From NCBI GenBank assembly GCA_036489885.1, contig DASXEW010000003.1, forward strand, positions 1,426,001-1,490,000: a stretch of DNA of 64,000 bases, in the 5' to 3' direction. The notes beneath the pieces are model-generated. The model had not been told where the DNA came from. It made no database searches and saw only the letters and a program-made list of their open reading frames with translations. The position numbers were made by a program, and so were the translations under genes. The DNA is from Candidatus Baltobacteraceae bacterium (GTDB taxonomy: Bacteria; Vulcanimicrobiota; Vulcanimicrobiia; Vulcanimicrobiales; Vulcanimicrobiaceae). This document shows, in pieces, positions 1-64,000 of this stretch; within the stretch, counting starts at the first letter, position 1; every line of letters starts with the position of its first letter.

Positions 1-2
1 TC

Positions 3-161
3 GTAACGGGCGGGGTCTACGATCGTTACGCACTGCGTCCGAGGGCGCGCATCGCTGGGCCGGCGGTGATCGAAGAAGCGGAGTCGACCGTCGTCTTGCA
101 TCCGGGTTCGCGCGGGCGCGTCGCCGAGAACGGAAGCTTGATTGTGACACTGCCGTCATGA
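3..161 (+). CDS. Hydantoinase/oxoprolinase-type HyuA, C-terminal end (partial)
   Basis: Only the last 52 codons are present; the gene enters from the left edge and ends at TGA 159-161. The segment carries the tail typical of HyuA-type subunits: a 'GPAVIEE' block followed by 'ESTVVLHPG'. Family members perform ATP-dependent opening of hydantoin or 5-oxoproline rings or related carboxylations, usually with a HyuB partner. The stop overlaps the next start as ATGA, so it is co-translated with the MmgE/PrpD gene. Substrate cannot be read from this fragment. Confidence 0.7.
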   Translation, partial: VTGGVYDRYALRPRARIAGPAVIEEAESTVVLHPGSRGRVAENGSLIVTLPS

Positions 162-1492
162 CCGCCGCCGAGCAGCTCGGGCATTTCATCGCGCGTTTGC
201 GCTGGAAAGACGTCCCGGCTCGCGTTCAAGCCCAGGTGAAGCTGCACGTGCTCGATACGCTCGGCGTCATCTGCGCCGGCGTGCGCGCGCCGGAGACAGT
301 CGCTGCCCGAACGCCGTTCGAGCGGTGGGGCGGTGCCGAAGATGCCGTCGTGATCGGATGCAGGCGCCGCCTACCGGCGCCGCACGCCGCTTTCCTGAAC
401 ACGTTTGCGGGACGCGTGCACACCTTCGACGACACCTATGAAGATGGTCCCGTGCATCCCGGCAGCTGCGCCGTCGGCGCGGCTCTCGCAGCTGCTGAAA
501 CAGCCGGCGCTTCGGGTGCGGATTTCTTGGCCGCGACGCTCGCGGGTTACGAAACGAGCGTTCGCGTGTCGACGGCGCTCGGGCCGACGCATTATGGCTC
601 GGGCTTTCACAACACGGGGACGTGCAACGTCTTCGGCGCATGCGCGGCGGCCGCACGCGCGTACGGACTCGAGCCGGATGCGGTTGCGGATGCGCTTGGC
701 CTCGCAGGTGAGACGGCCGCGGGGATCCGTCAGTATCAAGTTGACGGTTCGATGGTCGATACGGCGCTGAACGGTGCGCATGCCGCGCGCGGAGGGATTA
801 CGGCCCTCGAGCTGCAGCGCGCGGGCTTGCAAGGCCCGCACGGCGTCTTGGACGGCGAGTGGGGCATCGCGCGCGTGATGTCGCGCAACGGTAACGTAAG
901 CGAGTACACACTTGGGCTTGGAGAAACGTACGTCTTCGAGCGCACGACGATGAAACCGTATCCGTCGTGTCGCTTCACGCATGGGCCCGTCGAGGCGCTG
1001 CTCGAGCTGCGCGCGCGTCATCATCTTCAGGCTGATGCGATTGAATCGGTCGAGATCGCGACGTTTCGCGAATCGATGCAAGTCTCGGATAAGCCGGCCG
1101 TCGTCTCGCGCGTCGACGCAATCCTCAGTCACCAGTATGTTGCGGCCCGCGTTCTGCTCGACGGCGCGATCGCGCTTGCCGATTTTGATGCCGATCGTCT
1201 TGCCGAACCCGCCGCCCGCGCCCTCACGCAGCGGGTACGCGTGACCTTCGATCCGGTACTGCAGCAAGCGTATCCGGAGGAATGGCCGCATCGTATTACG
1301 GTCGTGCTGCGAGACGGTAGCCGGTTCGTAACCGAAAGCCGAAGGCCGCCCGGCAGCGAGCGCGCCGCGGAAAAATTCATGATGCTTGCAGAGCCCGTCT
1401 TTGGGAAAGACCGGGCGCACCACGTGATGGATCTGGTCCAACGGCTCGACCAAGTCGCACACATTCGTGAGCTGGCATGCGCGCTGGAATAG
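158..1492 (+). CDS. MmgE/PrpD family protein
   Basis: A 444-residue protein of full family length. The helical domain carries the 'HTFDDT' motif near residues 88-93 and 'HPGS' at 100-103, equivalent to the substrate-pocket motifs of 2-methylcitrate dehydratase and cis-aconitate decarboxylase. A 'KPYPSCR' block lies near residue 266. The family acts in the cytoplasm on small di- and tricarboxylic acids. Start ATG 158 overlaps the upstream HyuA stop. The 3' end overlaps the following permease start by 16 bases, so this is one operon with the ABC importer. A second, diverged MmgE/PrpD protein lies at 15880-17274. The real substrate is unknown; HyuA and importer context argues against a plain methylcitrate cycle. 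Confidence 0.85.
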   Translation: MTAAEQLGHFIARLRWKDVPARVQAQVKLHVLDTLGVICAGVRAPETVAARTPFERWGGAEDAVVIGCRRRLPAPHAAFLNTFAGRVHTFDDTYEDGPVHPGSCAVGAALAAAETAGASGADFLAATLAGYETSVRVSTALGPTHYGSGFHNTGTCNVFGACAAAARAYGLEPDAVADALGLAGETAAGIRQYQVDGSMVDTALNGAHAARGGITALELQRAGLQGPHGVLDGEWGIARVMSRNGNVSEYTLGLGETYVFERTTMKPYPSCRFTHGPVEALLELRARHHLQADAIESVEIATFRESMQVSDKPAVVSRVDAILSHQYVAARVLLDGAIALADFDADRLAEPAARALTQRVRVTFDPVLQQAYPEEWPHRITVVLRDGSRFVTESRRPPGSERAAEKFMMLAEPVFGKDRAHHVMDLVQRLDQVAHIRELACALE

Positions 1493-2235
1493 GCAATCGC
1501 GGCGCATACGCAGCTTCGATTCTCATTGGACTGATCTGCTGGGAACTCGTCGCGCGCGATCTCCCACGCATCATTCTCCCGCCGCCCTCGATCGTTTTGG
1601 TGCGTCTGGCGACGGACTCGCTTTCCGGAGCGCTGCTCGTTGCGCTGGCGAAGGCATTGCCCGCGATGTTGATCGGCTCCGGGCTTGCGCTTGCGATCGG
1701 CATTCCGCTCGGTCTTCTCTTGGGGCGCAGCGCCGCTCTCTCAACGATGTTCGACCCGGTCATCAATGCGATTTACACGGTTCCTCCGGTCGCATTCGTT
1801 CCGTTTTTCATCGTCTGGTTTGGGCTCTATCTATGGGCGCGTGTGGCGCTGATCTTCCTCATGTCGATCTTCGAAATAATCATCGCAGTCGAGGCCGGCG
1901 TCCGTGACGTCCGGCCGCAATTGATCGACGTCGGACGCTCGTTCGGAGCGAGTGGGACTACCCTCGCTTGGAAAGTGCTCGCGCCCGCAATCTTGCCGTT
2001 CATCTTTCTCGCGGTGCGGATCGGAATCGTGCGCGGCATCAATGCGATGATCACGGCCGAGCTCTTTTTCGCAGCCGTGAACCTCGGATACATGATGAAC
2101 GACGATGCGCGGCGGTTCGACACCGCAGGTGTTCTATCGATTATCGTATTGCTTGCGATCGTAGGTTTGGTCGCGCAAGAGGTTCTTAAATGGGCCGAGG
2201 CACGCGCGCTCCCATGGCACGTGAGAGCCTCATGA
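1477..2235 (+). CDS. ABC transporter permease, NitT/TauT (SsuC-like) type
   Basis: A 252-residue integral membrane protein with about six hydrophobic segments. The cytoplasmic EAA loop is visible as 'EAGVRDVRPQLIDVG' followed by a 'GASG...APAILP' stretch near residues 133-170, the surface that contacts the ATPase. The start is ATG 1477, inside the last codons of the MmgE/PrpD gene. A second, homologous permease follows directly, so the importer probably uses a heterodimeric channel. Periplasmic binding protein and ATPase genes complete the set at 3006 and 4049. Confidence 0.85.
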   Translation: MRAGIGNRGAYAASILIGLICWELVARDLPRIILPPPSIVLVRLATDSLSGALLVALAKALPAMLIGSGLALAIGIPLGLLLGRSAALSTMFDPVINAIYTVPPVAFVPFFIVWFGLYLWARVALIFLMSIFEIIIAVEAGVRDVRPQLIDVGRSFGASGTTLAWKVLAPAILPFIFLAVRIGIVRGINAMITAELFFAAVNLGYMMNDDARRFDTAGVLSIIVLLAIVGLVAQEVLKWAEARALPWHVRAS

Positions 2236-2990
2236 ACCGCGCATTCAAGCTCGGCCTGCAGCTTGCCGGCGTCGCGATCGCACTGCTCGCGTGGCAGGCG
2301 ATCGGCATGCGCATGGGCGACGCGCTGTTTGCGCCGCCGTCGTCCGTCGTTATGCAATTCATGCCTCAACTGTTGGACGGCAGTGCAGTCGACGCGCTAG
2401 CCGGCTCGCTGCGGCAAATGGCAATCGGCTTTGGTCTCGCGTACGCAATCGGAGCGCCGGTCGGCATCGTGATGGCGCGCTCGCCGCTCGTGGACGCTCT
2501 CGTCCACCCGTGGTTGAACATGGCCGTCGTCACGTCGGTCGCAGCGCTCGTTCCGTTTTTCATCTTAGTCCTGGGAACCGGCTTTTGGTTCCGCGTTTCG
2601 ATCGTCTTTATCGCGACGATTTGGTTCGTGATGTTGACGGTCTATCAAGGCGCGCGCGGCATCGAGCCGCGCTGGCTGGAAGTCGGCCGTGCATTCGGCG
2701 CCCGCGCGGATCAGCGATTTTGGAAGGTCATGGTACCGGCGCTTTTTCCGTATCTCTTTACGGCCGCGCGTATCGGTCTCACGCATGCAATACGCGCGAT
2801 GGTTGTGGCCGAAATGTTCGTGGTCGTCGGATACGGTGCGCTGTTGCACAACGCGGGACTCGGCGTTTCGACCGCGCCATTGCTCGGCCTCATCTTGCTG
2901 TTGATGACGCTGGGCGTAATCGTGAATACGTTGCTGGTGGCGGCATCGCGGATGCTGGCGCCTTGGTACGAAGAACGTGCTCGTGCATAA
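2232..2990 (+). CDS. ABC transporter permease, second NitT/TauT-type subunit
   Basis: A 252-residue permease homologous to its upstream neighbour, with matching hydrophobic segments and an EAA loop ('ARGIEPRWLEVG...VPALFP'). An in-frame ATG exists at 2190, but I prefer ATG 2232. It overlaps the upstream stop as ATGA, begins a sensible N-terminus ('MNRAFKLGL') and gives the same length as the partner. It ends just before a strong Shine-Dalgarno sequence that serves the binding-protein gene. Confidence 0.83.
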   Translation: MNRAFKLGLQLAGVAIALLAWQAIGMRMGDALFAPPSSVVMQFMPQLLDGSAVDALAGSLRQMAIGFGLAYAIGAPVGIVMARSPLVDALVHPWLNMAVVTSVAALVPFFILVLGTGFWFRVSIVFIATIWFVMLTVYQGARGIEPRWLEVGRAFGARADQRFWKVMVPALFPYLFTAARIGLTHAIRAMVVAEMFVVVGYGALLHNAGLGVSTAPLLGLILLLMTLGVIVNTLLVAASRMLAPWYEERARA

Positions 2991-3005
2991 CGAAGGAGGG
3001 GACCT

Positions 3006-4052
3006 ATGAGTTTGATCAGACGTGACGCAATTAAACTGCTCGGCGGAATCGGCGGCGCAGCTTCACTGGGGTTGCCGCTTGCGGCAAGCGCGCAAGCGAA
3101 GCGCGCACTCGATATCGAGCTGCTGGGTTTTGCGCTCGACATTCACGTGCCGGGGACGGCCGCGGTTTTCGAAGGCATCCAGGCGATGCCCGCATACGCT
3201 GCGCCGAAGGTCGCGCGCATCGATCAGATTCGGACGCTGACCTCAAACCTGGTTGCGGGCTCGACCGAGTTCGGAACGCCGGGACCGACCGGCATATTCG
3301 GCGCCGACGAACAGGGTTCCGACGTCAAGATCATCGGCATGTACTACCGGAACACCGATTTGGTCTTCGTCGTCAACACCGACAAAGTCAAGTCGTACAA
3401 AGATCTGGAGAAACCCGACAACGCGGTTGCCGTCAACGGCAAAGGCGACATCACACACGTCATGCTGTTGGGTCCGTTGCTCAAAAACGGCGTCGACATC
3501 AACAAGATCACCGTTGTCGAGATCGGGGGCTCGGGCGGCCGGATGCGTGCACTTCTCTCAGGACGCGTCGCGGCTGTTCCGATTCATTTCGATCAGGCCG
3601 GTGAAGTCGCCAAACAAGGCCCATACAAGATTTTCTTCCAGCCGTGGGAGTTCTACAAGATCTGGATCAACGAGATCTGGGCCGCCAAGGGTTCGTGGCT
3701 GAAGAATAAGGATAATGCGCGCGCTGCCGTCGATCTGATAAAGGCGACGACCGTCGCATTCCGGCGTGCGAATCGTGATTTCAATTGGTACGTCGACATG
3801 TATCACAAATACGTGACGTTAGCCGATGCGAAGACCGCAACGCCGCAATCCCTGAAGCCGCTTTGGACGCAGCTGTCGACGACGATGAGAGCCTGGCCCG
3901 ATCAAAACGTTCTGACGGGAGCCGACTTCAAGGACTTGATGCCGCTCTACAAAGCCGCGGGCGATATAACCGGTTCGATCAACATCGATCAGGTCGTCGA
4001 TTCGTCGTATGCGGAGCAGGCCATGAAAGAACTCGGCAGGCAGGGTCTCTGA
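3006..4052 (+). CDS. ABC transporter substrate-binding protein, Tat-type signal
   Basis: A 348-residue exported solute-binding protein of the NMT1/TauA-like class. The N-terminus has twin arginines ('LIRRDAIKLLGG'), a hydrophobic run and an 'ASAQA' cleavage region near residue 30, which suggests Tat export. The start ATG 3006 is preceded by AAGGAGG at 2993-2999, the best ribosome site of this operon, fitting the higher dose needed for a periplasmic component. It feeds the two permeases upstream and the ATPase downstream. The ligand is unknown; genes around it point to a small carboxylate or a cyclic amide. Confidence 0.82.
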   Translation: MSLIRRDAIKLLGGIGGAASLGLPLAASAQAKRALDIELLGFALDIHVPGTAAVFEGIQAMPAYAAPKVARIDQIRTLTSNLVAGSTEFGTPGPTGIFGADEQGSDVKIIGMYYRNTDLVFVVNTDKVKSYKDLEKPDNAVAVNGKGDITHVMLLGPLLKNGVDINKITVVEIGGSGGRMRALLSGRVAAVPIHFDQAGEVAKQGPYKIFFQPWEFYKIWINEIWAAKGSWLKNKDNARAAVDLIKATTVAFRRANRDFNWYVDMYHKYVTLADAKTATPQSLKPLWTQLSTTMRAWPDQNVLTGADFKDLMPLYKAAGDITGSINIDQVVDSSYAEQAMKELGRQGL

Positions 4053-4831
4053 TTACGACGCAGCCGAAGCTCGAGGTCCGTGACCTCAGCAAGAGCTTTA
4101 GCCACGGAGACCAGACGGTTCCAGTCATCGACGACCTGACGTTTGCCGTTGCCGACCTCGAGTTCTTGGCGATCATTGGTCCGAGCGGATGCGGAAAGTC
4201 GACCTTCTTGCGGATCATCGACGGCCTCATTCCGCCGGACAGCGGCAGCGTCTATCTTTCGGGCAAGCAGATAACGGGTCCGGGAAAAGGCCGCGGCATG
4301 GTGTTCCAAGGCTTCGATCTTTTCCCGTGGCGGACGACGCTGAAGAACGTCGAGTTCGGTCTCGAGTTGCTTGGCGTGCCGAAAGGCGAACGTGTCGAAC
4401 GAAGCCGGCATTTCATCGACCTCGTCGGTTTAGGCGGATTCGAGAATGCCTATCCGCATCAGCTCAGTGGCGGAATGCAGCAGCGCGTCGGGATCGCGCG
4501 CGCACTGGCAGTCGATCCGGAAATACTCTTGATGGACGAGCCGTTCGGCTCGCTGGACGTGCAAACGCGCGACTTGCTGCAAGACGAGCTCGCGCGTATT
4601 CTCGAGCGCGATAAGAAGACGGTGCTGTTTGTTACGCACGGAATCGAAGAGGCGATCTATCTTGCCGACCGTATCTTGGTACTCTCAGCACGCCCAGCGA
4701 AGATTCAGATGACGATTGAAGTTCCGTTTCCGCGCCCGCGCACCGATGAGGTAAAGGCGCATCCCGAATTTCTCGCGATACGTCAACGCATCTGGGAGTT
4801 GCTGAAGACCTCGGCTTCGCTCTCGGGTTAG
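4049..4831 (+). CDS. ABC transporter ATP-binding protein (SsuB/TauB-like); likely CTG start
   Basis: About 260 residues with Walker A 'GPSGCGKST', Q-loop region 'GFDLFPWR', signature 'LSGGMQQR', Walker B 'ILLMDEP' and the H-loop 'VTHGIEEA'. It energises the importer encoded just upstream. The coding frame has no ATG, GTG or TTG at a plausible start: the nearest in-frame TTG is about 190 bases upstream and the nearest ATG at 3785. The homologous part begins right at the upstream stop, where the sequence reads CTGATT. A CTG start at 4049 would form a CTGA overlap like the ATGA/GTGA junctions elsewhere; ATT at 4052 is the alternative. The 3' end overlaps the convergent DUF4387 gene by 4 bases. 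Confidence 0.85.
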   Translation: MITTQPKLEVRDLSKSFSHGDQTVPVIDDLTFAVADLEFLAIIGPSGCGKSTFLRIIDGLIPPDSGSVYLSGKQITGPGKGRGMVFQGFDLFPWRTTLKNVEFGLELLGVPKGERVERSRHFIDLVGLGGFENAYPHQLSGGMQQRVGIARALAVDPEILLMDEPFGSLDVQTRDLLQDELARILERDKKTVLFVTHGIEEAIYLADRILVLSARPAKIQMTIEVPFPRPRTDEVKAHPEFLAIRQRIWELLKTSASLSG

Positions 4832-5139
4832 ATCGGGATGTCGACGTCGAGCAACGGCGCGTGCTGCTGTGCGCCGTAGACGTCGGTGTCACCAACGTCG
4901 CCGGACGAGACGGCGCGCGGAATTGTGGCTTTAAATGCTAGCCCGGCCGGATATTCGGTGAAGAGCACCTCCTCCGGTTTCACGTTATAGAGCTTCGCAA
5001 ACAACGACGGACCAAGGACGCGCGTCGCGGCCACTTTGTCGTACGTCGTCCGGTCGGCAAAGACGACGTCGATCGTGAGCTCGAAAGGGCCGGCGTTCTT
5101 GCTTTTGCAGACTTCGGCGATGTCACGAATCAGCGCCAT
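4828..5139 (-). CDS. DUF4387 family protein
   Basis: A 103-residue protein with the family's typical opening: 'CKSKNAGPFELTIDVVF' within the first 30 residues. I use ATG 5139, which leaves 1 base after the AtuA-like stop; a longer reading would start inside that gene. DUF4387 proteins are commonly encoded next to AtuA/DUF1446 proteins, and here the two form an operon. Biochemical role is unknown; it may be a small subunit of the AtuA-like enzyme. Its stop codon overlaps that of the convergent ABC ATPase. Confidence 0.8.
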   Translation of the reverse strand: MALIRDIAEVCKSKNAGPFELTIDVVFADRTTYDKVAATRVLGPSLFAKLYNVKPEEVLFTEYPAGLAFKATIPRAVSSGDVGDTDVYGAQQHAPLLDVDIPI

Positions 5140-5140
5140 C

Positions 5141-6511
5141 TCAGACGGCCTCGTATGCGATCGGGAACATCTCGTATGGATCCGCGGGCTGAGCAATGTG
5201 GAAGATGCTAAAGCGATAGCATGGTTCCGTAACGATGTCGGCAGGCGAGTACGGAAACGCCATATTCCCTTCGCGGCAGAGGCGTCCCGGAAAATCGGTG
5301 TGCAGCAGCGTCACGCGCGCGAGCGCAAGTACGGCGCTCGAAACCTCTTGGGTCGAGGCGACGACTTCGGCGAGTATTCCAACCTCGTGTCCGCGCACGT
5401 CCCGGATGAATTCGCGCGGGCCCATCACGCCGTCGTGCCCGTACACGTGGAAGACGAGCTTGTAGTCGTCAGCTTTTACGTCCAGCGCCTTGGCCTTGAG
5501 CTCAACGCTGGCGCGAACCTCATCGAGGAAAGTGTCGAGCCGCGCGACGAGCATCGGATCGCGAGTTCCACAAATCGTAATCGAGCGATAGCCGACGAAT
5601 TCCGCGCCTTCGAGCTTGACGGTGTAGGGAGTTTGCGACCATTTCATGCCCGAGATCTTTACGGCTCGATCCGAAAGAGCTTCAAACCGGCAATCGGTCG
5701 TGTCGAGAATTCCGCCCGGCTCGACGAAGATCGTGGGACTCGAGTTCTCGTGCAAGCTGTGATTTGCAACCGAGACCGGAGTACAGCGCCGGGATTCGTT
5801 CATCGGTTCGACGGTGACATAGTCTTCGCCGACCCACGTCAGCAAACAATCGTGGCCTTTGGGGATGGCAGCGGTTGCGCCGCATTCGAGAAACTTTCCG
5901 CCATACCAGGACGGTGCGGGCGGAAGGCCGGCGCGCATCGCGCATGCAGCCCACGACGCCGGATCGCTGCTGCGACCCGCAAGCACGACTTGCGCGCCTT
6001 CATCGAGCGCGCGCATGAATGGTTCAGGCCCCATCATCGCCGTGATGTGTGCAGCACGATCGATCGTCGCTTCGTCGAGCGGCGGCGGACCGACGCGCAA
6101 CGTCTTGATTTTTCCGGCCGCAAGGCGCCGCTTCAGGGAAGCCTTATCTTGCTCTGCGCGAATCAACGCCATCCGAAAATGCGAGCCATCCTCGCGAGCG
6201 ATCTCGCGAACGATCTCCGCAACCCCCTCGAGATGCGGATCGGAACCCGAGCCGCCGCAGCTTCCGATGACGAGCGGAATGTTCGCGCCAAGAGCGGCTC
6301 GCAGCATCAGCGCAAGATCGCGCTTCATCGCGCGACGCGAGTTGACGGTCTTCCCGGATCCTAGATAAAACGGACCTGGATCCGTGCTCCCGCCATCGAC
6401 GCCGATCATGTGTGGTTCGCGTGCGATTCCGGCTTCCAGCGAACTTTCGGGAAAGCCGTAACCCAACAAGCCGCTGGTCGAGAGCAGGCGAAACTCTGCG
6501 GTTGTAATCAT
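5141..6511 (-). CDS. AtuA-like (DUF1446) family protein
   Basis: A 456-residue cytoplasmic protein resembling the acyclic terpene utilisation AtuA/DUF1446 family. Recognisable parts are the 'GVDGGSTDPGP' segment near residue 38, 'VIGSCGGSGSDPH' near residue 80 and 'LAGRSSDPA' near residue 180. AtuA is linked to citronellol/geranyl-CoA breakdown in pseudomonads, but the precise reaction of most family members is not known. It is followed after 1 base by the DUF4387 gene. The pair converges on the HyuA-MmgE-ABC operon, suggesting one catabolic island. The open frame on the opposite strand is a codon-bias shadow. Confidence 0.82.
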   Translation of the reverse strand: MITTAEFRLLSTSGLLGYGFPESSLEAGIAREPHMIGVDGGSTDPGPFYLGSGKTVNSRRAMKRDLALMLRAALGANIPLVIGSCGGSGSDPHLEGVAEIVREIAREDGSHFRMALIRAEQDKASLKRRLAAGKIKTLRVGPPPLDEATIDRAAHITAMMGPEPFMRALDEGAQVVLAGRSSDPASWAACAMRAGLPPAPSWYGGKFLECGATAAIPKGHDCLLTWVGEDYVTVEPMNESRRCTPVSVANHSLHENSSPTIFVEPGGILDTTDCRFEALSDRAVKISGMKWSQTPYTVKLEGAEFVGYRSITICGTRDPMLVARLDTFLDEVRASVELKAKALDVKADDYKLVFHVYGHDGVMGPREFIRDVRGHEVGILAEVVASTQEVSSAVLALARVTLLHTDFPGRLCREGNMAFPYSPADIVTEPCYRFSIFHIAQPADPYEMFPIAYEAV

Positions 6512-6570
6512 AATTCGGCGTTCTGCATGACCGCGAAGCCGCCTTTTGCGGCGCAGCGGCGGTGTTACGC

Positions 6571-6603
6571 CAAAAGAAAAGGGACCACGATTATCGCGGT
6601 CCC
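6571..6603 (-). terminator. Intrinsic terminator downstream of the 6646-7062 gene
   Basis: On the minus strand a hairpin with arms at 6598-6603 and 6581-6586 (GGGACC/GGTCCC), extended inward by three more pairs around a TAA-like loop, is followed by TTTTCTTTTG. This is a good Rho-independent terminator for the small exported-protein gene that ends at 6646. One arm of the stem is the end of the dispersed repeat at 6598-6641. Confidence 0.7.
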
Positions 6604-6641
6604 TCGACTACGGCCTACTCTGGGCCTACGCTCGGGATGAC
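6598..6641 (-). repeat. Intergenic repeat element, copy 1
   Basis: Read on the minus strand it begins GTCATCCCGAGCGTAG and ends CGTAGTCGAGGGACC, with a short GC-rich middle. The same two outer blocks, in the same order, enclose a different hairpin at 22815-22862. It begins five bases past the stop codon of the upstream gene, as copy 2 also follows a gene end. The remaining bases of the 6512-6645 gap hold only the terminator. Confidence 0.75.
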
Positions 6642-6645
6642 AGTC

Positions 6646-7062
6646 CTATTGGAATCGGGTTGCGTAGAACGTGCCGTCTTCCCAATAGCCGTGCGCGGTA
6701 ATCATTCGTCCGACTGCAACGCGACCGGTTTGGTCGGCTGAAAGTGCGGGTGAATCATTGATGACGAGCGTCTGGGTGCTCATCTGCACCGTCACGAGGT
6801 GACCTTGCACGGACGTGATCGTTCCGCGAACGCGCTGCATGACGCGGCCTTGATGTTCTACAACGGTCGTTGTCGTCGCTGCCGGGACTGCATCCTCGAC
6901 GCAATTGCCGTTAGGAACAAACGTGCCGTTCTGCCACGATCCGCAGTACGGGTTGTGAGGTCCGACCACATCGACGGTCGTCGTCGTGGTGGTTTGTGCG
7001 CCGACAGGTGCGGCGATCATCGCGCCCGCGCTGAAGATAAGTGCTGCTAGGAACAAACGCAT
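6646..7062 (-). CDS. Small exported protein with an OB-like C-terminal domain
   Basis: A 138-residue protein. ATG 7062 is chosen because AGGAGA lies 12 bases upstream and the N-terminus is then a classical signal peptide ('MRLFLAALIFSAGAMIAA', cleavage near 'VGAQ'). A threonine-rich stretch and two cysteines follow. Residues about 80-138 ('RGTITSVQGHLVTVQM...VGRMITAHGYWEDGTFYATRF') have the beta-rich pattern of DUF5666-like OB folds, similar in style to the stalk repeats at 46176-46898. Function unknown; probably periplasmic. Confidence 0.65.
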   Translation of the reverse strand: MRLFLAALIFSAGAMIAAPVGAQTTTTTTVDVVGPHNPYCGSWQNGTFVPNGNCVEDAVPAATTTTVVEHQGRVMQRVRGTITSVQGHLVTVQMSTQTLVINDSPALSADQTGRVAVGRMITAHGYWEDGTFYATRFQ

Positions 7063-7123
7063 ACGAGATTTGGGTCTCCTTTCGGTTGACACCCTATACC
7101 CGTCCGCGCGGATTGCTCATGCT

Positions 7124-8032
7124 TTAGGATGAAGATTGCGCGAAAAGTGAGCCTTTGTCTCGTAGAGCGGGCTTGCGTCCCCATACTAAGTAAAGACCAA
7201 GTGCAATCAAGAGCATGGTCAACAGGCAGAAAACGCTGCCTTCCGGACCGGTAGCGCCGCCGCTCAACCAGGTGGTGCCGGCCGAATGCGATTCGAGAAA
7301 ATGTCCACGCATGCGTAAGCCGCTGTCAGCCACGCCGAATAGATAGCTTTGCGCCCAATCCCAGGCGGCATGAATGCCGATCGCCCAATACAACGATCCG
7401 GTCAGCCAAATACTGAAGCAGAAAACAAGACCGATAACCGCGGCACCGACGAGGCCGAGCGGAGATTCGCCGGGATTCGATGAGTGAATCGCTCCGAATG
7501 CGATCGAGAGAATGATCGAAGCCCAGAAAAAGTTCAAGCCGCGCGTCAGCGTGAAGAGCAAATAGCCGCGCGTCCACGATTCTTCCGCGATTCCGACGAA
7601 TGTAAAGCCGATCAGCCATGCGAGCCCGTAGCCGAGGATCGACGGGCCGCTTAAATTTGGTTTATCGAAAACGATCAAATGCGCGAGAGCGAGAACTCCG
7701 ACGAGCGCAGAGAGCGCGACGACGCCGGAAAGCAGACCCCAAAGAAAACGCGAGAGCCTACGCGGCCCCGAGTAGCCGTACGCGAGAAACGAACGGCCTT
7801 CGATGCGCGACATCACGAATGTCGGGATCGCGACCGTGACGATGAACACCGCCTCGAAGGCAAGTGTCACTAGCGGCGGTATCTCGCCCTGACCGGTAAG
7901 GCGATGCAAATGAAGTGCCCGGGCGGCAGAATTAAGAGTGAAGACCTCGAGCGCTACGATCGCCGCGAAAATAGCGATGCTCCAACCGGCGCGAATCCCG
8001 GCAGAGCCAAGGAAAACCCAGCGAAGGTTCAC
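7124..8032 (-). CDS. CPBP family intramembrane metalloprotease
   Basis: A 302-residue polytopic membrane protein with about eight hydrophobic segments. The CPBP motifs are present: 'EESWTR' (E150, E151, R155), 'FGAIH' with H183 and 'HAAWD' with H221, the expected metal and catalytic residues of CAAX-type proteases. The start is GTG 8032, overlapping the stop of the enoyl-CoA isomerase gene as GTGA, so it is the last gene of the paa-like operon. Bacterial members often mature or degrade small membrane peptides; its role in this operon is unclear. Confidence 0.8.
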   Translation of the reverse strand: MNLRWVFLGSAGIRAGWSIAIFAAIVALEVFTLNSAARALHLHRLTGQGEIPPLVTLAFEAVFIVTVAIPTFVMSRIEGRSFLAYGYSGPRRLSRFLWGLLSGVVALSALVGVLALAHLIVFDKPNLSGPSILGYGLAWLIGFTFVGIAEESWTRGYLLFTLTRGLNFFWASIILSIAFGAIHSSNPGESPLGLVGAAVIGLVFCFSIWLTGSLYWAIGIHAAWDWAQSYLFGVADSGLRMRGHFLESHSAGTTWLSGGATGPEGSVFCLLTMLLIALGLYLVWGRKPALRDKGSLFAQSSS

Positions 8033-8835
8033 GGCTGCCCCGTAAAAGCCGGTTGCCGCTTTTCGCGGAACGCGGCCAGGCCTTCCGCAAAATCGGAGCT
8101 GTTGCCGGCGATGGCTTGCATCTCGGCTTCGTAGCGCAGCGCTTCGTCAACGCTCCGGGAACCGAAGGTATTGTGCGCAAGCTCGCGCTTTGCGAGACCC
8201 AGCGCGCGCGGACCGCGCGCGAGCGTGCCGGCAACCTCCATCGTTTCGGCGAGGAGCTTCTCCGGCGCACAAACGCGATTAACGAGGCCGATCTCATACG
8301 CGCGTTGTGCGGTGATCTTTTCGGAGAGCAAGATCGCTTCCATCGCACGGCCGTAACCGATGAGCCTCGGCAACAAAAACGAGAGTCCGCTATCGGGCAC
8401 GAGACCGATTCGCACGAACGCCGTCGAGAACGAGGCTGTCTCGGAAGCCAAGCGCAGATCGCAGGCCAGCGCAATGCCCATGCCTGCGCCGGCAGCCGGA
8501 CCGTTGATCGCCGCAACAATCGGTTTCTCGAGACCGAGCATCTTGCGTAAGAGCGGGTTGTAACGCGCTTCGACCGTACGCATGATGTCGATTTTGCCGC
8601 CTTCACCCGCAAGCGACGGATCGTCGAGTGACTGTCCGGAGCAGAACCCTTTGCCTTCTCCGGTCAGAACGATGGCGCGTACGTCTTTGTTGCGCTCCAG
8701 ATCGACAAACGTTTTCGTCAGTGTTTCGAGCATCGTCGCCGTCAGCGCGTTGTACTGCGCCGGCCGGTCGAACGTGATCGTCGCGACGCCGCTTTCGATT
8801 GCGACGCGCAGCTCCGCGGTTATCGTCCCGTCCAT
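8029..8835 (-). CDS. paaG: Enoyl-CoA hydratase/isomerase, PaaG-like
   Basis: A 268-residue crotonase-fold protein. ATG 8835 is preceded by GGAGGG, and the N-terminus then matches the family. The oxyanion-hole segment 'GPAAGAGMGIALACDL' and the block 'FVRIGLVPDSG' with an Asp resemble PaaG, which isomerises ring-epoxidised phenylacetyl-CoA to an oxepin. In the paa pathway this follows PaaK activation; both genes are here, but the PaaABCE oxygenase is not in the window. It overlaps the upstream hydratase by 16 bases. It could instead serve another acyl-CoA route. Confidence 0.75.
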   Translation of the reverse strand: MDGTITAELRVAIESGVATITFDRPAQYNALTATMLETLTKTFVDLERNKDVRAIVLTGEGKGFCSGQSLDDPSLAGEGGKIDIMRTVEARYNPLLRKMLGLEKPIVAAINGPAAGAGMGIALACDLRLASETASFSTAFVRIGLVPDSGLSFLLPRLIGYGRAMEAILLSEKITAQRAYEIGLVNRVCAPEKLLAETMEVAGTLARGPRALGLAKRELAHNTFGSRSVDEALRYEAEMQAIAGNSSDFAEGLAAFREKRQPAFTGQP

Positions 8836-9566
8836 TGTGCTGCCCTCCGTTCGCGAAATGCGGAAACGCCTTCGCGTCCGTCTTCGGTTTCGAGAAGCTC
8901 GAAGAAGATGGCGCGCTCGCGCTCGAGCGAGGTCCGCAAGCCATCTTCGAATGCGTGCATGATCGCGCGTTTCGCCGCGCGGATCGCAAGCGGCGGTCCC
9001 GCAGCAAGCGAGGTCGCGAGGTCGAGCGCCGTTGCTTCGACACGTTCTGAGGGTACGCAGCGATTCGCAAGTCCGCGTTCGTACGCGAGTTGTCCGCTGA
9101 TCTCGCCGCCGAGCATGATGAGCTCGCTCGCCAATGTTTTTCCGAGCGCGCGCGTCAGCCGTTGCGTTCCGCCGGCGCCGGGAATAAGACCGAGCTTGAT
9201 CTCGGGCTGTCCGAGGCGCGCGTCTTCCGCGACGACCATCAAGTCGCAGCTCATCGCAAGCTCGAGTCCGCCGCCGAACGCAATGCCGCGCACTGCGGAG
9301 ATCATCGGCAGCTCGCACCTCCAGATCAGATCCCATGCAGCAAGCAACGGGCCTTCCTCGAGGAATTCATCCAGATCGGCGCCGGCAGCGAATGCGCGCG
9401 CATCGCCTGCGATGATGACGGCCCGGGCTCCGTCGATCTGCGCGTCTGTAAGCATCTCGCCGAGATCGGCGACGACGCCATTGGAGAGTGCGTTGAGTTT
9501 CTTGGGACGGTTGAGGCGAAGCACGACCACGCCGTCGGCGGGCGTCTCGCGGAGAATGTCGCTCAT
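8820..9566 (-). CDS. paaF: Enoyl-CoA hydratase, PaaF-like
   Basis: A 248-residue crotonase. Both catalytic glutamates of true hydratases are seen: in 'FGGGLELAMSCD' and in 'LGQPEIKLGLIPGAGGTQRL'. It should add water across 2,3-enoyl-CoA thioesters; next to PaaK and PaaG homologues the phenylacetate lower pathway is a fair guess. Start ATG 9566 overlaps the ligase stop (ATGA), and the 3' end overlaps the next crotonase gene, so translation of the three is coupled. Confidence 0.8.
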   Translation of the reverse strand: MSDILRETPADGVVVLRLNRPKKLNALSNGVVADLGEMLTDAQIDGARAVIIAGDARAFAAGADLDEFLEEGPLLAAWDLIWRCELPMISAVRGIAFGGGLELAMSCDLMVVAEDARLGQPEIKLGLIPGAGGTQRLTRALGKTLASELIMLGGEISGQLAYERGLANRCVPSERVEATALDLATSLAAGPPLAIRAAKRAIMHAFEDGLRTSLERERAIFFELLETEDGREGVSAFRERRAAQWTGR

Positions 9567-10843
9567 TTTGCCGTGTTTCTGTTGTCGAACACGCGCTTCA
9601 CCTTCCCGACCTCGACGCGCTCGATGGTCATCGGCGCGAGGATTCGCACATCCAGCGATATGGCCAAGACTTCGCTGAGCTTGTGCTCGACGGCGGCTCT
9701 GAGCTTGATGTGGTCCATTTGCGTGCCGGTCGAATGCTCGACCTCAACGCTGAGCTTGTCGAGACCGCCGTGCGGACGTTCAAGGATGATACGGTACTGC
9801 GCAGTCAGCTCGTTGAACGAGAGCAAGACTTCCTCGATCGCGGTCGGGAACACGTTGACGCCACGCACCGTCAACATGTCGTCGACGCGGCCGAGAAGCC
9901 AGTCCATACGAGCATGGGTCCGACCGCACGAGCATGTGCTGCGATTGATACGCGTGATGTCGCCGGTGCGATAGCGCAGCACGGGCATCGCGTCGCGCGT
10001 GAGCGTCGTCAGCACCAGTTCGCCGAGCTGTCCGTCGGGGACCGGTTTCCCGCTCGAAGAGTCGATGATCTCGGGAAGAAAGTGATCTTCGAAAATGTGC
10101 AGCCCGGCCTTGGCCTCGGCGCACTCTTGCGCGACGCCGGGGCCGATGATTTCGGTCAGACCGTAAATGTTGGTCGCGGTAACGCCGAGCATCCGCTCGA
10201 GCTCGCTGCGCATTTCGGTCGTCCACGCTTCGGCGCCGCACAGGGCGATGCGCAGCGCTTTGGGCTTGCGCTTTTCGGCTTGAAATCGCTCGGCGAGTAA
10301 GAGCGCGTAGCTCGGCGTGCATCCGATCCCGACGACCGGAAGCGACTCCAGCAGCTGCATTTGCCGCGCGGTGTTTCCGCTGCTAGCTGGGACGACGCAC
10401 GCGCCCAGACGTTCGGCGCCGGCGTGCATTCCGAGGCCGCCCGTAAACAACCCATAGCCCCATGCAACTTGAAACATCTCGCCGGTGCGAACACCGGCGG
10501 CAGCCAGGCAGCGCGCCGCGACCTCGCCCCAAATCTTGAGATCGAGATCGGTATAAGCGCCGACCGTCGGGTTCCCGGTCGTGCCGGAAGATGCGTGAAT
10601 CCGCCGCAATTTCTCAGGTTCGACCGCGAGTAGTCCGAGCGGATATGTATCCCGGAAATCGGCTTTCTTGGTGAAGGGCAGCTTTTGCAGTTCATCGAGC
10701 GAACGTGGGGGCTGCCGGCCTTCGAGGCGCTCGCGATAGAGCGCGACGTTCGTCTTTAGACGTGCAAAGAGCGCCTGCAAACGTTCAAGCTGAAGTGCTT
10801 CCAGCTTAGGACGCGGCAGGCGCTCCTCGGGAGAAAAGATCAG
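9563..10843 (-). CDS. paaK: Phenylacetate-CoA ligase PaaK; likely CTG start
   Basis: An adenylating enzyme giving aryl-acetyl-CoA from the acid, ATP and CoA. Motifs: 'SSGTTGNP' (AMP-binding P-loop), 'YGLTEIIGPGV', 'YRTGD' and the C-terminal 'GRVDDMLTVRGVNVFP'. The first conventional start is TTG 10780, but the frame stays open upstream and encodes 'PEERLPRPKLEALQLERL', which matches the conserved PaaK N-terminus. The only start fitting this is CTG 10843 (or ATC 10840), sitting in CTGA at the HU stop. With it the protein is 426 residues, the family's normal length; with TTG it would lack the first 21 residues. It heads the paaKFG-CPBP group. Confidence 0.87.
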   Translation of the reverse strand: MIFSPEERLPRPKLEALQLERLQALFARLKTNVALYRERLEGRQPPRSLDELQKLPFTKKADFRDTYPLGLLAVEPEKLRRIHASSGTTGNPTVGAYTDLDLKIWGEVAARCLAAAGVRTGEMFQVAWGYGLFTGGLGMHAGAERLGACVVPASSGNTARQMQLLESLPVVGIGCTPSYALLLAERFQAEKRKPKALRIALCGAEAWTTEMRSELERMLGVTATNIYGLTEIIGPGVAQECAEAKAGLHIFEDHFLPEIIDSSSGKPVPDGQLGELVLTTLTRDAMPVLRYRTGDITRINRSTCSCGRTHARMDWLLGRVDDMLTVRGVNVFPTAIEEVLLSFNELTAQYRIILERPHGGLDKLSVEVEHSTGTQMDHIKLRAAVEHKLSEVLAISLDVRILAPMTIERVEVGKVKRVFDNRNTAK

Positions 10844-11193
10844 CGGCGCTTAGCGGTTTTGCGCGCGGGAGCTTTCTTGGCTTTCTTTGCGCCGGCTTTG
10901 GCCTTTGATGCGCCACGCTTAACGCCGACTGCTTCCTTAAGTGCACGGCTGGGAAGAAAACGCATCACGCGCTTCGCCGGTACTTTCACCGGTTCGCCTG
11001 TTTGCGGATTCCGAGCCATGCGGGCAGGACGATTGCGGACTTTGAACTGGCCAAATGGCGTGAGCTGAACCTTCTCACCCTTTTTAAGGGTGGCGGTCAT
11101 TTTCTCGAGGATAGTTTCGACGATTTCCGCGAGCTGTCTGCGCGGAAGTTCGAAGTCCTCGGCAAGCTCTCTAATAAGCTCAGGTTTGGTCAT
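10840..11193 (-). CDS. hup: HU/IHF-family DNA-binding protein with basic tail
   Basis: A 117-residue nucleoid protein. Residues 1-90 are a standard HU fold including 'GFGQF'-like 'TPFGQFKVR' and the DNA-intercalating arm 'RNPQTGEPVKVPAKR'. A C-terminal Lys/Ala/Arg-rich tail of about 25 residues follows, as in actinobacterial and some other HU proteins. The start ATG 11193 has AAAGGAA upstream and a good -10 box at 11275-11280. Its stop shares bases with the proposed PaaK start, which would put paaK transcription partly under the HU promoter. Confidence 0.9.
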   Translation of the reverse strand: MTKPELIRELAEDFELPRRQLAEIVETILEKMTATLKKGEKVQLTPFGQFKVRNRPARMARNPQTGEPVKVPAKRVMRFLPSRALKEAVGVKRGASKAKAGAKKAKKAPARKTAKRR

Positions 11194-11274
11194 TCTTTCC
11201 TTTCGGCGGGAGCGTAACTCCCGAGAGCGTGGGGCACGACTCTAAGTGCCTAGCGGCAAGACGCTGCCAGGGCG

Positions 11275-11280
11275 ATTATA
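11275..11280 (-). promoter_or_regulatory. Probable -10 element of the HU promoter
   Basis: The minus strand reads TATAAT here, 82 bases before the HU start codon. The -35 region at 17-base spacing is not consensus-like. The 11194-11320 gap otherwise holds the HU leader and the small hairpin. Confidence 0.5.
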
Positions 11281-11292
11281 CGCCTCTTTCAA

Positions 11293-11311
11293 GGGAAATC
11301 GAGGGTTTCCC
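11293..11311 (-). terminator. Hairpin between livF and the HU promoter
   Basis: GGGAAA and TTTCCC form a 6-base stem with a 7-base loop, starting 10 bases past the livF stop. On the minus strand the following bases are not a clear U-tract; on the plus strand it is followed by GTTATTTTTT but no plus-strand gene ends here. It may end livF transcription weakly. Confidence 0.35.
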
Positions 11312-11320
11312 GTTATTTTT

Positions 11321-12049
11321 TCAGCCGTTTTCAACCGCCGTGTGACCTAGATATGCTTGACGTACGCCGGCATCTAATGCAATCTCCTCGGCAGGTCCGT
11401 GAAGCGCAACTAAACCCTCCGCGAGAACGTACGCACTCTTCGCTAACTGCAAGGACGATGCGACGTTTTGCTCGACGAGAACGACTGTCGTTCCGCCTTG
11501 ATGGATCTCGCGAACCCAGTCGAAAATCTGCTGTACGATGCGCGGTGCGAGCCCAAGCGACGGCTCGTCTAACAACAGTAAGCGCGGCTCCGACATAAGT
11601 GCGCGCGCAATTGCGGCCATTTGCTGCTCGCCGCCCGACAGGGTGCCGGCAAGTTGCGCACGGCGTTCTGCCAGGATCGGTAGACGATCGTACATCTTCT
11701 TGAGATTTGCACGGGCGCGCGAGGTCGCGCGCGCTTCTGTTCCGGCCAACAGATTATCTTCAACCGACATCGCGGGGAAAAGCTGACGGCCTTCGGGCGT
11801 CAGCGCAATTCCGCGCTCGACGAGCTTGCGCGCCGAGAGTCCGTCGACGCGCTCGCCGTCGTACGTAATCGTTCCGCTACGCGGCGGCGTCAAGCCGGAA
11901 ATCGCGCGCAGCGTCGTCGTCTTTCCCGCGCCGTTTGCACCGAGAATTGCAGCGATCGAACCTTCCTCGACTTCGAGCGAAACGCCGTGCAGCGCCTCGA
12001 AATCTCCGTAAGAGACGTGCACATCTTCCAGCTTTAGGAGGAGGCTCAC
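11321..12049 (-). CDS. livF: Branched-chain amino acid-type ABC ATPase LivF
   Basis: A 242-residue ATPase with Walker A 'GANGAGKTTTLRAI', signature 'LSGGEQQM', Walker B 'LLLLDEPSLGLAP' and H-loop 'VEQNV'. 'LSVTEGEI'-type LivF features such as 'GRQLFPAMSVEDNL' are present. It is the last gene of the livKHMGF operon, starting with GTG 12049 in a GTGA overlap with livG. LivF pairs with LivG to drive import of hydrophobic amino acids or, in many soil bacteria, aromatic or dicarboxylic acids. Confidence 0.9.
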   Translation of the reverse strand: MSLLLKLEDVHVSYGDFEALHGVSLEVEEGSIAAILGANGAGKTTTLRAISGLTPPRSGTITYDGERVDGLSARKLVERGIALTPEGRQLFPAMSVEDNLLAGTEARATSRARANLKKMYDRLPILAERRAQLAGTLSGGEQQMAAIARALMSEPRLLLLDEPSLGLAPRIVQQIFDWVREIHQGGTTVVLVEQNVASSLQLAKSAYVLAEGLVALHGPAEEIALDAGVRQAYLGHTAVENG

Positions 12050-12774
12050 GTCTCGATCGGCGTCCCGAAGTACGCGGAGATGACTTCCGGATCAGTCGAG
12101 ATCTCCGCGGGCGTTCCCTCAGCGATCTTGCGTCCGAAATCGAGGACGATAATCCGGTCGGAGATGTTCATCACGAAGCGCATCAGATGTTCGATCCCGC
12201 CCACGGCGGAGATCCCATGCTTGCGCAGATCGAGAATAAACGCGCACATCGCGTCGACTTCGGTCGGATTGAGACCGGCCATCACTTCGTCAAGAAGTAT
12301 GAGCGTTGGACGCGTCGCGAGCGCGCGCGCGACCTCCAAACGTTTGCGTTGCGTCAGCGTCAAGCTCGAAGCCGGGACGTCGGCCAAGTGCGCGAGACGG
12401 ACGAGCTCCAAGACTTCCATCGCCGTGCGTCGCGCAGCAGCGTACGTCTTCTCGTGCACGAGCGCTCCGACCGCAACGTTGTCGACGACGGAGAGTCGCA
12501 CGAACGGACGCACGATCTGATACGTTCGTCCGATGCCGGCGTGGGCGATTTTATGCGTCGGCATTCCGACGATCGACTTTCCTTTGAAACGCACGTCGCC
12601 CGTCGATGGCGGCATGACGCCGCTGATGACGTTGAACAGCGTTGTCTTGCCGGCGCCGTTCGGACCGATGATGCAAACGATCTCGCCTTCGCCGACGGAG
12701 AAGCTCACGTCGGTAAGCGCGCGTAATCCGCCGAACGAACGGCTGACGCTGTCGATCTCGAGCAGCGCGCTCAT
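12046..12774 (-). CDS. livG: Branched-chain amino acid-type ABC ATPase LivG
   Basis: A 242-residue ATPase: Walker A 'GPNGAGKTTLFNVISG', Walker B 'LILLDEVMAGLNP' and the LivG-typical 'GIGRTYQIVRPF'. The signature is 'LTLTQRKRLEVARAL', a drift from the usual LSxGxxR that is common in LivG-like subunits. ATG 12774 overlaps the livM stop (ATGA). It works with LivF as the ATPase pair. The open frame continues upstream inside livM, but the domain begins at 12774. Confidence 0.9.
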   Translation of the reverse strand: MSALLEIDSVSRSFGGLRALTDVSFSVGEGEIVCIIGPNGAGKTTLFNVISGVMPPSTGDVRFKGKSIVGMPTHKIAHAGIGRTYQIVRPFVRLSVVDNVAVGALVHEKTYAAARRTAMEVLELVRLAHLADVPASSLTLTQRKRLEVARALATRPTLILLDEVMAGLNPTEVDAMCAFILDLRKHGISAVGGIEHLMRFVMNISDRIIVLDFGRKIAEGTPAEISTDPEVISAYFGTPIET

Positions 12775-13724
12775 GTGACGGCCTCTTGCGGAAGTGGTTT
12801 CGCAGCCGCCTTCTTGCGTCCAAGACGTTCCACAATCGCAGGGACGATGCCGCGCGGCAGCGCGATCAATAAGACGACGATCAATGCACCGAAGATCATC
12901 AAGTGCGTCTGCGGGAATTTCGTGCTGAGCGTTTCGGAGACTTGCGACATCAAGATGCCGCCGACGAGCGGTCCCCACAGCGTTCCCATTCCGCCGAGAA
13001 TCGCCATCGCGACCGTCTGCAGCTCGATCTCTGTTGAATAGATCGAGCTTGGCTCGACGTACGTCAGATACCACGCGTAGCCGCCGCCGAGTAGTGCCGG
13101 GACGATAGCGCTCAAGACAAAGGCTTGCACTTTGCTCGAAGTCGTATCGACGCCGAGCGTGCCCGCCGCGCGCTCGTCTTCGCGAAGCGCGCGCAACCGA
13201 AGTCCGAATGCGCTGCGATCGATCCATGCCGTCAGAAGAATCGCAAGCACCAAGACGCCCAGCGTCCAGTAGTAGACGACGACGGCGTTCGCGCCCGGCG
13301 GAAGATAGATGCCCTCGGCGCCACCGGTAAAGGGAATCGTATCGGTTGCTATGCGCAAGCTCTGCGCCAGGCCGAGCATTCCGAGTGCAAAGAACGGCCC
13401 TTGCAAGCGGAGCATCAGATAACCCATCGGGACGGCGAGTGCTGCGCACAAGGCGCCGCCTATCAGCGCGCACACCCACCACTCGGCGTGAAAGCGAGTC
13501 GTGCCGATCGCAACGACGTAGGCGCCGATCCCGAAGAACGTTATTTGCCCGAACGAAAGATAGCCGGCATAGCCTGAGATGATATTCCAGCCGTATGCGA
13601 GCCCAGTAAAGAGCAAGCTGATATAAAACAGCGAGAGAATATAACCGTTTCCGGATAACGGCACGAGCGCCGAAGCGATAAAAAGCACCGCTAGGGCGGC
13701 AAAACCGAGAATGCGTAGATTCAC
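12771..13724 (-). CDS. livM: Branched-chain amino acid-type ABC permease LivM
   Basis: A 317-residue permease with eight or nine hydrophobic segments and the family loop 'GRALRALREDERAAGTLGVD'-type region (here 'LRLRALREDERAAGTLG' near residue 176). Start GTG 13724 in GTGA overlap with livH. With LivH it forms the inner-membrane channel. A lysine-rich C-terminus follows the last membrane segment. Confidence 0.88.
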   Translation of the reverse strand: MNLRILGFAALAVLFIASALVPLSGNGYILSLFYISLLFTGLAYGWNIISGYAGYLSFGQITFFGIGAYVVAIGTTRFHAEWWVCALIGGALCAALAVPMGYLMLRLQGPFFALGMLGLAQSLRIATDTIPFTGGAEGIYLPPGANAVVVYYWTLGVLVLAILLTAWIDRSAFGLRLRALREDERAAGTLGVDTTSSKVQAFVLSAIVPALLGGGYAWYLTYVEPSSIYSTEIELQTVAMAILGGMGTLWGPLVGGILMSQVSETLSTKFPQTHLMIFGALIVVLLIALPRGIVPAIVERLGRKKAAAKPLPQEAVT

Positions 13725-14599
13725 GTGGTTGCGGGCTTACCTAAAATTCCGGACGGCCGGAACAGCAGCACGAGAATGAAAACGACGTACGGCATCATCG
13801 AACCGAGGTGCGTGTTGCCGTAAAATCCCACGAACGATACGAAGAGGCCGAGCAAAAGCGCGCCGAGGATGGCTCCGGCGTAGCTTCCAAGGCCGCCGAG
13901 CACGACGACGCTGAACGCGATCAGCGTGAATTGCGAGCCCGTGTCGGGGTTGAAAGCGTAGATCATGCTGAGCAGCGCGCCCGACGCAGCAGCGATCGCG
14001 CAGCCGAGCGCAAAGCTCAGCGTGCGCATGCGGCTGATGTCGATCCCGCAGGCACGCGCTCCATCCAAATTCTGACTGGCCGCGCGCAGCGCGCGTCCGA
14101 CTTGCGTCGAGCGCAGTACGAGGCCGAGAATGCCGGCGATCAAAATCGCGAGCACGAATGCCAAAACTTGCGCCTTCGGAAAATCGACTAAGCCGACATG
14201 CCATGAGTCCGTTAAATACGCAACGGAGCGGAAGTCGCCGCTGAAGATCGCAAGACTAAGTCCGATCAGGAAGTACGAGACGCCGAACGTGATGAGCAGC
14301 GACGACCATTCACGGCTCTGGGCGTGTTCGGGAAGACGCTGCAGCAGAAGACGCTCGAACACCGTTCCCAAGATTGCGCCCGCAATCAGCGCGACGGGCA
14401 GCGCTTCGATCGGCGTGATGTTGTACCGTTGAAAGACGACGGCGCACGCGAGCGCCGTCCCGATGACGATCTGGCCGTGTGCGAGATTGACGATTCGCGT
14501 CACGCCGAAAATAACGTTCAGCCCAAGGGCGGCGAGTGCGAACACGCCGCCCAAGAGCAGACCGTTGATGATGAGCTGGATGACCAGCTCTAGGTGCAC
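13721..14599 (-). CDS. livH: Branched-chain amino acid-type ABC permease LivH
   Basis: A 292-residue permease opening with the characteristic 'INGLLLGGVFALAALGLNVIFGVTRIVNLAHG' region near residues 11-41. A 'GRALRAASQNLDGARACGID' type coupling loop lies near residue 188. Start GTG 14599 shares one base with the stop of the binding-protein gene. It pairs with LivM. Confidence 0.9.
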   Translation of the reverse strand: MHLELVIQLIINGLLLGGVFALAALGLNVIFGVTRIVNLAHGQIVIGTALACAVVFQRYNITPIEALPVALIAGAILGTVFERLLLQRLPEHAQSREWSSLLITFGVSYFLIGLSLAIFSGDFRSVAYLTDSWHVGLVDFPKAQVLAFVLAILIAGILGLVLRSTQVGRALRAASQNLDGARACGIDISRMRTLSFALGCAIAAASGALLSMIYAFNPDTGSQFTLIAFSVVVLGGLGSYAGAILGALLLGLFVSFVGFYGNTHLGSMMPYVVFILVLLFRPSGILGKPATT

Positions 14600-15792
14600 T
14601 ATTTAGCCCAGGCGTATGGAGTGATCAACTTCGCTTGTGCCCATTTGCTCGGGTACACGACGAGTTGTTTTCCGCCTTGCCACTGATCGGTCAGTGAATC
14701 GTAGCCCGTCTGCATTCCGGTCGAATCGACGTGATACGTTCCGCAGACCGTGTCGACTTCGTGCGTCGCCATGTAATCGCGGATCTTGTCGTTGTCGAGC
14801 GATTTCACACTGGCAATCGCAGCGCCGAGGACTTGCATCGCGGCGTAGTTTTGCGCCGAGTGATAGTCCGCATCCACTCCGAACGCGGCTTTGAACGCCT
14901 TGGCGAACTCGGCGTTGCCTTTCGTCTTGAGCTCTGAGCTCCAGTTACTCGCAAAGAGCACGCCTTGCGCGTCGGCTCCGACTTCCTTCGCGAAGTTCGG
15001 TTCGGCTGGGCCTATCGTGAAGAAGAGCTCCTTCGGCGTCACGTTGGCTTGTTTGAGCGCCCGAATGATGCCGACGGAATCCGGGAAGTACGAGATTGCG
15101 AGCACGACGTCCGGATTCGATTGTTTGATCTTCTGAACGATCGCCGTGTAGTCGGATGCGTTGTGCGGATATAGCTCGCTAAAGACGACGTCGAGACCAG
15201 CCGCCTTCGCCATGTCCGGGACTGCCGAGGCGATCGACTTTGGGAAAGCAGTGTCTTCGCCGGTCAATGCGATTCGCTTGTAGCCGTATTGCTTTGCGAT
15301 TTGAATCGCGCCGTACACGTAGCGGTCAGACGTAGCCGTACCTTGGAAGATGTACTTGAGATTACGCTTGAACGGTCCCACGGATGCGACTTCGGGTGAG
15401 ATCATCGGCATCTTGTACTGATCGGCGATGTTCGCGACCGCCGCGGTGATTGCACTCGAGTACGGTCCGACGATCAGATTCACGTGATCCTGTTGGACGA
15501 GCTTTTGATACTCGGTGACCGAAGTCGCCGGATCGCTCGCGTCGTCGTACACTTTCAATTGAAGCTGACGTCCGAGCCAGCCCCCGTGTGCGTTAATCTG
15601 ATTGACGTAGAGCTGATAACCTTGTAGTGCGTACTTGCCGACTTCTGCGTACGAGCCGGTCTCCGAAACCGTCGTCCCGATGACGATCGGATCGGCCGCG
15701 CTTGCCTTGTGCGAACTAGCGCCGATAAAACATGCGAGTATGGCGGCGCTCAAAAGAAAAGCGATCCCCTTGGATGCGCTGGCTGACTTCAT
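14599..15792 (-). CDS. livK: Branched-chain amino acid-type substrate-binding protein LivK
   Basis: A 397-residue periplasmic binding protein of the Leu/Ile/Val type. It has a signal peptide of about 33 residues ending near 'KASAADP', then the typical 'IGTTVSETGSYAEVG' start and 'LIVGPYSSA' hinge segment. ATG 15792 is preceded by AAGGAGA. It is first in livKHMGF and is divergent, over 87 bases, from an MmgE/PrpD-acyl-CoA dehydrogenase operon. The ligand may therefore be an organic acid handled by that operon rather than an amino acid. Confidence 0.87.
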   Translation of the reverse strand: MKSASASKGIAFLLSAAILACFIGASSHKASAADPIVIGTTVSETGSYAEVGKYALQGYQLYVNQINAHGGWLGRQLQLKVYDDASDPATSVTEYQKLVQQDHVNLIVGPYSSAITAAVANIADQYKMPMISPEVASVGPFKRNLKYIFQGTATSDRYVYGAIQIAKQYGYKRIALTGEDTAFPKSIASAVPDMAKAAGLDVVFSELYPHNASDYTAIVQKIKQSNPDVVLAISYFPDSVGIIRALKQANVTPKELFFTIGPAEPNFAKEVGADAQGVLFASNWSSELKTKGNAEFAKAFKAAFGVDADYHSAQNYAAMQVLGAAIASVKSLDNDKIRDYMATHEVDTVCGTYHVDSTGMQTGYDSLTDQWQGGKQLVVYPSKWAQAKLITPYAWAK

Positions 15793-15879
15793 GCCCCTCT
15801 CCTTCCGGTGAGTTCCCCTGGGTTATGAGGAGTAACGGCAGCCATCCTCCAAAAGTCGCATCATATAAAGGAGGCCAAG

Positions 15880-17274
15880 ATGACGACCCTGACCGCGTCC
15901 CCGGCACGCCAGTTGATCACGCGACGCCTTGCGGAGTATGCCGTGAACCTTGGGTTCACCGATCTTCCGGCAGCGACCGTAGAGAAGACGAAGCAGGCGA
16001 TCCTCGACCTTTTGGGGATCGCGATCCGCGCAAGCATTGCGGGCGAATCGAGCGACGTCGTCCTACGGGTCGTCGACTCGCTGGGGAGCGCCGGGAAAGC
16101 GACCGGGATTGGAATCGGTCCGCGCTATCAAGCGCACTACGCCGCGCTATTGAACGGAACGTTCGCGCACACGCTGGATTTCGATGACACGCACGAGGGC
16201 GGCTCGATCCACCCGGGGGCACCCGCGATTACGGCCACGCTGGCGGTTGCCGAGGAGATGCGCGCCTCCGGCGCGCGGCTGATTGCGGCCGTCGTCGCGG
16301 GCTACGACGCGACCGTTCGCATCGCGGAAGCTGCGGATCCGGCGGCGCACTACGATCGCGGTTTTCATCCGACCGCGACCTGCGGGACGTTTGGGGCGAC
16401 GGCCGCCGTCGCAAACGTCGCGAACGCGAGCGCCGATGTCCTCGAAAACGCTTTCGGGATAAATGGAAGCCAATCCGCCGGCTCTTTACAATTTCTGGAA
16501 AATGGCGCTTGGAACAAGCGGATCCACACGGGACTCACCGCGCACAACGCAATCCTGGCGTTTCGTTTTGCCCGGGCGGGAGCCGTCGGCGCTCGCGATG
16601 CGCTCGAGGGACGCTCGGGATTTTTCCGCGGATACACCGACGGCGCGGACGTCGAACACGTGGTTCGCACGCTCGGAGAACGGTTCGCCGTCGACGAGAC
16701 CGCATTCAAGCCGTATCCTTCGTGCCGTTACTCGCACGCAGCCATCGACGTGATTCGCGAGATCGTCGCTGAAGCGAACCTGAAGCCCGAAGCCGTCACC
16801 GCGATTCGCATCGGCCTGCCGCGCAAGGGCATGGATCTTATCGGCGTCCCTGAGGACGCGAAACGTGCGCCGCGTTCGATCGTCGACGGACAATTCAGCA
16901 TGTTCTTTCTCGCGGCGGTCGCGCTGCTGCACGGGCGCATGACCTGGGATGACTATAAGTTGCTCGGAAATGCGGACGTCGCGCGAACGATCGAGCGAAT
17001 CGAAGTGCGCTTGGATCCCGAGATCGAAGCACGTTTCCCAACCATGGCTGCGAGCGTCGAGATCGATGCGAACGGCACTACCACGCGGCGGATCAACTGG
17101 ACGCCGAAGGGCGAACCCGACAAGCCGCTTTCGTGGGACGAAGTCGAAGCCAAGTTCCTCAGCTTGGCGCGCGCAGTCTACGACGATGCGCACTGCGCGC
17201 GGATCGTCGAGACGGTGCGCGGTCTCGAACTTCTGGACGAAGTCGGTGAGCTGACGACGCTACTCGGCAGATGA
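15880..17274 (+). CDS. MmgE/PrpD family protein, second copy
   Basis: A 464-residue protein homologous to the one at 158-1492 but well diverged. Shared motifs: 'HTLDFDDTHEGGSIHPG' near residues 95-112 and 'FKPYPSCRYSH'. The start ATG 15880 has AAAGGAGG at 15867-15874. Its stop overlaps the start of the acyl-CoA dehydrogenase. Family members dehydrate or decarboxylate small carboxylic acids. Coupling with an acyl-CoA dehydrogenase and facing a liv-type importer suggests a short acid-degradation module. Confidence 0.85.
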   Translation: MTTLTASPARQLITRRLAEYAVNLGFTDLPAATVEKTKQAILDLLGIAIRASIAGESSDVVLRVVDSLGSAGKATGIGIGPRYQAHYAALLNGTFAHTLDFDDTHEGGSIHPGAPAITATLAVAEEMRASGARLIAAVVAGYDATVRIAEAADPAAHYDRGFHPTATCGTFGATAAVANVANASADVLENAFGINGSQSAGSLQFLENGAWNKRIHTGLTAHNAILAFRFARAGAVGARDALEGRSGFFRGYTDGADVEHVVRTLGERFAVDETAFKPYPSCRYSHAAIDVIREIVAEANLKPEAVTAIRIGLPRKGMDLIGVPEDAKRAPRSIVDGQFSMFFLAAVALLHGRMTWDDYKLLGNADVARTIERIEVRLDPEIEARFPTMAASVEIDANGTTTRRINWTPKGEPDKPLSWDEVEAKFLSLARAVYDDAHCARIVETVRGLELLDEVGELTTLLGR

Positions 17275-18419
17275 CGATCGACCAAGACGTCCTCGCGCAA
17301 ATCCGGCGCTTCGCCGAGACGGAAATACGTCCGGTTGCGCACGATCTCGAAGCACGCAACGAATATCCGGCCGCGCTTGTCGCGCGCATGCGCGAGATGG
17401 GGCTGTTCGGTGCGATCGTTCCGGAAGCGTACGGCGGCGCAGGCCTCAACGTCAGCACGTACGCTGCGGTCATCGAAGAGATGGCGCGCGTGTGGATGTC
17501 GATCACCGGCGTGCTCAACAGCCATCTGATCATGTGCTACGACATCCTCACGGGTGGAACCGAGCGTCAACGTAAGGCGTGGCTGCCGGCCTTGAGCGAC
17601 GGTACGAAGCATGGCGGCATCATGCTGAGCGAGCCGGAGGCGGGGAGCGATTTGCAAGCAATTCGCGTCACCGCGCGCCGCGACGGCGATTCGTATCTGA
17701 TCCGCGGAACGAAGATGTGGGTTACGAACGGCCGCACCGGCAACACATTTCTCGTGCTCGCGAAAACGGATACCGAGGTGCGGCCGCGTCATCGCGGCAT
17801 CAGCCTCTTCATTGTCGAAAAAGACAAGGGACCGGGGTTTACCGTCAGCCGCGACATCGACAAGCTCGGGTACCGCGCGCTTGATACGTGTGAGGTTGTC
17901 TTCGACGATTATCGTGTCCCCGCGGAAAATCTGCTCGGCGAACAAGAAGGCTTGGGTTTCAAGCAGATCATGAGCGGACTCGAGCTCGGGCGCATCAACA
18001 TTGCCGCTCGCGGTGTCGGCATCGCGCAAGCCGCACTTGACGAGGCCGTCAAGTATTCACAGCAGCGCGAGACCTTCGGAAAGCCGATCTGGCAACATCA
18101 GGCAATTGCGCTCAAGCTTGCTGACATGGTGACGACCGTGAACGCGGCGCGTCTCTTGACCTACGCGGCGGCGGAGCGAAAAGATCGTGGAGAGCGCTGC
18201 GACATGGAAGCCGGAATGGCCAAGCTCTTTGCAACCGAAACGGCGATGACGTGCTCGCTCGAGTCAATGCGCATCCACGGCGGTTACGGCTACACCAAGG
18301 AGTTCGACGTCGAGCGTTTCTTCCGTGACGTGCCCTTGTTGATCATCGGCGAGGGCACAAACGAAATTCAGAAGACGATCATCGCCCGCCAGCTCATCGA
18401 GCGAAACACGATCTCGTAA
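17271..18419 (+). CDS. Acyl-CoA dehydrogenase
   Basis: A 382-residue FAD enzyme that introduces the 2,3 double bond in acyl-CoA. Seen: 'LSEPEAGSD' (residues 119-127) and 'MWVTNG' of the middle beta domain, 'QQRETFGKPI' and 'IHGGYGYTKE' in the helical domain, and the catalytic glutamate E361 in 'IIGEGTNEIQ', the medium/short-chain position. ATG 17271 overlaps the MmgE/PrpD stop. No electron-transfer flavoprotein gene lies nearby. Confidence 0.9.
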   Translation: MTIDQDVLAQIRRFAETEIRPVAHDLEARNEYPAALVARMREMGLFGAIVPEAYGGAGLNVSTYAAVIEEMARVWMSITGVLNSHLIMCYDILTGGTERQRKAWLPALSDGTKHGGIMLSEPEAGSDLQAIRVTARRDGDSYLIRGTKMWVTNGRTGNTFLVLAKTDTEVRPRHRGISLFIVEKDKGPGFTVSRDIDKLGYRALDTCEVVFDDYRVPAENLLGEQEGLGFKQIMSGLELGRINIAARGVGIAQAALDEAVKYSQQRETFGKPIWQHQAIALKLADMVTTVNAARLLTYAAAERKDRGERCDMEAGMAKLFATETAMTCSLESMRIHGGYGYTKEFDVERFFRDVPLLIIGEGTNEIQKTIIARQLIERNTIS

Positions 18420-18438
18420 GCCGGCGGGCCCGTCAGTG

Positions 18439-18777
18439 TTACGGTTGGCGCGGAAGGTTGTGTTTTGTGTAGTCGATCCGCTGCGAGTTATTGTTGAGCT
18501 CGTGGTTGATCTGATGATACTGCCCGGCCGTCAAGTGGCCGTCGTTGTGGCGCAGATCGTAGCGGCGCTGGGCATTGACGGCGTCCAGATGATTCTCGTC
18601 GCGCCGGTATTTGCCGTAGGTTAACGAGCCGTTGCGCACGCCCTGGTTGATACGGGCTTGCTGGTTGTGCTCGCGATTATAAACCTCGCCGGCTTGCACC
18701 GCGAGCGGCAACATCGACGCGACCAGCATGCTTGATGTGAGGCTGGCAAGCAAAACCTTACCGAAGAATGTCTTCAT
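18439..18777 (-). CDS. Small exported protein with two related helical repeats
   Basis: A 112-residue protein with a signal peptide (about 29 residues, 'VQAGEV'). The mature part is polar and contains two copies of a similar unit: 'RINQGVRNGSLTYGKYRR' and 'LRHNDGHLTAGQYHQINHE', each with a G-x-L-T turn between helices. Similar small periplasmic proteins of unknown function occur in many proteobacteria and acidobacteria. It lies alone; I see no partner. Confidence 0.65.
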   Translation of the reverse strand: MKTFFGKVLLASLTSSMLVASMLPLAVQAGEVYNREHNQQARINQGVRNGSLTYGKYRRDENHLDAVNAQRRYDLRHNDGHLTAGQYHQINHELNNNSQRIDYTKHNLPRQP

Positions 18778-18861
18778 ATCCCGAGTTTGCGCTTTGCGGC
18801 GAAAAAGACAACGCTTCGGGCGCGCATTCTAAGGGCGCCTTTAACGCGCCTTAAGGGCGGT

Positions 18862-19596
18862 CTAATCCCGGAATTCGAAAAAGCCTTCGTACCCGCGTAC
18901 GAAGACCGATAGCAAATCCGGCGGCAGCGTAAAATTGCCGTTCTCGCTTTGCATCTCACCCAGCTGCGAGCGATGCGCGAGAACCGCGCGCTGCTTGCGC
19001 CCCAGCACCGAGGCGATATCGAGTTTCCAAACCGTCGGCGCAAGTTCGTCGCAGATTGCTTCTGTAAGCGGCCCGATCCAAACGGGATATTCGAGGATGC
19101 GAGGCGCGCGCTTCATCTGTCGCACCGCAGAACGAACGATGTGCCAGGTTGCGGTGTGGTCCGCGTTCGAGTCGCCGCGAAAAGGAATGATGAGCGTGCT
19201 CGGGTTGAGTGTCTCGAGCACCGAGCTAACGTGTTTTACGATTGCCGGAAACGCACTGACCGGGTCGCTCGCAACTTTACCGTCGGGGTAATCGAGAAAC
19301 TGCACGTCTGCCGGCGTCACACCCAGCTCTTGCACCGCGGTCATGACCTCGATCTTGCGCATGCTGATAAACGCTTCGCGCGTAAACTCTTTCGAGTTCG
19401 GATGCGAGTTGCCGCCGTCACTTACGACGACGATCGAAACCGGCTGCTTGTTACGGTGGAGCAGCGCAATGAGCCCGCCGCACGCTAAAGTTTCGTCGTC
19501 CGGGTGCGGCGCGACGATCGTGGTTGGGCCGAATGCATTGAGCGATTTGTGCGGGAGCTCTGTGCCGCCGAACGTAACATGAGCTTCCCTCAACAT
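18862..19596 (-). CDS. PIG-L/LmbE family deacetylase
   Basis: A 244-residue metal-dependent deacetylase. The zinc motif 'HPDDE' is at residues 31-35 and a second ligand region 'DSNADHTATWH' lies near 145. Family enzymes remove N-acetyl groups from GlcNAc-type sugars or thiol cofactors. With the acetamido-sugar genes further along, a role in sugar modification is possible but it is not in their operon. It stands alone, divergent from the response regulator. Confidence 0.85.
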   Translation of the reverse strand: MLREAHVTFGGTELPHKSLNAFGPTTIVAPHPDDETLACGGLIALLHRNKQPVSIVVVSDGGNSHPNSKEFTREAFISMRKIEVMTAVQELGVTPADVQFLDYPDGKVASDPVSAFPAIVKHVSSVLETLNPSTLIIPFRGDSNADHTATWHIVRSAVRQMKRAPRILEYPVWIGPLTEAICDELAPTVWKLDIASVLGRKQRAVLAHRSQLGEMQSENGNFTLPPDLLSVFVRGYEGFFEFRD

Positions 19597-19690
19597 AGCG
19601 AAGCACGAGGCTACACGTCCGGAGTCCAGAAATCGTCAAGGAATATATGAGGAAAATCGCCGTCATTTCGCCAAGCGCCCGGGTGAAATA

Positions 19691-20368
19691 ATGCGAATTC
19701 TTATCGTTGAAGACGATCAACGCATCGCGAGTCCGGTTGCGGATGATTTGCGATTGCAACAGCACGTGGTCGACGTAACGAGCGACGGACGCGACGGTCT
19801 CAACTACGCGCTCGCCGGCTCTTACGATCTCATGCTTCTCGACATCATGTTGCCGGGAATCGACGGACTCACGATCTGTCGCAAACTGCGCGATGCCGGC
19901 GATCAAGCCATGATTCTCATCATTACGGCGCGCGATGCAATTGAAGACAAGGTTGCGACTCTCGATGCCGGGGCCGACGACTACGTCGTCAAGCCGTTCG
20001 ATCTCGCGGAGCTGAGCGCGCGCGTGCGCGCGGTGTCACGGCGTACGCGCGAATCGCGCCCGATGGTCTTGGAGCGCGGACCGCTCTCGCTCGATCCGAA
20101 GAGCGCACGAGTAACGTTTGAGGGAAAGCACGTGCCGCTCACGCGCACGGAACACGCGATCCTCGAGACACTGATGCGCAATTCAGACCAGATATTCACC
20201 AGCTCGATGCTGCTCGACCGCGTCGTCACATTCGACGTCGGCAGCGGAACGGGTTCGATCAAAACGCACATCGCAAACCTGCGCCGCAAGCTCCGCGCCG
20301 CAGGATGCACCGATCCGATCGAGACCGTCTACGGTCTGGGGTATCGCTTAAGCGATCTCGGAGCCTAA
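19691..20368 (+). CDS. OmpR-family response regulator
   Basis: A 225-residue regulator. The receiver has the acidic pair in 'VEDDQ' (E7, D8, D9), phospho-acceptor D51 in 'LLDIMLPG' and the conserved Lys in 'VVKPFD'. A winged-helix DNA-binding domain follows. It should be phosphorylated by the kinase encoded convergently at 20365-21603, whose 3' end overlaps it by 4 bases. Targets are unknown; the nearby polysaccharide genes are candidates. Confidence 0.9.
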   Translation: MRILIVEDDQRIASPVADDLRLQQHVVDVTSDGRDGLNYALAGSYDLMLLDIMLPGIDGLTICRKLRDAGDQAMILIITARDAIEDKVATLDAGADDYVVKPFDLAELSARVRAVSRRTRESRPMVLERGPLSLDPKSARVTFEGKHVPLTRTEHAILETLMRNSDQIFTSSMLLDRVVTFDVGSGTGSIKTHIANLRRKLRAAGCTDPIETVYGLGYRLSDLGA

Positions 20369-21603
20369 GTTAGTGACGGTGGGCGGCGCGGTAGCGTAAT
20401 CGTAAAGGTGCTGCCGGCTGCAAGGCGGCTCGTTACGAGGATGCGTCCGCCGTGACGTTCGGCGAGCGCGCGTGCAATCGCAAGCCCCAGTCCGCTTCCT
20501 CCGTCGTTGACGCGTGAAGGTGCGGCGCGCCAGAAGCGATCGAAGATGCGATCCAGATGTTCGGCCGCGATGCCGATTCCGCTGTCTTCAACCGAGACCT
20601 GAACGTTGACCGGATCGCCGCTACAGGAAATGATGACCGAACCATGTTCGGGCGTGTAACGGATCGCGTTCTCGACGAGATTCGCAATGATGCGCGAAAC
20701 CTGTTCTGGATTGCCGATCACTTGGCCGCCGGCGCCCGGATGAATCGCGAGCTTGATCGACTTTGCGGCGGCCGAATCTTTGTAGCGTTCGCAGATTTCC
20801 CGGACGATCGCATCGACGTGCACGGTGAACATCTCGCGCTCGAGCGAACGGCCTGCGCGCGCCAGAATCAGCAAATCGTCGACCAGCCGGTTCATGTCCT
20901 TGGCAGTCGCGGCGATCGACGTCAGACGGTTCTTCGTTTGTTCCGACATGTCGGGCGCTTCGTGTAGCGCGACCGCGGCGGTGGTTGAAAGTGCGGTAAG
21001 CGGGCTGCGCAGCTCGTGCGACGCGTCGGCCGTAAATTCACGCAGACGCTCGTAGCTGGCTTCGGTGCGCTCGAGCGATGCGCGTGCCAGCATCGATCCG
21101 CCGACGCTCGCAGCGAGAATCGCGAGCAGCGAGCCGAACATGATGCCGAGATCGAGCGCGCCGACACCTTGCGCAAACGCGTCGCTCGTCAGCGCAGCAC
21201 GCACGTACCCCACGTCTTGATGTTCCTGGTTCTGCAGGTAGATCGTGTAGGTTTCCAAGCGCTTGCCGCCCGCGCCGGTCAACGCGAACCGGCCGAGCTG
21301 CGGCGGAACATATGAGGGCGGCCCATGTCCGCGGCGCGTCACGAGCCGCTTCTGCGAATCAAACCATTCGAGCCCTTCGATTTTGGGATCGACGTCGAAA
21401 CCGCCCAGCGAGTGTTCGTTGACGACGAAGCCGCCCGGTACGAAGTCGGTCGCAGCTTCGCCGGCACGCGCCAGCGTCGAAAGCCGGTTTGTCGCTTGCT
21501 GCTGCACGATCGATTCGAACGAGAAGCGAACCGCCGCGGCAAAGATTATGATAACGACTGCAAAGGCGCCCAAATAAGACGCGAACAGCCGGCGCTCGAG
21601 CAC
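20365..21603 (-). CDS. Sensor histidine kinase
   Basis: A 412-residue membrane kinase: one transmembrane segment near residues 10-27, a sensor region, a second segment near 150-170, then a dimerisation domain with phospho-His H196 in 'DASHELRSPL', and an ATPase domain with N-box 'NLVENAIRYTP', 'DSGIGI' and 'GSGLGLAIA'. Start GTG 21603. There is no clear HAMP domain. It overlaps its probable partner regulator tail to tail, which is unusual since such pairs are normally co-transcribed. Confidence 0.9.
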   Translation of the reverse strand: MLERRLFASYLGAFAVVIIIFAAAVRFSFESIVQQQATNRLSTLARAGEAATDFVPGGFVVNEHSLGGFDVDPKIEGLEWFDSQKRLVTRRGHGPPSYVPPQLGRFALTGAGGKRLETYTIYLQNQEHQDVGYVRAALTSDAFAQGVGALDLGIMFGSLLAILAASVGGSMLARASLERTEASYERLREFTADASHELRSPLTALSTTAAVALHEAPDMSEQTKNRLTSIAATAKDMNRLVDDLLILARAGRSLEREMFTVHVDAIVREICERYKDSAAAKSIKLAIHPGAGGQVIGNPEQVSRIIANLVENAIRYTPEHGSVIISCSGDPVNVQVSVEDSGIGIAAEHLDRIFDRFWRAAPSRVNDGGSGLGLAIARALAERHGGRILVTSRLAAGSTFTITLPRRPPSLT

Positions 21604-21704
21604 GCTATATTCCCCCCAGCGGCATCATCGGTTTGCTGGTGGTTCGACGCCTCGACCGCGTCCCTCCAGGCCAGCGCCTGGGGCCGTCGAAAGTGGGCCG
21701 CATC

Positions 21705-22772
21705 ATGAACGGCCAGACGCTGCAGCCGCTCGTAATCGAGCCGAAGGAGACCACCGCTATCTGGGGTGGCGATGCCCTCGTCAAAGCCTACGGAAAGAAG
21801 GGCGATCCGAACGCGACCCTCGGCGAATCGTGGGAGTGCTGGGACGAGAACACGATCCGGAGCGGACCTTACGCTGGAAAGTCGATCGCGGAATTGCGCG
21901 CGTTGCTCGGCAAACGCCTCATGGGGACGCTCGAGACCGGACGCATCTTCCCGGTTCTCACGAAAATCATCGATGCGCGCAAGAACCTGTCGGTGCAGGT
22001 CCATCCCGACGATGCCTACGCGCAACGAGTCGAGCACGAGCCGTTCGGTAAGACCGAATGTTGGGTGATCCTCGAAGCGCAGCCGGGCGCAGAGCTCGTC
22101 CTTGGTTGGACCAAGGCAACAACGCGCGAAGAATACGAACGCCGCGTCAAAGATGGAACGCTCGGCGATATCTTGCGCCGCGTTCCGGTCAAACCGAACG
22201 ACGCATTTTATCTTCCGTCCGGAACGTTGCACGCAATCGGCGAAGGCATTCAGCTCTTCGAGACGCAGCAGGCCAGCGATTTAACCTACCGGATCTTCGA
22301 TTGGAATCGTGTCGGTCCGGATGGGAAGCCGCGCCAGCTGCACGTTGAAAAAGCCGGCGACGTTTTGAACTACGGCGCGGGAACTACGGCGCAGACCACG
22401 CATCTGAAATATGACGTCGACGGTATTCGCGCGGAAGCATTCATCGCAGATCCGCGTTTCGTCGTTGAGCGTATTAGCGTTTCGGGTGCAAAGGCAACGC
22501 TGCGGCCTGACGGCGAGCCGATCATCGTGATGACGCTGGACAATTCCATGACGCTCGTCACCGGTGAGTCGATGACGCAGCTCGAGCGTTGGACGACGGT
22601 GCTCGTTCCGGCCGAGCTCGGTTCGGTCGACGTGCTGGGCGGTTCGGCGCTTTGCGTCACCCCCAATCGCGAGGTGTTTGTGCGCCGCCTCGAGCGCGCG
22701 AGTGTCTCCGGCGCGCAGCGCGATGCATTTCTCGCGCAGTTCGAGCCAAAGAGTTTGCAATCCCGAGCGTAA
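21705..22772 (+). CDS. manA: Class I mannose-6-phosphate isomerase
   Basis: A 355-residue zinc isomerase linking fructose-6-P and mannose-6-P. Zinc-ligand motif 'QVHPDD' at residues 98-103, 'GKTECWVIL' near 113 and 'YLPSGTLHAIG' near 171 are all present. I prefer ATG 21705 to the in-frame ATG 21633, because the domain starts there. It supplies mannose precursors and fits the polysaccharide locus that follows. Its last codons and stop lie in the first of three 29-base tandem repeat units. Confidence 0.88.
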   Translation: MNGQTLQPLVIEPKETTAIWGGDALVKAYGKKGDPNATLGESWECWDENTIRSGPYAGKSIAELRALLGKRLMGTLETGRIFPVLTKIIDARKNLSVQVHPDDAYAQRVEHEPFGKTECWVILEAQPGAELVLGWTKATTREEYERRVKDGTLGDILRRVPVKPNDAFYLPSGTLHAIGEGIQLFETQQASDLTYRIFDWNRVGPDGKPRQLHVEKAGDVLNYGAGTTAQTTHLKYDVDGIRAEAFIADPRFVVERISVSGAKATLRPDGEPIIVMTLDNSMTLVTGESMTQLERWTTVLVPAELGSVDVLGGSALCVTPNREVFVRRLERASVSGAQRDAFLAQFEPKSLQSRA

Positions 22773-22862
22773 CGCGGCCATTTTTGTCATCTCTAGCGTA
22801 GCCCCGCCGTTCTTGTCATCCCGAGCGTAGCTTGCGCAAAGCGCAAGCGTAGTCGAGGGACC
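22760..22862 (+). repeat. Three 29-base tandem units plus hairpin: intergenic repeat, copy 2
   Basis: The block ATCCCGAGCGTA (middle copy ATCTCTAGCGTA) recurs at 22760, 22789 and 22818 with an exact 29-base period. The third unit continues into a CTTGCGC-AAA-GCGCAAG hairpin (22831-22847) and then CGTAGTCGAGGGACC. GTCATCCCGAGCGTAG and CGTAGTCGAGGGACC are shared with the element at 6598-6641. The first unit contains the manA stop codon. Confidence 0.8.
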
Positions 22863-22883
22863 GAGAGAATCCTCAGCCATACT

Positions 22884-22901
22884 GTGGTTCGGCCGAACCA
22901 C
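22884..22901. repeat. Perfect 18-base palindrome
   Basis: GTGGTTCGGCCGAACCAC reads the same on both strands. It lies between the repeat block after manA and the sugar transferase start at 23035. It could be an operator for a dimeric regulator or a hairpin; there is no U-tract. The rest of the 22863-23034 stretch shows nothing clear. Confidence 0.6.
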
Positions 22902-23034
22902 CACAACATGCACGCTTGCTCGGGATCGAACGTGCGCCCGGCCAATCCGGCACTGCGACTTCCAGTTGCGGGACCGAGGGCGTTGAGCCATTTGGCTCTC
23001 GCGTCTCCGGCGGCGAGCCGCTTACGCTGGCAGC

Positions 23035-24234
23035 GTGGCCACGGCAGCTCCGCAACTAATCTCGAGTCCGCAGCTTGGACGCCTCTCGCGTCCATGGATC
23101 ATTACGCTGCTCTCGGCCGACATTCTCGGTTTCGTACTCTCCGCGTTTCTCGGTGCGCGTATCGCGCAAGCCGTCGCACACGAGACGCTCGATGCGTCGC
23201 GTGTCGCGCTCTCCGTCATCGTCTATGTTGCGTTGTGGCTGTGGCTGTTCAACCTGCTGGGGTTATACGAACGGTCGTTCGCCATGACGATCCAAGATGA
23301 GATCTACGCAACGATTGCGGCATTGTCGCTTGGAATCGCCCCGCAGCTCATCTTGTTCACGCTCGTGCCTTCCTTGTCGTCATCGCGGTTGGTTCTCCTA
23401 ACCTCCCTTGGACTCTCGATCGCAACGGTGACGACCATGCGCGCAATCGCACACCGGGCACGAGAAGTCGAGCTCCTCGCACGCGAACGTCGGGTCGCAC
23501 TGGTCGGAAACGCGGCACGATTGCGGGCTGCGTGCGAAGAGCTTGCGCTCGTTCCGAATACGCACATCCTTTCGATTCCGATCGACGACCTCGATCTGGA
23601 TCTCGCCACGACGGTAGCCTTCGAAGAGCTGTGGTGGTTCGTGAAGCTCCTGCGTTGGGAGTGCGACACGCTGATCTTCGCGGACGTTCCCGACCCGCGC
23701 CATGTGCCGTCATTGCTTGCAGCCGCCCGCAAATGGGGTCTGCAGATCGCATTTGCGATGCCACGCATTCGCGCTTACGGTTACCAACTGCGTACGGAGA
23801 TGCTCGGTCATCAAGCCCTGATCTTGCCGCGTCCCGTTCGGATTTCTACGTCCGCGGCGCGCCTTGTCAAACGCACCGCCGATGTGTGCGGCGCGGCGTT
23901 CACGCTGCCGTTTGCACCGCGCATCGCACTGCAAGTGTTCCGCGGCGAATTGGCGCTCGTTGGTCCGCGTAAGCACGATCCGGATGTCGCCGAATCGGCG
24001 CGTGCCTTCAACCCGCGTTACGTCGAGCGTGAGCTTGTGCGTCCCGGTCTCACCGGTTGGGCGCAAGTTCACGGCGCAAACTCGAGCGACGAGCGCGAAC
24101 TCGCGTACGATCTGTTCTACGTTGAGAATTGGGGTTTGGTTCTGGACGCCTATGTCATCGTCAAAGCGGCGGCCGGACTCGTGCGCAAAGCGGCGATCGC
24201 GTCGCACAAGTATTTCGCCGACCAGCTCGGATAG
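23035..24234 (+). CDS. Polyprenyl-phosphate sugar transferase homologue lacking the catalytic centre
   Basis: A 399-residue membrane protein, start GTG 23035. The N-terminal membrane domain ('QDEIYATIAALSLGI...QLILFTLVPSLS') closely parallels residues 90-140 of the 473-residue transferase at 50593. The C-terminal part resumes at 'FRGELALVGPRK', 'RPGLTGWAQVHG' and 'DLFYVENW'. Between them (near 23940) about 75 residues are missing in frame. This segment holds the 'KFRSM' motif and the acidic pair of 'DELPQL' in the paralogue, needed for phospho-sugar transfer. It is probably inactive as an initiating enzyme. It may regulate, scaffold or be decaying. Its 3' end is overlapped by 85 bases by the next, opposite gene. 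Confidence 0.8.
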   Translation: MATAAPQLISSPQLGRLSRPWIITLLSADILGFVLSAFLGARIAQAVAHETLDASRVALSVIVYVALWLWLFNLLGLYERSFAMTIQDEIYATIAALSLGIAPQLILFTLVPSLSSSRLVLLTSLGLSIATVTTMRAIAHRAREVELLARERRVALVGNAARLRAACEELALVPNTHILSIPIDDLDLDLATTVAFEELWWFVKLLRWECDTLIFADVPDPRHVPSLLAAARKWGLQIAFAMPRIRAYGYQLRTEMLGHQALILPRPVRISTSAARLVKRTADVCGAAFTLPFAPRIALQVFRGELALVGPRKHDPDVAESARAFNPRYVERELVRPGLTGWAQVHGANSSDERELAYDLFYVENWGLVLDAYVIVKAAAGLVRKAAIASHKYFADQLG

Positions 24235-25193
24235 CGTCCTCGTAGGTAGCGTCCCCAGATCGGATGCGATCCCGAAACAGCGCCGCGAACGCCGAGGATC
24301 GGATGATCGATCTTTTGGTGCCGGCAGATATCTTCGATGAGAACGCCGGCCGCATGCGGATAGCGGTGGTGCGGCTTCATCGACTCTGCGCTCACGAGGC
24401 AAAGCGCGATCTGCGCGCTTCCGGATAAGCACGAGTAGCGTTTGTCGCTCCGCCAATCGGTGTCGTATGCGCCGGCCAAACGCCCGTCCGAGGCGATTGC
24501 GTCATCCGCGAGCCGGCGCAGCGCGTTGATCAGCGGCGCGCCATAACGCGGCCAAGCGTCAAGTATGCGCGCACTTTCGAGAAAACCGCGCAGCGTGTAT
24601 CCGATCGTGTGCGTGAACGCGGAGTCCGAGCCGCCGAATCCCCAGCCGGCAAATGCGCCGATCAGCGTTCTGCGCGCTCGCGCGCGTTCGAGAATCGCAA
24701 TCGCGGCCGTGCGTTGCCGTTCTTCGCTCGTAATCGACCAGGCATCGAGCAGCGACCAGGCGACTTGCGTGTGATACGTCGCGTTCAGCGATTCGGAAGC
24801 GCTCGCGAGCCAGCCCGCCGCTCGCTCTGCGGCATCAAGCCAGATTGCTTCGCGCGAATGCCGGTAGAGCGCGCAGAGACCTTGGAGAATCTGCGCCGTG
24901 CTCATTGCATTGCGGGCTGCATGGTTGCGCGTCGGCCACATGCCGGCGGTCCAAGCTCCGTCGGCGTGCTGAATCTCGAGCAAGAACTCGCCGAACGAGC
25001 GTGCAAGCTCTTCATCGCCTGCTTGCAAAACGGTTGAAATCAGCGAGCCGGTAACCTCGGGGAATGTTCTCGACCAGCCGCGCAGCGGCGTGAAATAGGC
25101 GCGGCTCCCGCCGGTTCGCGGTGAGCGGCTGCGAACGATCCAGCCTTGAGCGGCGCCAAGATGGACGAGAAGATCCGTCTGCTGATTCACCAC
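24150..25193 (-). CDS. Predicted alpha/alpha-toroid protein (terpene-cyclase/glycan-enzyme-like fold)
   Basis: A 347-residue soluble protein with repeating helical units containing 'G.W..G...' blocks: 'HADGAWTAGMW', 'GAFAGWGFGG', 'TIGYTLRGFLESARI', 'CLSGSAQIALCL'. This is the pattern of (alpha/alpha)6 barrels found in C5-epimerase-like, lyase and prenyltransferase-beta proteins. No signal peptide. Start is GTG 25193 or GTG 25190. It is antisense to the end of the sugar transferase (85 bases). A glycan-modifying role is a guess from the neighbours. Confidence 0.65.
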   Translation of the reverse strand: MVNQQTDLLVHLGAAQGWIVRSRSPRTGGSRAYFTPLRGWSRTFPEVTGSLISTVLQAGDEELARSFGEFLLEIQHADGAWTAGMWPTRNHAARNAMSTAQILQGLCALYRHSREAIWLDAAERAAGWLASASESLNATYHTQVAWSLLDAWSITSEERQRTAAIAILERARARRTLIGAFAGWGFGGSDSAFTHTIGYTLRGFLESARILDAWPRYGAPLINALRRLADDAIASDGRLAGAYDTDWRSDKRYSCLSGSAQIALCLVSAESMKPHHRYPHAAGVLIEDICRHQKIDHPILGVRGAVSGSHPIWGRYLRGRYPSWSAKYLCDAIAALRTSPAAALTMT

Positions 25194-25332
25194 GTTCCAC
25201 TGCCTTTTGCCCGCTACGCAAGCAAAAAGAACCTCAAAAGACTGTCAGTCCCAATCGAAACAGGCGAAAGTACCGCGCTTGCACGCTTAAGTGTACCGCG
25301 CGCGACCGAAGCCGGAAGCGTAAAATCGCGCC

Positions 25333-26253
25333 ATGAGAACCGCAGCCCTGACGTTCGCCGCTTCCCTGCTCTTGTGTATGGCCGTTCCATTGCACGCCGC
25401 TGCGCAGACGCAGCCGCAAATGCAATCGCAGGCTGCGAGCGACTCACATATCAACGCCGGCGACCAGCTCAACGTACAAGTATTCGGTGAGCCGACGCTC
25501 ACTCAAATCGTAACCGTTCAAGACGACGGTAACATTCAGTATCCGCTTGTCGGACGAATCAACGTCGGCGGCAAAACGCCCCCGCAGGCTGCCGACGAGA
25601 TCAAGACGGCGCTTTTGAAATTCGTGCGTCATCCGATCGTGACGGTGGCTCTCTCGCAAGAGGGACAGAATAACGTCCTCGTGCTCGGCAACGTGAAGAC
25701 GCCCGGCAAATACGTGGTTCGCAGCGGCGCGCATCTGAGCGATGCGGTTGCCGCGGCCGGCGGCCTGGGAACGACGAATGGCGACTACCCCAAAGCGCGC
25801 GTGACGCAAGACAACGGCACCGCCACGGAAGTCTCGCTGCAAGACCTCTTGGTCGGCGGGAAGAGCAAGCTCAACGTTCCGCTCAGCAACAACGCCGTCG
25901 TTTACGTCGAGGGCCCCCTGCCCATTCAAATTGAGGTCGTGGGCGCCGTCGATCATCCCGGCTACTACACGGTCCACCAGGGCGATCGTCTTTCCGTCGC
26001 GATTGCGCAAGCCGGCACCAGCGCCAATGCGAAAGCCGATCTCAATCACGTCACTGTAAGCCGTGACCTCAACGGAAAAGTCGAGAAGGATCAGATCAAC
26101 ATGTACGACGCCCTACACGGCGGCGATCGCACGCATTCGGATCCGGTCCTGGAGAAAGACGACGTGGTTTACGTGCCGCAAGCGCGTCAAGGGAATGCCT
26201 TCAATCCGATCTATTTGATCGAAAATCTGATCGGAATCGGGACGCACATCTAG
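25333..26253 (+). CDS. Polysaccharide export protein, Wza-like with SLBB domains
   Basis: A 306-residue secreted protein. The signal peptide spans residues 1-25 ('LHAAAQ'); there is no lipobox cysteine at the cleavage site. Then a Poly_export domain ('INAGDQLNVQVFGEPTLTQ...') and two SLBB-type repeats ('VLVLGNVKTPGKYVV...', 'IEVVGAVDHPGYYTV...'). Such proteins form or line the outer-membrane exit of Wzy-type capsules. The partner kinase is at 30280. The short length and missing lipobox suggest a reduced form without the usual C-terminal helix. Confidence 0.87.
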   Translation: MRTAALTFAASLLLCMAVPLHAAAQTQPQMQSQAASDSHINAGDQLNVQVFGEPTLTQIVTVQDDGNIQYPLVGRINVGGKTPPQAADEIKTALLKFVRHPIVTVALSQEGQNNVLVLGNVKTPGKYVVRSGAHLSDAVAAAGGLGTTNGDYPKARVTQDNGTATEVSLQDLLVGGKSKLNVPLSNNAVVYVEGPLPIQIEVVGAVDHPGYYTVHQGDRLSVAIAQAGTSANAKADLNHVTVSRDLNGKVEKDQINMYDALHGGDRTHSDPVLEKDDVVYVPQARQGNAFNPIYLIENLIGIGTHI

Positions 26254-26305
26254 CGAGCAAGCGTCGCGATTCTCATTGAATTCTTTTCGGTGAAAGGCGT
26301 TTAGC

Positions 26306-26331
26306 GGGGCGTTCGGGGGTATGAACGTCCC
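26306..26331 (+). other. Hairpin after the export gene
   Basis: GGGGCGTTC and GAACGTCCC pair over 9 positions (one G-U type) with an 8-base loop. No T-run follows. It sits 36-61 bases before the LuxR-type regulator start and may act in its leader or as a weak terminator. Confidence 0.35.
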
Positions 26332-26366
26332 GTATCAGCTTCCCAAAAGGACTCTCTCCCGGCCCA

Positions 26367-27020
26367 ATGTCGATATCTCCAATTCCGATACGTCCCACGG
26401 TCCGGGTCGCAGTCGTCGAAGGTCAGGTTCTTTTCGCGAAGGCTCTCTGCCAAGTCTTCGCGAGCGATCCCGGCCTCGAAGTCATCGGCGATGCCCAGAC
26501 GATCAAAGACATTCCCACCGACGGGCACGCCCCGGACATTATCGTCATCGATCTGGACGGACATCCGATGGACTTCTCGGATACGATGCGGTATTGCCGG
26601 CAAACGGTGCCGAACGCGCGCGTCGTCGTTCTGTCGTTGAACGGTCACGCCGAGCTGCTGCAGCGCTGCCTATCCGCGGGCGCCGAAGCCTACGTGCTCA
26701 AAGATATTACGCCGGGGGAGCTGGTTCGTGCGGTCAAGGCCGTGGCCGGAGGCTCGACCTACGTTGATCCGCGCATCGCCGGAAACGTCTTACGCCGCCA
26801 GACACTGATGCCGACGCGTTCGGCGCTCAGCGATCTCTCCGAGCGGGAGACCGAGATTATCCGGCTGATCGCCCGGGGTCTTTCAAATAAAGAGATCGCC
26901 TCGCAGCTGTCCGTCTCCGAGAAGACAATCAAAAATCATATCAGCCGGATTTTTGCAAAGCTCGGAATCACGGCCCGCACGCAGGCCGCGATTCATGCAA
27001 TGAAGGCGGGCTTGGTTTAG
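26367..27020 (+). CDS. NarL/LuxR-type regulator with atypical receiver domain
   Basis: A 217-residue protein: receiver (residues 12-130) and LuxR helix-turn-helix (about 150-212, 'LSERETEIIRLIARGLSNKEIA', 'VSEKTIKNHISRIFAKLGI'). The usual acidic pair is replaced by E18-G19 ('VVEGQ' in place of 'VVDDH'), while the acceptor D62 and K112 remain. Metal binding and phosphorylation may be weakened. A close paralogue lies at 29525-30169. Neither has a linked kinase. They probably control the polysaccharide genes. Confidence 0.85.
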   Translation: MSISPIPIRPTVRVAVVEGQVLFAKALCQVFASDPGLEVIGDAQTIKDIPTDGHAPDIIVIDLDGHPMDFSDTMRYCRQTVPNARVVVLSLNGHAELLQRCLSAGAEAYVLKDITPGELVRAVKAVAGGSTYVDPRIAGNVLRRQTLMPTRSALSDLSERETEIIRLIARGLSNKEIASQLSVSEKTIKNHISRIFAKLGITARTQAAIHAMKAGLV

Positions 27021-27031
27021 GCCGGTTTGGT

Positions 27032-27217
27032 TTAGCGCCGGACCAGTGGACCGGGTCGCGAGGATAGCCGCCGGAAAAACCCGGTGACGAAGATGCCGGC
27101 CACGATCAGGGCGGCAACGAGCGCGCCGACCACGAGCGCCTTGAGGACGAACGCCAGTACGACCAGCGCTACCACCGCGAGCGCGACGATGACCGTCAGG
27201 CGAATGAAAAGACTCAA
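27032..27217 (-). CDS. Small two-segment membrane protein
   Basis: A 61-residue, strongly hydrophobic protein with two likely membrane segments (about residues 5-27 and 29-50) and a basic C-terminus. The start is TTG 27217 with GGAGG about 10 bases upstream, which supports translation. No known family recognised. It lies between two unrelated genes on the same strand as the Nudix gene upstream. Confidence 0.55.
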   Translation of the reverse strand: MSLFIRLTVIVALAVVALVVLAFVLKALVVGALVAALIVAGIFVTGFFRRLSSRPGPLVRR

Positions 27218-27264
27218 CTGCCTAGACCTCCATTAGCTTCTACGCCGGGGGCCGCCCAGAGGTT

Positions 27265-27810
27265 TCAGAGCCGGCCGAGCCGGTCGAGAATCGTGTAGAT
27301 CGCGCCGACGTGATTGCAAACGTTGATCTCGCCGCTGTGAACGAGATCGATCAGCTTGTCGATGGGGACGAGCTCGACCGCGATGTCTTCAGTCGGATCC
27401 AGATGACGTTTCTGCGTGAGCGAGACGTCGTGCGCGATAAAGAGCGTAAAACGCCCGTTTGAGTTCGTCGGATCGACGATGAACGTTTGAACGCGTTCCA
27501 GTTCGCGCGGCGTCGTATAACCGGTTTCTTCACCGAGTTCGCGTAGCGCGGCATCCTCGGCAGATTCCCCTTGATCGATCGCGCCGGCGGGTAGCTCAAG
27601 GACGATTTCGCCGATGCCGTGCTTGTATTGCCGAACGAGCACGACGTTCTGTTCGGGCGTAATTGGGAACACTACGACGAAGCCGCGTGTCTCACGTATG
27701 TGGTAGCCCTCGACGATGGTTCCTGCGGGAAGTTCGATCGAATCACGGCGCAAACGCAGGTGCGGCGTGTCGATAACAACCTCGGATTTGAGGATCTTCC
27801 AGTCCGGCAT
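27265..27810 (-). CDS. Nudix hydrolase, ADP-ribose pyrophosphatase-like
   Basis: A 181-residue protein from ATG 27810 ('MPDWKIL'). The complete Nudix box is at about residues 82-104: '[17 protein letters not shown]' then 'GEETGY'. The N-terminal beta domain and 'VRQYKHG' segment resemble ADP-ribose pyrophosphatases (NudF type), which hydrolyse ADP-ribose to AMP and ribose-5-P. In-frame upstream codons exist to 27861 but add an unlikely arginine-rich extension. Confidence 0.85.
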
Positions 27811-27868
27811 GATATGAGCCCGGACTACGCGAAAACCACCCGAACGTCTTGCGAGGAGCAAAGGGCCA

Positions 27869-28183
27869 ATCGATAGACTACGTATCGGAGAACTCTACGA
27901 CACGACGTACGGCACGCTCTGGAAAGAGGGACCGTACTTTCCCCGCGGCACTCGCGTCCAGGTCGTCGGACTGCATATCGATCAGGGATTTTGCGTTCGA
28001 TTTCCAGGTGAAGAAGCCGGCGAACCGCTCGAAGCATGGGAAGATTGGGACGAACTCGATTTTCTTGCTGAAGAAGGTTCGATAGAACCGTCGGGAGATT
28101 TGTCGCAGGCGGCGCTCGCCGAAGCGCGTGAAGTGTTGAACGAAGCCGAAGATGGCTGCCACCTTCACTTAGACGAAGAATAG
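27869..28183 (+). CDS. Small acidic protein ORF without a standard start
   Basis: An open frame of about 104 codons ending TAG 28181-28183. It encodes a protein-like, very acidic sequence: '[20 protein letters not shown]', '[20 protein letters not shown]', ending 'HLHLDEE'. No ATG, GTG or TTG lies in frame between the upstream TGA and the conserved-looking start. AGGAG at 27854-27858 would serve ATC 27869; ATC 27884 is another option. Composition differs sharply from the arginine-rich shadow frames around it. No family recognised. A divergent position from the Nudix gene is consistent with a separate small gene. Confidence 0.45.
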
Positions 28184-28281
28184 GGCGCTCTGATTTCGCC
28201 ATGACTTCGTTGCTGAAAGGCTCATTTGCCAAAGCAAACTTCGCCTTTCATCGCCTCGTCCTGACGAAATCATAACGCCCT
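28182..28281. repeat. 100-base imperfect inverted repeat with nested hairpin
   Basis: The outer arms (28182-28198 and 28265-28281) pair over 17 bases with two mismatches. Inside, TGAAAGGC (28214-28221) pairs with GCCTTTCA (28243-28250), and TTTGC (28225-28229) with GCAAA (28234-28238). The whole could form a long stem in RNA or a cruciform. It begins at the stop codon of the acidic ORF and ends at the base before the next ATG. No T-run follows. Confidence 0.65.
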
Positions 28282-28533
28282 ATGCCTAGATGGTATGACC
28301 GTTATGCTGTTGTGGCGATTTTGTTTGCAGCACTCGCTATCTTGCCGTTCTGGCCGACGCCGGCGCGCATCATCTGCGCACTCCTTGCGTTTGCGATCGT
28401 CATCGTTGTGCTCGTCGTTCGGCTGCAGAGGCACGCATCGATGATTACCGGCTCACGCTCGACGATCAGAGATATGGAGTCGCGGATCGATCGCATTCGC
28501 GCCGATCGCGAAAAGCGCTTTACGCGCAGATAG
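28282..28533 (+). CDS. Small membrane protein with charged C-terminal helix
   Basis: An 83-residue protein with two hydrophobic segments (about 8-25 and 28-46) and a polar, Arg/Asp-rich helix after it that could form a coiled coil. The ATG 28282 follows the inverted repeat directly and has no clear Shine-Dalgarno sequence. Function unknown. The reading frame is plausible from the sharp hydrophobic/charged division. Confidence 0.45.
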   Translation: MPRWYDRYAVVAILFAALAILPFWPTPARIICALLAFAIVIVVLVVRLQRHASMITGSRSTIRDMESRIDRIRADREKRFTRR

Positions 28534-29244
28534 TCAGTGGCGGCGCTCGTAGCCTGCGAAGGTTCCCTTTTTCACGCCCGTCCGGCGCTCGCCGGCCCCG
28601 ATGACCAGAAGCTGGTCGTGGTTGTAAACCGCAATGGATCCAAGCTCGCCGCCGCGCAGCGTGAATCCGTGTACCCGCCAGCGATCCAGCCATCCGAATG
28701 ATGCCGGCAGCTCGAGCGCAAGCTCGCCGAGACCCACCGCAATCGTTTGAAGTGGCGACTGTTCGACGACGGAGTTCGCGGCTTGGAGTGCGCGCTTGCG
28801 CGACCAGATCGCGAGCAGCGCGCGGCGTCGCGCAGCAGGGCTTAGGCCTGTAATCAAATCGCGCTCTTGCACGCAAATCGAATCTTCTATTGCAGGCATG
28901 AGCCGGTCCGCATCCAGCGGTGAAACGAGCTCGATGCCGATACGCGCCTCGCGCGAGATGATTACGACGCCGAGCGCCATCGAGCAAGCGATGCCCAGGT
29001 AAAGCGGCCTTCCGAGTACGTCTTCGCGTAAATACGTTCGCCCGTACGAGCTACGAGTAATCTCGATCGATTCGGGACGCCGCCATTGATATTTGGCGAT
29101 TATGCTGCGCAGCGGCACATCGAAGGCGCTTTCATCCGCCTGCAACAGCCATGAATCGATCTGAACGTTCGAAAGTGTTAGCTGTTCGCGTTCCAGGATC
29201 GCATGCGTGCCGTTCGTTTGCGGCGCATTACTGCGCAAAAACAT
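28534..29244 (-). CDS. Degenerate Sfp-type 4'-phosphopantetheinyl transferase homologue
   Basis: A 236-residue protein resembling the Sfp/HetI superfamily in layout. In active enzymes the core reads roughly G-I/V-D-x-E and, about 45 residues on, W-x-x-K-E-A. Here the first is 'GIELVSP' (residues 102-108) and the second 'WSRKRALQAA' with Arg in place of Glu. Magnesium-binding residues are therefore partly lost, and catalysis is doubtful. No acyl- or peptidyl-carrier protein genes are in the window. Family assignment is tentative. Confidence 0.5.
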   Translation of the reverse strand: MFLRSNAPQTNGTHAILEREQLTLSNVQIDSWLLQADESAFDVPLRSIIAKYQWRRPESIEITRSSYGRTYLREDVLGRPLYLGIACSMALGVVIISREARIGIELVSPLDADRLMPAIEDSICVQERDLITGLSPAARRRALLAIWSRKRALQAANSVVEQSPLQTIAVGLGELALELPASFGWLDRWRVHGFTLRGGELGSIAVYNHDQLLVIGAGERRTGVKKGTFAGYERRH

Positions 29245-29524
29245 AATGTTTTCTTATGATACGGCCGCTTGGATTGTTTTGGATGCGGCTTTCCACCCGC
29301 GCCAACTAGGCTTTTCGCCAGTCCCGGAAGACTGCGCGCACTAGGACCAGAGACTGCTCTAGCCCGTCAGTAGATGTTAAAACGTGCCTTCAAATTGGGC
29401 CTTATAACTGCATGTGCGTTCGCTAAATTCCCATCGCAAGTGATGTGTTGCAAATGTTATCCTTGCGAACAACCGACCATCGGTTCCCCGCCTCTGCTTC
29501 CGACCCGCAACTCTGAGGAATCTC
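29245..29524. other. Regulatory gap between divergent genes
   Basis: 280 bases, visibly more AT-rich than the surroundings, between the divergent PPTase-like gene and the second LuxR-type regulator. GAGGAA just before ATG 29525 is the ribosome site. I see no reliable promoter hexamers, RNA gene or repeat. Confidence 0.4.
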
Positions 29525-30169
29525 ATGCTACAGATCGACACCCGCCCGCAACGCGTCGTCGTCATTGAATCGCAGGCACTCTTTGCCAAAGCCATTTGCC
29601 ACTTGCTTTCGACCGACGACGAGATCGAGATCTTGGGCGACTATCGCAATATAACGCTCGCCCCCTTATCGAACTTGCGACCCAATCTCTTACTGGTTGA
29701 CATGGAAGCGCACGCTTACGATCTCGCCGAGACGATCGCGCGTTGCCGCGAAACTCTTCCCCAGCTGCGCGTTTGCATTCTCTCGAGTCACCTCAATGCC
29801 GAGGCAATGCAGCGTTGTCTGAATGCCGGCGCTGATGGGTATCTTGTGACCGACATATCTCCGAGCGAGCTCAAACAGGCTGTAAAAGCCGTCTCATCAG
29901 GATCGTCCTATGTCGATCCACGCATCGCCGGAGGAGTGCTACGACGCCGCTCGACGATGAATGGTCGCGCCGACATCAACGAGCTCTCGATCCGCGAGAC
30001 GCAGATCATCCGCTACATTGCGCGCGGACTGTCGAACAAAGAGATCAGCTCCGAGCTGTTTCTCTCGGAACGCACCGTCAAGAACCACATCAGCCGCATC
30101 TTTTCCAAACTAAACGTTTCAGCGCGAACGCAGGCTGCTGTTTACGCGATCAAATCGGGCTTGGCGTAA
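29525..30169 (+). CDS. NarL/LuxR-type regulator with atypical receiver, paralogue 2
   Basis: A 214-residue paralogue of the regulator at 26367, alike in both domains ('CLNAGADGYL', 'YVDPRIAGGVLRRRS', 'IARGLSNKEISSELFLSERTVKNHISRIFSKL'). Its receiver is further altered: E15-S16 instead of the acidic pair, and T109 in the position of the invariant lysine ('LVTDISP'); D59 remains. Phosphorylation-induced switching is therefore unlikely in the standard form. It lies just upstream of the long polysaccharide operon and is a good candidate for its regulator. Confidence 0.85.
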   Translation: MLQIDTRPQRVVVIESQALFAKAICHLLSTDDEIEILGDYRNITLAPLSNLRPNLLLVDMEAHAYDLAETIARCRETLPQLRVCILSSHLNAEAMQRCLNAGADGYLVTDISPSELKQAVKAVSSGSSYVDPRIAGGVLRRRSTMNGRADINELSIRETQIIRYIARGLSNKEISSELFLSERTVKNHISRIFSKLNVSARTQAAVYAIKSGLA

Positions 30170-30279
30170 GCCTTCGGCACACTGACGGCTGCCACAAGTA
30201 CCCATGCCGACAGTTTGCTTGGCCCTAACGAACGCTGCGTGCGCCAAACTATACTGGCGCTGTTTCTGGAGCGCTTAAC

Positions 30280-32517
30280 GTGGATCAAACATTTCTCAGC
30301 CCTGACTATCGTCCTCAACTAACCGGATCCGTCATCGACACGATCGAGGACGTTGCAGCAGGCAATCGCACGTCGATTCGCGATCTGTGGCGCACGCTCG
30401 TTCGCCGTCGCAAAGTTTTTCTGGCGATCCTGATCGCCTTTCCGCTGCTGGTCACGTGGTGCACGCTGGTCATTCCGCGTTCGTACACGACGACGGCGAA
30501 ACTCATGACCGGTCCGGGCGGCCCGACGAGCACGCAGCCTTCGTCGACGTTGCCGGTCCTCAACGAGTTGCTAACCGGCTTCGGAACGCAGACGGCGGAA
30601 TCGTACGTCGAGCTGCTGCAGGAAGAACCGGTCGCGCAGGGCGTGGTCGATCAGCTTCATCTCAACGTTTCGCCGCCCGATCTGCTCAAGCACATCAAGG
30701 CAACGCCGGTCATCAACACGTCGATCATCTCGCTCGAGGCGACTTGGTCGGACCCGGTGACGGCTGCGAACATCGCCAACACCACGGCGAGCGTCTTCGT
30801 CGATCGCGAACGCGACATCGTGGCACGCGAAGCGATCAGCGCGATGAATTACATCGGGCAACAGCTCCCGCGCGCACGCAGCGACATGGAACAGGCAGCC
30901 ACGGCGCTCGCCGCATTTCAATCCGAGCACAGCATCGCCGACATCACGAATCAGACGCAAACGACGATTCAAGCGCTCGCTGCGCTTGATTCCAAGCTAA
31001 GCCAGTCGCAGACCGATGCCGGACAGGACCAAGCCCAGCTCAAGAGTGTGGAATCCGTGCTCGCCAAGACGCCTACAACGTTGATCGGCAGCAAGAACGT
31101 CGGAACGAATCCCGTCGTCGATCAACTGCGCACGCAGTTGGCGCAGGTCGACGTTCAGCTGAAGACCGCCGAATCGGAGTATACGGAACAACACCCGACC
31201 GTGATTGCGCTCCGCGAACAAAAGGCGCAGCTCGAATCTCGCATCAATGCGCTGCCCCAGACGGTCAACTCGTCGAATTCGGTCGTGCCAAATCCGATCT
31301 ATCAGCAGTTCCGCACGGAAGAAGGCACGCTGCAGGGTCAGATTGCTGCACAGCAGGCGCTGGCTTCCGGTCTGCAACGTCAACGCAACACGATGGAACA
31401 GCAGATTCGTACGATCCCAACGGAGCAGCTGCAGTACACGGAGCTCGCGCGCAAAGCGAAGTCGACGGAAGACATCTACAATGCGCTCGAAGGCAAATAC
31501 AACGAAGCTTCGGTTGAGAAAGATGCTGCAATCAGCGACGTCGCCCTCATCTCGCCGGCACAGTCGACCCTCTACACCGTCATCCCGAATCTCAAGCTCA
31601 ACGTCATCGTCTCGCTGATCCTCGGCATCATGCTGGCCTTCGCCGGCGTCGCGCTGGTCGAAGTCTTCGACGCCTCACTCAAAGGCGACGAACGCGAGCT
31701 CGAAGAGGCCTACAAACTTCCCGTGCTCACGACGGTCCCGAAGCTCGAAGACCGCCACGCGGAAAAGCTGCCCGCCGGTTCGCACAAAGTGCTTCCGCCC
31801 GCCAACGAAGACGCTCAAGGCGCCCCCGACGGCGAAAGCATTGGTTGGCTGCGTGCGATGTGGATCGAATCATTCGTCCGCCTCGTCGCCAACCTGCGCT
31901 ACTCCACGGGCAAGCCGCTCCGCTCGATTGCGATCACGAGCCCATCCGCGAACGACGGCAAGTCAATCGTCGCGCTCAACACCGCGATTGCGATGGCCGA
32001 ATTCCAGCCGCGCGTACTTCTGGTCGATTGCGATCTGCGCCGTGCGACGCTCCACACCGCGCTTGGCGTCGACGATCCACGCCCGGGCATCACCGACGTG
32101 CTTGTCGGCCGGGCAACTCTCAAAGACGCGATTCGCGCAACGCGGCACGCCGGACTCGATTTCCTACCATCGGGGACGACGTCGCCGAATCCCGCGGCTC
32201 TCTTGCAGGCAAAGCCCTTCGAAGAGCTGCTGGCAGAAGCAGCCGCCGAGTACTCGCTGGTCGTGTTCGACACGCCGCCCATGGCTGCGATGTACGACGC
32301 CGGCATTCTTGGGGCGCGCGTTGACGGCACCGTCATCGTCGTGTCGCAAAATCAAACGAATTCGCACGCGCTCAAGCGAGTGATTCGCGAGATCTCGCGC
32401 ATGCGCGGCGTGAATCTGCTCGGCCTCGTTCTCAATCGGATCGCTCCATCTCGTTCGGCACAAGCCGACTACATGGATTACCTCGCAAAGGCGGGGCCTG
32501 CGCTTCTTACGCCATGA
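30280..32517 (+). CDS. Polysaccharide co-polymerase/BY-kinase (Wzc-like)
   Basis: A 745-residue inner-membrane protein, start GTG 30280. A Wzz domain has membrane segments near residues 47-65 and 440-460 with a long coiled-coil periplasmic part between. The cytoplasmic kinase has Walker A 'SANDGKS' near residue 557, Walker A' 'VLLVDCDLRR' near 582 and Walker B 'LVVFDTPPM' near 660. Such proteins set chain length and export of Wzy-type polysaccharide, with the Wza-like protein at 25333. The usual C-terminal tyrosine cluster is reduced to two tyrosines ('DYMDYL'). A 6-base-stem hairpin (30241-30260) lies in the leader. It heads the operon to 42151. Confidence 0.88.
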   Translation: MDQTFLSPDYRPQLTGSVIDTIEDVAAGNRTSIRDLWRTLVRRRKVFLAILIAFPLLVTWCTLVIPRSYTTTAKLMTGPGGPTSTQPSSTLPVLNELLTGFGTQTAESYVELLQEEPVAQGVVDQLHLNVSPPDLLKHIKATPVINTSIISLEATWSDPVTAANIANTTASVFVDRERDIVAREAISAMNYIGQQLPRARSDMEQAATALAAFQSEHSIADITNQTQTTIQALAALDSKLSQSQTDAGQDQAQLKSVESVLAKTPTTLIGSKNVGTNPVVDQLRTQLAQVDVQLKTAESEYTEQHPTVIALREQKAQLESRINALPQTVNSSNSVVPNPIYQQFRTEEGTLQGQIAAQQALASGLQRQRNTMEQQIRTIPTEQLQYTELARKAKSTEDIYNALEGKYNEASVEKDAAISDVALISPAQSTLYTVIPNLKLNVIVSLILGIMLAFAGVALVEVFDASLKGDERELEEAYKLPVLTTVPKLEDRHAEKLPAGSHKVLPPANEDAQGAPDGESIGWLRAMWIESFVRLVANLRYSTGKPLRSIAITSPSANDGKSIVALNTAIAMAEFQPRVLLVDCDLRRATLHTALGVDDPRPGITDVLVGRATLKDAIRATRHAGLDFLPSGTTSPNPAALLQAKPFEELLAEAAAEYSLVVFDTPPMAAMYDAGILGARVDGTVIVVSQNQTNSHALKRVIREISRMRGVNLLGLVLNRIAPSRSAQADYMDYLAKAGPALLTP

Positions 32518-33140
32518 AATTCAATCCCAAAACGCTCATGACCGTGCTGCGCGCCGTGCAGCGCGAAGCCGGGTACGCGATCGCGCGTGAGAAGGCGCAA
32601 TCGCAATTTCCCCACGTGATCTTCGGCGAGGGCGTCATCGTACGCGCACCCGATCGCTTCAAAGCCGGCCGGAAGTGCTTCCTCGACACGCGAGCCTACC
32701 TCTCGTGCGGCGGCTCGGCGTGGAGCGGCGGCAGCGGTTACATTCGTCTCGGCGACAACTGCGAGATCGGACCCTACTGCGTACTGTGGGGCGCCGGTGG
32801 AATCGAGATGGGCGACAACGTGCACATCGGCTCGCATGTCAACATCACCGCGCACGAGGCCGTGCGCATCAATCCCGAGGTCACCGATCCGATGCTGCCG
32901 CTCAATTTCAAGTTCGAGCCGGTCATCATCGAAGATCACGTTATCATCTGCTCGGGGACGAGCATCATTCCGGGTGTGCGCATCGGTCATCACAGCATGA
33001 TCGGTGCAGGAGCCGTCGTGATCGACGACATCCCGCCGTACTCACTCGCAGTCGGCGTCCCTGCAACCGTCGTCAAGCGTTGGGATGAAAACGCGTTGCC
33101 CGAGTTGACGCTGTCGCGCGTCGAGCGGTGGGTGCCTTAG
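32514..33140 (+). CDS. Left-handed beta-helix acyltransferase
   Basis: A 208-residue hexapeptide-repeat protein. Repeats of the type I/V-G-x-x-x are visible from 'IRLGDNCEIGPYCVL' to 'GVRIGHHSMIGAGAVVIDDI', with a loop 'NPEVTDPMLPLNFKFEPV' as in the CysE/LacA/NodL-WcaF class. It likely O- or N-acetylates a sugar of the polysaccharide. ATG 32514 overlaps the kinase stop (ATGA). Confidence 0.83.
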   Translation: MKFNPKTLMTVLRAVQREAGYAIAREKAQSQFPHVIFGEGVIVRAPDRFKAGRKCFLDTRAYLSCGGSAWSGGSGYIRLGDNCEIGPYCVLWGAGGIEMGDNVHIGSHVNITAHEAVRINPEVTDPMLPLNFKFEPVIIEDHVIICSGTSIIPGVRIGHHSMIGAGAVVIDDIPPYSLAVGVPATVVKRWDENALPELTLSRVERWVP

Positions 33141-33142
33141 TA

Positions 33143-34456
33143 ATGGAAACGCTGATCGCCGGCATCGTCATCATTCTCATTGCCGGTGTGCTGAGCTTCT
33201 TGATCGCGCCGCCGCGCCGTATGAAGAGGGCGGTCGTCGTCGAACCTGCTGCCAAACCCGTCGTGACGATCCCGCGTGCTGCGCTCCCGGATTTTCCGTG
33301 GGAAGTGCTGCTGGACCGTCCACCAGCGCGTATCGTGCTCGAACACGTCGAACCGTACGTACGCGACAACGTCGTGCTCGTGACGGGGGCCGGCGGTTCG
33401 ATTGGCAGCGAGATCTGCCGTCAAGTATCGTCGCTCGAACCCAAGCAACTGCTCTTGATGGGACACGGCGAGAACAGTTTGTTCGCGATCCAGCAAGAGC
33501 TGGCCGAGCGCGGCTTTGCGCGGACGCGCATTGTCCTGGCCGACGTCGGCGACATTCAAGCAGTGCGCAACGTCTTTGCGAACGGGCAACCCGACATCGT
33601 TCTGCACGCGGCTGCGCACAAACACGTCCCAATCCTGGAAGAGAACGTCTGCGAAGCCGTTCGCAACAATATTTTCGGGACGCACAACGTCGCTCTCGCT
33701 GCCGCAGCCGCGGGCACGGGACGCGTCGTTCTCCTGTCCACCGATAAGGCGGTCAATCCTACAAGCGTGATGGGCGCGACGAAACGCGCGTGCGAACTAA
33801 TCTGCCAGTCGTTCGCGCATCGTACGCCCACCGAATTTGTGTCGGTCCGGTTCGGTAACGTGCTCGGAAGCCGCGGCAGCGTGCTTCCGCTTTTCATCCG
33901 TCAAGTGCAAAAAGGCGGTCCCATCACGATCACCCATCGCGACATGGAACGCTTTTTCATGACGATCCCCGAGGCGGTCTCGCTCGTCCTCGAGGCCATG
34001 GTCATGGGCTACGACGGTCAAGTGTTCGTACTCGACATGGGCAAGCCGATGAAGATCATCGACGTAGCGCGCCGTGTCATCGAGTATCACGGGCTCGTTC
34101 CGAATCGCGACATCGACATCGTTGAGACCGGCATGCGCCCCGGCGAGCGGCTTTATGAAGAGTTGCTGACCGCGGGGGAGGGCATGACGCGTACCAGTCA
34201 CGAGCGCCTCTACATCGCAGAGCAAGAACGCGTCGAGTACGATGTCGTCGCAGCTTCGATCGCTGAATTGCAACGCGCGGTGCGCATCTCCGACGTGAAA
34301 GCCACCGTGTCACTGCTGCAAACGCTCGTACCGAGCTTCACACCCGGCACACATCTGGTGCCAAGACCGGAAAGCGTTCCGGTCATCCACGAGGTCGAGG
34401 CGGCTGCTCGAGCCGCATCCTCGCCGCTCGCTCCCGCCATTGCTCGCGCTTCTTAA
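33143..34456 (+). CDS. CapD/FlaA1-like nucleotide-sugar 4,6-dehydratase
   Basis: A 437-residue SDR enzyme with a single N-terminal membrane segment. The NAD-binding motif 'TGAGGSIGS' is near residue 82; the active-site region 'STDKAVNPTSVMGATKR' is near 198. It resembles the catalytic half of WbpM/CapD without their four-helix membrane domain. Expected reaction: UDP-GlcNAc to UDP-4-keto-6-deoxy sugar. ATG 33143 starts just after the upstream stop; GTG 33128 is an alternative. The aminotransferase at 40982 could act on its keto product. Confidence 0.83.
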   Translation: METLIAGIVIILIAGVLSFLIAPPRRMKRAVVVEPAAKPVVTIPRAALPDFPWEVLLDRPPARIVLEHVEPYVRDNVVLVTGAGGSIGSEICRQVSSLEPKQLLLMGHGENSLFAIQQELAERGFARTRIVLADVGDIQAVRNVFANGQPDIVLHAAAHKHVPILEENVCEAVRNNIFGTHNVALAAAAAGTGRVVLLSTDKAVNPTSVMGATKRACELICQSFAHRTPTEFVSVRFGNVLGSRGSVLPLFIRQVQKGGPITITHRDMERFFMTIPEAVSLVLEAMVMGYDGQVFVLDMGKPMKIIDVARRVIEYHGLVPNRDIDIVETGMRPGERLYEELLTAGEGMTRTSHERLYIAEQERVEYDVVAASIAELQRAVRISDVKATVSLLQTLVPSFTPGTHLVPRPESVPVIHEVEAAARAASSPLAPAIARAS

Positions 34457-34474
34457 ACGGACTCAAACGCCATA

Positions 34475-35833
34475 ATGAATCTCCTCTCCCAGGCCACGCA
34501 TGCCCAGCAGGTCCAATCCACTCCGCCGCAGCGGCTTCGGCATCTGATCAAAACGCACGAGGCGCTGGTCGGCGTCGTCGGCATCGGTTACGTCGGGTTG
34601 CCGCTCGCCGTCGAACAGGCGAAGGCGCGCTTCCAGGTTCTCGCATTCGATCGCAGCGCGATCCGCGTCGCGCAAGCCAATCAAGGCCTCAATTACATTC
34701 GCGACGTCAACGACGAGGATCTAGCTCGCGTCGTTGCCTCCGGCAAATTCACGGCTACGACGGATATGTCGCGGCTCGGAAGCTGCGACGTCATCGTCAT
34801 CTGCGTCCCGACGCCGCTGACGCCGAACAAAGAACCCGATATCTCGTACATCACGAACGTCGTGCACGACATCGCCTCGCAGCTGCGTCCGGGTCAGCTG
34901 ATCATTCTAGAGAGCACGACCTATCCGGGGACGACGGAAGAGGTCGTACTCCCGATACTGCAGCGCAGCGAGCTGATCGTCGGCAAGGACTTCTATTTGG
35001 GCTTCTCGCCCGAGCGCGTCGATCCGGGAAACAAGCGCTTCAACACGCACAACACGAACAAAGTCGTCGGAGCCGTGACGGCCGAGTGTCTCGACATGGC
35101 GGCGACGTTCTACGAGCAGACGATTACCGAAGTACTGCGGGTATCGAGCCCGCGCGTTGCCGAGATGACGAAAGTCTTCGAAAACACGTTCCGTGCCGTC
35201 AACATTGCGCTCGTCAACGAGATGGCGTTGCTGTGCGACCGCATGGGGATCGACATTTGGTCGGTGATCGATGCAGCAGCGACCAAGCCCTTCGGCATCA
35301 TGCGTTTCGAGCCGGGTCCGGGTGTGGGCGGCCATTGCATTCCGCTCGATCCGCATTACTTGTCGTGGAAGGCACGCCAGTACGATTACTACGTACGCTT
35401 CATCGAACTCGCGGCGCAGGTCAATCAAACGATGCCGTACTTCGTGCGCGATCGTATCGCGAGATCGCTGAACAAAGAACGCAAGTCGCTGCGTGGCTCG
35501 CAAGTTCTCGTCTTGGGCATGGCCTACAAGCGCGACGTCTCGGATTGGCGTGAATCGCCCTCGCTCAAGGTCGTCGAGCTGCTCGAAAACGACGGCGCGA
35601 ACGTGAAATATCACGATCCGCACATTGCGAGCTTCGCGGACGATCACGGAAAGGTCCGCCGCTCCGTACCGCTTACCGATGATCTGCTCGCATCTTCCGA
35701 TTGCGTCGCGATCCTTACGGATCACTCCGCCTTCGATTGGGAACGGATTGTCGCGCGCGCACGGTTGGTCGTCGATACGCGCAATGCAACCTGCCGCGTC
35801 GAAAGCAACCGGGAGAAGATCGTCCTGCTATGA
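34475..35833 (+). CDS. wbpA: UDP-GlcNAc 6-dehydrogenase, WbpA-like
   Basis: A 452-residue nucleotide-sugar dehydrogenase. NAD motif 'GIGYVGLPLAV' near residue 36 and catalytic Cys288 in 'GVGGHCIPLDPHY'. It oxidises C6 of UDP-GlcNAc (or UDP-ManNAc) to the uronic acid, the first step of the WbpA-B-E-D-I pathway whose other four genes follow directly. The next start overlaps its stop. Confidence 0.88.
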   Translation: MNLLSQATHAQQVQSTPPQRLRHLIKTHEALVGVVGIGYVGLPLAVEQAKARFQVLAFDRSAIRVAQANQGLNYIRDVNDEDLARVVASGKFTATTDMSRLGSCDVIVICVPTPLTPNKEPDISYITNVVHDIASQLRPGQLIILESTTYPGTTEEVVLPILQRSELIVGKDFYLGFSPERVDPGNKRFNTHNTNKVVGAVTAECLDMAATFYEQTITEVLRVSSPRVAEMTKVFENTFRAVNIALVNEMALLCDRMGIDIWSVIDAAATKPFGIMRFEPGPGVGGHCIPLDPHYLSWKARQYDYYVRFIELAAQVNQTMPYFVRDRIARSLNKERKSLRGSQVLVLGMAYKRDVSDWRESPSLKVVELLENDGANVKYHDPHIASFADDHGKVRRSVPLTDDLLASSDCVAILTDHSAFDWERIVARARLVVDTRNATCRVESNREKIVLL

Positions 35834-36834
35834 GCCGCACCAAACCGTTGCTCGGCATCGCCGGCGCAGGCAAGTGGGGCGCAAATCACGTCGCGACCGC
35901 TGCGTCGCTTGGGGTGCTGGGCGCGATCTGTGACGCCGATTCGGCGCTACTCGGGAAGACGTGGGATAAACATCCTGAGGCAACGGCGACCCTCCGCTTC
36001 GACGAGCTTCTCCGGATGCCGATCGATGCGGTGGTCGTCGCGACTCCGGCGCAAACGCACGCCCAGCTTGCGCTGGCGGCAATTGCGGCCGGCAAGCACG
36101 TCTTCGTGGAGAAACCCCTTGCGCTGAGCGTCTTAGACGCGCAAATGATCGTTGCAGAGGCGCGGCGCAAGGGCGTTCACGTTTTCGTCGGTCACATCGT
36201 GCTCTATCAGCAGGGCGTGCGCGCCGTGCTGGAAGCCGTGCGAACCGGCATGGTCGGCGACGTGCACCACGTGCGCGCGCGCCGCGCGAGCTTCGGGCGT
36301 CTGCGCTTTGTCGAGGACGTGTGGTGGAGTTTTGCGCCGCACGACGTTGCGACGATGCTTGCCGTCATGGGCGAGGAACCGGTCGGTACCTCGATTGCGC
36401 GGCATAGCTTCGCAACGCCGGGCATTGCCGATTTTGCGTACGGTGATTTTCGTTTCTCCGGCGGACGTAGCGCGCACATCGAAGTGACGTGGCTCGACCC
36501 TCTCAAAAGCGCGTCGCTCGACGTGTTCGGCTCGGGCGGAATGCTGGCACTGCGCGAGCTCTCGGGTGAGACGCGCTTGGCGTACATCCCGTGTGGCGTC
36601 GATCGCAAAGAAGTTGCGCGCGCCGAGCTTTGGCGCGGCGAGGAAACGACCCACCGTTTCGAACGGGATGAGCCGCTGCGCACCGAGCTGCAAGCGTTCA
36701 TCGATCAAATCACGCACGGAACGCCGGTTCCTACGAACGGCGAGGCCGGGCTCGCAGTCGTGCGCGCGCTTTCGATGAGCGCATCGTCGGAACCGCAGAT
36801 CCTCCACGAGACCTATGAAAGGACACCGGTATGA
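35830..36834 (+). CDS. wbpB: Gfo/Idh/MocA oxidoreductase, WbpB-like
   Basis: A 334-residue NAD-dependent dehydrogenase. The Rossmann motif is '[12 protein letters not shown]' near residue 9; 'FVEKPLALS' near 95 carries the conserved E-K-P. In the WbpB role it oxidises C3 of UDP-GlcNAc-uronic acid to the 3-keto sugar. ATG 35830 overlaps the WbpA stop (ATGA); a longer open frame upstream lies inside wbpA. Confidence 0.87.
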
Positions 36835-37424
36835 GCGCGGTAGCCGCAATTGCGTCGCCGCTCGTGCACGCTACGGCGGTTGTCGACGACGACGTCGTGA
36901 TCGGCGACGGAAGCCGCGTGTGGCACTTCAGCCATCTTGGCAAGGGTTGCCGGATCGGCGAGCGTTGCTCGCTGGGACAGAACGTCTACGTTGCCCCAGG
37001 CGTCCGGATCGGCTCGAACGTCAAGATTCAAAACAACGTGTCGATCTACGAAGGCGTCGAGCTGCACGACGACGTGTTTTGCGGACCGAGCATGGTGTTC
37101 ACGAACGTGATCACACCGCGTTCAGCTTTTCCGCGCAACACGTCGGAGCATTATGCCAAAACGATCGTCAAGCGTGGCGCGACGATCGGTGCCAACGCGA
37201 CGATTGTTTGCGGCCACACGATCGGCGAATTCGGATTCGTCGGCGCCGGCGCCGTCGTTACGCACGACGTTCCACCGTTCGCGATCGTGGTCGGAAATCC
37301 AGCTCGTGTCATCGGTTACGCCTGCATGTGCGGTGCGCGTCTCGCACTCGAGCAAGGCGGTGCGCATTGCACCGGGTGCGCCAAACTTTATCGCAACAAC
37401 GACGGAAGATTACAGCCGAAATGA
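36831..37424 (+). CDS. wbpD: UDP-3-amino-sugar N-acetyltransferase, WbpD-like
   Basis: A 197-residue left-handed beta-helix acetyltransferase with many hexapeptide units ('[15 protein letters not shown]', '[15 protein letters not shown]', '[17 protein letters not shown]'). It ends with a cysteine-rich piece ('CMCGARL...CTGCAKLY') as in WbpD relatives. It would acetylate the 3-amino group made by WbpE. Translationally coupled on both sides by ATGA overlaps. Confidence 0.87.
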
Positions 37425-38542
37425 ACCAGATCCCAATCCTCGACTTGCGTTCGCAGCATCGCGCCATCCGCGAGGACCTTTTGGCTGCGGTTGAAGGCGT
37501 CATCGACAGCGGGCAGTTCATCCTCGGCCCGAACGTTGGTGCCTTCGAAGACGAGTTCGCAGCCTATCTCGGCGTCGAGCATGCGATCGGCCTGAACTCC
37601 GGAACCGATGCACTGCACTTGGCATTGCGTGCGCTCGACGTCAGTCCCGGCGACGAAGTCGTCACGACCACGTTTTCATTCATTGCAACCGCGGAAGCGA
37701 TCTCGATCGTCGGCGCGACGCCGGTCTTTGTCGACATCGATCCGCAAACGTGGCAGATCGACGCGAAGGCAGTAGAAGCGGCGATCACGCCGCGTACGCG
37801 CGCGATCATCCCGGTGCATTTGTACGGAGCGCCGGCGCCGATAGACGAGATCATGCGCATCGCGCAGGCCCACAACATCGACGTGATCGAGGATTGCGCG
37901 CAATCGGTCGCGGCGGCGATCGGCGGCAAGAAGACCGGGACGTTCGGGACGATTTCTGCCTTCAGCTTCTTTCCGTCCAAGAACCTTGGTGCGTGCGGCG
38001 ACGGCGGCGCGATCGTCACGGATCGAACCGATCTCGCACAGCGTATACGCGCGCTACGCGCGCACGGCGGCCGGAAGAAGTACTATCACGAGGAGATCGG
38101 TCTCAACAGCCGTCTCGACGAGATGCAGGCCGCGATCTTGCGGGTCAAGCTTCGTCACCTTGACGCATGGACCAGCTCACGGCGCGTCATCGCCGCGCGC
38201 TATAACGAAGGCTTCGCTGCCTCGGAAGACATCCAACAGCCGGTCGAAGAGAACGGCTGCTACAACGTCTATCATCAGTACACGATCGGCGTGGCAGAGC
38301 GCGACGCGCTTCAGGAACGCTTGCGTAACGCCGGCATCGCAACTGCCGTGTACTATCCCTTGCCGCTGCACTTGCAGCCCGCGTATGCCATGCTCGGTGG
38401 AAAAGAAGGCGACATGCCCTTCGCGGAAGCGGCTGCGAAAGCAGTGCTGTCACTCCCGGTCTCCCCCGACATGCCGGAGTCGGACCAAGATGTCGTCATC
38501 GAAGCCGTGCGTGAGCTGACCTTAACGTTGAGTGCTGCATGA
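37421..38542 (+). CDS. wbpE: DegT/DnrJ-type sugar 3-aminotransferase, WbpE-like
   Basis: A 373-residue PLP enzyme; K187 in 'FFPSKNLG' is the Schiff-base lysine. The opening '[13 protein letters not shown]' and the '[12 protein letters not shown]' segment are WbpE-like. It aminates the 3-keto uronic acid made by WbpB, with glutamate as donor. ATG 37421 is chosen for its ATGA overlap with the acetyltransferase stop; the frame is open further upstream. Confidence 0.88.
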
Positions 38543-39621
38543 GAACGATCACGGTCGTGGGCGCGCGGCCGCAATTCGTCAAGGCCGCGGTCTTGGCACC
38601 GGTTCTCGCACGCGCGGGCATCGCAGACTCGATCGTTCACACCGGACAGCACTACGATCGCAATATGTCCGACGTGTTTTTCGACGAGCTCGAGATTCCG
38701 GAACCCGCCTATACGCTCGGCGTCGGATCGGCGCCGCAAGGCGAGCAGACCGGGGAAATGATGTGCCGCATTGAGCCCGTTTTACTGCGGGAGCAGCCGG
38801 ACTGCGTCATCGTCTACGGGGATACGAACACAACGCTGGCGGCCGCGCTCGTAGCAGCGAAAATGTCGATCCCGATTGCGCATGTCGAGGCCGGTTGCCG
38901 CTCGTTCGATCGCTCCATGCCCGAAGAAGTCAATCGCGTCGTCACCGATCATCTCTCGACATTCTTGTTTGCTCCGACGGAAGTAGCGGCCGCGAACTTA
39001 TATGCGGAAGGCATCCGCAACGGCGTGCACGTCGTCGGTGACGTGACGATCGACCTCGCGCACGCCACCAGCGAGCGGCTTCCCGCGATGCCGAATATCT
39101 TGAGCCGCTGGCACGTACGTAGCGGAACGTATGCGTTTGTTACGATTCATCGTGCCGGGACTGCGAATGACGTCCTTGCATTCGAGCGTATCGTCGGAGC
39201 ACTGCGGCAGCTTGGAATGCCGGTTATCTTCGCGGCGCATCCGCGCGTGCGCCCGATGCTGGACGCGATGGGGGCCGGTATCGACGGCGATCCGATCGTG
39301 GTGACCGATCCGCTCTCCTACATCGAAACGATTGCGGCGGTTAAAAACGCGCGTGTCGTCATTACTGATTCCGGCGGATTGCAAAAAGAAGCCGCCGTCC
39401 TCGGTGTCCCATGCGTGACGGTGCGAAGCTCGACGGAATGGCTTGAGACCGTCCGGTCGGGGTGGAATGTGCTCGCGGGAACCGATCCCGAAGCGATCGT
39501 TTCGCTGGCTCACCGCGCGCGTCCCGAAACGCCCCTTCCTTATGTCTCCGATGGCCGAACGGCGGAGCGCATGGTTACGATTTTGCTCGAATCGCGGACG
39601 CCGATGCGAGAGATCGCATGA
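38539..39621 (+). CDS. wbpI: UDP-N-acetylglucosamine 2-epimerase, WbpI-like
   Basis: A 360-residue GT-B-fold epimerase. Recognisable: 'VVGARPQFVKAA', 'IVHTGQHYD', 'VEAGCRSFDRSMPEE' and 'TDSGGLQKEA'. It inverts C2 to give the manno form, UDP-ManNAc(3NAc)A, finishing the five-step pathway. ATG 38539 overlaps the aminotransferase stop. Confidence 0.9.
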   Translation: MRTITVVGARPQFVKAAVLAPVLARAGIADSIVHTGQHYDRNMSDVFFDELEIPEPAYTLGVGSAPQGEQTGEMMCRIEPVLLREQPDCVIVYGDTNTTLAAALVAAKMSIPIAHVEAGCRSFDRSMPEEVNRVVTDHLSTFLFAPTEVAAANLYAEGIRNGVHVVGDVTIDLAHATSERLPAMPNILSRWHVRSGTYAFVTIHRAGTANDVLAFERIVGALRQLGMPVIFAAHPRVRPMLDAMGAGIDGDPIVVTDPLSYIETIAAVKNARVVITDSGGLQKEAAVLGVPCVTVRSSTEWLETVRSGWNVLAGTDPEAIVSLAHRARPETPLPYVSDGRTAERMVTILLESRTPMREIA

Positions 39622-41072
39622 GAGACATCGTCGAAAATCCGCGCAACGCCAAGATACTAGCAGCATCGGGCGCGGCGGTGACGATGATCGGGCTGGCATT
39701 CGTGGTCGCGCACGGCACGCCGATCACATTTGCGCTCGGTCTCGCCGTCATTCTCGCGCTGCCGTTATTTTATCTTGCGATCGAGCGTCCGCTGCTGTTT
39801 CCCTTCGGACTCTACGCGGCGATGGTTCCGTTCGATGACATCCTCAACTTCGGTCACGTTGGAACGATCAACAAATTCATCGGCATCCTCGCGTTTGGCG
39901 CGATCCTGTTCATGATGCTGCGGCGCGGAGAGATCTCGAAGCCCTCGCCCGCAGTGCTGGCGTGGATGGCGCTCGGCGTGTGGATGGGGGTCAGCGGATT
40001 TTGGGCTCTCGACAGCAAGGCGTGGCTGCTCGCGTATCTGACATTCGCGCAGCTCTTCTTGCTCTACGCTTTGCTGACGCTGACGATCGCAACAAAGGAA
40101 GACATCCGGGCGCTGTGTACCGCAATCGTCGTTGGCGGAATGGCTGCGTCGGCGTTCGCGATCGGGCCGTTTATTCACGGCTTCAACGATAAGGGACGCC
40201 TGACGCTACCGGGCGGCAATCCGCACGATCCCGTCGACCCGAACCAGTTTGCGGCCGCGCTCTTGCTCCCGTTCGCGATCCTGTTTGCGACGACGCTTTC
40301 GACGAAGAAGGCCATGCCGCTTATCTTCAACATCGCCGGGCTCGCGCTGCTTGCGATCACGATCGTGTTGACCGGTTCGCGCGCCGCAATGCTTTCGCTC
40401 GTCGTCGTCCTGTTCTTCATGGTCATCCGCAGCCGGCATCGTGTCCTCGCGCTCGGACTGCTCGTGGTTTCTGCGGGGGCGGTCGTTCCGTTCGCCATGA
40501 AGGTTCAGGAGCGTTTCTCGAGCGCGATCTCGAGCGGCGGCGCGGGGCGCGAAGACATCTGGAAGGTCGCGATCATCGCGCTCAAGCAGCACTGGCTGTT
40601 TGGCGCGGGCTTCGCGTCGTTCCCCGCCGCCTACGACAGCGCCGTGCTGCAGGCGCCCTTGCAGATGTATGTAGGCTGGCACCGGGCACCGCACAATCTC
40701 GTGATCGCAACCAGCGTTGAGTTGGGTATCGTGGGGATTGTGCTCGTCGCTTTGGCGTTATTCATGGAGTACCGCAACATGGCGCGGCTTCCGCGCATCG
40801 GCGGCTTCATGGACGAACTGCGCGTCGCGTTTCAAGCCACGCTGCTCGCGATCTGTCTCGATGCTCTTTTCCTCGACCTCACCAACCGCAAATATCTCTG
40901 GCTTCTATTTATCATGATGGCCTTGCTGAGATCGACCGTCCTCAATGAGGCGGCGTCTCGGCGTGACCGAAGGAGAACCACGTGCGTAGCAAGTTCCTTG
41001 CCTATTCCCGACCGGACATCGGACCAGCCGAAATTGCACGAGTCACCGAATCTCTTACAAACGGCTGGTTGA
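39618..41072 (+). CDS. O-antigen polymerase/ligase-like membrane protein (Wzy candidate)
   Basis: A 484-residue polytopic protein with ten or more hydrophobic segments and the Wzy_C-type loop 'GREDIWKVAIIALKQHWLFGAG' plus 'GWHRAPHNL'. It likely polymerises lipid-linked repeat units on the periplasmic side, with the Wzx at 51970. ATG 39618 overlaps the epimerase stop. Its last 30 codons overlap the next gene by 91 bases, an unusually long same-strand overlap, and encode a polar tail. Confidence 0.8.
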   Translation: MRDIVENPRNAKILAASGAAVTMIGLAFVVAHGTPITFALGLAVILALPLFYLAIERPLLFPFGLYAAMVPFDDILNFGHVGTINKFIGILAFGAILFMMLRRGEISKPSPAVLAWMALGVWMGVSGFWALDSKAWLLAYLTFAQLFLLYALLTLTIATKEDIRALCTAIVVGGMAASAFAIGPFIHGFNDKGRLTLPGGNPHDPVDPNQFAAALLLPFAILFATTLSTKKAMPLIFNIAGLALLAITIVLTGSRAAMLSLVVVLFFMVIRSRHRVLALGLLVVSAGAVVPFAMKVQERFSSAISSGGAGREDIWKVAIIALKQHWLFGAGFASFPAAYDSAVLQAPLQMYVGWHRAPHNLVIATSVELGIVGIVLVALALFMEYRNMARLPRIGGFMDELRVAFQATLLAICLDALFLDLTNRKYLWLLFIMMALLRSTVLNEAASRRDRRRTTCVASSLPIPDRTSDQPKLHESPNLLQTAG

Positions 41073-42151
41073 CGACGGGCCCGAGCGTGAAAGCGCTCGA
41101 GGACGGATTCGTCAAGGCCTCAGGAATTGCGCATGCCGTGGCGCTGAACAGTTGCACGGCGGGTCTGCATCTCGGATTGGTCGCGCTCGGCGTCGGTCCG
41201 GGAGATGAGGTCGTCATGCCGTCGTTGACGTTCGTTGCGGGAGCGCAGTGCGCACGCGAGATCGGCGCGATTCCTGTCTTTGCAGATATCGATGAACGTA
41301 CGCTGACCGTAACGGCCGAAACGGTCAAAGCCGTTACGACGCAACGCACGCGTTGCATCATGCCCATGCACTATGCGGGACGCCCTGCACCCGTCGACGA
41401 GATCGTCGAGTTCGCGCGTCCGCGCGGGATTCGCGTGTTGGAAGACGCCGCGCATTCTGTTGGGATGCTCAGTGGCGGAGCCTGGGCCGGCGCTAATTCG
41501 GATGGTGCAGCCTATAGCTTTTATCCGACCAAAAACATCACGAGCGGCGAAGGCGGATTGTACCTCACGAACGATGCCGAGATCGCGGCGCGCATTCGGC
41601 GTCTCTCGCTGCACGGCATGAGCCGCGATGCGTGGAAGCGTTACACGGCCGGTGGTGGTTGGCGTTACGACGTCGTCGAACTCGGCTACAAATACAACTT
41701 GCCGGATCTCGGTGCGGCAATCGCCGTTGCGCAAATGGAACGGCTCGAAGAGCTGCAAGAAGCCCGCGAAGCGCTCGCGCGTCTGTATCTCGACCGTCTT
41801 GCCGATCTGCGAGGCATTACTCCCCTCACCGAGTTCGTCGATGAACCCGATCGCCATGCATGGTGCATGTTCGTCGTTCGCGTCGATCCTCGAACCGCGG
41901 GAATAACGCGCGATGCGATGATCGACGAACTGCGCGCAGCGAATATCGGAACGAGCGTTCACTATATTCCAACGCATCAGTTTACCGCCTATAAAGATTT
42001 GCCGGCCGACGTTCCGGTTACGGACCGCGTATGGGAGCAAATCCTCTCGCTGCCGCTGTATCCGACGATGACCGAACGCGACGTCGATGACGTCGTCGAC
42101 GCTCTCAGGGGCGCAACGAGAGCACGTCGTCTTGCGGAAAACGTTGCCTGA
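40982..42151 (+). CDS. DegT/DnrJ/EryC1 sugar aminotransferase
   Basis: A 389-residue PLP enzyme with K184 in 'FYPTKNITSGEGG', closer to ArnB/PseC/PerA types than to the WbpE-like neighbour. GTG 40982 has AGGAG 9 bases upstream and lies within the end of the polymerase gene. It probably makes a 4-amino-4,6-dideoxy sugar from the CapD-like dehydratase product. It is the last gene before a strong terminator. Confidence 0.87.
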   Translation: MRSKFLAYSRPDIGPAEIARVTESLTNGWLTTGPSVKALEDGFVKASGIAHAVALNSCTAGLHLGLVALGVGPGDEVVMPSLTFVAGAQCAREIGAIPVFADIDERTLTVTAETVKAVTTQRTRCIMPMHYAGRPAPVDEIVEFARPRGIRVLEDAAHSVGMLSGGAWAGANSDGAAYSFYPTKNITSGEGGLYLTNDAEIAARIRRLSLHGMSRDAWKRYTAGGGWRYDVVELGYKYNLPDLGAAIAVAQMERLEELQEAREALARLYLDRLADLRGITPLTEFVDEPDRHAWCMFVVRVDPRTAGITRDAMIDELRAANIGTSVHYIPTHQFTAYKDLPADVPVTDRVWEQILSLPLYPTMTERDVDDVVDALRGATRARRLAENVA

Positions 42152-42174
42152 CACGAATTTAACGAAGATGCAAT

Positions 42175-42210
42175 GCGCCGGCGATTTATACACGCCGGCG
42201 CTTCTCTTTG
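42175..42210 (+). terminator. Intrinsic terminator of the polysaccharide operon
   Basis: GCGCCGGCG and CGCCGGCGC form a perfect 9-base stem with a 9-base AT-rich loop (42184-42192), followed by TTCTCTTTG. It lies 24 bases after the aminotransferase stop. Confidence 0.85.
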
Positions 42211-42243
42211 TGCAAAGATTTGCGTGTTCACGTCGGGCTCGCT

Positions 42244-42269
42244 TGCATGCTATGGAATACTGCATGCTA
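42244..42269 (+). promoter_or_regulatory. Two direct TGCATGCTA repeats upstream of the secreted-protein gene
   Basis: TGCATGCTA occurs at 42244-42252 and 42261-42269, 17 bases apart, each with a GCATGC palindrome. The spacing suits a regulator binding near a promoter for the gene at 42398. The remainder of 42211-42397 shows AAAGGGAGA before the start and nothing else clear. Confidence 0.3.
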
Positions 42270-42397
42270 CCGCTCGAGCGACAGGAGCACGTTGCAGCGG
42301 GGCCTGAAGCGCATCCACAGTAAAGTCGGTGCGCGTTTCCTCACGCCCGTACCAAGCTAACCGCGCGCCACCTTAGAGTAAAAGGGAGATTAAGCTT

Positions 42398-44137
42398 TTG
42401 AGAGGGCGCATATCCGTATGCGGCGCGCTTTGTGCTGTGCTGCTTACTGTGGGTTGTTCACATTCGTCGGGAGGAGGTGGCAGCCAATTGCCTGCTACCC
42501 CGCTCCAAACCGGGGAAAATGGAGGCGCTGCGCGTTCCGCGATGAGCGTGAGTGTAAGCGGCTCGACTGCGACGGTAACCGGCACCATCACGAGCGGCAA
42601 CAAGTTTGAATTCGTACTGAACGCGGGCTCAGGTTGTGGAAACGTTCCTATCCTCACGAACAGCGCAACTGCCTGGAGCACGAATGGTCTCAGTGTAACC
42701 TCTGGGACGGCGGCGACCGTGCTCGGTGAAGGGAGCTGCGCGACATCATTCACGGCCTCATCCGTGACCTTGGGGAGCGGAAGCAGCACCCCAAATCTCG
42801 CGGGGACGATAAACTCGACCGGCACCGACACGATCAATGTCGCCGGAGCCAACGGCTGCGGCGCGGTCAACGTAAATTACAGCTCAAGCACCGCGATCAC
42901 GTACAACGGTAATTCGCTCGCAAAAGGCGTCCCAATTTCCGTTTGGGGCTCCGGGAGCTGCGCCACATCGTTCACCGCTACGACGATAACGCTGGGATCG
43001 GGAAGTTCGAGCGCGTCAACGACCTCGATGACGCACGTGCTGACCGCGGATTATCTTGGCGGCTATTCCGGAACGAACACCGTTACCGCGGCGCAAGCCG
43101 CGCCGTATCTGAGCTGGGCGTCGACGTCGACTGCCGATTCGAGTGGAATCTCGAAAGCGGGCATCAAGACGATGATGTATCTCAGTCCGACGCGTCAAGC
43201 TACCACGGATCCGCTCTACTCATCCCATGCCTTTGCGTACGCATGCGGCGGGAGCACTATTGCCATTCCGTACAACAGCACCACCACGTTCTATCTTATG
43301 AATCCCGCTTCGACTACTCTGCAAAGCGCAATGAATGCATGGGCTAAAAACGAGCAGAGCGAAGGTCACTTCGACGCCTTCTTCTTGGACGACATGGACG
43401 ACTTATATTCCGTTCCGTCCACGCCGTGCAATGTAACGTCATCGGAGTGGGATTCCGAAAACTGGACGCTGATCTCGTCCTTCAACTATCCTGTTATATT
43501 CAACGGCTACGCAATATCTTCGGATAGCGAAGCGCTCATCGGTGATTCCCGCGTGACCGGAGCAATGGTCGAAGAGTGTTATGGCCGCGTCTCCAATCCA
43601 ACGCCACCCTACTCGACCGGCTCGTACTGGACAGAGGACGAAAATCTGCAAATTTCGGCCGCAAAAGCCGGTAAGATGTTTTTCTGCTACAATAACGGCG
43701 CGTACGCTTCGCAGTCGTATATTCAGCTGCGCGAATACATCTACGCCTCATTCCTCCTGACGTATTCCCCGAGCTCATCCGTCTTGTGGGAATCGCTGGC
43801 GACGACGAGCGGCTTGCACGTTTTTCCGGAAACGAAGCTCGTTCCGACGAGTCCGTACGTGGCCGCGAGCACGGTTTCTGCGCTCGAGACGTCAAGTGGT
43901 CTTTACGCTCAAGAGTACGCAGCCTGTTATCTAGCCGGCCAGAGCGTCGGTCCGTGCGCGGTCGTCGTAAATCCAAACTCGTCCGGCTCTCTCGCGTTTC
44001 CGTCCCTCAGACATACGTACAAGCACACGATGGCCCTGAGTGGTGAGGGTGTGCTGGACGGAGGCTCAGTTTCAGTGACGGGATCTGCACCGCCGGCCTC
44101 CGTAGCGCCCGAAACGGGGTTAGTCGTCCTAGAATGA
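42398..44137 (+). CDS. Secreted 'IDD' family lipoprotein, paralogue 1
   Basis: A 579-residue predicted lipoprotein, start TTG 42398 with AAAGGGAGA upstream; lipobox 'LTVGC' with Cys20. Two stalk repeats (about 58-127 and 134-201) share 'GSCATSFTA' and a 'CG..NV'-like segment. The main domain (212-579) has 'FDAFFLDDMDDLY' near 325-337, 'VEECYG', 'YIYASFLL', 'LHVFPETKL' and the common end 'EYAACYLAGQSVGPCAVVVN...VLDGGSVSVTG'. It is the most diverged member and has 'YLGGY' where the others have 'YCCxGY'. The acidic motif at a strand end recalls TIM-barrel glycosidases, but no family was recognised. Confidence 0.7.
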   Translation: MRGRISVCGALCAVLLTVGCSHSSGGGGSQLPATPLQTGENGGAARSAMSVSVSGSTATVTGTITSGNKFEFVLNAGSGCGNVPILTNSATAWSTNGLSVTSGTAATVLGEGSCATSFTASSVTLGSGSSTPNLAGTINSTGTDTINVAGANGCGAVNVNYSSSTAITYNGNSLAKGVPISVWGSGSCATSFTATTITLGSGSSSASTTSMTHVLTADYLGGYSGTNTVTAAQAAPYLSWASTSTADSSGISKAGIKTMMYLSPTRQATTDPLYSSHAFAYACGGSTIAIPYNSTTTFYLMNPASTTLQSAMNAWAKNEQSEGHFDAFFLDDMDDLYSVPSTPCNVTSSEWDSENWTLISSFNYPVIFNGYAISSDSEALIGDSRVTGAMVEECYGRVSNPTPPYSTGSYWTEDENLQISAAKAGKMFFCYNNGAYASQSYIQLREYIYASFLLTYSPSSSVLWESLATTSGLHVFPETKLVPTSPYVAASTVSALETSSGLYAQEYAACYLAGQSVGPCAVVVNPNSSGSLAFPSLRHTYKHTMALSGEGVLDGGSVSVTGSAPPASVAPETGLVVLE

Positions 44138-44141
44138 AAAT

Positions 44142-45650
44142 CTAAGGCAACAAAATATACGCACTCAAGCCTGGAATAGTTGACGGCACGGCGGCGCCGG
44201 TTAGTGACACGGTTCCGCCGTCGAGAACGCTCAGTTGATTGCTGATCGTCATCGTATGACCGTAAGTTCCATTAAGCATTGGTTTCGCGTGCGCGCTCGA
44301 GGACGGATTCACCACGAACGCGCACGCGCCGACGCTCGTTCCGTTGTAAAAGCAGCTCTGATATTCGCGGAAATACGTTCCGGCGGGATCTTGCAGCGCA
44401 CCGATGCCGGGCGAAGTCGACGGGTACGTGACGATCGGGTTGTACGCGGTGAGCTCTTCTTCGGGGAAGACGTGAATCTGCGGGTTCGTCGAGTTCGGAT
44501 TCTTGCCGTTGCCGGGATAACCGTAGTAGTCGTTCTGATAAGCGGTGTAGACCGGGTCCCAGACCAGCATGAAGGATGCAAACGCGTAGGTTCGCGCGGT
44601 ATACGACATCGCGCCGGTCGAGATCGAATCTTGATCTTGCAGCAAGTAGAGCTTTTGAGCGTTTACCGTGGCAATCTCGGCGTCTTCGGTGACGATCCAT
44701 TGATTCACCAGCTCGCCGCTCGTATTCAGGCCAATGATCGCATTCTTCGTATCACCCAAGCACTCGTCGCACACGAATCCGAACACGTTTGCAAGGCCGG
44801 TGAACTGGTTGATCGCGTTGGCAATGTTGGCGGTGCTGCCGCCGGCCTGGATCGTGATCGCCGAGAGCGCATTGAGCAGGTACTTTGGCGCCGTGTGCCC
44901 GGCGAGTAAGCCGGCGACGCTCATCGAATCGACGATCGCCGCGTAGGCGGTCGAAGATGCCGGCTCCGACCACTGTATGCCGTTGTGGCACGGCAAATCG
45001 TTGTTGTCGTTGTAGAGGTAGGCGTTGACGTCGTCTATGAAGACGATGCCGAACTCGGTGCTATAGTTGTATTGCGTTGTTACGTCGTTGTCGTATAACG
45101 CGAGCGCAGCCGGTTGCCATGGATCAGACAGATAACCGTTGCTGTTCTTTTCCGTGACTGGGTTGCCGGCGCAATCCAAAGCTTCAGCGCTCGCGTCGAG
45201 CCCGCCGGGCTTGATGTTGTTGAACTGCGCATCACCTGAATACACGTGCGAGTCGTCGATGTAGGCGTAGACGTGACTGGCGGAGACTCCGGCCGCCGCG
45301 AGTCCGGGCGTTCCGTAGCTCGGATACGTTCCGGTCGGATCGTTATTCGGAGACGGCGCTGCGAAATACGTGATCCATGGTTTCGCCGCTGCGACGCCAC
45401 CGGACGGTGTGTCGCTCGTGTAACCGCCGCAGCAGTAGTCAAAACTTTGCACATGCGTGAGCGCGTTTGGCGTAGGAGTAGCACCAGACTGTGACGTAGG
45501 TGACGTTCCTGGTGTGTTTTGTGTCACAGGGATGTTGTTTGCGACACTCGAGTGCGAGCCCGATCCTCCAGCGCCACCGCAACCGAAAACGGACACGAAC
45601 ATAAATCCGAGTAGGAACGCCAGTCTAAGCCGTCTTCGTAACAGCGACAT
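44142..45650 (-). CDS. Secreted 'IDD' family lipoprotein, paralogue 2
   Basis: A 502-residue lipoprotein with lipobox 'VFGC' (Cys24), a Ser/Thr/Pro linker without stalk repeats, and the full domain from about residue 65. Marks: 'FDYCCGGYTSDTP' (C73, C74), 'FGIVFIDDVNAYLY', 'CDECLGDTKNAI', 'YAFASFMLVWDPVYTAYQ', 'HVFPEEELTAYNPIV', and the end 'GAYILLP'-like 'SAYILLP'. It is strikingly close to paralogue 3 and lies in opposite orientation, their 5' ends facing a 354-base gap. Its 3' end is 4 bases from paralogue 1. Confidence 0.72.
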   Translation of the reverse strand: MSLLRRRLRLAFLLGFMFVSVFGCGGAGGSGSHSSVANNIPVTQNTPGTSPTSQSGATPTPNALTHVQSFDYCCGGYTSDTPSGGVAAAKPWITYFAAPSPNNDPTGTYPSYGTPGLAAAGVSASHVYAYIDDSHVYSGDAQFNNIKPGGLDASAEALDCAGNPVTEKNSNGYLSDPWQPAALALYDNDVTTQYNYSTEFGIVFIDDVNAYLYNDNNDLPCHNGIQWSEPASSTAYAAIVDSMSVAGLLAGHTAPKYLLNALSAITIQAGGSTANIANAINQFTGLANVFGFVCDECLGDTKNAIIGLNTSGELVNQWIVTEDAEIATVNAQKLYLLQDQDSISTGAMSYTARTYAFASFMLVWDPVYTAYQNDYYGYPGNGKNPNSTNPQIHVFPEEELTAYNPIVTYPSTSPGIGALQDPAGTYFREYQSCFYNGTSVGACAFVVNPSSSAHAKPMLNGTYGHTMTISNQLSVLDGGTVSLTGAAVPSTIPGLSAYILLP

Positions 45651-46004
45651 CGCCCCAAAAAATTCGGTCTACAAACGAGCGGGCTTTAGCAAACGTTCTT
45701 CGACTTTGTAAAGCAGCCGCTAAGAAATACTGAGATCGATCGGGCGCTAGTTTGCACGCTTAGTAGTCAAGCATGCGCCCTCAAACCCTTGCTGCATAAG
45801 GGTTTTTCGAAAGCTTTTCGATTTCGTCGAGCGATTGCTTGCCTCTATGACGGCCAAGTATGGTCGTCCTAGACATCCAAATCGAACCCATTAGTAACTT
45901 ATAGTGGCAGGCTGCGCGGCGTTCTCTTAGAGACTCCGCCTATCGTGCTTGGTCACGATACCTGTTACACGCAATGCCGCTTTAAAAAGTGGAGGACTTT
46001 CAGC
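45651..46004. promoter_or_regulatory. Divergent control region with a terminator-like hairpin
   Basis: A 354-base gap between paralogues 2 and 3. AAACCCTT (45783-45790) and AAGGGTTT (45798-45805) form an 8-base stem with a 7-base loop, followed on the plus strand by TTC and a further T-rich run. This looks like an intrinsic terminator or attenuator about 200 bases before the paralogue 3 start. GGAGG at 45991 is its ribosome site. Promoter boxes could not be assigned. Confidence 0.45.
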
Positions 46005-48266
46005 GTGGCGCGATGGTTGAAGGTGTCCTGGGTTACAGCCGGCCTCTGTTTTCTATTTCTGGCCGCATGTTCCGAAGGTTCGCATACCACGTTTCCGATG
46101 ACGGCAAGTAATGCGAGTCTCGGTAACGTCAACGGGGTTCGAACGACTGCTAGTGTGCAACTACCAGCAGTTGCCGGCACGATTCAAACCGTCAGCCCGT
46201 CGCAAATCAACATTTTGGCGCCTGCACCGTGTGGACACGTCAACGTCACCTACAGCGGTTCGACACAAATTGTTTATAACGGCTACACGCTAAGTGCCGG
46301 TACGTACGTGAATGTGTACGGAACCGGAAGTTGCTCGACGTCGTTTACGGCGACGGAGCTGTTCTTGGGAACGGCGACTCCTACGCCGGCACCGACGCCA
46401 TCGCCGACTCCGACCGGCGTTCCCGCCTTAACCGCGACAATTCAGACCGTCAGCCCGACGAAGCTCAACGTCCTGGGGCCGGCACCGTGCGGTCACGTCA
46501 ACGTCACCTACGGAAGCACGACACAGATCGTCTATAACGGCTACACGCTCGCGGCCGGCACCGTCGTCAACATTTACGGCACCGGCAGCTGCGCGACGTC
46601 GTTCACTGCGACGGCGCTTGTGCTCGGCACGCTGCCGACTCCGTCGCCGACGCCAACGGCAACGCCGACGCCCTCACCGACAAGCCCGCCGTTGCTCACG
46701 GCGACGATTCAATCCGTAACCGACTCGCAGCTGAAGGTGCTCGCGCCTGCGCCCTGCGGTCACGTTAACGTGAATTACGGACCCACGACCCAGATTAACT
46801 ATTACGGTTACACGTTGGCTCCCAACGTTATCGTCAACGTCTGGGGCAGCGGCAGCTGTGCAACCTCGTTCACGGCCACGATCATGACTCTCGGCGTGCT
46901 GCCGAATCCGACCCCAACGCCGTCACCGCCGCCGGTGAACAATCCGCTCAGTCACGTGCAAACCTTCGACTATTGCTGCGGTGGCTATAGTAACGACACG
47001 CCGACGGGCGGCGTCGCGACGGCGAAACCCTGGATTTCGTACTACGCAGCGCCGTCTGCGAACGGCGATCCGAGCGGAACGAATCCGACCTATGGCGCAC
47101 CCGGGCTCCAAGCTGCCGGAATCCCAGCCAGCCGCGTCTACACGTATATCGATGACTCACATGTCTACTCAGGCGATGCGCAATTCAGCAACGTCGCGCC
47201 CGGCGGCATCGACGCAAGCGCCGAAGCCAAGACCTGCGCCGGCGCTGCGATCACAGAAAAGAGCGGCGCCGGCTATCTCACCGATCCGTGGCAACCCGCG
47301 ACACTGACGCTGTACGACAATGATGTCACCACCCAATACAACTACAGTACCGAGTTTGGGATGGTGTTCATCGACGACATGAATGCGTACATCTATAACG
47401 ACAACAGCGCAATGCCGTGTCACAACGGCGCACAGTGGTCACAGCCGACGGCGTCGGCCGCCTACGCCACGATCGTGAATTCGATGACCGTCGCGAACCT
47501 ACTCGCGGGTCATCCGGCACCTGCGTACATGCTCAACGTGCTCTCGCCGATCGAGATCGAAGCTTCCGGCAGCATACCCAGCATGTCCAGCATGATCACT
47601 TCCTTCTCGGGTCTCGCAAACGTCATGGGCTTCACGTGCGACGAATGCTTGGCCGACAACAAGAACGCGATCATCGGTCAAAACACGGCGACCGAGATGA
47701 AAAATCAGTGGAGCATGACGGAGAACGCTGAGATCGCAACGGTCAACACGCGCAAGCTCTACGTCCTGCTCGATCAAGATTCGTCGTCGCGCGGCACATA
47801 CTCGTATGCGGGCCGCACGTACGCCTTCGCCTCCTTCATGTTGGCATGGGACCCCGTCTACACTGGGTATCAAACCGCATACTACGGTTTTCCGGGGAAC
47901 GGCACCAACCCGAACTCGGCAAATCCGCAGATCCATGTCTTCCCCGAAGAAGCGCTGACGGCGTACAATCCGATCGTTCCGTATCCGTCGACTTCGACCG
48001 GCGCTGCGGCCTTCCAAGACACCGGCGGAGCATTCTTCCGCGAATATCAGAGCTGCTTCTACAACGGCACGGCCATCGGCGGATGCGCGTTCATCGTGAA
48101 TCCGAATGCAAGCTCTGTCGGGACGCCGTCGCTGAAGGGCACGTACACGCATACGATGGTCATCAGCAGCGAGAACAGCGTCCTCGACGGTGGTACGGTC
48201 TCGCTTACGGGCGCGAGCGTTCCATCCTCAATCCCTGCCCTTGCTGGTTATATCCTATTGCCGTAA
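46005..48266 (+). CDS. Secreted 'IDD' family lipoprotein with three stalk repeats, paralogue 3
   Basis: A 753-residue lipoprotein. GTG 46005 is preceded by GGAGGA and gives a proper lipoprotein signal with Cys22 in 'LFLAAC'; the earlier ATG 45945 would add 20 unlikely residues. Three repeats of about 65 residues joined by Thr-Pro linkers lead to the main domain (about 317-753): 'FDYCCGGYSNDTP', 'FGMVFIDDMNAYIY', 'CDECLADNKNAI', 'YAFASFMLAWDPVYTGYQ', 'HVFPEEALTAYNP', 'FREYQSCFYNGTAIGGCAFIVN', 'VLDGGTVSLTGASVPS'. The stalk suggests presentation away from the outer membrane. Function unknown; a polysaccharide hydrolase or lyase is possible. Confidence 0.75.
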   Translation: MARWLKVSWVTAGLCFLFLAACSEGSHTTFPMTASNASLGNVNGVRTTASVQLPAVAGTIQTVSPSQINILAPAPCGHVNVTYSGSTQIVYNGYTLSAGTYVNVYGTGSCSTSFTATELFLGTATPTPAPTPSPTPTGVPALTATIQTVSPTKLNVLGPAPCGHVNVTYGSTTQIVYNGYTLAAGTVVNIYGTGSCATSFTATALVLGTLPTPSPTPTATPTPSPTSPPLLTATIQSVTDSQLKVLAPAPCGHVNVNYGPTTQINYYGYTLAPNVIVNVWGSGSCATSFTATIMTLGVLPNPTPTPSPPPVNNPLSHVQTFDYCCGGYSNDTPTGGVATAKPWISYYAAPSANGDPSGTNPTYGAPGLQAAGIPASRVYTYIDDSHVYSGDAQFSNVAPGGIDASAEAKTCAGAAITEKSGAGYLTDPWQPATLTLYDNDVTTQYNYSTEFGMVFIDDMNAYIYNDNSAMPCHNGAQWSQPTASAAYATIVNSMTVANLLAGHPAPAYMLNVLSPIEIEASGSIPSMSSMITSFSGLANVMGFTCDECLADNKNAIIGQNTATEMKNQWSMTENAEIATVNTRKLYVLLDQDSSSRGTYSYAGRTYAFASFMLAWDPVYTGYQTAYYGFPGNGTNPNSANPQIHVFPEEALTAYNPIVPYPSTSTGAAAFQDTGGAFFREYQSCFYNGTAIGGCAFIVNPNASSVGTPSLKGTYTHTMVISSENSVLDGGTVSLTGASVPSSIPALAGYILLP
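46176..46898 (+). repeat. Three in-gene stalk-domain repeats
   Basis: Units at about 46176-46370, 46434-46631 and 46701-46898 encode about 65 residues each with the pattern 'TIQTV.....L.VL.PAPCGHVNV' ... 'NGYTL..G..VNVYGTGSC.TSFTAT...LGT'. Each has two cysteines, perhaps a disulfide. The spacers code for Pro/Thr/Ser-rich linkers. The pattern resembles DUF5666-like OB folds. Confidence 0.75.
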
Positions 48267-49231
48267 GCCTGGCCCGGCGCGCGGTGAACAAGTAGGCCTT
48301 TCAACCAACCGAGTCCATACGAAACGTGCATCGTTAGAAGCACGAACGGCATCAGCATTGCGAGCGCACCCAATTTCGGAGTTGCGGCCGCGCTCGCTGC
48401 CGCCGTGAAACACGCGTAGGCGCCCGGGACGAGCCAGCAGAGCGGCTGCGGCGCTATCGCCGAAAGTGCAAGGCCGAGCACGAGTGCCGGCGGAGCAAGG
48501 ACACGGAAGGGGATGCGCGCCCCGAAATTCAGCTGGCTTTTTCGGCGCCAGAAACCGTAGCGGAACATCTGCGAGGCAAGCTCCGGAAGCGTGCGCCGAA
48601 CATGGTAGCGGCAACGCAGCTTCGGACTCGTTGCGAGCTTGTAACCTGCAGCACGCAAACGCAAGTTGAGGTCGGTGTCTTCATCGAAGGGGACATCTTC
48701 GTTGAAGCCGCCGATCTCGAGCAGAACGTCACGGCGAACGAAGCCGACCAGAACCGAATCGACGTAGCGTTCATCATCGACGTAACGGAACGTGGCGTCG
48801 CCGACGCCGTAAGGCGACGACATTGCGTACGCGATCGCTCGTCCGATGGTACCGTCGCCGAGTGCCTTCGGCGTTCCGCCGACGTTCGCCGCGTCGAGAC
48901 GCTCCGAGAGCGCAATTGCTTGCGCGATGTAGTCATCGCCGTATTCCGCGTGGGCAACGACAAACATGACGTACGTTCCGTTGGCAGAACGAATGCCTTG
49001 ATTGTAGGCAAAGACTTGAAATCGCTTGGGATTCTCGATCAGGCGAATCGTCGACCCGAATTCCGGATGCGAACGGACGATCTCCGCTGTACGATCGGTG
49101 CTGCCGCCGTCTACGACCAACACCTCGAGCTTGCCGTGCATGTCGCGTTGCTCGAGCAACTCGCGCAAACAGCGCTCGATGTGCCGCTCTTCGTTGAAGG
49201 TGGCAACGACCGCGGTAACGAGCGGAGTCAT
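48248..49231 (-). CDS. Family 2 glycosyltransferase, ExoA-like
   Basis: A 327-residue GT2 with N-terminal catalytic domain ('VVATFNEERHIERCL', 'VVDGGSTDRT') and about three C-terminal membrane segments (245-310). The metal-binding segment reads 'VVAHAEYGDD' where an aspartate usually precedes the 'AH', a point to check. 'GFNEDVPFDEDTDLNLRL' is the usual ED acceptor region. ATG 49231 overlaps the stop of paralogue 4 (ATGA). Its 3' end overlaps paralogue 3 by 19 bases. It builds the repeat unit on the inner face of the membrane. Confidence 0.85.
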   Translation of the reverse strand: MTPLVTAVVATFNEERHIERCLRELLEQRDMHGKLEVLVVDGGSTDRTAEIVRSHPEFGSTIRLIENPKRFQVFAYNQGIRSANGTYVMFVVAHAEYGDDYIAQAIALSERLDAANVGGTPKALGDGTIGRAIAYAMSSPYGVGDATFRYVDDERYVDSVLVGFVRRDVLLEIGGFNEDVPFDEDTDLNLRLRAAGYKLATSPKLRCRYHVRRTLPELASQMFRYGFWRRKSQLNFGARIPFRVLAPPALVLGLALSAIAPQPLCWLVPGAYACFTAAASAAATPKLGALAMLMPFVLLTMHVSYGLGWLKGLLVHRAPGQAYGNRI

Positions 49232-50484
49232 CGCGTGAGTATGTATCCCGTGGTAGGCGCGAGCGATCCCGGCATCGGAGGTCCGTCGAAGGACAGGGTG
49301 CCGCCTTCGAGGACCATGCCGCCGTGTAGAGCCGCCGTGTGATTGTAGTTTTGCGCGAGGTGCGGCCGTGAGCGCGCCGCCGACCGATCGCTGTTGACGA
49401 CGAACGCGCAGCCGCCGATCGGCGAGCGCCGGTAGTAACAGTGCGCGTATTCACGCACGTACGTTCCGGCGGGGTCACGCAGCTCATCGACCGATTCGAT
49501 GTTGCCTTTGAGCGGATCGTGCGCTACGAGCTGTGTCTCCGGGGTCACGTGCAGCTGGCCGGCTTGATTCGGAGCGTATGCCGTTTGATACACCGAGAAC
49601 TTGGGATCCCACGCCAGCATGTAGGACGCGAAGGTGTATGCGCGCGCGGCCGGATTGTTCGCGATATAGCGCACGTAGAGCCAAAAGATCTTGCGCATGC
49701 GCTCGGTCTTGATCTCGAGGCCGAGATCGTCGCGCCACTCCGTATCGTAGGTTACCTTATCCGGTTTGTTGCCTGCGAAGCACTCCTCGCACATTCCGCC
49801 GAGCACGTTCGCGGGTTTGAGCATCGCGAGCGGGACCGTATATTGGTCGCCCTTGTCGACGTAGTCCGAGAGTCCGTTGAAGATCAAATTGGGGACGATC
49901 GAGCGTCCAGCGACCTGGATGCGCGCGGCAGCTAGAAGTGTCGCGTCTTGCTCTGCTGTAGCCGGCTCGGGCCATGGCGTATTCCCGATGCACGGCGGTC
50001 CGTTTGTCAGGCCGTAACGATACGCGTCGGCATCGTCGATGAAGTACGCGTTGTAGGCCGGATAGTAACGGTACGCAAGCTCTTCGTCCAGCAGATTGAG
50101 CGTTTGCGGCGAGCGCGGGTTGGTCAGATAGCCGGGCGGCGATTCAGTACGGATCAACACTCCGCCGCAATTGGTTGCGCGCGTCGCAGCATACTTACCG
50201 CCGTCAACGGCAGCATACAGATGATCGCCCTGATAAACTTTGAAGACGTCGACGTAACGGTAGATGTTTTGGATTCCGGCCGCGCGATCGGCGTCCGCCC
50301 CCGGATTGTCGGGCGTCGCCGCCCACGTGAGGTACGGCGCCGCCGACGAGGGTGCGACCGTGTCGTTTGCGTAGCCGTGGCAACAGTAAGCTGCGGTCGG
50401 AACGTGCGCTTCAACCGGGACCGCTGCAGTTGCAGGGCGGCCAACCAGAAGTGCGGTTGCAAGTAAGAGTCCGAGTACGCGCAC
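49228..50484 (-). CDS. Secreted 'IDD' family protein, paralogue 4
   Basis: A 418-residue exported protein with a cleavable signal ('RPATAAVP') and no lipobox or stalk repeats; start GTG 50484. Family marks: 'YCCHGYANDT' (C34, C35), 'AAPYLTWA' as in paralogue 1, 'YNAYFIDDADAYRYG', 'CEECFAGNK', 'YTFASYMLAWDPKFSVYQ', 'HVTPETQLVAHDP', 'YVREYAHCYYRRSPIGGCAFVVN' and the end 'TTGYILTR'. It is probably soluble in the periplasm. It is co-translated with the ExoA-like glycosyltransferase, the best evidence that this family belongs to polysaccharide biology. Confidence 0.75.
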   Translation of the reverse strand: MRVLGLLLATALLVGRPATAAVPVEAHVPTAAYCCHGYANDTVAPSSAAPYLTWAATPDNPGADADRAAGIQNIYRYVDVFKVYQGDHLYAAVDGGKYAATRATNCGGVLIRTESPPGYLTNPRSPQTLNLLDEELAYRYYPAYNAYFIDDADAYRYGLTNGPPCIGNTPWPEPATAEQDATLLAAARIQVAGRSIVPNLIFNGLSDYVDKGDQYTVPLAMLKPANVLGGMCEECFAGNKPDKVTYDTEWRDDLGLEIKTERMRKIFWLYVRYIANNPAARAYTFASYMLAWDPKFSVYQTAYAPNQAGQLHVTPETQLVAHDPLKGNIESVDELRDPAGTYVREYAHCYYRRSPIGGCAFVVNSDRSAARSRPHLAQNYNHTAALHGGMVLEGGTLSFDGPPMPGSLAPTTGYILTR

Positions 50485-50592
50485 ACAGGCAGTTTAGGTC
50501 GTTGCGGCCATCTCGAAAAGTGCCAAAAGGGCCGAGTAGGCAAGCGATTTCCGGGTAACGTAAACGCGTTCCCCGCATCTCTTGGATCGAGT

Positions 50593-52014
50593 ATGGTCGC
50601 AACTGCCTTAGACTCTCGCTCGCCCGAAGAATCACTTCGTGGAAACGGCGCAACCTCGCTGCGCCACTATTCCGCGCGTTGGCAGGCGGTTATCATGGCC
50701 GTCGACATCGTCGCGTTCTTTGCGTCGTTCTACGTCGCCATGGGGCTCGTCAACCACACGTGGACGTTCCGCAATTTTATCTCGATCGTCGAGGTCGCCG
50801 GCTGGCTTTCGATCGGGATGTGGATTGTGATATTCGCGCGGGTCGGTATGTATCGCCGCTCGCTTGCGCTCAACTCGCGCGACGAGATCTATTACACGAT
50901 CGCAGCACTTTCGCTCGGAATTTTGCCGCAGCTGATTCTGTTTACGATCGTCCCCTCGCTCTCGACGTCGCGCCTCTTGTTGCTCGTCGCCGTATGCCTT
51001 GCGACGCTCGGCGTCGGAGGCGCGCGTGCCGTCGTCCATCTTGCAATTCGCATTCAGGAGGATCGCACGTTCAGGCGGATCTTGGTCGTTACGCCGAGTC
51101 ATGTACCGACGATGCTCGGTAACGACGGTGGAATGCCGAGCCAGTGGAGCCTCTTGCCGTACCGTTCCAACATCGAGCAGGCCTCCGGAAATTCGCCGGA
51201 AGCGATCGTCGAGCGCATCGCCTGGTTTCGCGCCGCGGCGCGTGATGGTTGCGATATGGTTTTGGTCGAAGGGCTGTTGCCGCCGCTGGCTGCGGCGCAT
51301 GTTGCGGATTTAGCCGCGCGCGGGGGTGTCGAATTGCGATTTGCGCCACCCGAGCTGCAGGCGAGCGCATTCGAAGTGCGGATCGACCGTCGCGGTGGAC
51401 AGACACTGCTGATGCCGGTGCCGCTCGGCGTACTGAGCCCGCCGGCGGAATTTTGCAAATCGCTGCTCGATCGCTCGGTCGCGTTCATCGCGTTGTGCGC
51501 GCTTTCGCCGTTGCTGGTGGCGACTGCGGTTGCAATTCGTCTGGAAGGTCCCGGGCCGGCCCTCTTCCGACAGCTTCGTGTCGGGCGCAACGGACGCTCG
51601 TTCAATGTGTTCAAGTTCCGCTCGATGCGTCTCGATGCCGGCGAAAACTGGGCGACGACAAACGATGACCGCGTCACTCGTGTGGGCGCATTCATTCGAA
51701 AATATAGCATCGATGAGCTGCCGCAGCTGCTCAACGTTCTGCGCGGAGAGATGTCGCTGGTCGGGCCGCGTCCCGAGATGCGTGAATACGCCGACCGTTT
51801 CAGCATGCAGTTCCCGCGGTATGCCGACCGGCATCTCGTCCGTCCGGGAATCACGGGTTGGACGCAAATCAACATGCGCCGCAACTTGACGCCGAGCGAC
51901 GTCGAAGAAGTTCTCGAGAGCGACCTCTTTTATATCGAGAACTGGTCGTTCTTGCTCGATCTCTCGATTCTATTCAAGACCGCTTGCGAGATTTTCTTCC
52001 ACCGGGGAGTTTAG
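50593..52014 (+). CDS. Polyprenyl-phosphate sugar-1-phosphate transferase (full-length)
   Basis: A 473-residue initiating enzyme. An N-terminal membrane domain of about four segments and a CoA-binding-like region are followed by a membrane segment near 290-315 and the catalytic domain: 'GPALFRQLRVGRNG', 'VFKFRSM', 'KYSIDELPQLLNVLRGEMSLVGPRP', 'VRPGITGWTQIN' and 'DLFYIENWS'. It loads the first sugar phosphate on undecaprenyl phosphate. It is the intact counterpart of the protein at 23035. The 3' end overlaps the convergent flippase gene by 45 bases. Confidence 0.9.
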   Translation: MVATALDSRSPEESLRGNGATSLRHYSARWQAVIMAVDIVAFFASFYVAMGLVNHTWTFRNFISIVEVAGWLSIGMWIVIFARVGMYRRSLALNSRDEIYYTIAALSLGILPQLILFTIVPSLSTSRLLLLVAVCLATLGVGGARAVVHLAIRIQEDRTFRRILVVTPSHVPTMLGNDGGMPSQWSLLPYRSNIEQASGNSPEAIVERIAWFRAAARDGCDMVLVEGLLPPLAAAHVADLAARGGVELRFAPPELQASAFEVRIDRRGGQTLLMPVPLGVLSPPAEFCKSLLDRSVAFIALCALSPLLVATAVAIRLEGPGPALFRQLRVGRNGRSFNVFKFRSMRLDAGENWATTNDDRVTRVGAFIRKYSIDELPQLLNVLRGEMSLVGPRPEMREYADRFSMQFPRYADRHLVRPGITGWTQINMRRNLTPSDVEEVLESDLFYIENWSFLLDLSILFKTACEIFFHRGV

Positions 52015-53304
52015 CCGCTTCGAAAGATACGAGGAGATCAGCCTGCGGTATCCGTGGAGATCTTCGGGCTGCACGCAAGCGACGTGCCACAACGGCACTT
52101 TCGCCTGGATCGAGAAGATGATCATGCTCGCGATGACGGTCGAAATGTACGATACCGTCGTTCCGATTGCGGCGCCGACGATCCCGATGCGCGGGATCAG
52201 AATCAGACTGATCGCGGCACAGATGAATGCGGAAGCGCCGGCGATGATGAGCGGATATTGCGGCTTTTTCGCATTGAGCGTGTAGTAGCTCGAGATGATG
52301 CTCGCGGCGGACATCGGAATGATGCCGATCAGCAACACGCGTAGCGGCGCGACGGCGGGTAGAAATGCCGGCCCGAACAGCAGCTCGACGGCGGCCGGCG
52401 CGACCAGTGCGGCGACGATGCACAGCACGGTGATGAACGCGAAGTTGTTGCGCACGCAGCGAGCCGTGAGATGCGCCGCTTCGCGCGCGCCGAGCGAACC
52501 GATGTGCGGGACGGTAACGATCGAGCCGACTTGTGCGGCGACCAGTAACGTCTCGGCGGCGGATACGGCGGTTGAATAAAAACCGAGCTGGCTGTGCGAG
52601 GTGAAGAACGCGACCATGTACAGGTCGATGCGGTAGTTAAGGATGGAGACCAGGCCAATCGCGCCGATGCGAGCCGCATATGTCAAGAACGCCCACGTCG
52701 CAATGGGTCCGGTCGCCATCCCGCGTGCGCTCCAAAGCACGACGCAGATGGCGACGAGTCCGACGAAGACGTTGCCTGCAAACCACGATTCGATTGCGAC
52801 GTTTGCGGTACGCCCGACAAAGAGTAAGCCGGCTGCCAAGCAGATGAAGATTGCGATGTTCGTCGCCAGCGTGAAAAGCGTGACTAGCCGCGGATTCTTC
52901 ACGCCGTAGCCGTAGCCGTTGACGATGGCGATGAGCGCCATGAAGGGCAGCACGATCGCTGCGTACGGTGCCGCCCACAGCTGATTCGTCGCGACCGTAA
53001 TCGCCATGACGACGACGATTCCGGTCGCGACCATCGGAACGGCGGCCGCAAACGCAGCCCGGATCGCACCGGAGCCGGCACGGTCCTTTAACATCGACGA
53101 TGCAATCGTCGTCGTCAGTCCTGCGAACACGGTTGCAACGAGGCCTGCGAGCATGCCCGGCACCACATACGTGCCGCGGCCCTCCGGGCCGAGCATCCGT
53201 GACACAAAAATACTGACGCCTGCTGCACAGACCAAGTTGAGGACGCGGACGATCAGAATCTGAAAGCCGTCCGCGAACAGCGTCTTGGCCTTCACGGCGG
53301 ACAT
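51970..53304 (-). CDS. Wzx-like polysaccharide flippase
   Basis: A 444-residue membrane protein with about 12 hydrophobic segments and an opening typical of MATE/Wzx proteins ('VSIFVSRMLGPEGRGTYVV' near residue 30). It should flip lipid-linked repeat units across the inner membrane before polymerisation by the Wzy candidate at 39618. It lies alone on this strand, its tail inside the end of the sugar transferase gene. Confidence 0.85.
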   Translation of the reverse strand: MSAVKAKTLFADGFQILIVRVLNLVCAAGVSIFVSRMLGPEGRGTYVVPGMLAGLVATVFAGLTTTIASSMLKDRAGSGAIRAAFAAAVPMVATGIVVVMAITVATNQLWAAPYAAIVLPFMALIAIVNGYGYGVKNPRLVTLFTLATNIAIFICLAAGLLFVGRTANVAIESWFAGNVFVGLVAICVVLWSARGMATGPIATWAFLTYAARIGAIGLVSILNYRIDLYMVAFFTSHSQLGFYSTAVSAAETLLVAAQVGSIVTVPHIGSLGAREAAHLTARCVRNNFAFITVLCIVAALVAPAAVELLFGPAFLPAVAPLRVLLIGIIPMSAASIISSYYTLNAKKPQYPLIIAGASAFICAAISLILIPRIGIVGAAIGTTVSYISTVIASMIIFSIQAKVPLWHVACVQPEDLHGYRRLISSYLSKRLNSPVEENLASGLE

Positions 53305-53399
53305 TTACCACGAAAGCGCGGACTCAATCACGGCCTTTCGGACTAACGGGTGCGTGCTAAGGCACCTATCATAGTTCAGATCATCCTGGGGAAACTTAT

Positions 53400-55616
53400 A
53401 TGGTGAACCTGCCCGCAGGTCGAAACGCCATGCGCACCGCTCTTCTCTGGGGATACACACACCACGTTCATGCGATTTCGCAGTTCGTAAACGAGCACGC
53501 GTCGCATTGGCGCTTGATTCCTCGGGGAGGCGGGCGGGCAGCACGCAATCGTACGCTTGCGCTTTTGCCCTTCGTCGACGCGGTCGTCGAATTCGGCGGA
53601 CCCGCACCCGACGCGCTCCTTGCAGCCTGCGCACGCCGTTTGCATAAACCGATCGGCGTCGTCTGGGCGGGCTCCGATGTGTTGCGTGTGCGAGAGAAGC
53701 CGGCCGAGATCGCACGAGTGCGCGCTCGCCACTATCGTCACGTAGCGTGCTCGGCAACGCTAGCGGCCGAGTTGCTCGAGCTCGGCATTGCGGCCAGTGA
53801 GCTGCGTCTCGCCGTTGCAACGCCTCCGGAGACGTTGCCGCCCCTCCCCGAAAAATTTTCCGTGCTCGGTTACGGACCCATGAGCAAGGAGTGGCTCTAC
53901 GGAACTGACATTTTGCTCGCCGTCGCGGAACGCATGCCGCACGTGCGATTCGACATCATCGGCGAGACGACGCATCGTGAGTCAACGCTCAAGAACGTCG
54001 TCTATCACGGATGGTTGGACGACGTAAACCCTGCGGTCGATGCCGCAACGGTGATCGTGCGTCCGACACGCCACGACGGGATGCCCCTGATGGTGATCGA
54101 GGCCTTGGCGCGTGGCCGCTACGTCATCTGGTCGCGCGAGATGGCCGGCGCCCTTTACGGAATGACCGTTGAAGCGATTGTCGATCATCTCACGCGTCTC
54201 GAAGAGCAGCATCGGGCCGGAGAGCTTTCGCTCAATCACGACGGCGTGCGAGCGGTGCGCGAGCAATTCGACCCGGCGGCGATTACCGCCGGCGTCGAAA
54301 CGTTTCTCGACGACTTGACCGCGCGTCCGCGTAAGCGCGTCGATCCACGAAAGCGCGCCGTGGTCTCGGGCGAGCCGGAGATCGTTGCGGCGTTTCTGGA
54401 GCGCGCACGCTTCGAAGCGCCGGATTGGCACATTCATTCGGTCATCGGACGCTCGCGCAGCGAGCGCCTCGACGACGTTCTCGCAATGGCTGTCAGCAAG
54501 CGTTGGTTCAATCTCGGAGACTCACGGCTCGATCCGATCGTTCGTACAGTCGCGCATCTTCTCGGGAAGAATCCGATTGCGGCCGGCTTCGAGGTAGCGC
54601 GCTCGCTCAACGTGTCTCTGCGGCCGCGCCGGCGCGGTCGTGGAAACCATCGTATCAAGCTGAGTCCCGCCGAATGGCGCGCCTTTGATGCATGTCATCC
54701 TGCGCCGACATTTTTTGCACGTCCGGCTTGGGGTCTCGCACTCGAACGCGTCTACCCGCGATTTGCAGCCGAGCCGACGCTGTTCAATCTCGCCGAAGGC
54801 GAAGCGATCTTTCCGTTGATGCATTCGAACGGACGCTTCACCTCATACGAGGCGATGCCACTCGGAACGTACGCGCTGCCGTTGCTTCCCGACGGACGTC
54901 CTGCCGATGCAAAGATGGCGCAAGCCATCGTGCACGATATCGTGGCGCAGGATGCGGACGAGTTCAGCTGCGCGTTTTGGCCGCTTGCCGGTTACAGTGA
55001 GTTTGGCCTCGGCGAAACGCGCGCGTATCAAACCTCGGTAATCGATCTGAGCGAAGGAGCCGACGCGGCCGTCGCACGCTTCAAGGGTGTTGCGCGCCGG
55101 ATGGCGGGACAAGCGGTTCGTAAAGGCGTCAGCGTTTCATGCGAAAGCGGCGCGATCGAAACCTACTACGGATTGCTCGAGGACTCGGCCAGGCGTTGGG
55201 GTCGCGGTGCACCGCACATTCCGCTGAAGCTCTTCCAGGCGGTCGTCGAGCTTGGCGGTGACGACGTTGAAGTCTGGATCGCGCGTTATCGTGGCGAGGC
55301 GATCGCGGGCGGCGTGATGTTGTACGGCTCGACCGAAGCATTTTTCTGGTCGGCCGCGTTGCGCGCGGAGTTTGCAGATTTACGGCCGAGCAATCTGCTC
55401 AACGTTCAGATGATTCGGGCGGCGGCAGATCGCGGCATTCGCTGGTATAACATGGGAGCAAGCGAAGGGCTTTCGGGTGTGGCGCGCTTCAAGGAATCGC
55501 TCGGAGCCGAGCCCGTCGACTATACCGCGCTCCTGTGGCAATCGCCGGCGTATCGCCGCTATCTGCGATTGCGTTCGCTGTGGCGTGGAAACGCCGTGCA
55601 AGCGGCCGTGCTCTAA
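53400..55616 (+). CDS. Fusion of a GT4-type glycosyltransferase and a FemAB/GNAT-like acyltransferase
   Basis: A 738-residue protein. Residues about 11-145 form a Rossmann-like domain ('VGVVWAGSD'-type region). Residues 153-300 are a GT4 nucleotide-sugar domain ('VVYHGWLDDV', 'RPTRHDGMPLMVIEALARGR'). A bridging region (315-395) follows, then a FemAB/BioF2-like domain (about 420-720) with 'IARYRGEAIAGGVMLYG' and 'RWYNMGASEGLSGVARFKESLGAE'. It could add a sugar and then an acyl or aminoacyl group. ATG 53400 has GGGGA upstream; ATG 53430 matches the start of its truncated paralogue at 59745. Confidence 0.78.
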   Translation: MVNLPAGRNAMRTALLWGYTHHVHAISQFVNEHASHWRLIPRGGGRAARNRTLALLPFVDAVVEFGGPAPDALLAACARRLHKPIGVVWAGSDVLRVREKPAEIARVRARHYRHVACSATLAAELLELGIAASELRLAVATPPETLPPLPEKFSVLGYGPMSKEWLYGTDILLAVAERMPHVRFDIIGETTHRESTLKNVVYHGWLDDVNPAVDAATVIVRPTRHDGMPLMVIEALARGRYVIWSREMAGALYGMTVEAIVDHLTRLEEQHRAGELSLNHDGVRAVREQFDPAAITAGVETFLDDLTARPRKRVDPRKRAVVSGEPEIVAAFLERARFEAPDWHIHSVIGRSRSERLDDVLAMAVSKRWFNLGDSRLDPIVRTVAHLLGKNPIAAGFEVARSLNVSLRPRRRGRGNHRIKLSPAEWRAFDACHPAPTFFARPAWGLALERVYPRFAAEPTLFNLAEGEAIFPLMHSNGRFTSYEAMPLGTYALPLLPDGRPADAKMAQAIVHDIVAQDADEFSCAFWPLAGYSEFGLGETRAYQTSVIDLSEGADAAVARFKGVARRMAGQAVRKGVSVSCESGAIETYYGLLEDSARRWGRGAPHIPLKLFQAVVELGGDDVEVWIARYRGEAIAGGVMLYGSTEAFFWSAALRAEFADLRPSNLLNVQMIRAAADRGIRWYNMGASEGLSGVARFKESLGAEPVDYTALLWQSPAYRRYLRLRSLWRGNAVQAAVL

Positions 55617-55619
55617 TCC

Positions 55620-56795
55620 GTGCGCGCGCTCGTCTTCGCGCACGATTTTCCATCGAGTGAAAATCCGCAGGCAGGCGTGTTTTTCTTGCGGCAAATTCAC
55701 GCGCTCGAGAACATCGGCTTCAAGATCCGCGTCGTACGTGTCGTCCCGCACGCACCGCCGTTCGGTGGCCGTTGGTCGAATTACCGGCGCGTGCCGCAAC
55801 GCTACGAGTACGAGGGCGTGCAGGTCCGAACGTTGCGCGCCTTCGTTCCCCCGCGCAATCTCGGCTGTGCCTTCGTCGCGAAACAGCTGCGTCCGGCGCT
55901 ATTGCGCGAGATCGCAGAGTGGAACGCCGATTACGTGCACGTTCACACGCTCATTCCGATGGCCGCCTACGCGATAGATCTGCCCGTCCCCGTCGTGCTA
56001 ACGGCGCACGGCCGTGACACCTACGAGAATCCGTGGCGGCGTCCCGGACTTGAAGCGGCCGCACGCGAAGCACTCGCCTCTGCAACGGCAGTCGTCTGCG
56101 TCAGCGATTTTGTACGCACGCACGTCAAGCGCCTCGGGCGCGACGATGCGTTCGTCGTTTACAACGGGGCCGACGAACGTGTCTTTAGGCCGCGTGACCG
56201 GCGAGTTGCGCGCGAACGCCTCCGACTTTCGCACACGGCGCCCGTCATAGCGTTCGCGGGAAATCTCCTGCGCGCCAAAGGCGTGCTGGATTTGCTCGAG
56301 GCGGCGAAGCGGCTAGGCGATCTCAAGCCCACGCTCGTCTTTGCCGGCGACGGCCCCGAGCGAATTGCAATAGAAGAAGCGCGCACCGATCTGCAGATTC
56401 AATTGATGGGAATCGTGACGCAGCGGCAAATCGCCGACGTGTTCACCGCCGCCGACGTCGTGGTTCTGCCCAGCTATCGCGAAGGCTTACCGGCGACCGT
56501 GTGCGAGGCGATGGCGTCGGGCCGCGCCGTCGTTGCGACGCGCGTCGGCGGAATTCCGGAAATCGTTGAATCCGGAAGAACCGGAAAGCTGATCGAACCG
56601 GGCGACGTCGGTGCGCTAACGGATGCGCTACGTTACCTTTTGAGGGATCACGCGGAGCGAATTCGGATGGAATGCGCGGCCGCCTCGTTTGCTTCCGAAC
56701 ATCTGACGTGGCGTCATAATGCGGAAGCGTACGCGCAGATCATCGAAGGCTTTCGTAAAACCAATACAGCCGCGATGACTCACTGCTCCAGTTGA
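55620..56795 (+). CDS. Family 4 glycosyltransferase
   Basis: A 391-residue GT-B enzyme, start GTG 55620, three bases after the fusion gene. N-domain 'GVFFLRQIHAL', 'VLTAHGRDTYE'; C-domain 'FAGNLLRAKGVLDLLEA', 'GDGPER' and the donor-binding 'PSYREGLPATVCEAMASGRAVVAT'. It adds one sugar of the repeat unit. The 3' end overlaps the next, convergent GT4 gene by 56 bases. Confidence 0.88.
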   Translation: MRALVFAHDFPSSENPQAGVFFLRQIHALENIGFKIRVVRVVPHAPPFGGRWSNYRRVPQRYEYEGVQVRTLRAFVPPRNLGCAFVAKQLRPALLREIAEWNADYVHVHTLIPMAAYAIDLPVPVVLTAHGRDTYENPWRRPGLEAAAREALASATAVVCVSDFVRTHVKRLGRDDAFVVYNGADERVFRPRDRRVARERLRLSHTAPVIAFAGNLLRAKGVLDLLEAAKRLGDLKPTLVFAGDGPERIAIEEARTDLQIQLMGIVTQRQIADVFTAADVVVLPSYREGLPATVCEAMASGRAVVATRVGGIPEIVESGRTGKLIEPGDVGALTDALRYLLRDHAERIRMECAAASFASEHLTWRHNAEAYAQIIEGFRKTNTAAMTHCSS

Positions 56796-57840
56796 GCTCG
56801 CGCATAACGCGGTCGCGTCCGCGTTCACCCATTTCGCGCGCTTCCTCCGGGTGATTGTCGAGATACGCAATCGCTTGAGCCAGCGCTACGGGATCGTTCG
56901 GATCGATTGATATGCCACAGCCTTCCACGAGTGCGCGCCACCCTGGAAAATCGGAAGCGATCACCGGAATCCCGGCCGCAAAGTATTCGAAGATTTTCGT
57001 CGGCAGCGAATCGAGATGGCCGCGCGTCGCGTGCAGCATGCAGAGTCCGGCGCGTGCGCTCTGCAAGATCGGCGCGATCTGATCGTTGCGCAGCCGGCCA
57101 TAGAAGTCGACGTTCGGCCAGCCGGAGAGGTTGCGCACCATCGACTCGACGGCTTCGTCGTGAAAGTTTCCGATCAACGCCAAGCGCCGGCCCGAAGAGA
57201 TATTGGCGGGCGCAAAGGCTTGAACCATCTCCACGATCCCGCGCACGACCGTAATGCTGCCACAGTAAACGGCAGCGTGCGAGACCCTCAGGGATGCTTC
57301 GCCCGGTGTTTGGAGTGAAAGGTCGACCAGATTACGGACGACGACGACGTTTGCTTGCGGGAACCGCTCGGCGATCGTGTCGACGGCTGCGACGACACCG
57401 GTGAAGCGCCGTCCGGCCGCGCGCAATCCCCATTTCGCCGCGCCCGATACGAACGGGCGAATGCGCGACGGGATCCAGTCCTTGACCTCGATGTCGTACG
57501 GCAGATCTTCGTGCGCGTCGTACACGACCTTCTTGCCGCGCAGCCGCAAGAACAGTCCGAGCGGGATGAGCTCGGGATCGTGCAGATGGTAGACATCGGC
57601 GTTTTCTTTGATTGCCGCGCGCAGCATCGCCGCCATCGTTCGCGTCATCCGTTCGAAGCGGCCGCGGGCACGTGGCAGCGTCACGATCCGAACGCCGTCT
57701 TGAACGAAGGGCTCATCCCCCTGCGCGATGACGCACACGTCGTAGCCTCGTGCCTTGAGGCTGCGGGCTTCCTTGAAGAAAATCCGCGGATCCAAGGCGC
57801 CATGCACCGAGGTCAAATGCGCGACACGAAGCTGAGGCAT
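56740..57840 (-). CDS. Family 4 glycosyltransferase
   Basis: A 366-residue GT-B enzyme from ATG 57840; TTG 57864 is a weaker in-frame option. N-domain 'TSVHGALDPRIFFKEARSL' and 'YHLHDPELIP', 'DAHEDLPYD'; C-domain 'GSITVVRGIVEMVQAF' and 'DSLPTKIFEYFAAGIPVIASDF', with the conserved Glu. Typical of exopolysaccharide loci. Its end runs antisense into the preceding GT4 gene. Confidence 0.87.
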   Translation of the reverse strand: MPQLRVAHLTSVHGALDPRIFFKEARSLKARGYDVCVIAQGDEPFVQDGVRIVTLPRARGRFERMTRTMAAMLRAAIKENADVYHLHDPELIPLGLFLRLRGKKVVYDAHEDLPYDIEVKDWIPSRIRPFVSGAAKWGLRAAGRRFTGVVAAVDTIAERFPQANVVVVRNLVDLSLQTPGEASLRVSHAAVYCGSITVVRGIVEMVQAFAPANISSGRRLALIGNFHDEAVESMVRNLSGWPNVDFYGRLRNDQIAPILQSARAGLCMLHATRGHLDSLPTKIFEYFAAGIPVIASDFPGWRALVEGCGISIDPNDPVALAQAIAYLDNHPEEAREMGERGRDRVMRELNWSSESSRLYWFYESLR

Positions 57841-57926
57841 GGCCTCTTTCTTGCTCTCCAACAATAGCGGGTTACAAACCTAAGCGACCACGTTTCGCTT
57901 TGCACACTCTGGAAAATTTAAGAATA

Positions 57927-59108
57927 ATGCAACGACGGCGAGCACTGATCGTCGCCTATCACTTCCCGCCTGAACCGGCGTCGGGTGCCTTACGCATGGG
58001 GTACCTCGCCAAGTATCTTCCGGAGTTCGGTTGGGATGCGGTTGTGCTTACGCGGCGCCGAACGGGAACCGGACGAGTTGCGGCCACGCTTCCGCGTCTG
58101 GCCGCGAAGCCCGTGTTCGCGCCGCTGCGGAGCCGTCTTCGCGATGTCGTCTTTTACCCGGATCGTGCTTCGTGGTGGATTCCGCGTGCGATCCTGGCCG
58201 GGCTCCGAATGTATCGCCGGCAGCCGTTCGACGTGATCCTCAGCTCTGCGATGCCCGCGTCCGCGCACGTCGTCGGATGGGCACTCTCGTCGATGCTGCG
58301 GGTACCGTGGATCGCCGACTATCGCGATCTCTGGAACGGGAATCCGTACGTGTCGGAACCACCCTGGCGTGCGAAGAGCCTGCTGCAGCTCGAAAAGCGT
58401 CTGTTGCGTAAGGCTGCGCGGATCACGACGATCACGCCGTCACTCGCCTCGGCGCTGCGTCTATCGCACGGGCGCGAGGCTTTGGTCGTGCCGAACACGC
58501 TCGACGCCGAAGAATGGCGTGACGTTCCGTACGAAGAGCCGGCCGACTTTCGTATCGTGCACGCCGGGACGCTATACGGCGGCGTGCGGAGCCCGGAGCG
58601 CTTGTTTGCGCAGATCGCGGAGCTACGTGCGCAAAACGAAGCGGCCGGCCTTGGCGCGCGGATCGACTTCTACGGGCACGATAGCGGAAATTTGCTCGAG
58701 CTTGCGTCACGCTATCAGCTCTGTGATGCGGTGCGTTATCACGGCGTCGTCGAGCGGTCGGCGGCAATGCGCGCCGAGCGTGGCGCCGCGTTGCTCGTCG
58801 TAATCCAAAACAGCGATCCGCGCACGGCTTCCGAGTATGGAAGTAAGATCTTCGAATATCACGCGGCCGGACGTCCGGTGCTGGCGCTTGGACCGGATCA
58901 GAGCGTGCTGCGCGGATACGTTGGCGAAAACAAAATCGGTTGGTTTGCATCGACCGACGAAGAGTTGCGCGAGGCGCTATGTGCGGCACATCGTGCATTC
59001 ACCGAAGGCCGGCTCGCGGAATACCAAGCGTCGAATGGACATTCGGCGCGTCCGATCGCGGAGAGTTTTGCGTCTATTTTCCGTTCGACGTGCGGTAGCG
59101 CCGCTTGA
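57927..59108 (+). CDS. Family 4-like glycosyltransferase
   Basis: A 393-residue GT-B protein. ATG 57927 starts 'MQRRRALIVAYHFPPEPASG', the usual beginning; TTG 57900 would add nine residues. Seen: 'WIADYRDLWNGNPY', 'VVPNTLDAEEW', 'IVHAGTLYGG', 'ASEYGSKIFEYHAAGRPVLAL'. Similar WcaI/WbuB-like enzymes act on polysaccharide repeat units. Its start is divergent from the GT4 gene at 56740-57840; its 3' end overlaps the truncated fusion paralogue by 35 bases. Confidence 0.86.
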   Translation: MQRRRALIVAYHFPPEPASGALRMGYLAKYLPEFGWDAVVLTRRRTGTGRVAATLPRLAAKPVFAPLRSRLRDVVFYPDRASWWIPRAILAGLRMYRRQPFDVILSSAMPASAHVVGWALSSMLRVPWIADYRDLWNGNPYVSEPPWRAKSLLQLEKRLLRKAARITTITPSLASALRLSHGREALVVPNTLDAEEWRDVPYEEPADFRIVHAGTLYGGVRSPERLFAQIAELRAQNEAAGLGARIDFYGHDSGNLLELASRYQLCDAVRYHGVVERSAAMRAERGAALLVVIQNSDPRTASEYGSKIFEYHAAGRPVLALGPDQSVLRGYVGENKIGWFASTDEELREALCAAHRAFTEGRLAEYQASNGHSARPIAESFASIFRSTCGSAA

Positions 59109-59745
59109 GAAATAGACGCGCCGCGTACCGAAAGATTCGATCCTCGCGTTGGTCGCCCAGCCGGTACCATCGCTTTGCCGTGATCAACGACAACAGGTCG
59201 TCGATGCGCTCGGTTCGCGAGCCGGAGATCGCGGCGTGAAACTCCCAGTCCGGCATCGTCGTCGCGGCGGCTTCAACGAAGGCGGCCACGCGTTGCGAGT
59301 TTCCCGAAACGATTCCGCGCTTCTTGGAGGCGGGAGCGTTCGCTGCAACGCGCTCGAAGAACGACTCGACGTGGGCGACGCCGTCGCTTTCCGGCGACGT
59401 GGCGATGGGGAACTCATCGGCGTCGATTCCGAGATCATGCAGCTCAGCCTGAATTCGTTCCGAGGACGCCGCGTGAGTGTAGCGCCGTGCGCGCACACGT
59501 GCTGCGGCATCATAACCCTGGTCGATGCGCGCGACGTCGCTTCCGGTCCAAACGATCCCAATAGGAACGCGGAAGCAATGCGCCCAGGCGGCGATCATCG
59601 GATCCGGTTGCGGTCCACCGATGGAAATGACGGCATCGACGAGCACGGGCGTGGAAACTGCGCGCCATTTCGTCGACGAGCGGTTTACCAAACGCTTTAC
59701 GGCTCGTGCTTGGGTCGGGTATCCGGTAAGCAGTACTCGTTTCAT
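59074..59745 (-). CDS. Truncated paralogue of the GT4-FemAB fusion, without catalytic domains
   Basis: A 223-residue protein from ATG 59745 ('MKRVLLTGYPTQ'). Its first part parallels residues 11-145 of the 738-residue fusion ('VPIGIVWTGSDVARI', 'RVRARRYTHAA') and its second part parallels 315-395 ('GIVSGNSQRVAAFVEAAA', 'PDWEFHAAISGSRTERIDDLLS', 'KRWYRLGD'). The GT4 nucleotide-binding half between them and the whole FemAB domain are absent. It may be a decayed copy or an independent two-domain module. The in-frame ATG at 59787 is possible but has no homology support. Confidence 0.65.
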   Translation of the reverse strand: MKRVLLTGYPTQARAVKRLVNRSSTKWRAVSTPVLVDAVISIGGPQPDPMIAAWAHCFRVPIGIVWTGSDVARIDQGYDAAARVRARRYTHAASSERIQAELHDLGIDADEFPIATSPESDGVAHVESFFERVAANAPASKKRGIVSGNSQRVAAFVEAAATTMPDWEFHAAISGSRTERIDDLLSLITAKRWYRLGDQREDRIFRYAARLFLKRRYRTSNGK

Positions 59746-59837
59746 CGGCCCTATCTGCGCAAACGAATTCATGCGCAGGAACGTCATCTCCTAACCCTGC
59801 TCGTACGTACAACGAGGAACCACACGGTTACCGTGTA

Positions 59838-60965
59838 GTGAAGAAAACTCTCCTCGGTATTGCAATAACTCTCTTGGCCACGAGTCTCGCTGCGTGCGGA
59901 GGCGGTGGAAGAAGCACGCCCGGGGCGTCGATTCCCGTTGTGAATCCGGCGGCGCCGAATCCCGGAACGTCAACGACGCCGATGCCGTCACCATCCGCGG
60001 CTCCGGCGACGTTGAAGGTCACGCAGTATGCGGCGCCTTCCTTGATCGAAGCGCTGACGCTCGGCCCGGATGGTAACGTTTGGTACATCCCGCAGAGCGG
60101 CACGACCGCGAGCCTCGTCAACGTTACATCCGGCGCGATCACGACGTACAATGCGGAGCCCGCATCCGAAGCGAGCTGCGTCAATGATTTCGGATTGCAA
60201 GAAAACGCGATCACGCCGGGTCCGGGCGGGACGTTATGGGTCAGCGTGTTCTGCGGTCAACCGATGCAGATCGGTTTCTGGGGTTTCAACGTGCTCACGA
60301 CGAGCGGGACGGTTACCGCAAACATCGTGACACAGTACGATCCGCTTGTCATTCAGGGCGCGACCATGGGCAGCGACGGGAATGTGTGGAGTGATACGCT
60401 CGATCCCTCGAACGCGGCAGCCGTCGTTGAGTTTCCGGCAACCGCGAGCGGACCGTCGCAGGGCTGTTCGATCGGTCTTCCGGCCGAATCGGCGATCGTC
60501 CCCGGACCTGACGGGGCGCTGTGGCTTCCTTCGAATAACGGCAGCAACGCGCAATTGCTGCGTGTGACGACCCTGTGTGCGATCAACAGCATTGCTACGA
60601 TTGTGGGCACGTCGTTTGACGTGAACACGATCGTCTCGGCAGGCGGAAGCTTGTGGGTGCTCGATCGCACTCACGGTGCCGTCGTGCGTTTCAGCACGAG
60701 CGGAACGTCGACGAACTACGCGATTCCAAATTCGTTCGGCGGTAGCGGCTTTCTCGCGTCGTCGGCTGCTTCGAACTATGTGTACTTCGACGACACGAAG
60801 AACGGCGAGATCGGACGCATCAACATTGCGACCGGGATGATCCAAGAGTTCTCGCTGCAAAGCTCAGGCGGAATTTTCCATCCAAACGATATGGTGATCG
60901 ACGCCGCCGGAAACGTGTGGACGAACTGCGGAAGCGCGCTCTTGAAATTATCGATCTCGACCTAA
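59838..60965 (+). CDS. Lipoprotein with virginiamycin B lyase-like beta-propeller
   Basis: A 375-residue lipoprotein; start GTG 59838, lipobox 'LAAC' with Cys20, then a Gly/Ser/Pro linker. The domain has repeated blade motifs of the form 'GPDGNVWY', 'GPGGTLWV', 'GSDGNVWS', 'GPDGALWL', 'DAAGNVWT', as in Vgb/SMP-30-like propellers. The linear Pro/Thr stretch resembles those of the 'IDD' lipoproteins. Function unknown; probably binding or enzymatic at the cell surface. Confidence 0.75.
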   Translation: MKKTLLGIAITLLATSLAACGGGGRSTPGASIPVVNPAAPNPGTSTTPMPSPSAAPATLKVTQYAAPSLIEALTLGPDGNVWYIPQSGTTASLVNVTSGAITTYNAEPASEASCVNDFGLQENAITPGPGGTLWVSVFCGQPMQIGFWGFNVLTTSGTVTANIVTQYDPLVIQGATMGSDGNVWSDTLDPSNAAAVVEFPATASGPSQGCSIGLPAESAIVPGPDGALWLPSNNGSNAQLLRVTTLCAINSIATIVGTSFDVNTIVSAGGSLWVLDRTHGAVVRFSTSGTSTNYAIPNSFGGSGFLASSAASNYVYFDDTKNGEIGRINIATGMIQEFSLQSSGGIFHPNDMVIDAAGNVWTNCGSALLKLSIST

Positions 60966-61003
60966 TCAAAGTAGCGGCAAGCCGCGTGCCGAAGGGCGGC
61001 CGT

Positions 61004-61966
61004 ATGCACGTAACGGAAGCCGTGAACGCGCCCTACGTCGTGGAGATCTGGCGAGGGCATCAGATCGAGTCACGGCACCGGGTCGCCATCTGCGCGGTTG
61101 ACGTCTCGGGCAAGGTGCTATTAGAGGTAGGGACGATCGACCTCCCCGTCTTTTTGCGCTCGACCGCCAAGCCGTTCATCGCCGCCGCCTCGGTTCGTGC
61201 GGGGGCGGTCGATGCATTCGGGTTCGATGACCGGGAGCTTGCGCTCATGTGCGCGTCGCACGCCGGCGAGCCCGAGCACGTCGAGACCGCTCGCTCGATG
61301 CTCGCAAAGGCGGGGATTCACGAGAACGCGCTGCTCTGCGGTGGCACGCCGAGCGCGATCTACAATAACTGTTCGGGCAAACACGCCGGGATTCTCGCGC
61401 TCTGCAAGCACATAGGTGCGCCCCTCGGCACGTATCTCGAGCCCGACAATCCCGCGCAGAAAATGATTCTCGCCTTATGCTCGCGCGTCATCGACGAACC
61501 GTTGCCGCCCGAACGTATCGCGGTCGACGGCTGCGGCATCCCCGTCTTTGCAACGAGTCTGCGCCGCGCCGCGCGCGCCTTTGCACGCTTTGCCGCGCTC
61601 GAAGAGCTCGATGCCGAAGACGGCGAGGCGCTCGCGCGTTGCCGTACGGCGATGGCGCAGAATCCGTGGTTTGTTTCGGGGACGGGACGCTTCGATACGG
61701 GACTGATCGAATCAACCGGCGGTGCGGTCATCGGAAAGGGCGGCGCCGAAGGCTTTCACGGCAGCGCCATCGTGCACGCGCGCGCCGGCCTTGCAATCAA
61801 GGTCGTCGACGGCAACGGCCGCGCGACCGCGCCGGCCGTGATGGCTGCGCTCACGAGGCTCGATGCGCTGACGCCGGCCGCAACCGATTTGCTCGCGCCT
61901 TTCACGCAGCCGCCGGTGCGCAACGTCGCGGGGCGCATCGTCGGAAAGATCGTCGCGCGCGTCTAA
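61004..61966 (+). CDS. L-asparaginase II family protein
   Basis: A 320-residue enzyme of the Rhizobium-type asparaginase II family (thermolabile, unrelated to the E. coli type). Motifs: 'FLRSTAKPFIA', 'CASHAGEPEHV', 'NNCSGKHAGILALC' and 'AVDGCGIPVFA'. It hydrolyses asparagine to aspartate. ATG 61004 is chosen over ATG 60917, which lies inside the propeller gene. The 3' end is four bases from the convergent ligase. Confidence 0.85.
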   Translation: MHVTEAVNAPYVVEIWRGHQIESRHRVAICAVDVSGKVLLEVGTIDLPVFLRSTAKPFIAAASVRAGAVDAFGFDDRELALMCASHAGEPEHVETARSMLAKAGIHENALLCGGTPSAIYNNCSGKHAGILALCKHIGAPLGTYLEPDNPAQKMILALCSRVIDEPLPPERIAVDGCGIPVFATSLRRAARAFARFAALEELDAEDGEALARCRTAMAQNPWFVSGTGRFDTGLIESTGGAVIGKGGAEGFHGSAIVHARAGLAIKVVDGNGRATAPAVMAALTRLDALTPAATDLLAPFTQPPVRNVAGRIVGKIVARV

Positions 61967-61970
61967 TTGG

Positions 61971-63689
61971 CTATTCGCGAATGCCTTCACGTTCCAGCAT
62001 TTTGCCGTAGATTTCATTGACGCGAGCGATCGTGTCGATCTGGTCCGCCGACTTGTCGTCGCGAATGCGGGCGATACGCGGAAAGCGCAGTGAGAAACCG
62101 CTCTTGTGCAGATCGCTCTTCTGGATGACGTCGAACGCGATCTCGACGACGATCTGCGGCTCGACCGGAATCTCGTAGCGCGACAGTCCGAGCTCTTCGT
62201 AGGCACGCTCCGCGTCCGGAATACGATGCGCGAGGAACCACGCAGTCATCTCGGCGATCTCGACGTCGGTCAGTCCCGAATAGGCTTTGCCGGTGACGAG
62301 CAGCTCGCCGGCTTCGCCGCGCACGGCGAACGTGTAGTCGGAGAGAACCTGCGCGCGCTTGCCGTGGCCCCATTCGACGCCGACGACGACGCAATCGAGA
62401 GTATCGAGCTCGCGCTTGAGCTTGAGCCACCACTTACCGCGCTTGCCGGGCGCGTAGGGCGAATCCGTTCGCTTGAAGACAAGGCCTTCGTTTCCGCGCG
62501 CACGCGCGGCTTCGAAGCGATCGTGTAAGTCCTCTTGCGTCGCGCCGGCTTCGACGGTGCTCCACCCAGCCGCCTGAACGATGCCGCCCAGCTGCAACCC
62601 CGCGAGCTCTTCGCGCCGCGTTTCGAGCGGCTCGTCGAGCAGAAACCGTTCGCCGCGCGCGAGACAATCGAAGACGACGAATACGACGGGGACTTCGGCC
62701 TGCAGCCCAGACGTCACGTCTTTGCGCTGCAGCCGTGTTTGCAAGTAGCGAAACGGTAGCACTGCGCCGTCACGCATCGCGACGACCTCGCCGTCGAGGA
62801 TGACGTCGTCGGGCAGGTTGTGCATCGCTGCGACAACTTCTGGCCATGCGTTCGTCGTCTCGTTCAAACGGCGTGAGAAGAGCCGAATACGCTCCCCCTG
62901 TTTGTGGGCTTGGATGCGAACGCCGTCGTACTTGTCTTCGAGGAGCCAGCTTTGCGTCGCAAGTTCTTTGTATTCGGAGCCGAATTGCATCGGCGATGCG
63001 AGCATGAACGCGATCGGCGTTCCGTAGGCGATCTCGACGTTCGCAAGCGTTCCGTGTTTCGCCGCGATCGCCACAACGCCGACGTCACCGGCTGCCATCG
63101 CGGCGCGGCGCACGTCCGCAACCGGCACTGAAAACGCGGCGGCGATTCCTTCGACGATCAAACCTTCGCGCAAACCGATCCGCAGCTCGCCGGTGAGGAT
63201 CTTGATGATGTACTTCGCTTCCAGGTCGGTTTCGCACGCGCCGAGAATGCGCTCGACCAGCACCTGTCGCTTTTTGTTTGCGAGCTTGCCGGATGCGCTC
63301 GCAGTCTCGTCGAGCAGCGCCATGAAAACGCCCGGCGTCAGTGCTGTCCGGAAGAGTCCGAGATCGTGCGCAGGCCGCACGTGCGACGCGAGCGCTGCAC
63401 CGAGGTCGCCAGTGGCGCGATATCCCCGCGAGAGCTGAGCGTCGGTGATACCCCAAACCGCGCGCGCAGCCGCAACGATTGTCGCGCCGCCGACAGACAG
63501 CGCGCGCTCACTGGTCGGCGCGAATGGGCTCCCGGTGAAAAATCTCGCAGCGGGCGCGAGGTCCGCGTCGTCGAGCGTCCGCAGATACTCGCCGAGCAGC
63601 GCGACCTTTGCGAGTTTGCTCGGGTCGCTCGCGATCGCTTCCGCAGCCTCTGCGAACCTTTTCACCGCTTGCCGTGTTGGCGCCAGCAA
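61971..63689 (-). CDS. lig: ATP-dependent DNA ligase
   Basis: A 572-residue ligase of the archaeal/actinobacterial LigB-like type. An N-terminal DNA-binding domain is followed by the nucleotidyl transferase core with catalytic K253 in 'EDKYDGVR', 'ILDGEVVA', 'GLVFKR' and 'WWLKLK', and an OB domain. It seals nicks using ATP; bacteria also have NAD-dependent LigA, so a repair role is likely. The start is TTG 63689, immediately next to the divergent LysE start; GTG 63665 is an alternative with little loss. Confidence 0.88.
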   Translation of the reverse strand: MLAPTRQAVKRFAEAAEAIASDPSKLAKVALLGEYLRTLDDADLAPAARFFTGSPFAPTSERALSVGGATIVAAARAVWGITDAQLSRGYRATGDLGAALASHVRPAHDLGLFRTALTPGVFMALLDETASASGKLANKKRQVLVERILGACETDLEAKYIIKILTGELRIGLREGLIVEGIAAAFSVPVADVRRAAMAAGDVGVVAIAAKHGTLANVEIAYGTPIAFMLASPMQFGSEYKELATQSWLLEDKYDGVRIQAHKQGERIRLFSRRLNETTNAWPEVVAAMHNLPDDVILDGEVVAMRDGAVLPFRYLQTRLQRKDVTSGLQAEVPVVFVVFDCLARGERFLLDEPLETRREELAGLQLGGIVQAAGWSTVEAGATQEDLHDRFEAARARGNEGLVFKRTDSPYAPGKRGKWWLKLKRELDTLDCVVVGVEWGHGKRAQVLSDYTFAVRGEAGELLVTGKAYSGLTDVEIAEMTAWFLAHRIPDAERAYEELGLSRYEIPVEPQIVVEIAFDVIQKSDLHKSGFSLRFPRIARIRDDKSADQIDTIARVNEIYGKMLEREGIRE

Positions 63690-64000
63690 ATGGACCTAAG
63701 CACCTGGGTGGCCTTCGCGGTTCTCGAGACGATCCTGTGCATTACGCCGGGACCGGCGGTGCTGTTCACGGTCGGCTCGACGCTGAGCCGCGGCCGTACT
63801 ACCGGATTCGCGGCGATGAGCGGGATCGTCACCGGAAACACGATCTACTTCGTGCTCTCCGCGACGAGTCTCGGCGCGATTTTGCTCGCATCGTACGAAG
63901 TGTTCACGCTCGTGCGCTGGGTCGGCGCCGCGTATCTCGTGTATATCGGTCTGCGCGCGTTGTTCGGTAAACAAAAGGCCCTGTCCGTAGCAGATGTCCG
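63690..64000 (+). CDS. LysE/RhtB family exporter (partial, runs off the window)
   Basis: The first 103 codons. The N-terminus 'MDLSTWVAFAVLETILCITPGPAVLF' has the family's 'TPGP' motif, followed by 'GFAAMSGIVTGN' and two further hydrophobic segments. These proteins export amino acids or their derivatives. ATG 63690 abuts the ligase TTG start with no bases between, so each gene's promoter must lie in the other or the transcripts are leaderless. Confidence 0.82.
   Translation, partial: MDLSTWVAFAVLETILCITPGPAVLFTVGSTLSRGRTTGFAAMSGIVTGNTIYFVLSATSLGAILLASYEVFTLVRWVGAAYLVYIGLRALFGKQKALSVADV

Follow-up and report, generated by a model that had tools for sequence, protein, structure and literature searches.

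A 64,000-nucleotide stretch of the genome of a Candidatus Baltobacteraceae bacterium (hereafter the window) carries four genes for related exported proteins, P1 to P4, among genes for the synthesis and export of a polysaccharide, and this raises the question as to what four such proteins do beside a polymer assembly pathway. An initial annotation described them as paralogues of an unrecognised family, three of them lipoproteins and one soluble, and suggested a TIM-barrel glycan enzyme with aspartates of an IDD motif in its active site and a role in processing, anchoring or recognition of the exported polymer.

Four exported paralogues and their locus

The four open reading frames have the coordinates and strands originally described (Table 1), and their homology is well beyond chance. 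With P4 as the query against the 3.48 Mb genome the matches are P3 (E 2e-56), P2 (1e-53) and P1 (4e-36), and P1 to P4 are the sole matches genome-wide, all lying within one 8 kb stretch. The shared motifs are also real, and can be written as [FLI]DD, xEC, F/YASxxLxxxP, HVxPE and CA[FV]xVN...L[DE]GGT. P2 shares 69-71% identity with P3, and the two genes make up an inverted repeat of 1.32 kb (44143-45463 and 46945-48265, 73%); an alternative start for P3 is possible at 45945. A tree built from 66 copies groups P2, P3 and P4 in a single clade (support 100/99) and places P1 in a separate lineage, and we therefore propose that the set derives from at least two older lines together with a recent inverted duplication giving P2 and P3.

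Inspection of the signal sequences shows that those of P1, P2 and P3 end at a Cys, with a good lipobox in P3 (LAAC) and weaker ones in P1 (TVGC) and P2 (VFGC), and that P4 has a Sec signal without a Cys. Three of the paralogues are probably tethered to a membrane by lipid and the fourth free, much as first described.

Table 1. Features of the polysaccharide locus and of the four paralogues (window coordinates).
Feature	Coordinates	Strand	Remarks
Poly_export/SLBB, Wza-like	25333-26253	+	Pfam; export part (25333..32517 overall)
Wzz/BY-kinase-like	30280-32517	+	Pfam; export part
Nucleotide-sugar genes (WbpABDEI-like set)	34475..39621	+	UDP-sugar 6-dehydrogenase, Gfo/Idh oxidoreductase, hexapeptide acetyltransferase, DegT aminotransferase, UDP-GlcNAc 2-epimerase
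Wzy-type polymerase/O-antigen ligase family (PF04932)	39603..41072	+	Pfam; most consistent neighbour of the P1-P4 family
DegT/DnrJ aminotransferase	40982..42151	+	Pfam; between wzy and P1
P1	42398..44137	+	Exported, lipoprotein-like; C-terminal GH168/GHL15-like barrel domain ~42998-44134; predicted dyad D331/E392
P1 N-terminal region			DUF5666-like repeats (by eye)
P1 Asp331	43388..43390	+	Predicted catalytic Asp, end of strand β4
P1 Glu392	43571..43573	+	Predicted catalytic acid/base, end of strand β6
P2	44142..45650	-	Exported, lipoprotein-like; GH168/GHL15-like barrel; predicted dyad D206/D295
P3	46005..48266	+	Lipoprotein; DUF5666 repeats (N-terminal third) and GH168/GHL15-like domain ~46944-48263; predicted dyad D457/D546
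GT2 glycosyltransferase	48248..49231	-	4-base overlap with the end of P4
P4	49228..50484	-	Exported, non-lipidated GH168/GHL15-like protein; predicted dyad D150/E233
Initiating sugar-phosphate transferase (Bac_transf, PF02397)	50593..52014	+	Pfam
Wzx-like flippase	51970..53304	-	Labelled by sequence appearance; no Pfam match at E 1e-3

Pfam annotation bears out the polysaccharide surroundings of the four genes. The locus is of the Wzx/Wzy type, with two DegT aminotransferases and glycosyltransferases among its genes, and the nucleotide-sugar genes suggest, by analogy with the established Wbp pathway, a diacetamido-uronic acid in the polymer. P1 lies on the wzy strand, in the order wzy, DegT, family member, and P2 and P4 are on the opposite strand.

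Relationship to GH168 and GHL15

Direct sequence searches of P1 to P4 against Pfam and NCBIfam leave the barrel without a match, as does a search of the PDB with P4; there are also no matches to P2 among plasmids and phages. The Pfam family PF14885 (GHL15) does not match any of P1 to P4 even at E 10, and its curated cut-off of 27 bits is not reached. Relatives of the four proteins are more informative: four of 24 family members match PF14885 (best 2e-7), and one relative (L014, 29.2 bits) exceeds the curated cut-off, which some other relatives also reach. Although hhalign gave a probability of just 8 when three GHL15 sequences were used, alignment of the family profile with one built from seven GHL15-type proteins of the window genome's phylum gives a probability of 96.8 and an E-value of 2.7e-10 over 268 columns. 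GHL15-type profiles in turn match GH168 crystal chains with E-values of 7e-61 to 5e-31, and one of these chains itself bears the name GHL15 protein. The Pfam family GHL15 and the CAZy family GH168 therefore overlap, and the window family is a divergent branch beside both; because its own profiles (A4 and A2) find no GH168 chain at E 10, we do not file it as GH168 proper. The family was thus rightly called unrecognised as far as direct matches to the four proteins are concerned, but its relatives reach a described one.

AlphaFold models of P1 (pLDDT 91.3, pTM 0.90) and P2 (pLDDT 80.6, pTM 0.86) both show a (β/α)8 barrel with a short antiparallel β part at its C-terminal end. We compared them with the GH168 structures Fun168A (8ya6), Fun168D (9joc), Fun168E (9jom), PbFucA (8rg3 and 8rg5) and a Muricauda protein (9nhf). 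P1 aligns with this set over 288-301 residues spanning 10-379 (Z 20.3-23.1, rmsd 3.2-3.7) and P2 over 317-332 residues spanning 6-445 (Z 19.4-22.3, rmsd 3.7-4.1). The likeness thus extends over the whole fold, barrel and C-terminal β part together, and the predicted catalytic acids appear to take matching positions. However, the sequence identity to these enzymes is only 9-15%, so that the GH168 substrate cannot be transferred to the family. The window family also differs from the GH168 endo-1,3-fucanases, which degrade sulfated fucan, in having extra N-terminal regions and conserved cysteines and in its position in Eremiobacterota polymer-biosynthesis loci.

The next structural group comprises GH191 (TM1410, Env), GH114 (Ega3 and the F. 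solani enzyme) and GH166 (the PelA hydrolase domain), galactosaminidase families that have a barrel with an Asp/Glu pair and galactosamine polymers as substrate. Their Z-scores are 14-17 (GH191 reaching 17 for P1), which is 4-6 lower than those for GH168, and the match is mainly to the barrel and mostly without the C-terminal part; we therefore rank them behind GH168 as the closest fold. Comparison with models of viral proteins returned generic barrel matches only.

In the P1 model a conserved Asp follows strand β4 (127-130) and a conserved Glu stands at the end of strand β6 (186-192). Of 67 aligned copies, 66 retain the Asp, and all 67 have an acid at the β6 position, Glu in 60 and Asp in seven, P2 and P3 among them. 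The β6 acid aligns with a Glu of L035, and this with chain residue 279 of 8ya6, which corresponds to E264 if the construct offset is 15, as the residue ranges suggest. For the β4 Asp the counterpart in GHL15 is the Asp of FVD, a mapping that reaches GHL15 and stops short of D206 itself. D206 and E264 are listed as active-site residues of FunA/Fun168A (PMC11943901), and in enzymes of GH114, GH191, GH166 and GH135 the nucleophile is an Asp and the acid/base a Glu (PMC12054363). In the family the Asp after β4 would be the nucleophile and the Glu at the end of β6 (Asp in P2 and P3) the acid/base, and the enzymes would be expected to cut α-linked polymers internally by a retaining mechanism; the substitution of Asp for Glu in P2 and P3 may alter activity. 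The two models, their structural matches and the profile alignments leading towards the GH168 active-site residues thus lend support to the early idea of a TIM-barrel enzyme for glycans whose active site holds the IDD Asp.

Distribution and linkage to polymer assembly genes

Copies of the family are present in 40 of 98 sampled genomes, all of the same class as the window genome, and in none of 19 genomes from other classes of the phylum. A search of genome contigs with ten closer members finds nine loci, eight of which belong to Eremiobacterota, Eremiobacteria or Eremiobacter (Candidatus Eremiobacterota). The family is a new, apparently lineage-limited branch of the GH168/GHL15 superfamily, and a secreted family of an almost uncultured phylum gains a testable function.

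Linkage was surveyed in 38 regions that carry the family, each about 20 kb long and all outside the window, alongside 32 control regions placed at round coordinates in a largely overlapping set of genomes. A region was counted as linked if it encoded at least three of Wzy, Wzx, an initiating transferase, Wzz and glycosyltransferases. By this measure 24 of the 38 family regions are linked and none of the 32 controls (Fisher p 2.8e-9), or 19 of 20 genera against none of 11 control genera; among the family f1 regions the figure is 17 of 20. As in the exopolysaccharide-locus hydrolase class, an exported hydrolase-like gene is thus conserved beside polymer assembly genes. A wzy gene was detected in 22 regions and is no more than 2.2 kb from the family copy in 19 of these, and all 27 family copies within 4 kb of a wzy gene are on its strand. 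The order wzy, DegT, family member seen in the window recurs in other genera. The proposed tie to the exported polymer, for which a genome survey of linkage to wzx and wzy genes had been suggested, is supported by these associations. It is not universal, since 14 of the 38 regions, mostly of family f3, have at most one polysaccharide-assembly gene within 20 kb and mixed neighbours, which rules out that all copies belong to polysaccharide loci.

Possible roles of the exported proteins

We propose that P1 to P4 are probably exported glycoside hydrolases of a divergent GH168/GHL15 branch, acting most likely on the Wzx/Wzy polysaccharide of their own locus. Given the kinship in fold with polysaccharide-cutting enzymes and the usual adjacency to wzy, trimming or release of the polymer is the most likely role, and of the processing, anchoring and recognition originally considered, processing is tentatively favoured. 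Three lipid-tethered enzymes and a free one would act on the polymer, and as endo-glycosidases they could trim chain length, release polymer from the cell, edit it or clear stray polymer from the periplasm.

It is unlikely that the proteins are instead hydrolases exported to degrade foreign polysaccharides for nutrition or competition, their neighbourhood merely reflecting surface-gene islands that are exchanged together. The closest structures are indeed those of GH168 fucanases, which degrade algal and invertebrate fucan (PMC11943901), and the 14 regions outside polysaccharide loci, with their mixed neighbours, fit such a function. However, a wzy gene so close and on the same strand in many genera would be needless for catabolic enzymes, the family f1 regions are predominantly linked to polysaccharide genes, and no sugar-uptake genes are seen beside the window copies. 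Alternatively, the barrels might have little or no catalytic activity and serve to bind, anchor or display the polymer on the cell surface, with the lipoproteins as tethers. This would be in keeping with the lipoprotein-like character of three of the four, with the DUF5666 repeats of P3 and similar ones in P1, and with the Asp at the β6 position of P2 and P3. We regard this as quite improbable, because the strict conservation of both acids across diverse copies is unexpected for a pure binder.

Ligation in Wzx/Wzy-type systems is normally a membrane step of the WaaL type, which makes it very unlikely that the four proteins are primarily retaining transglycosylases that move polymer chains onto a lipid, a protein or another chain in a ligase-like or remodelling role. 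The consistent adjacency to wzy would accord with such a role, and FunA of GH168, for which a retaining mechanism is hypothesised, is active in transglycosylation (PMC11943901). Some transfer could also form part of a broader reading that we consider doubtful, in which the family is a dedicated Eremiobacterota Wzx/Wzy enzyme family that edits or transfers chains after Wzy, whether by controlling their length, by releasing them or by transglycosylating them onto an acceptor at the surface; the diversified paralogues of each locus, some with an Asp acid/base, would then be matched to different linkages of one polymer.

For the preferred reading, hydrolysis of the locus's own polymer, there are precedents. 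PelA, an exported hydrolase, is encoded among exopolysaccharide genes, and the secreted form of Pel arises through its hydrolytic action (PMC9894940); release by the window enzymes could be analogous, although Pel is made by a synthase-dependent system and the window locus is of the Wzx/Wzy type. A hydrolase gene inside a polysaccharide locus and the GH168/GHL15 fold are thus both known already. What appears to be new is the branch itself, the way in which it has diversified and its setting beside wzy, of which we found no description in the part of the literature covered; there, GH168 and exopolysaccharide are named together only for fucoidan degradation. The GH168/GHL15 fold is hereby extended from fucan breakdown to polymer biosynthesis loci. 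In Pseudomonas aeruginosa the glycosyl hydrolase PslG is co-transcribed with the psl genes (PMC9075953), a precedent in function only, and the window family adds a Wzy-linked case to the question posed there of the purpose that a hydrolase gene serves in a cluster for polysaccharide synthesis.

Family members in this genome and in relatives

The genome encodes an additional lipoprotein of the GHL15 type (Pfam PF14885). Sequence alignment shows that it is alignable with the relatives' proteins L037, L038 and L041 and that its Asp/Glu pattern is the same as that of the family of P1-P4, the four paralogous exported proteins of the window with a predicted barrel fold; it is a distinct branch within the superfamily that includes this family. 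A single 20 kb polysaccharide locus of a relative (L065) contains five family copies, on both strands, and multi-copy expansion is therefore not unique to the window. The family member in L007 (1-2010) has a Laminin_G_3 (concanavalin-like lectin) domain N-terminal to the barrel, an architecture that L039 resembles by eye. The lipoprotein P3 has three DUF5666 repeats by Pfam, and at the DNA level there are two copies of the repeat (215 nt, 74%).

Other genes of the window

The second Bac_transf protein matches only profile positions 95-175. In relatives, homologues of the fused glycosyltransferase-acyltransferase are repeatedly found close to family genes (L044, L047, L050, L058 and L073).

Coordinates of additional features
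Feature	Position	Remark
GT4-type glycosyltransferase and GNAT/FemAB acyltransferase part in one protein	window 53400-55616	
GHL15-type lipoprotein, own genome	L040 1360-3000 (C3:974859-976499)	outside window
Second Bac_transf protein	window 23035-24234	close to Wza-like gene
DUF5666 DNA repeat of P3	window 46174-46646
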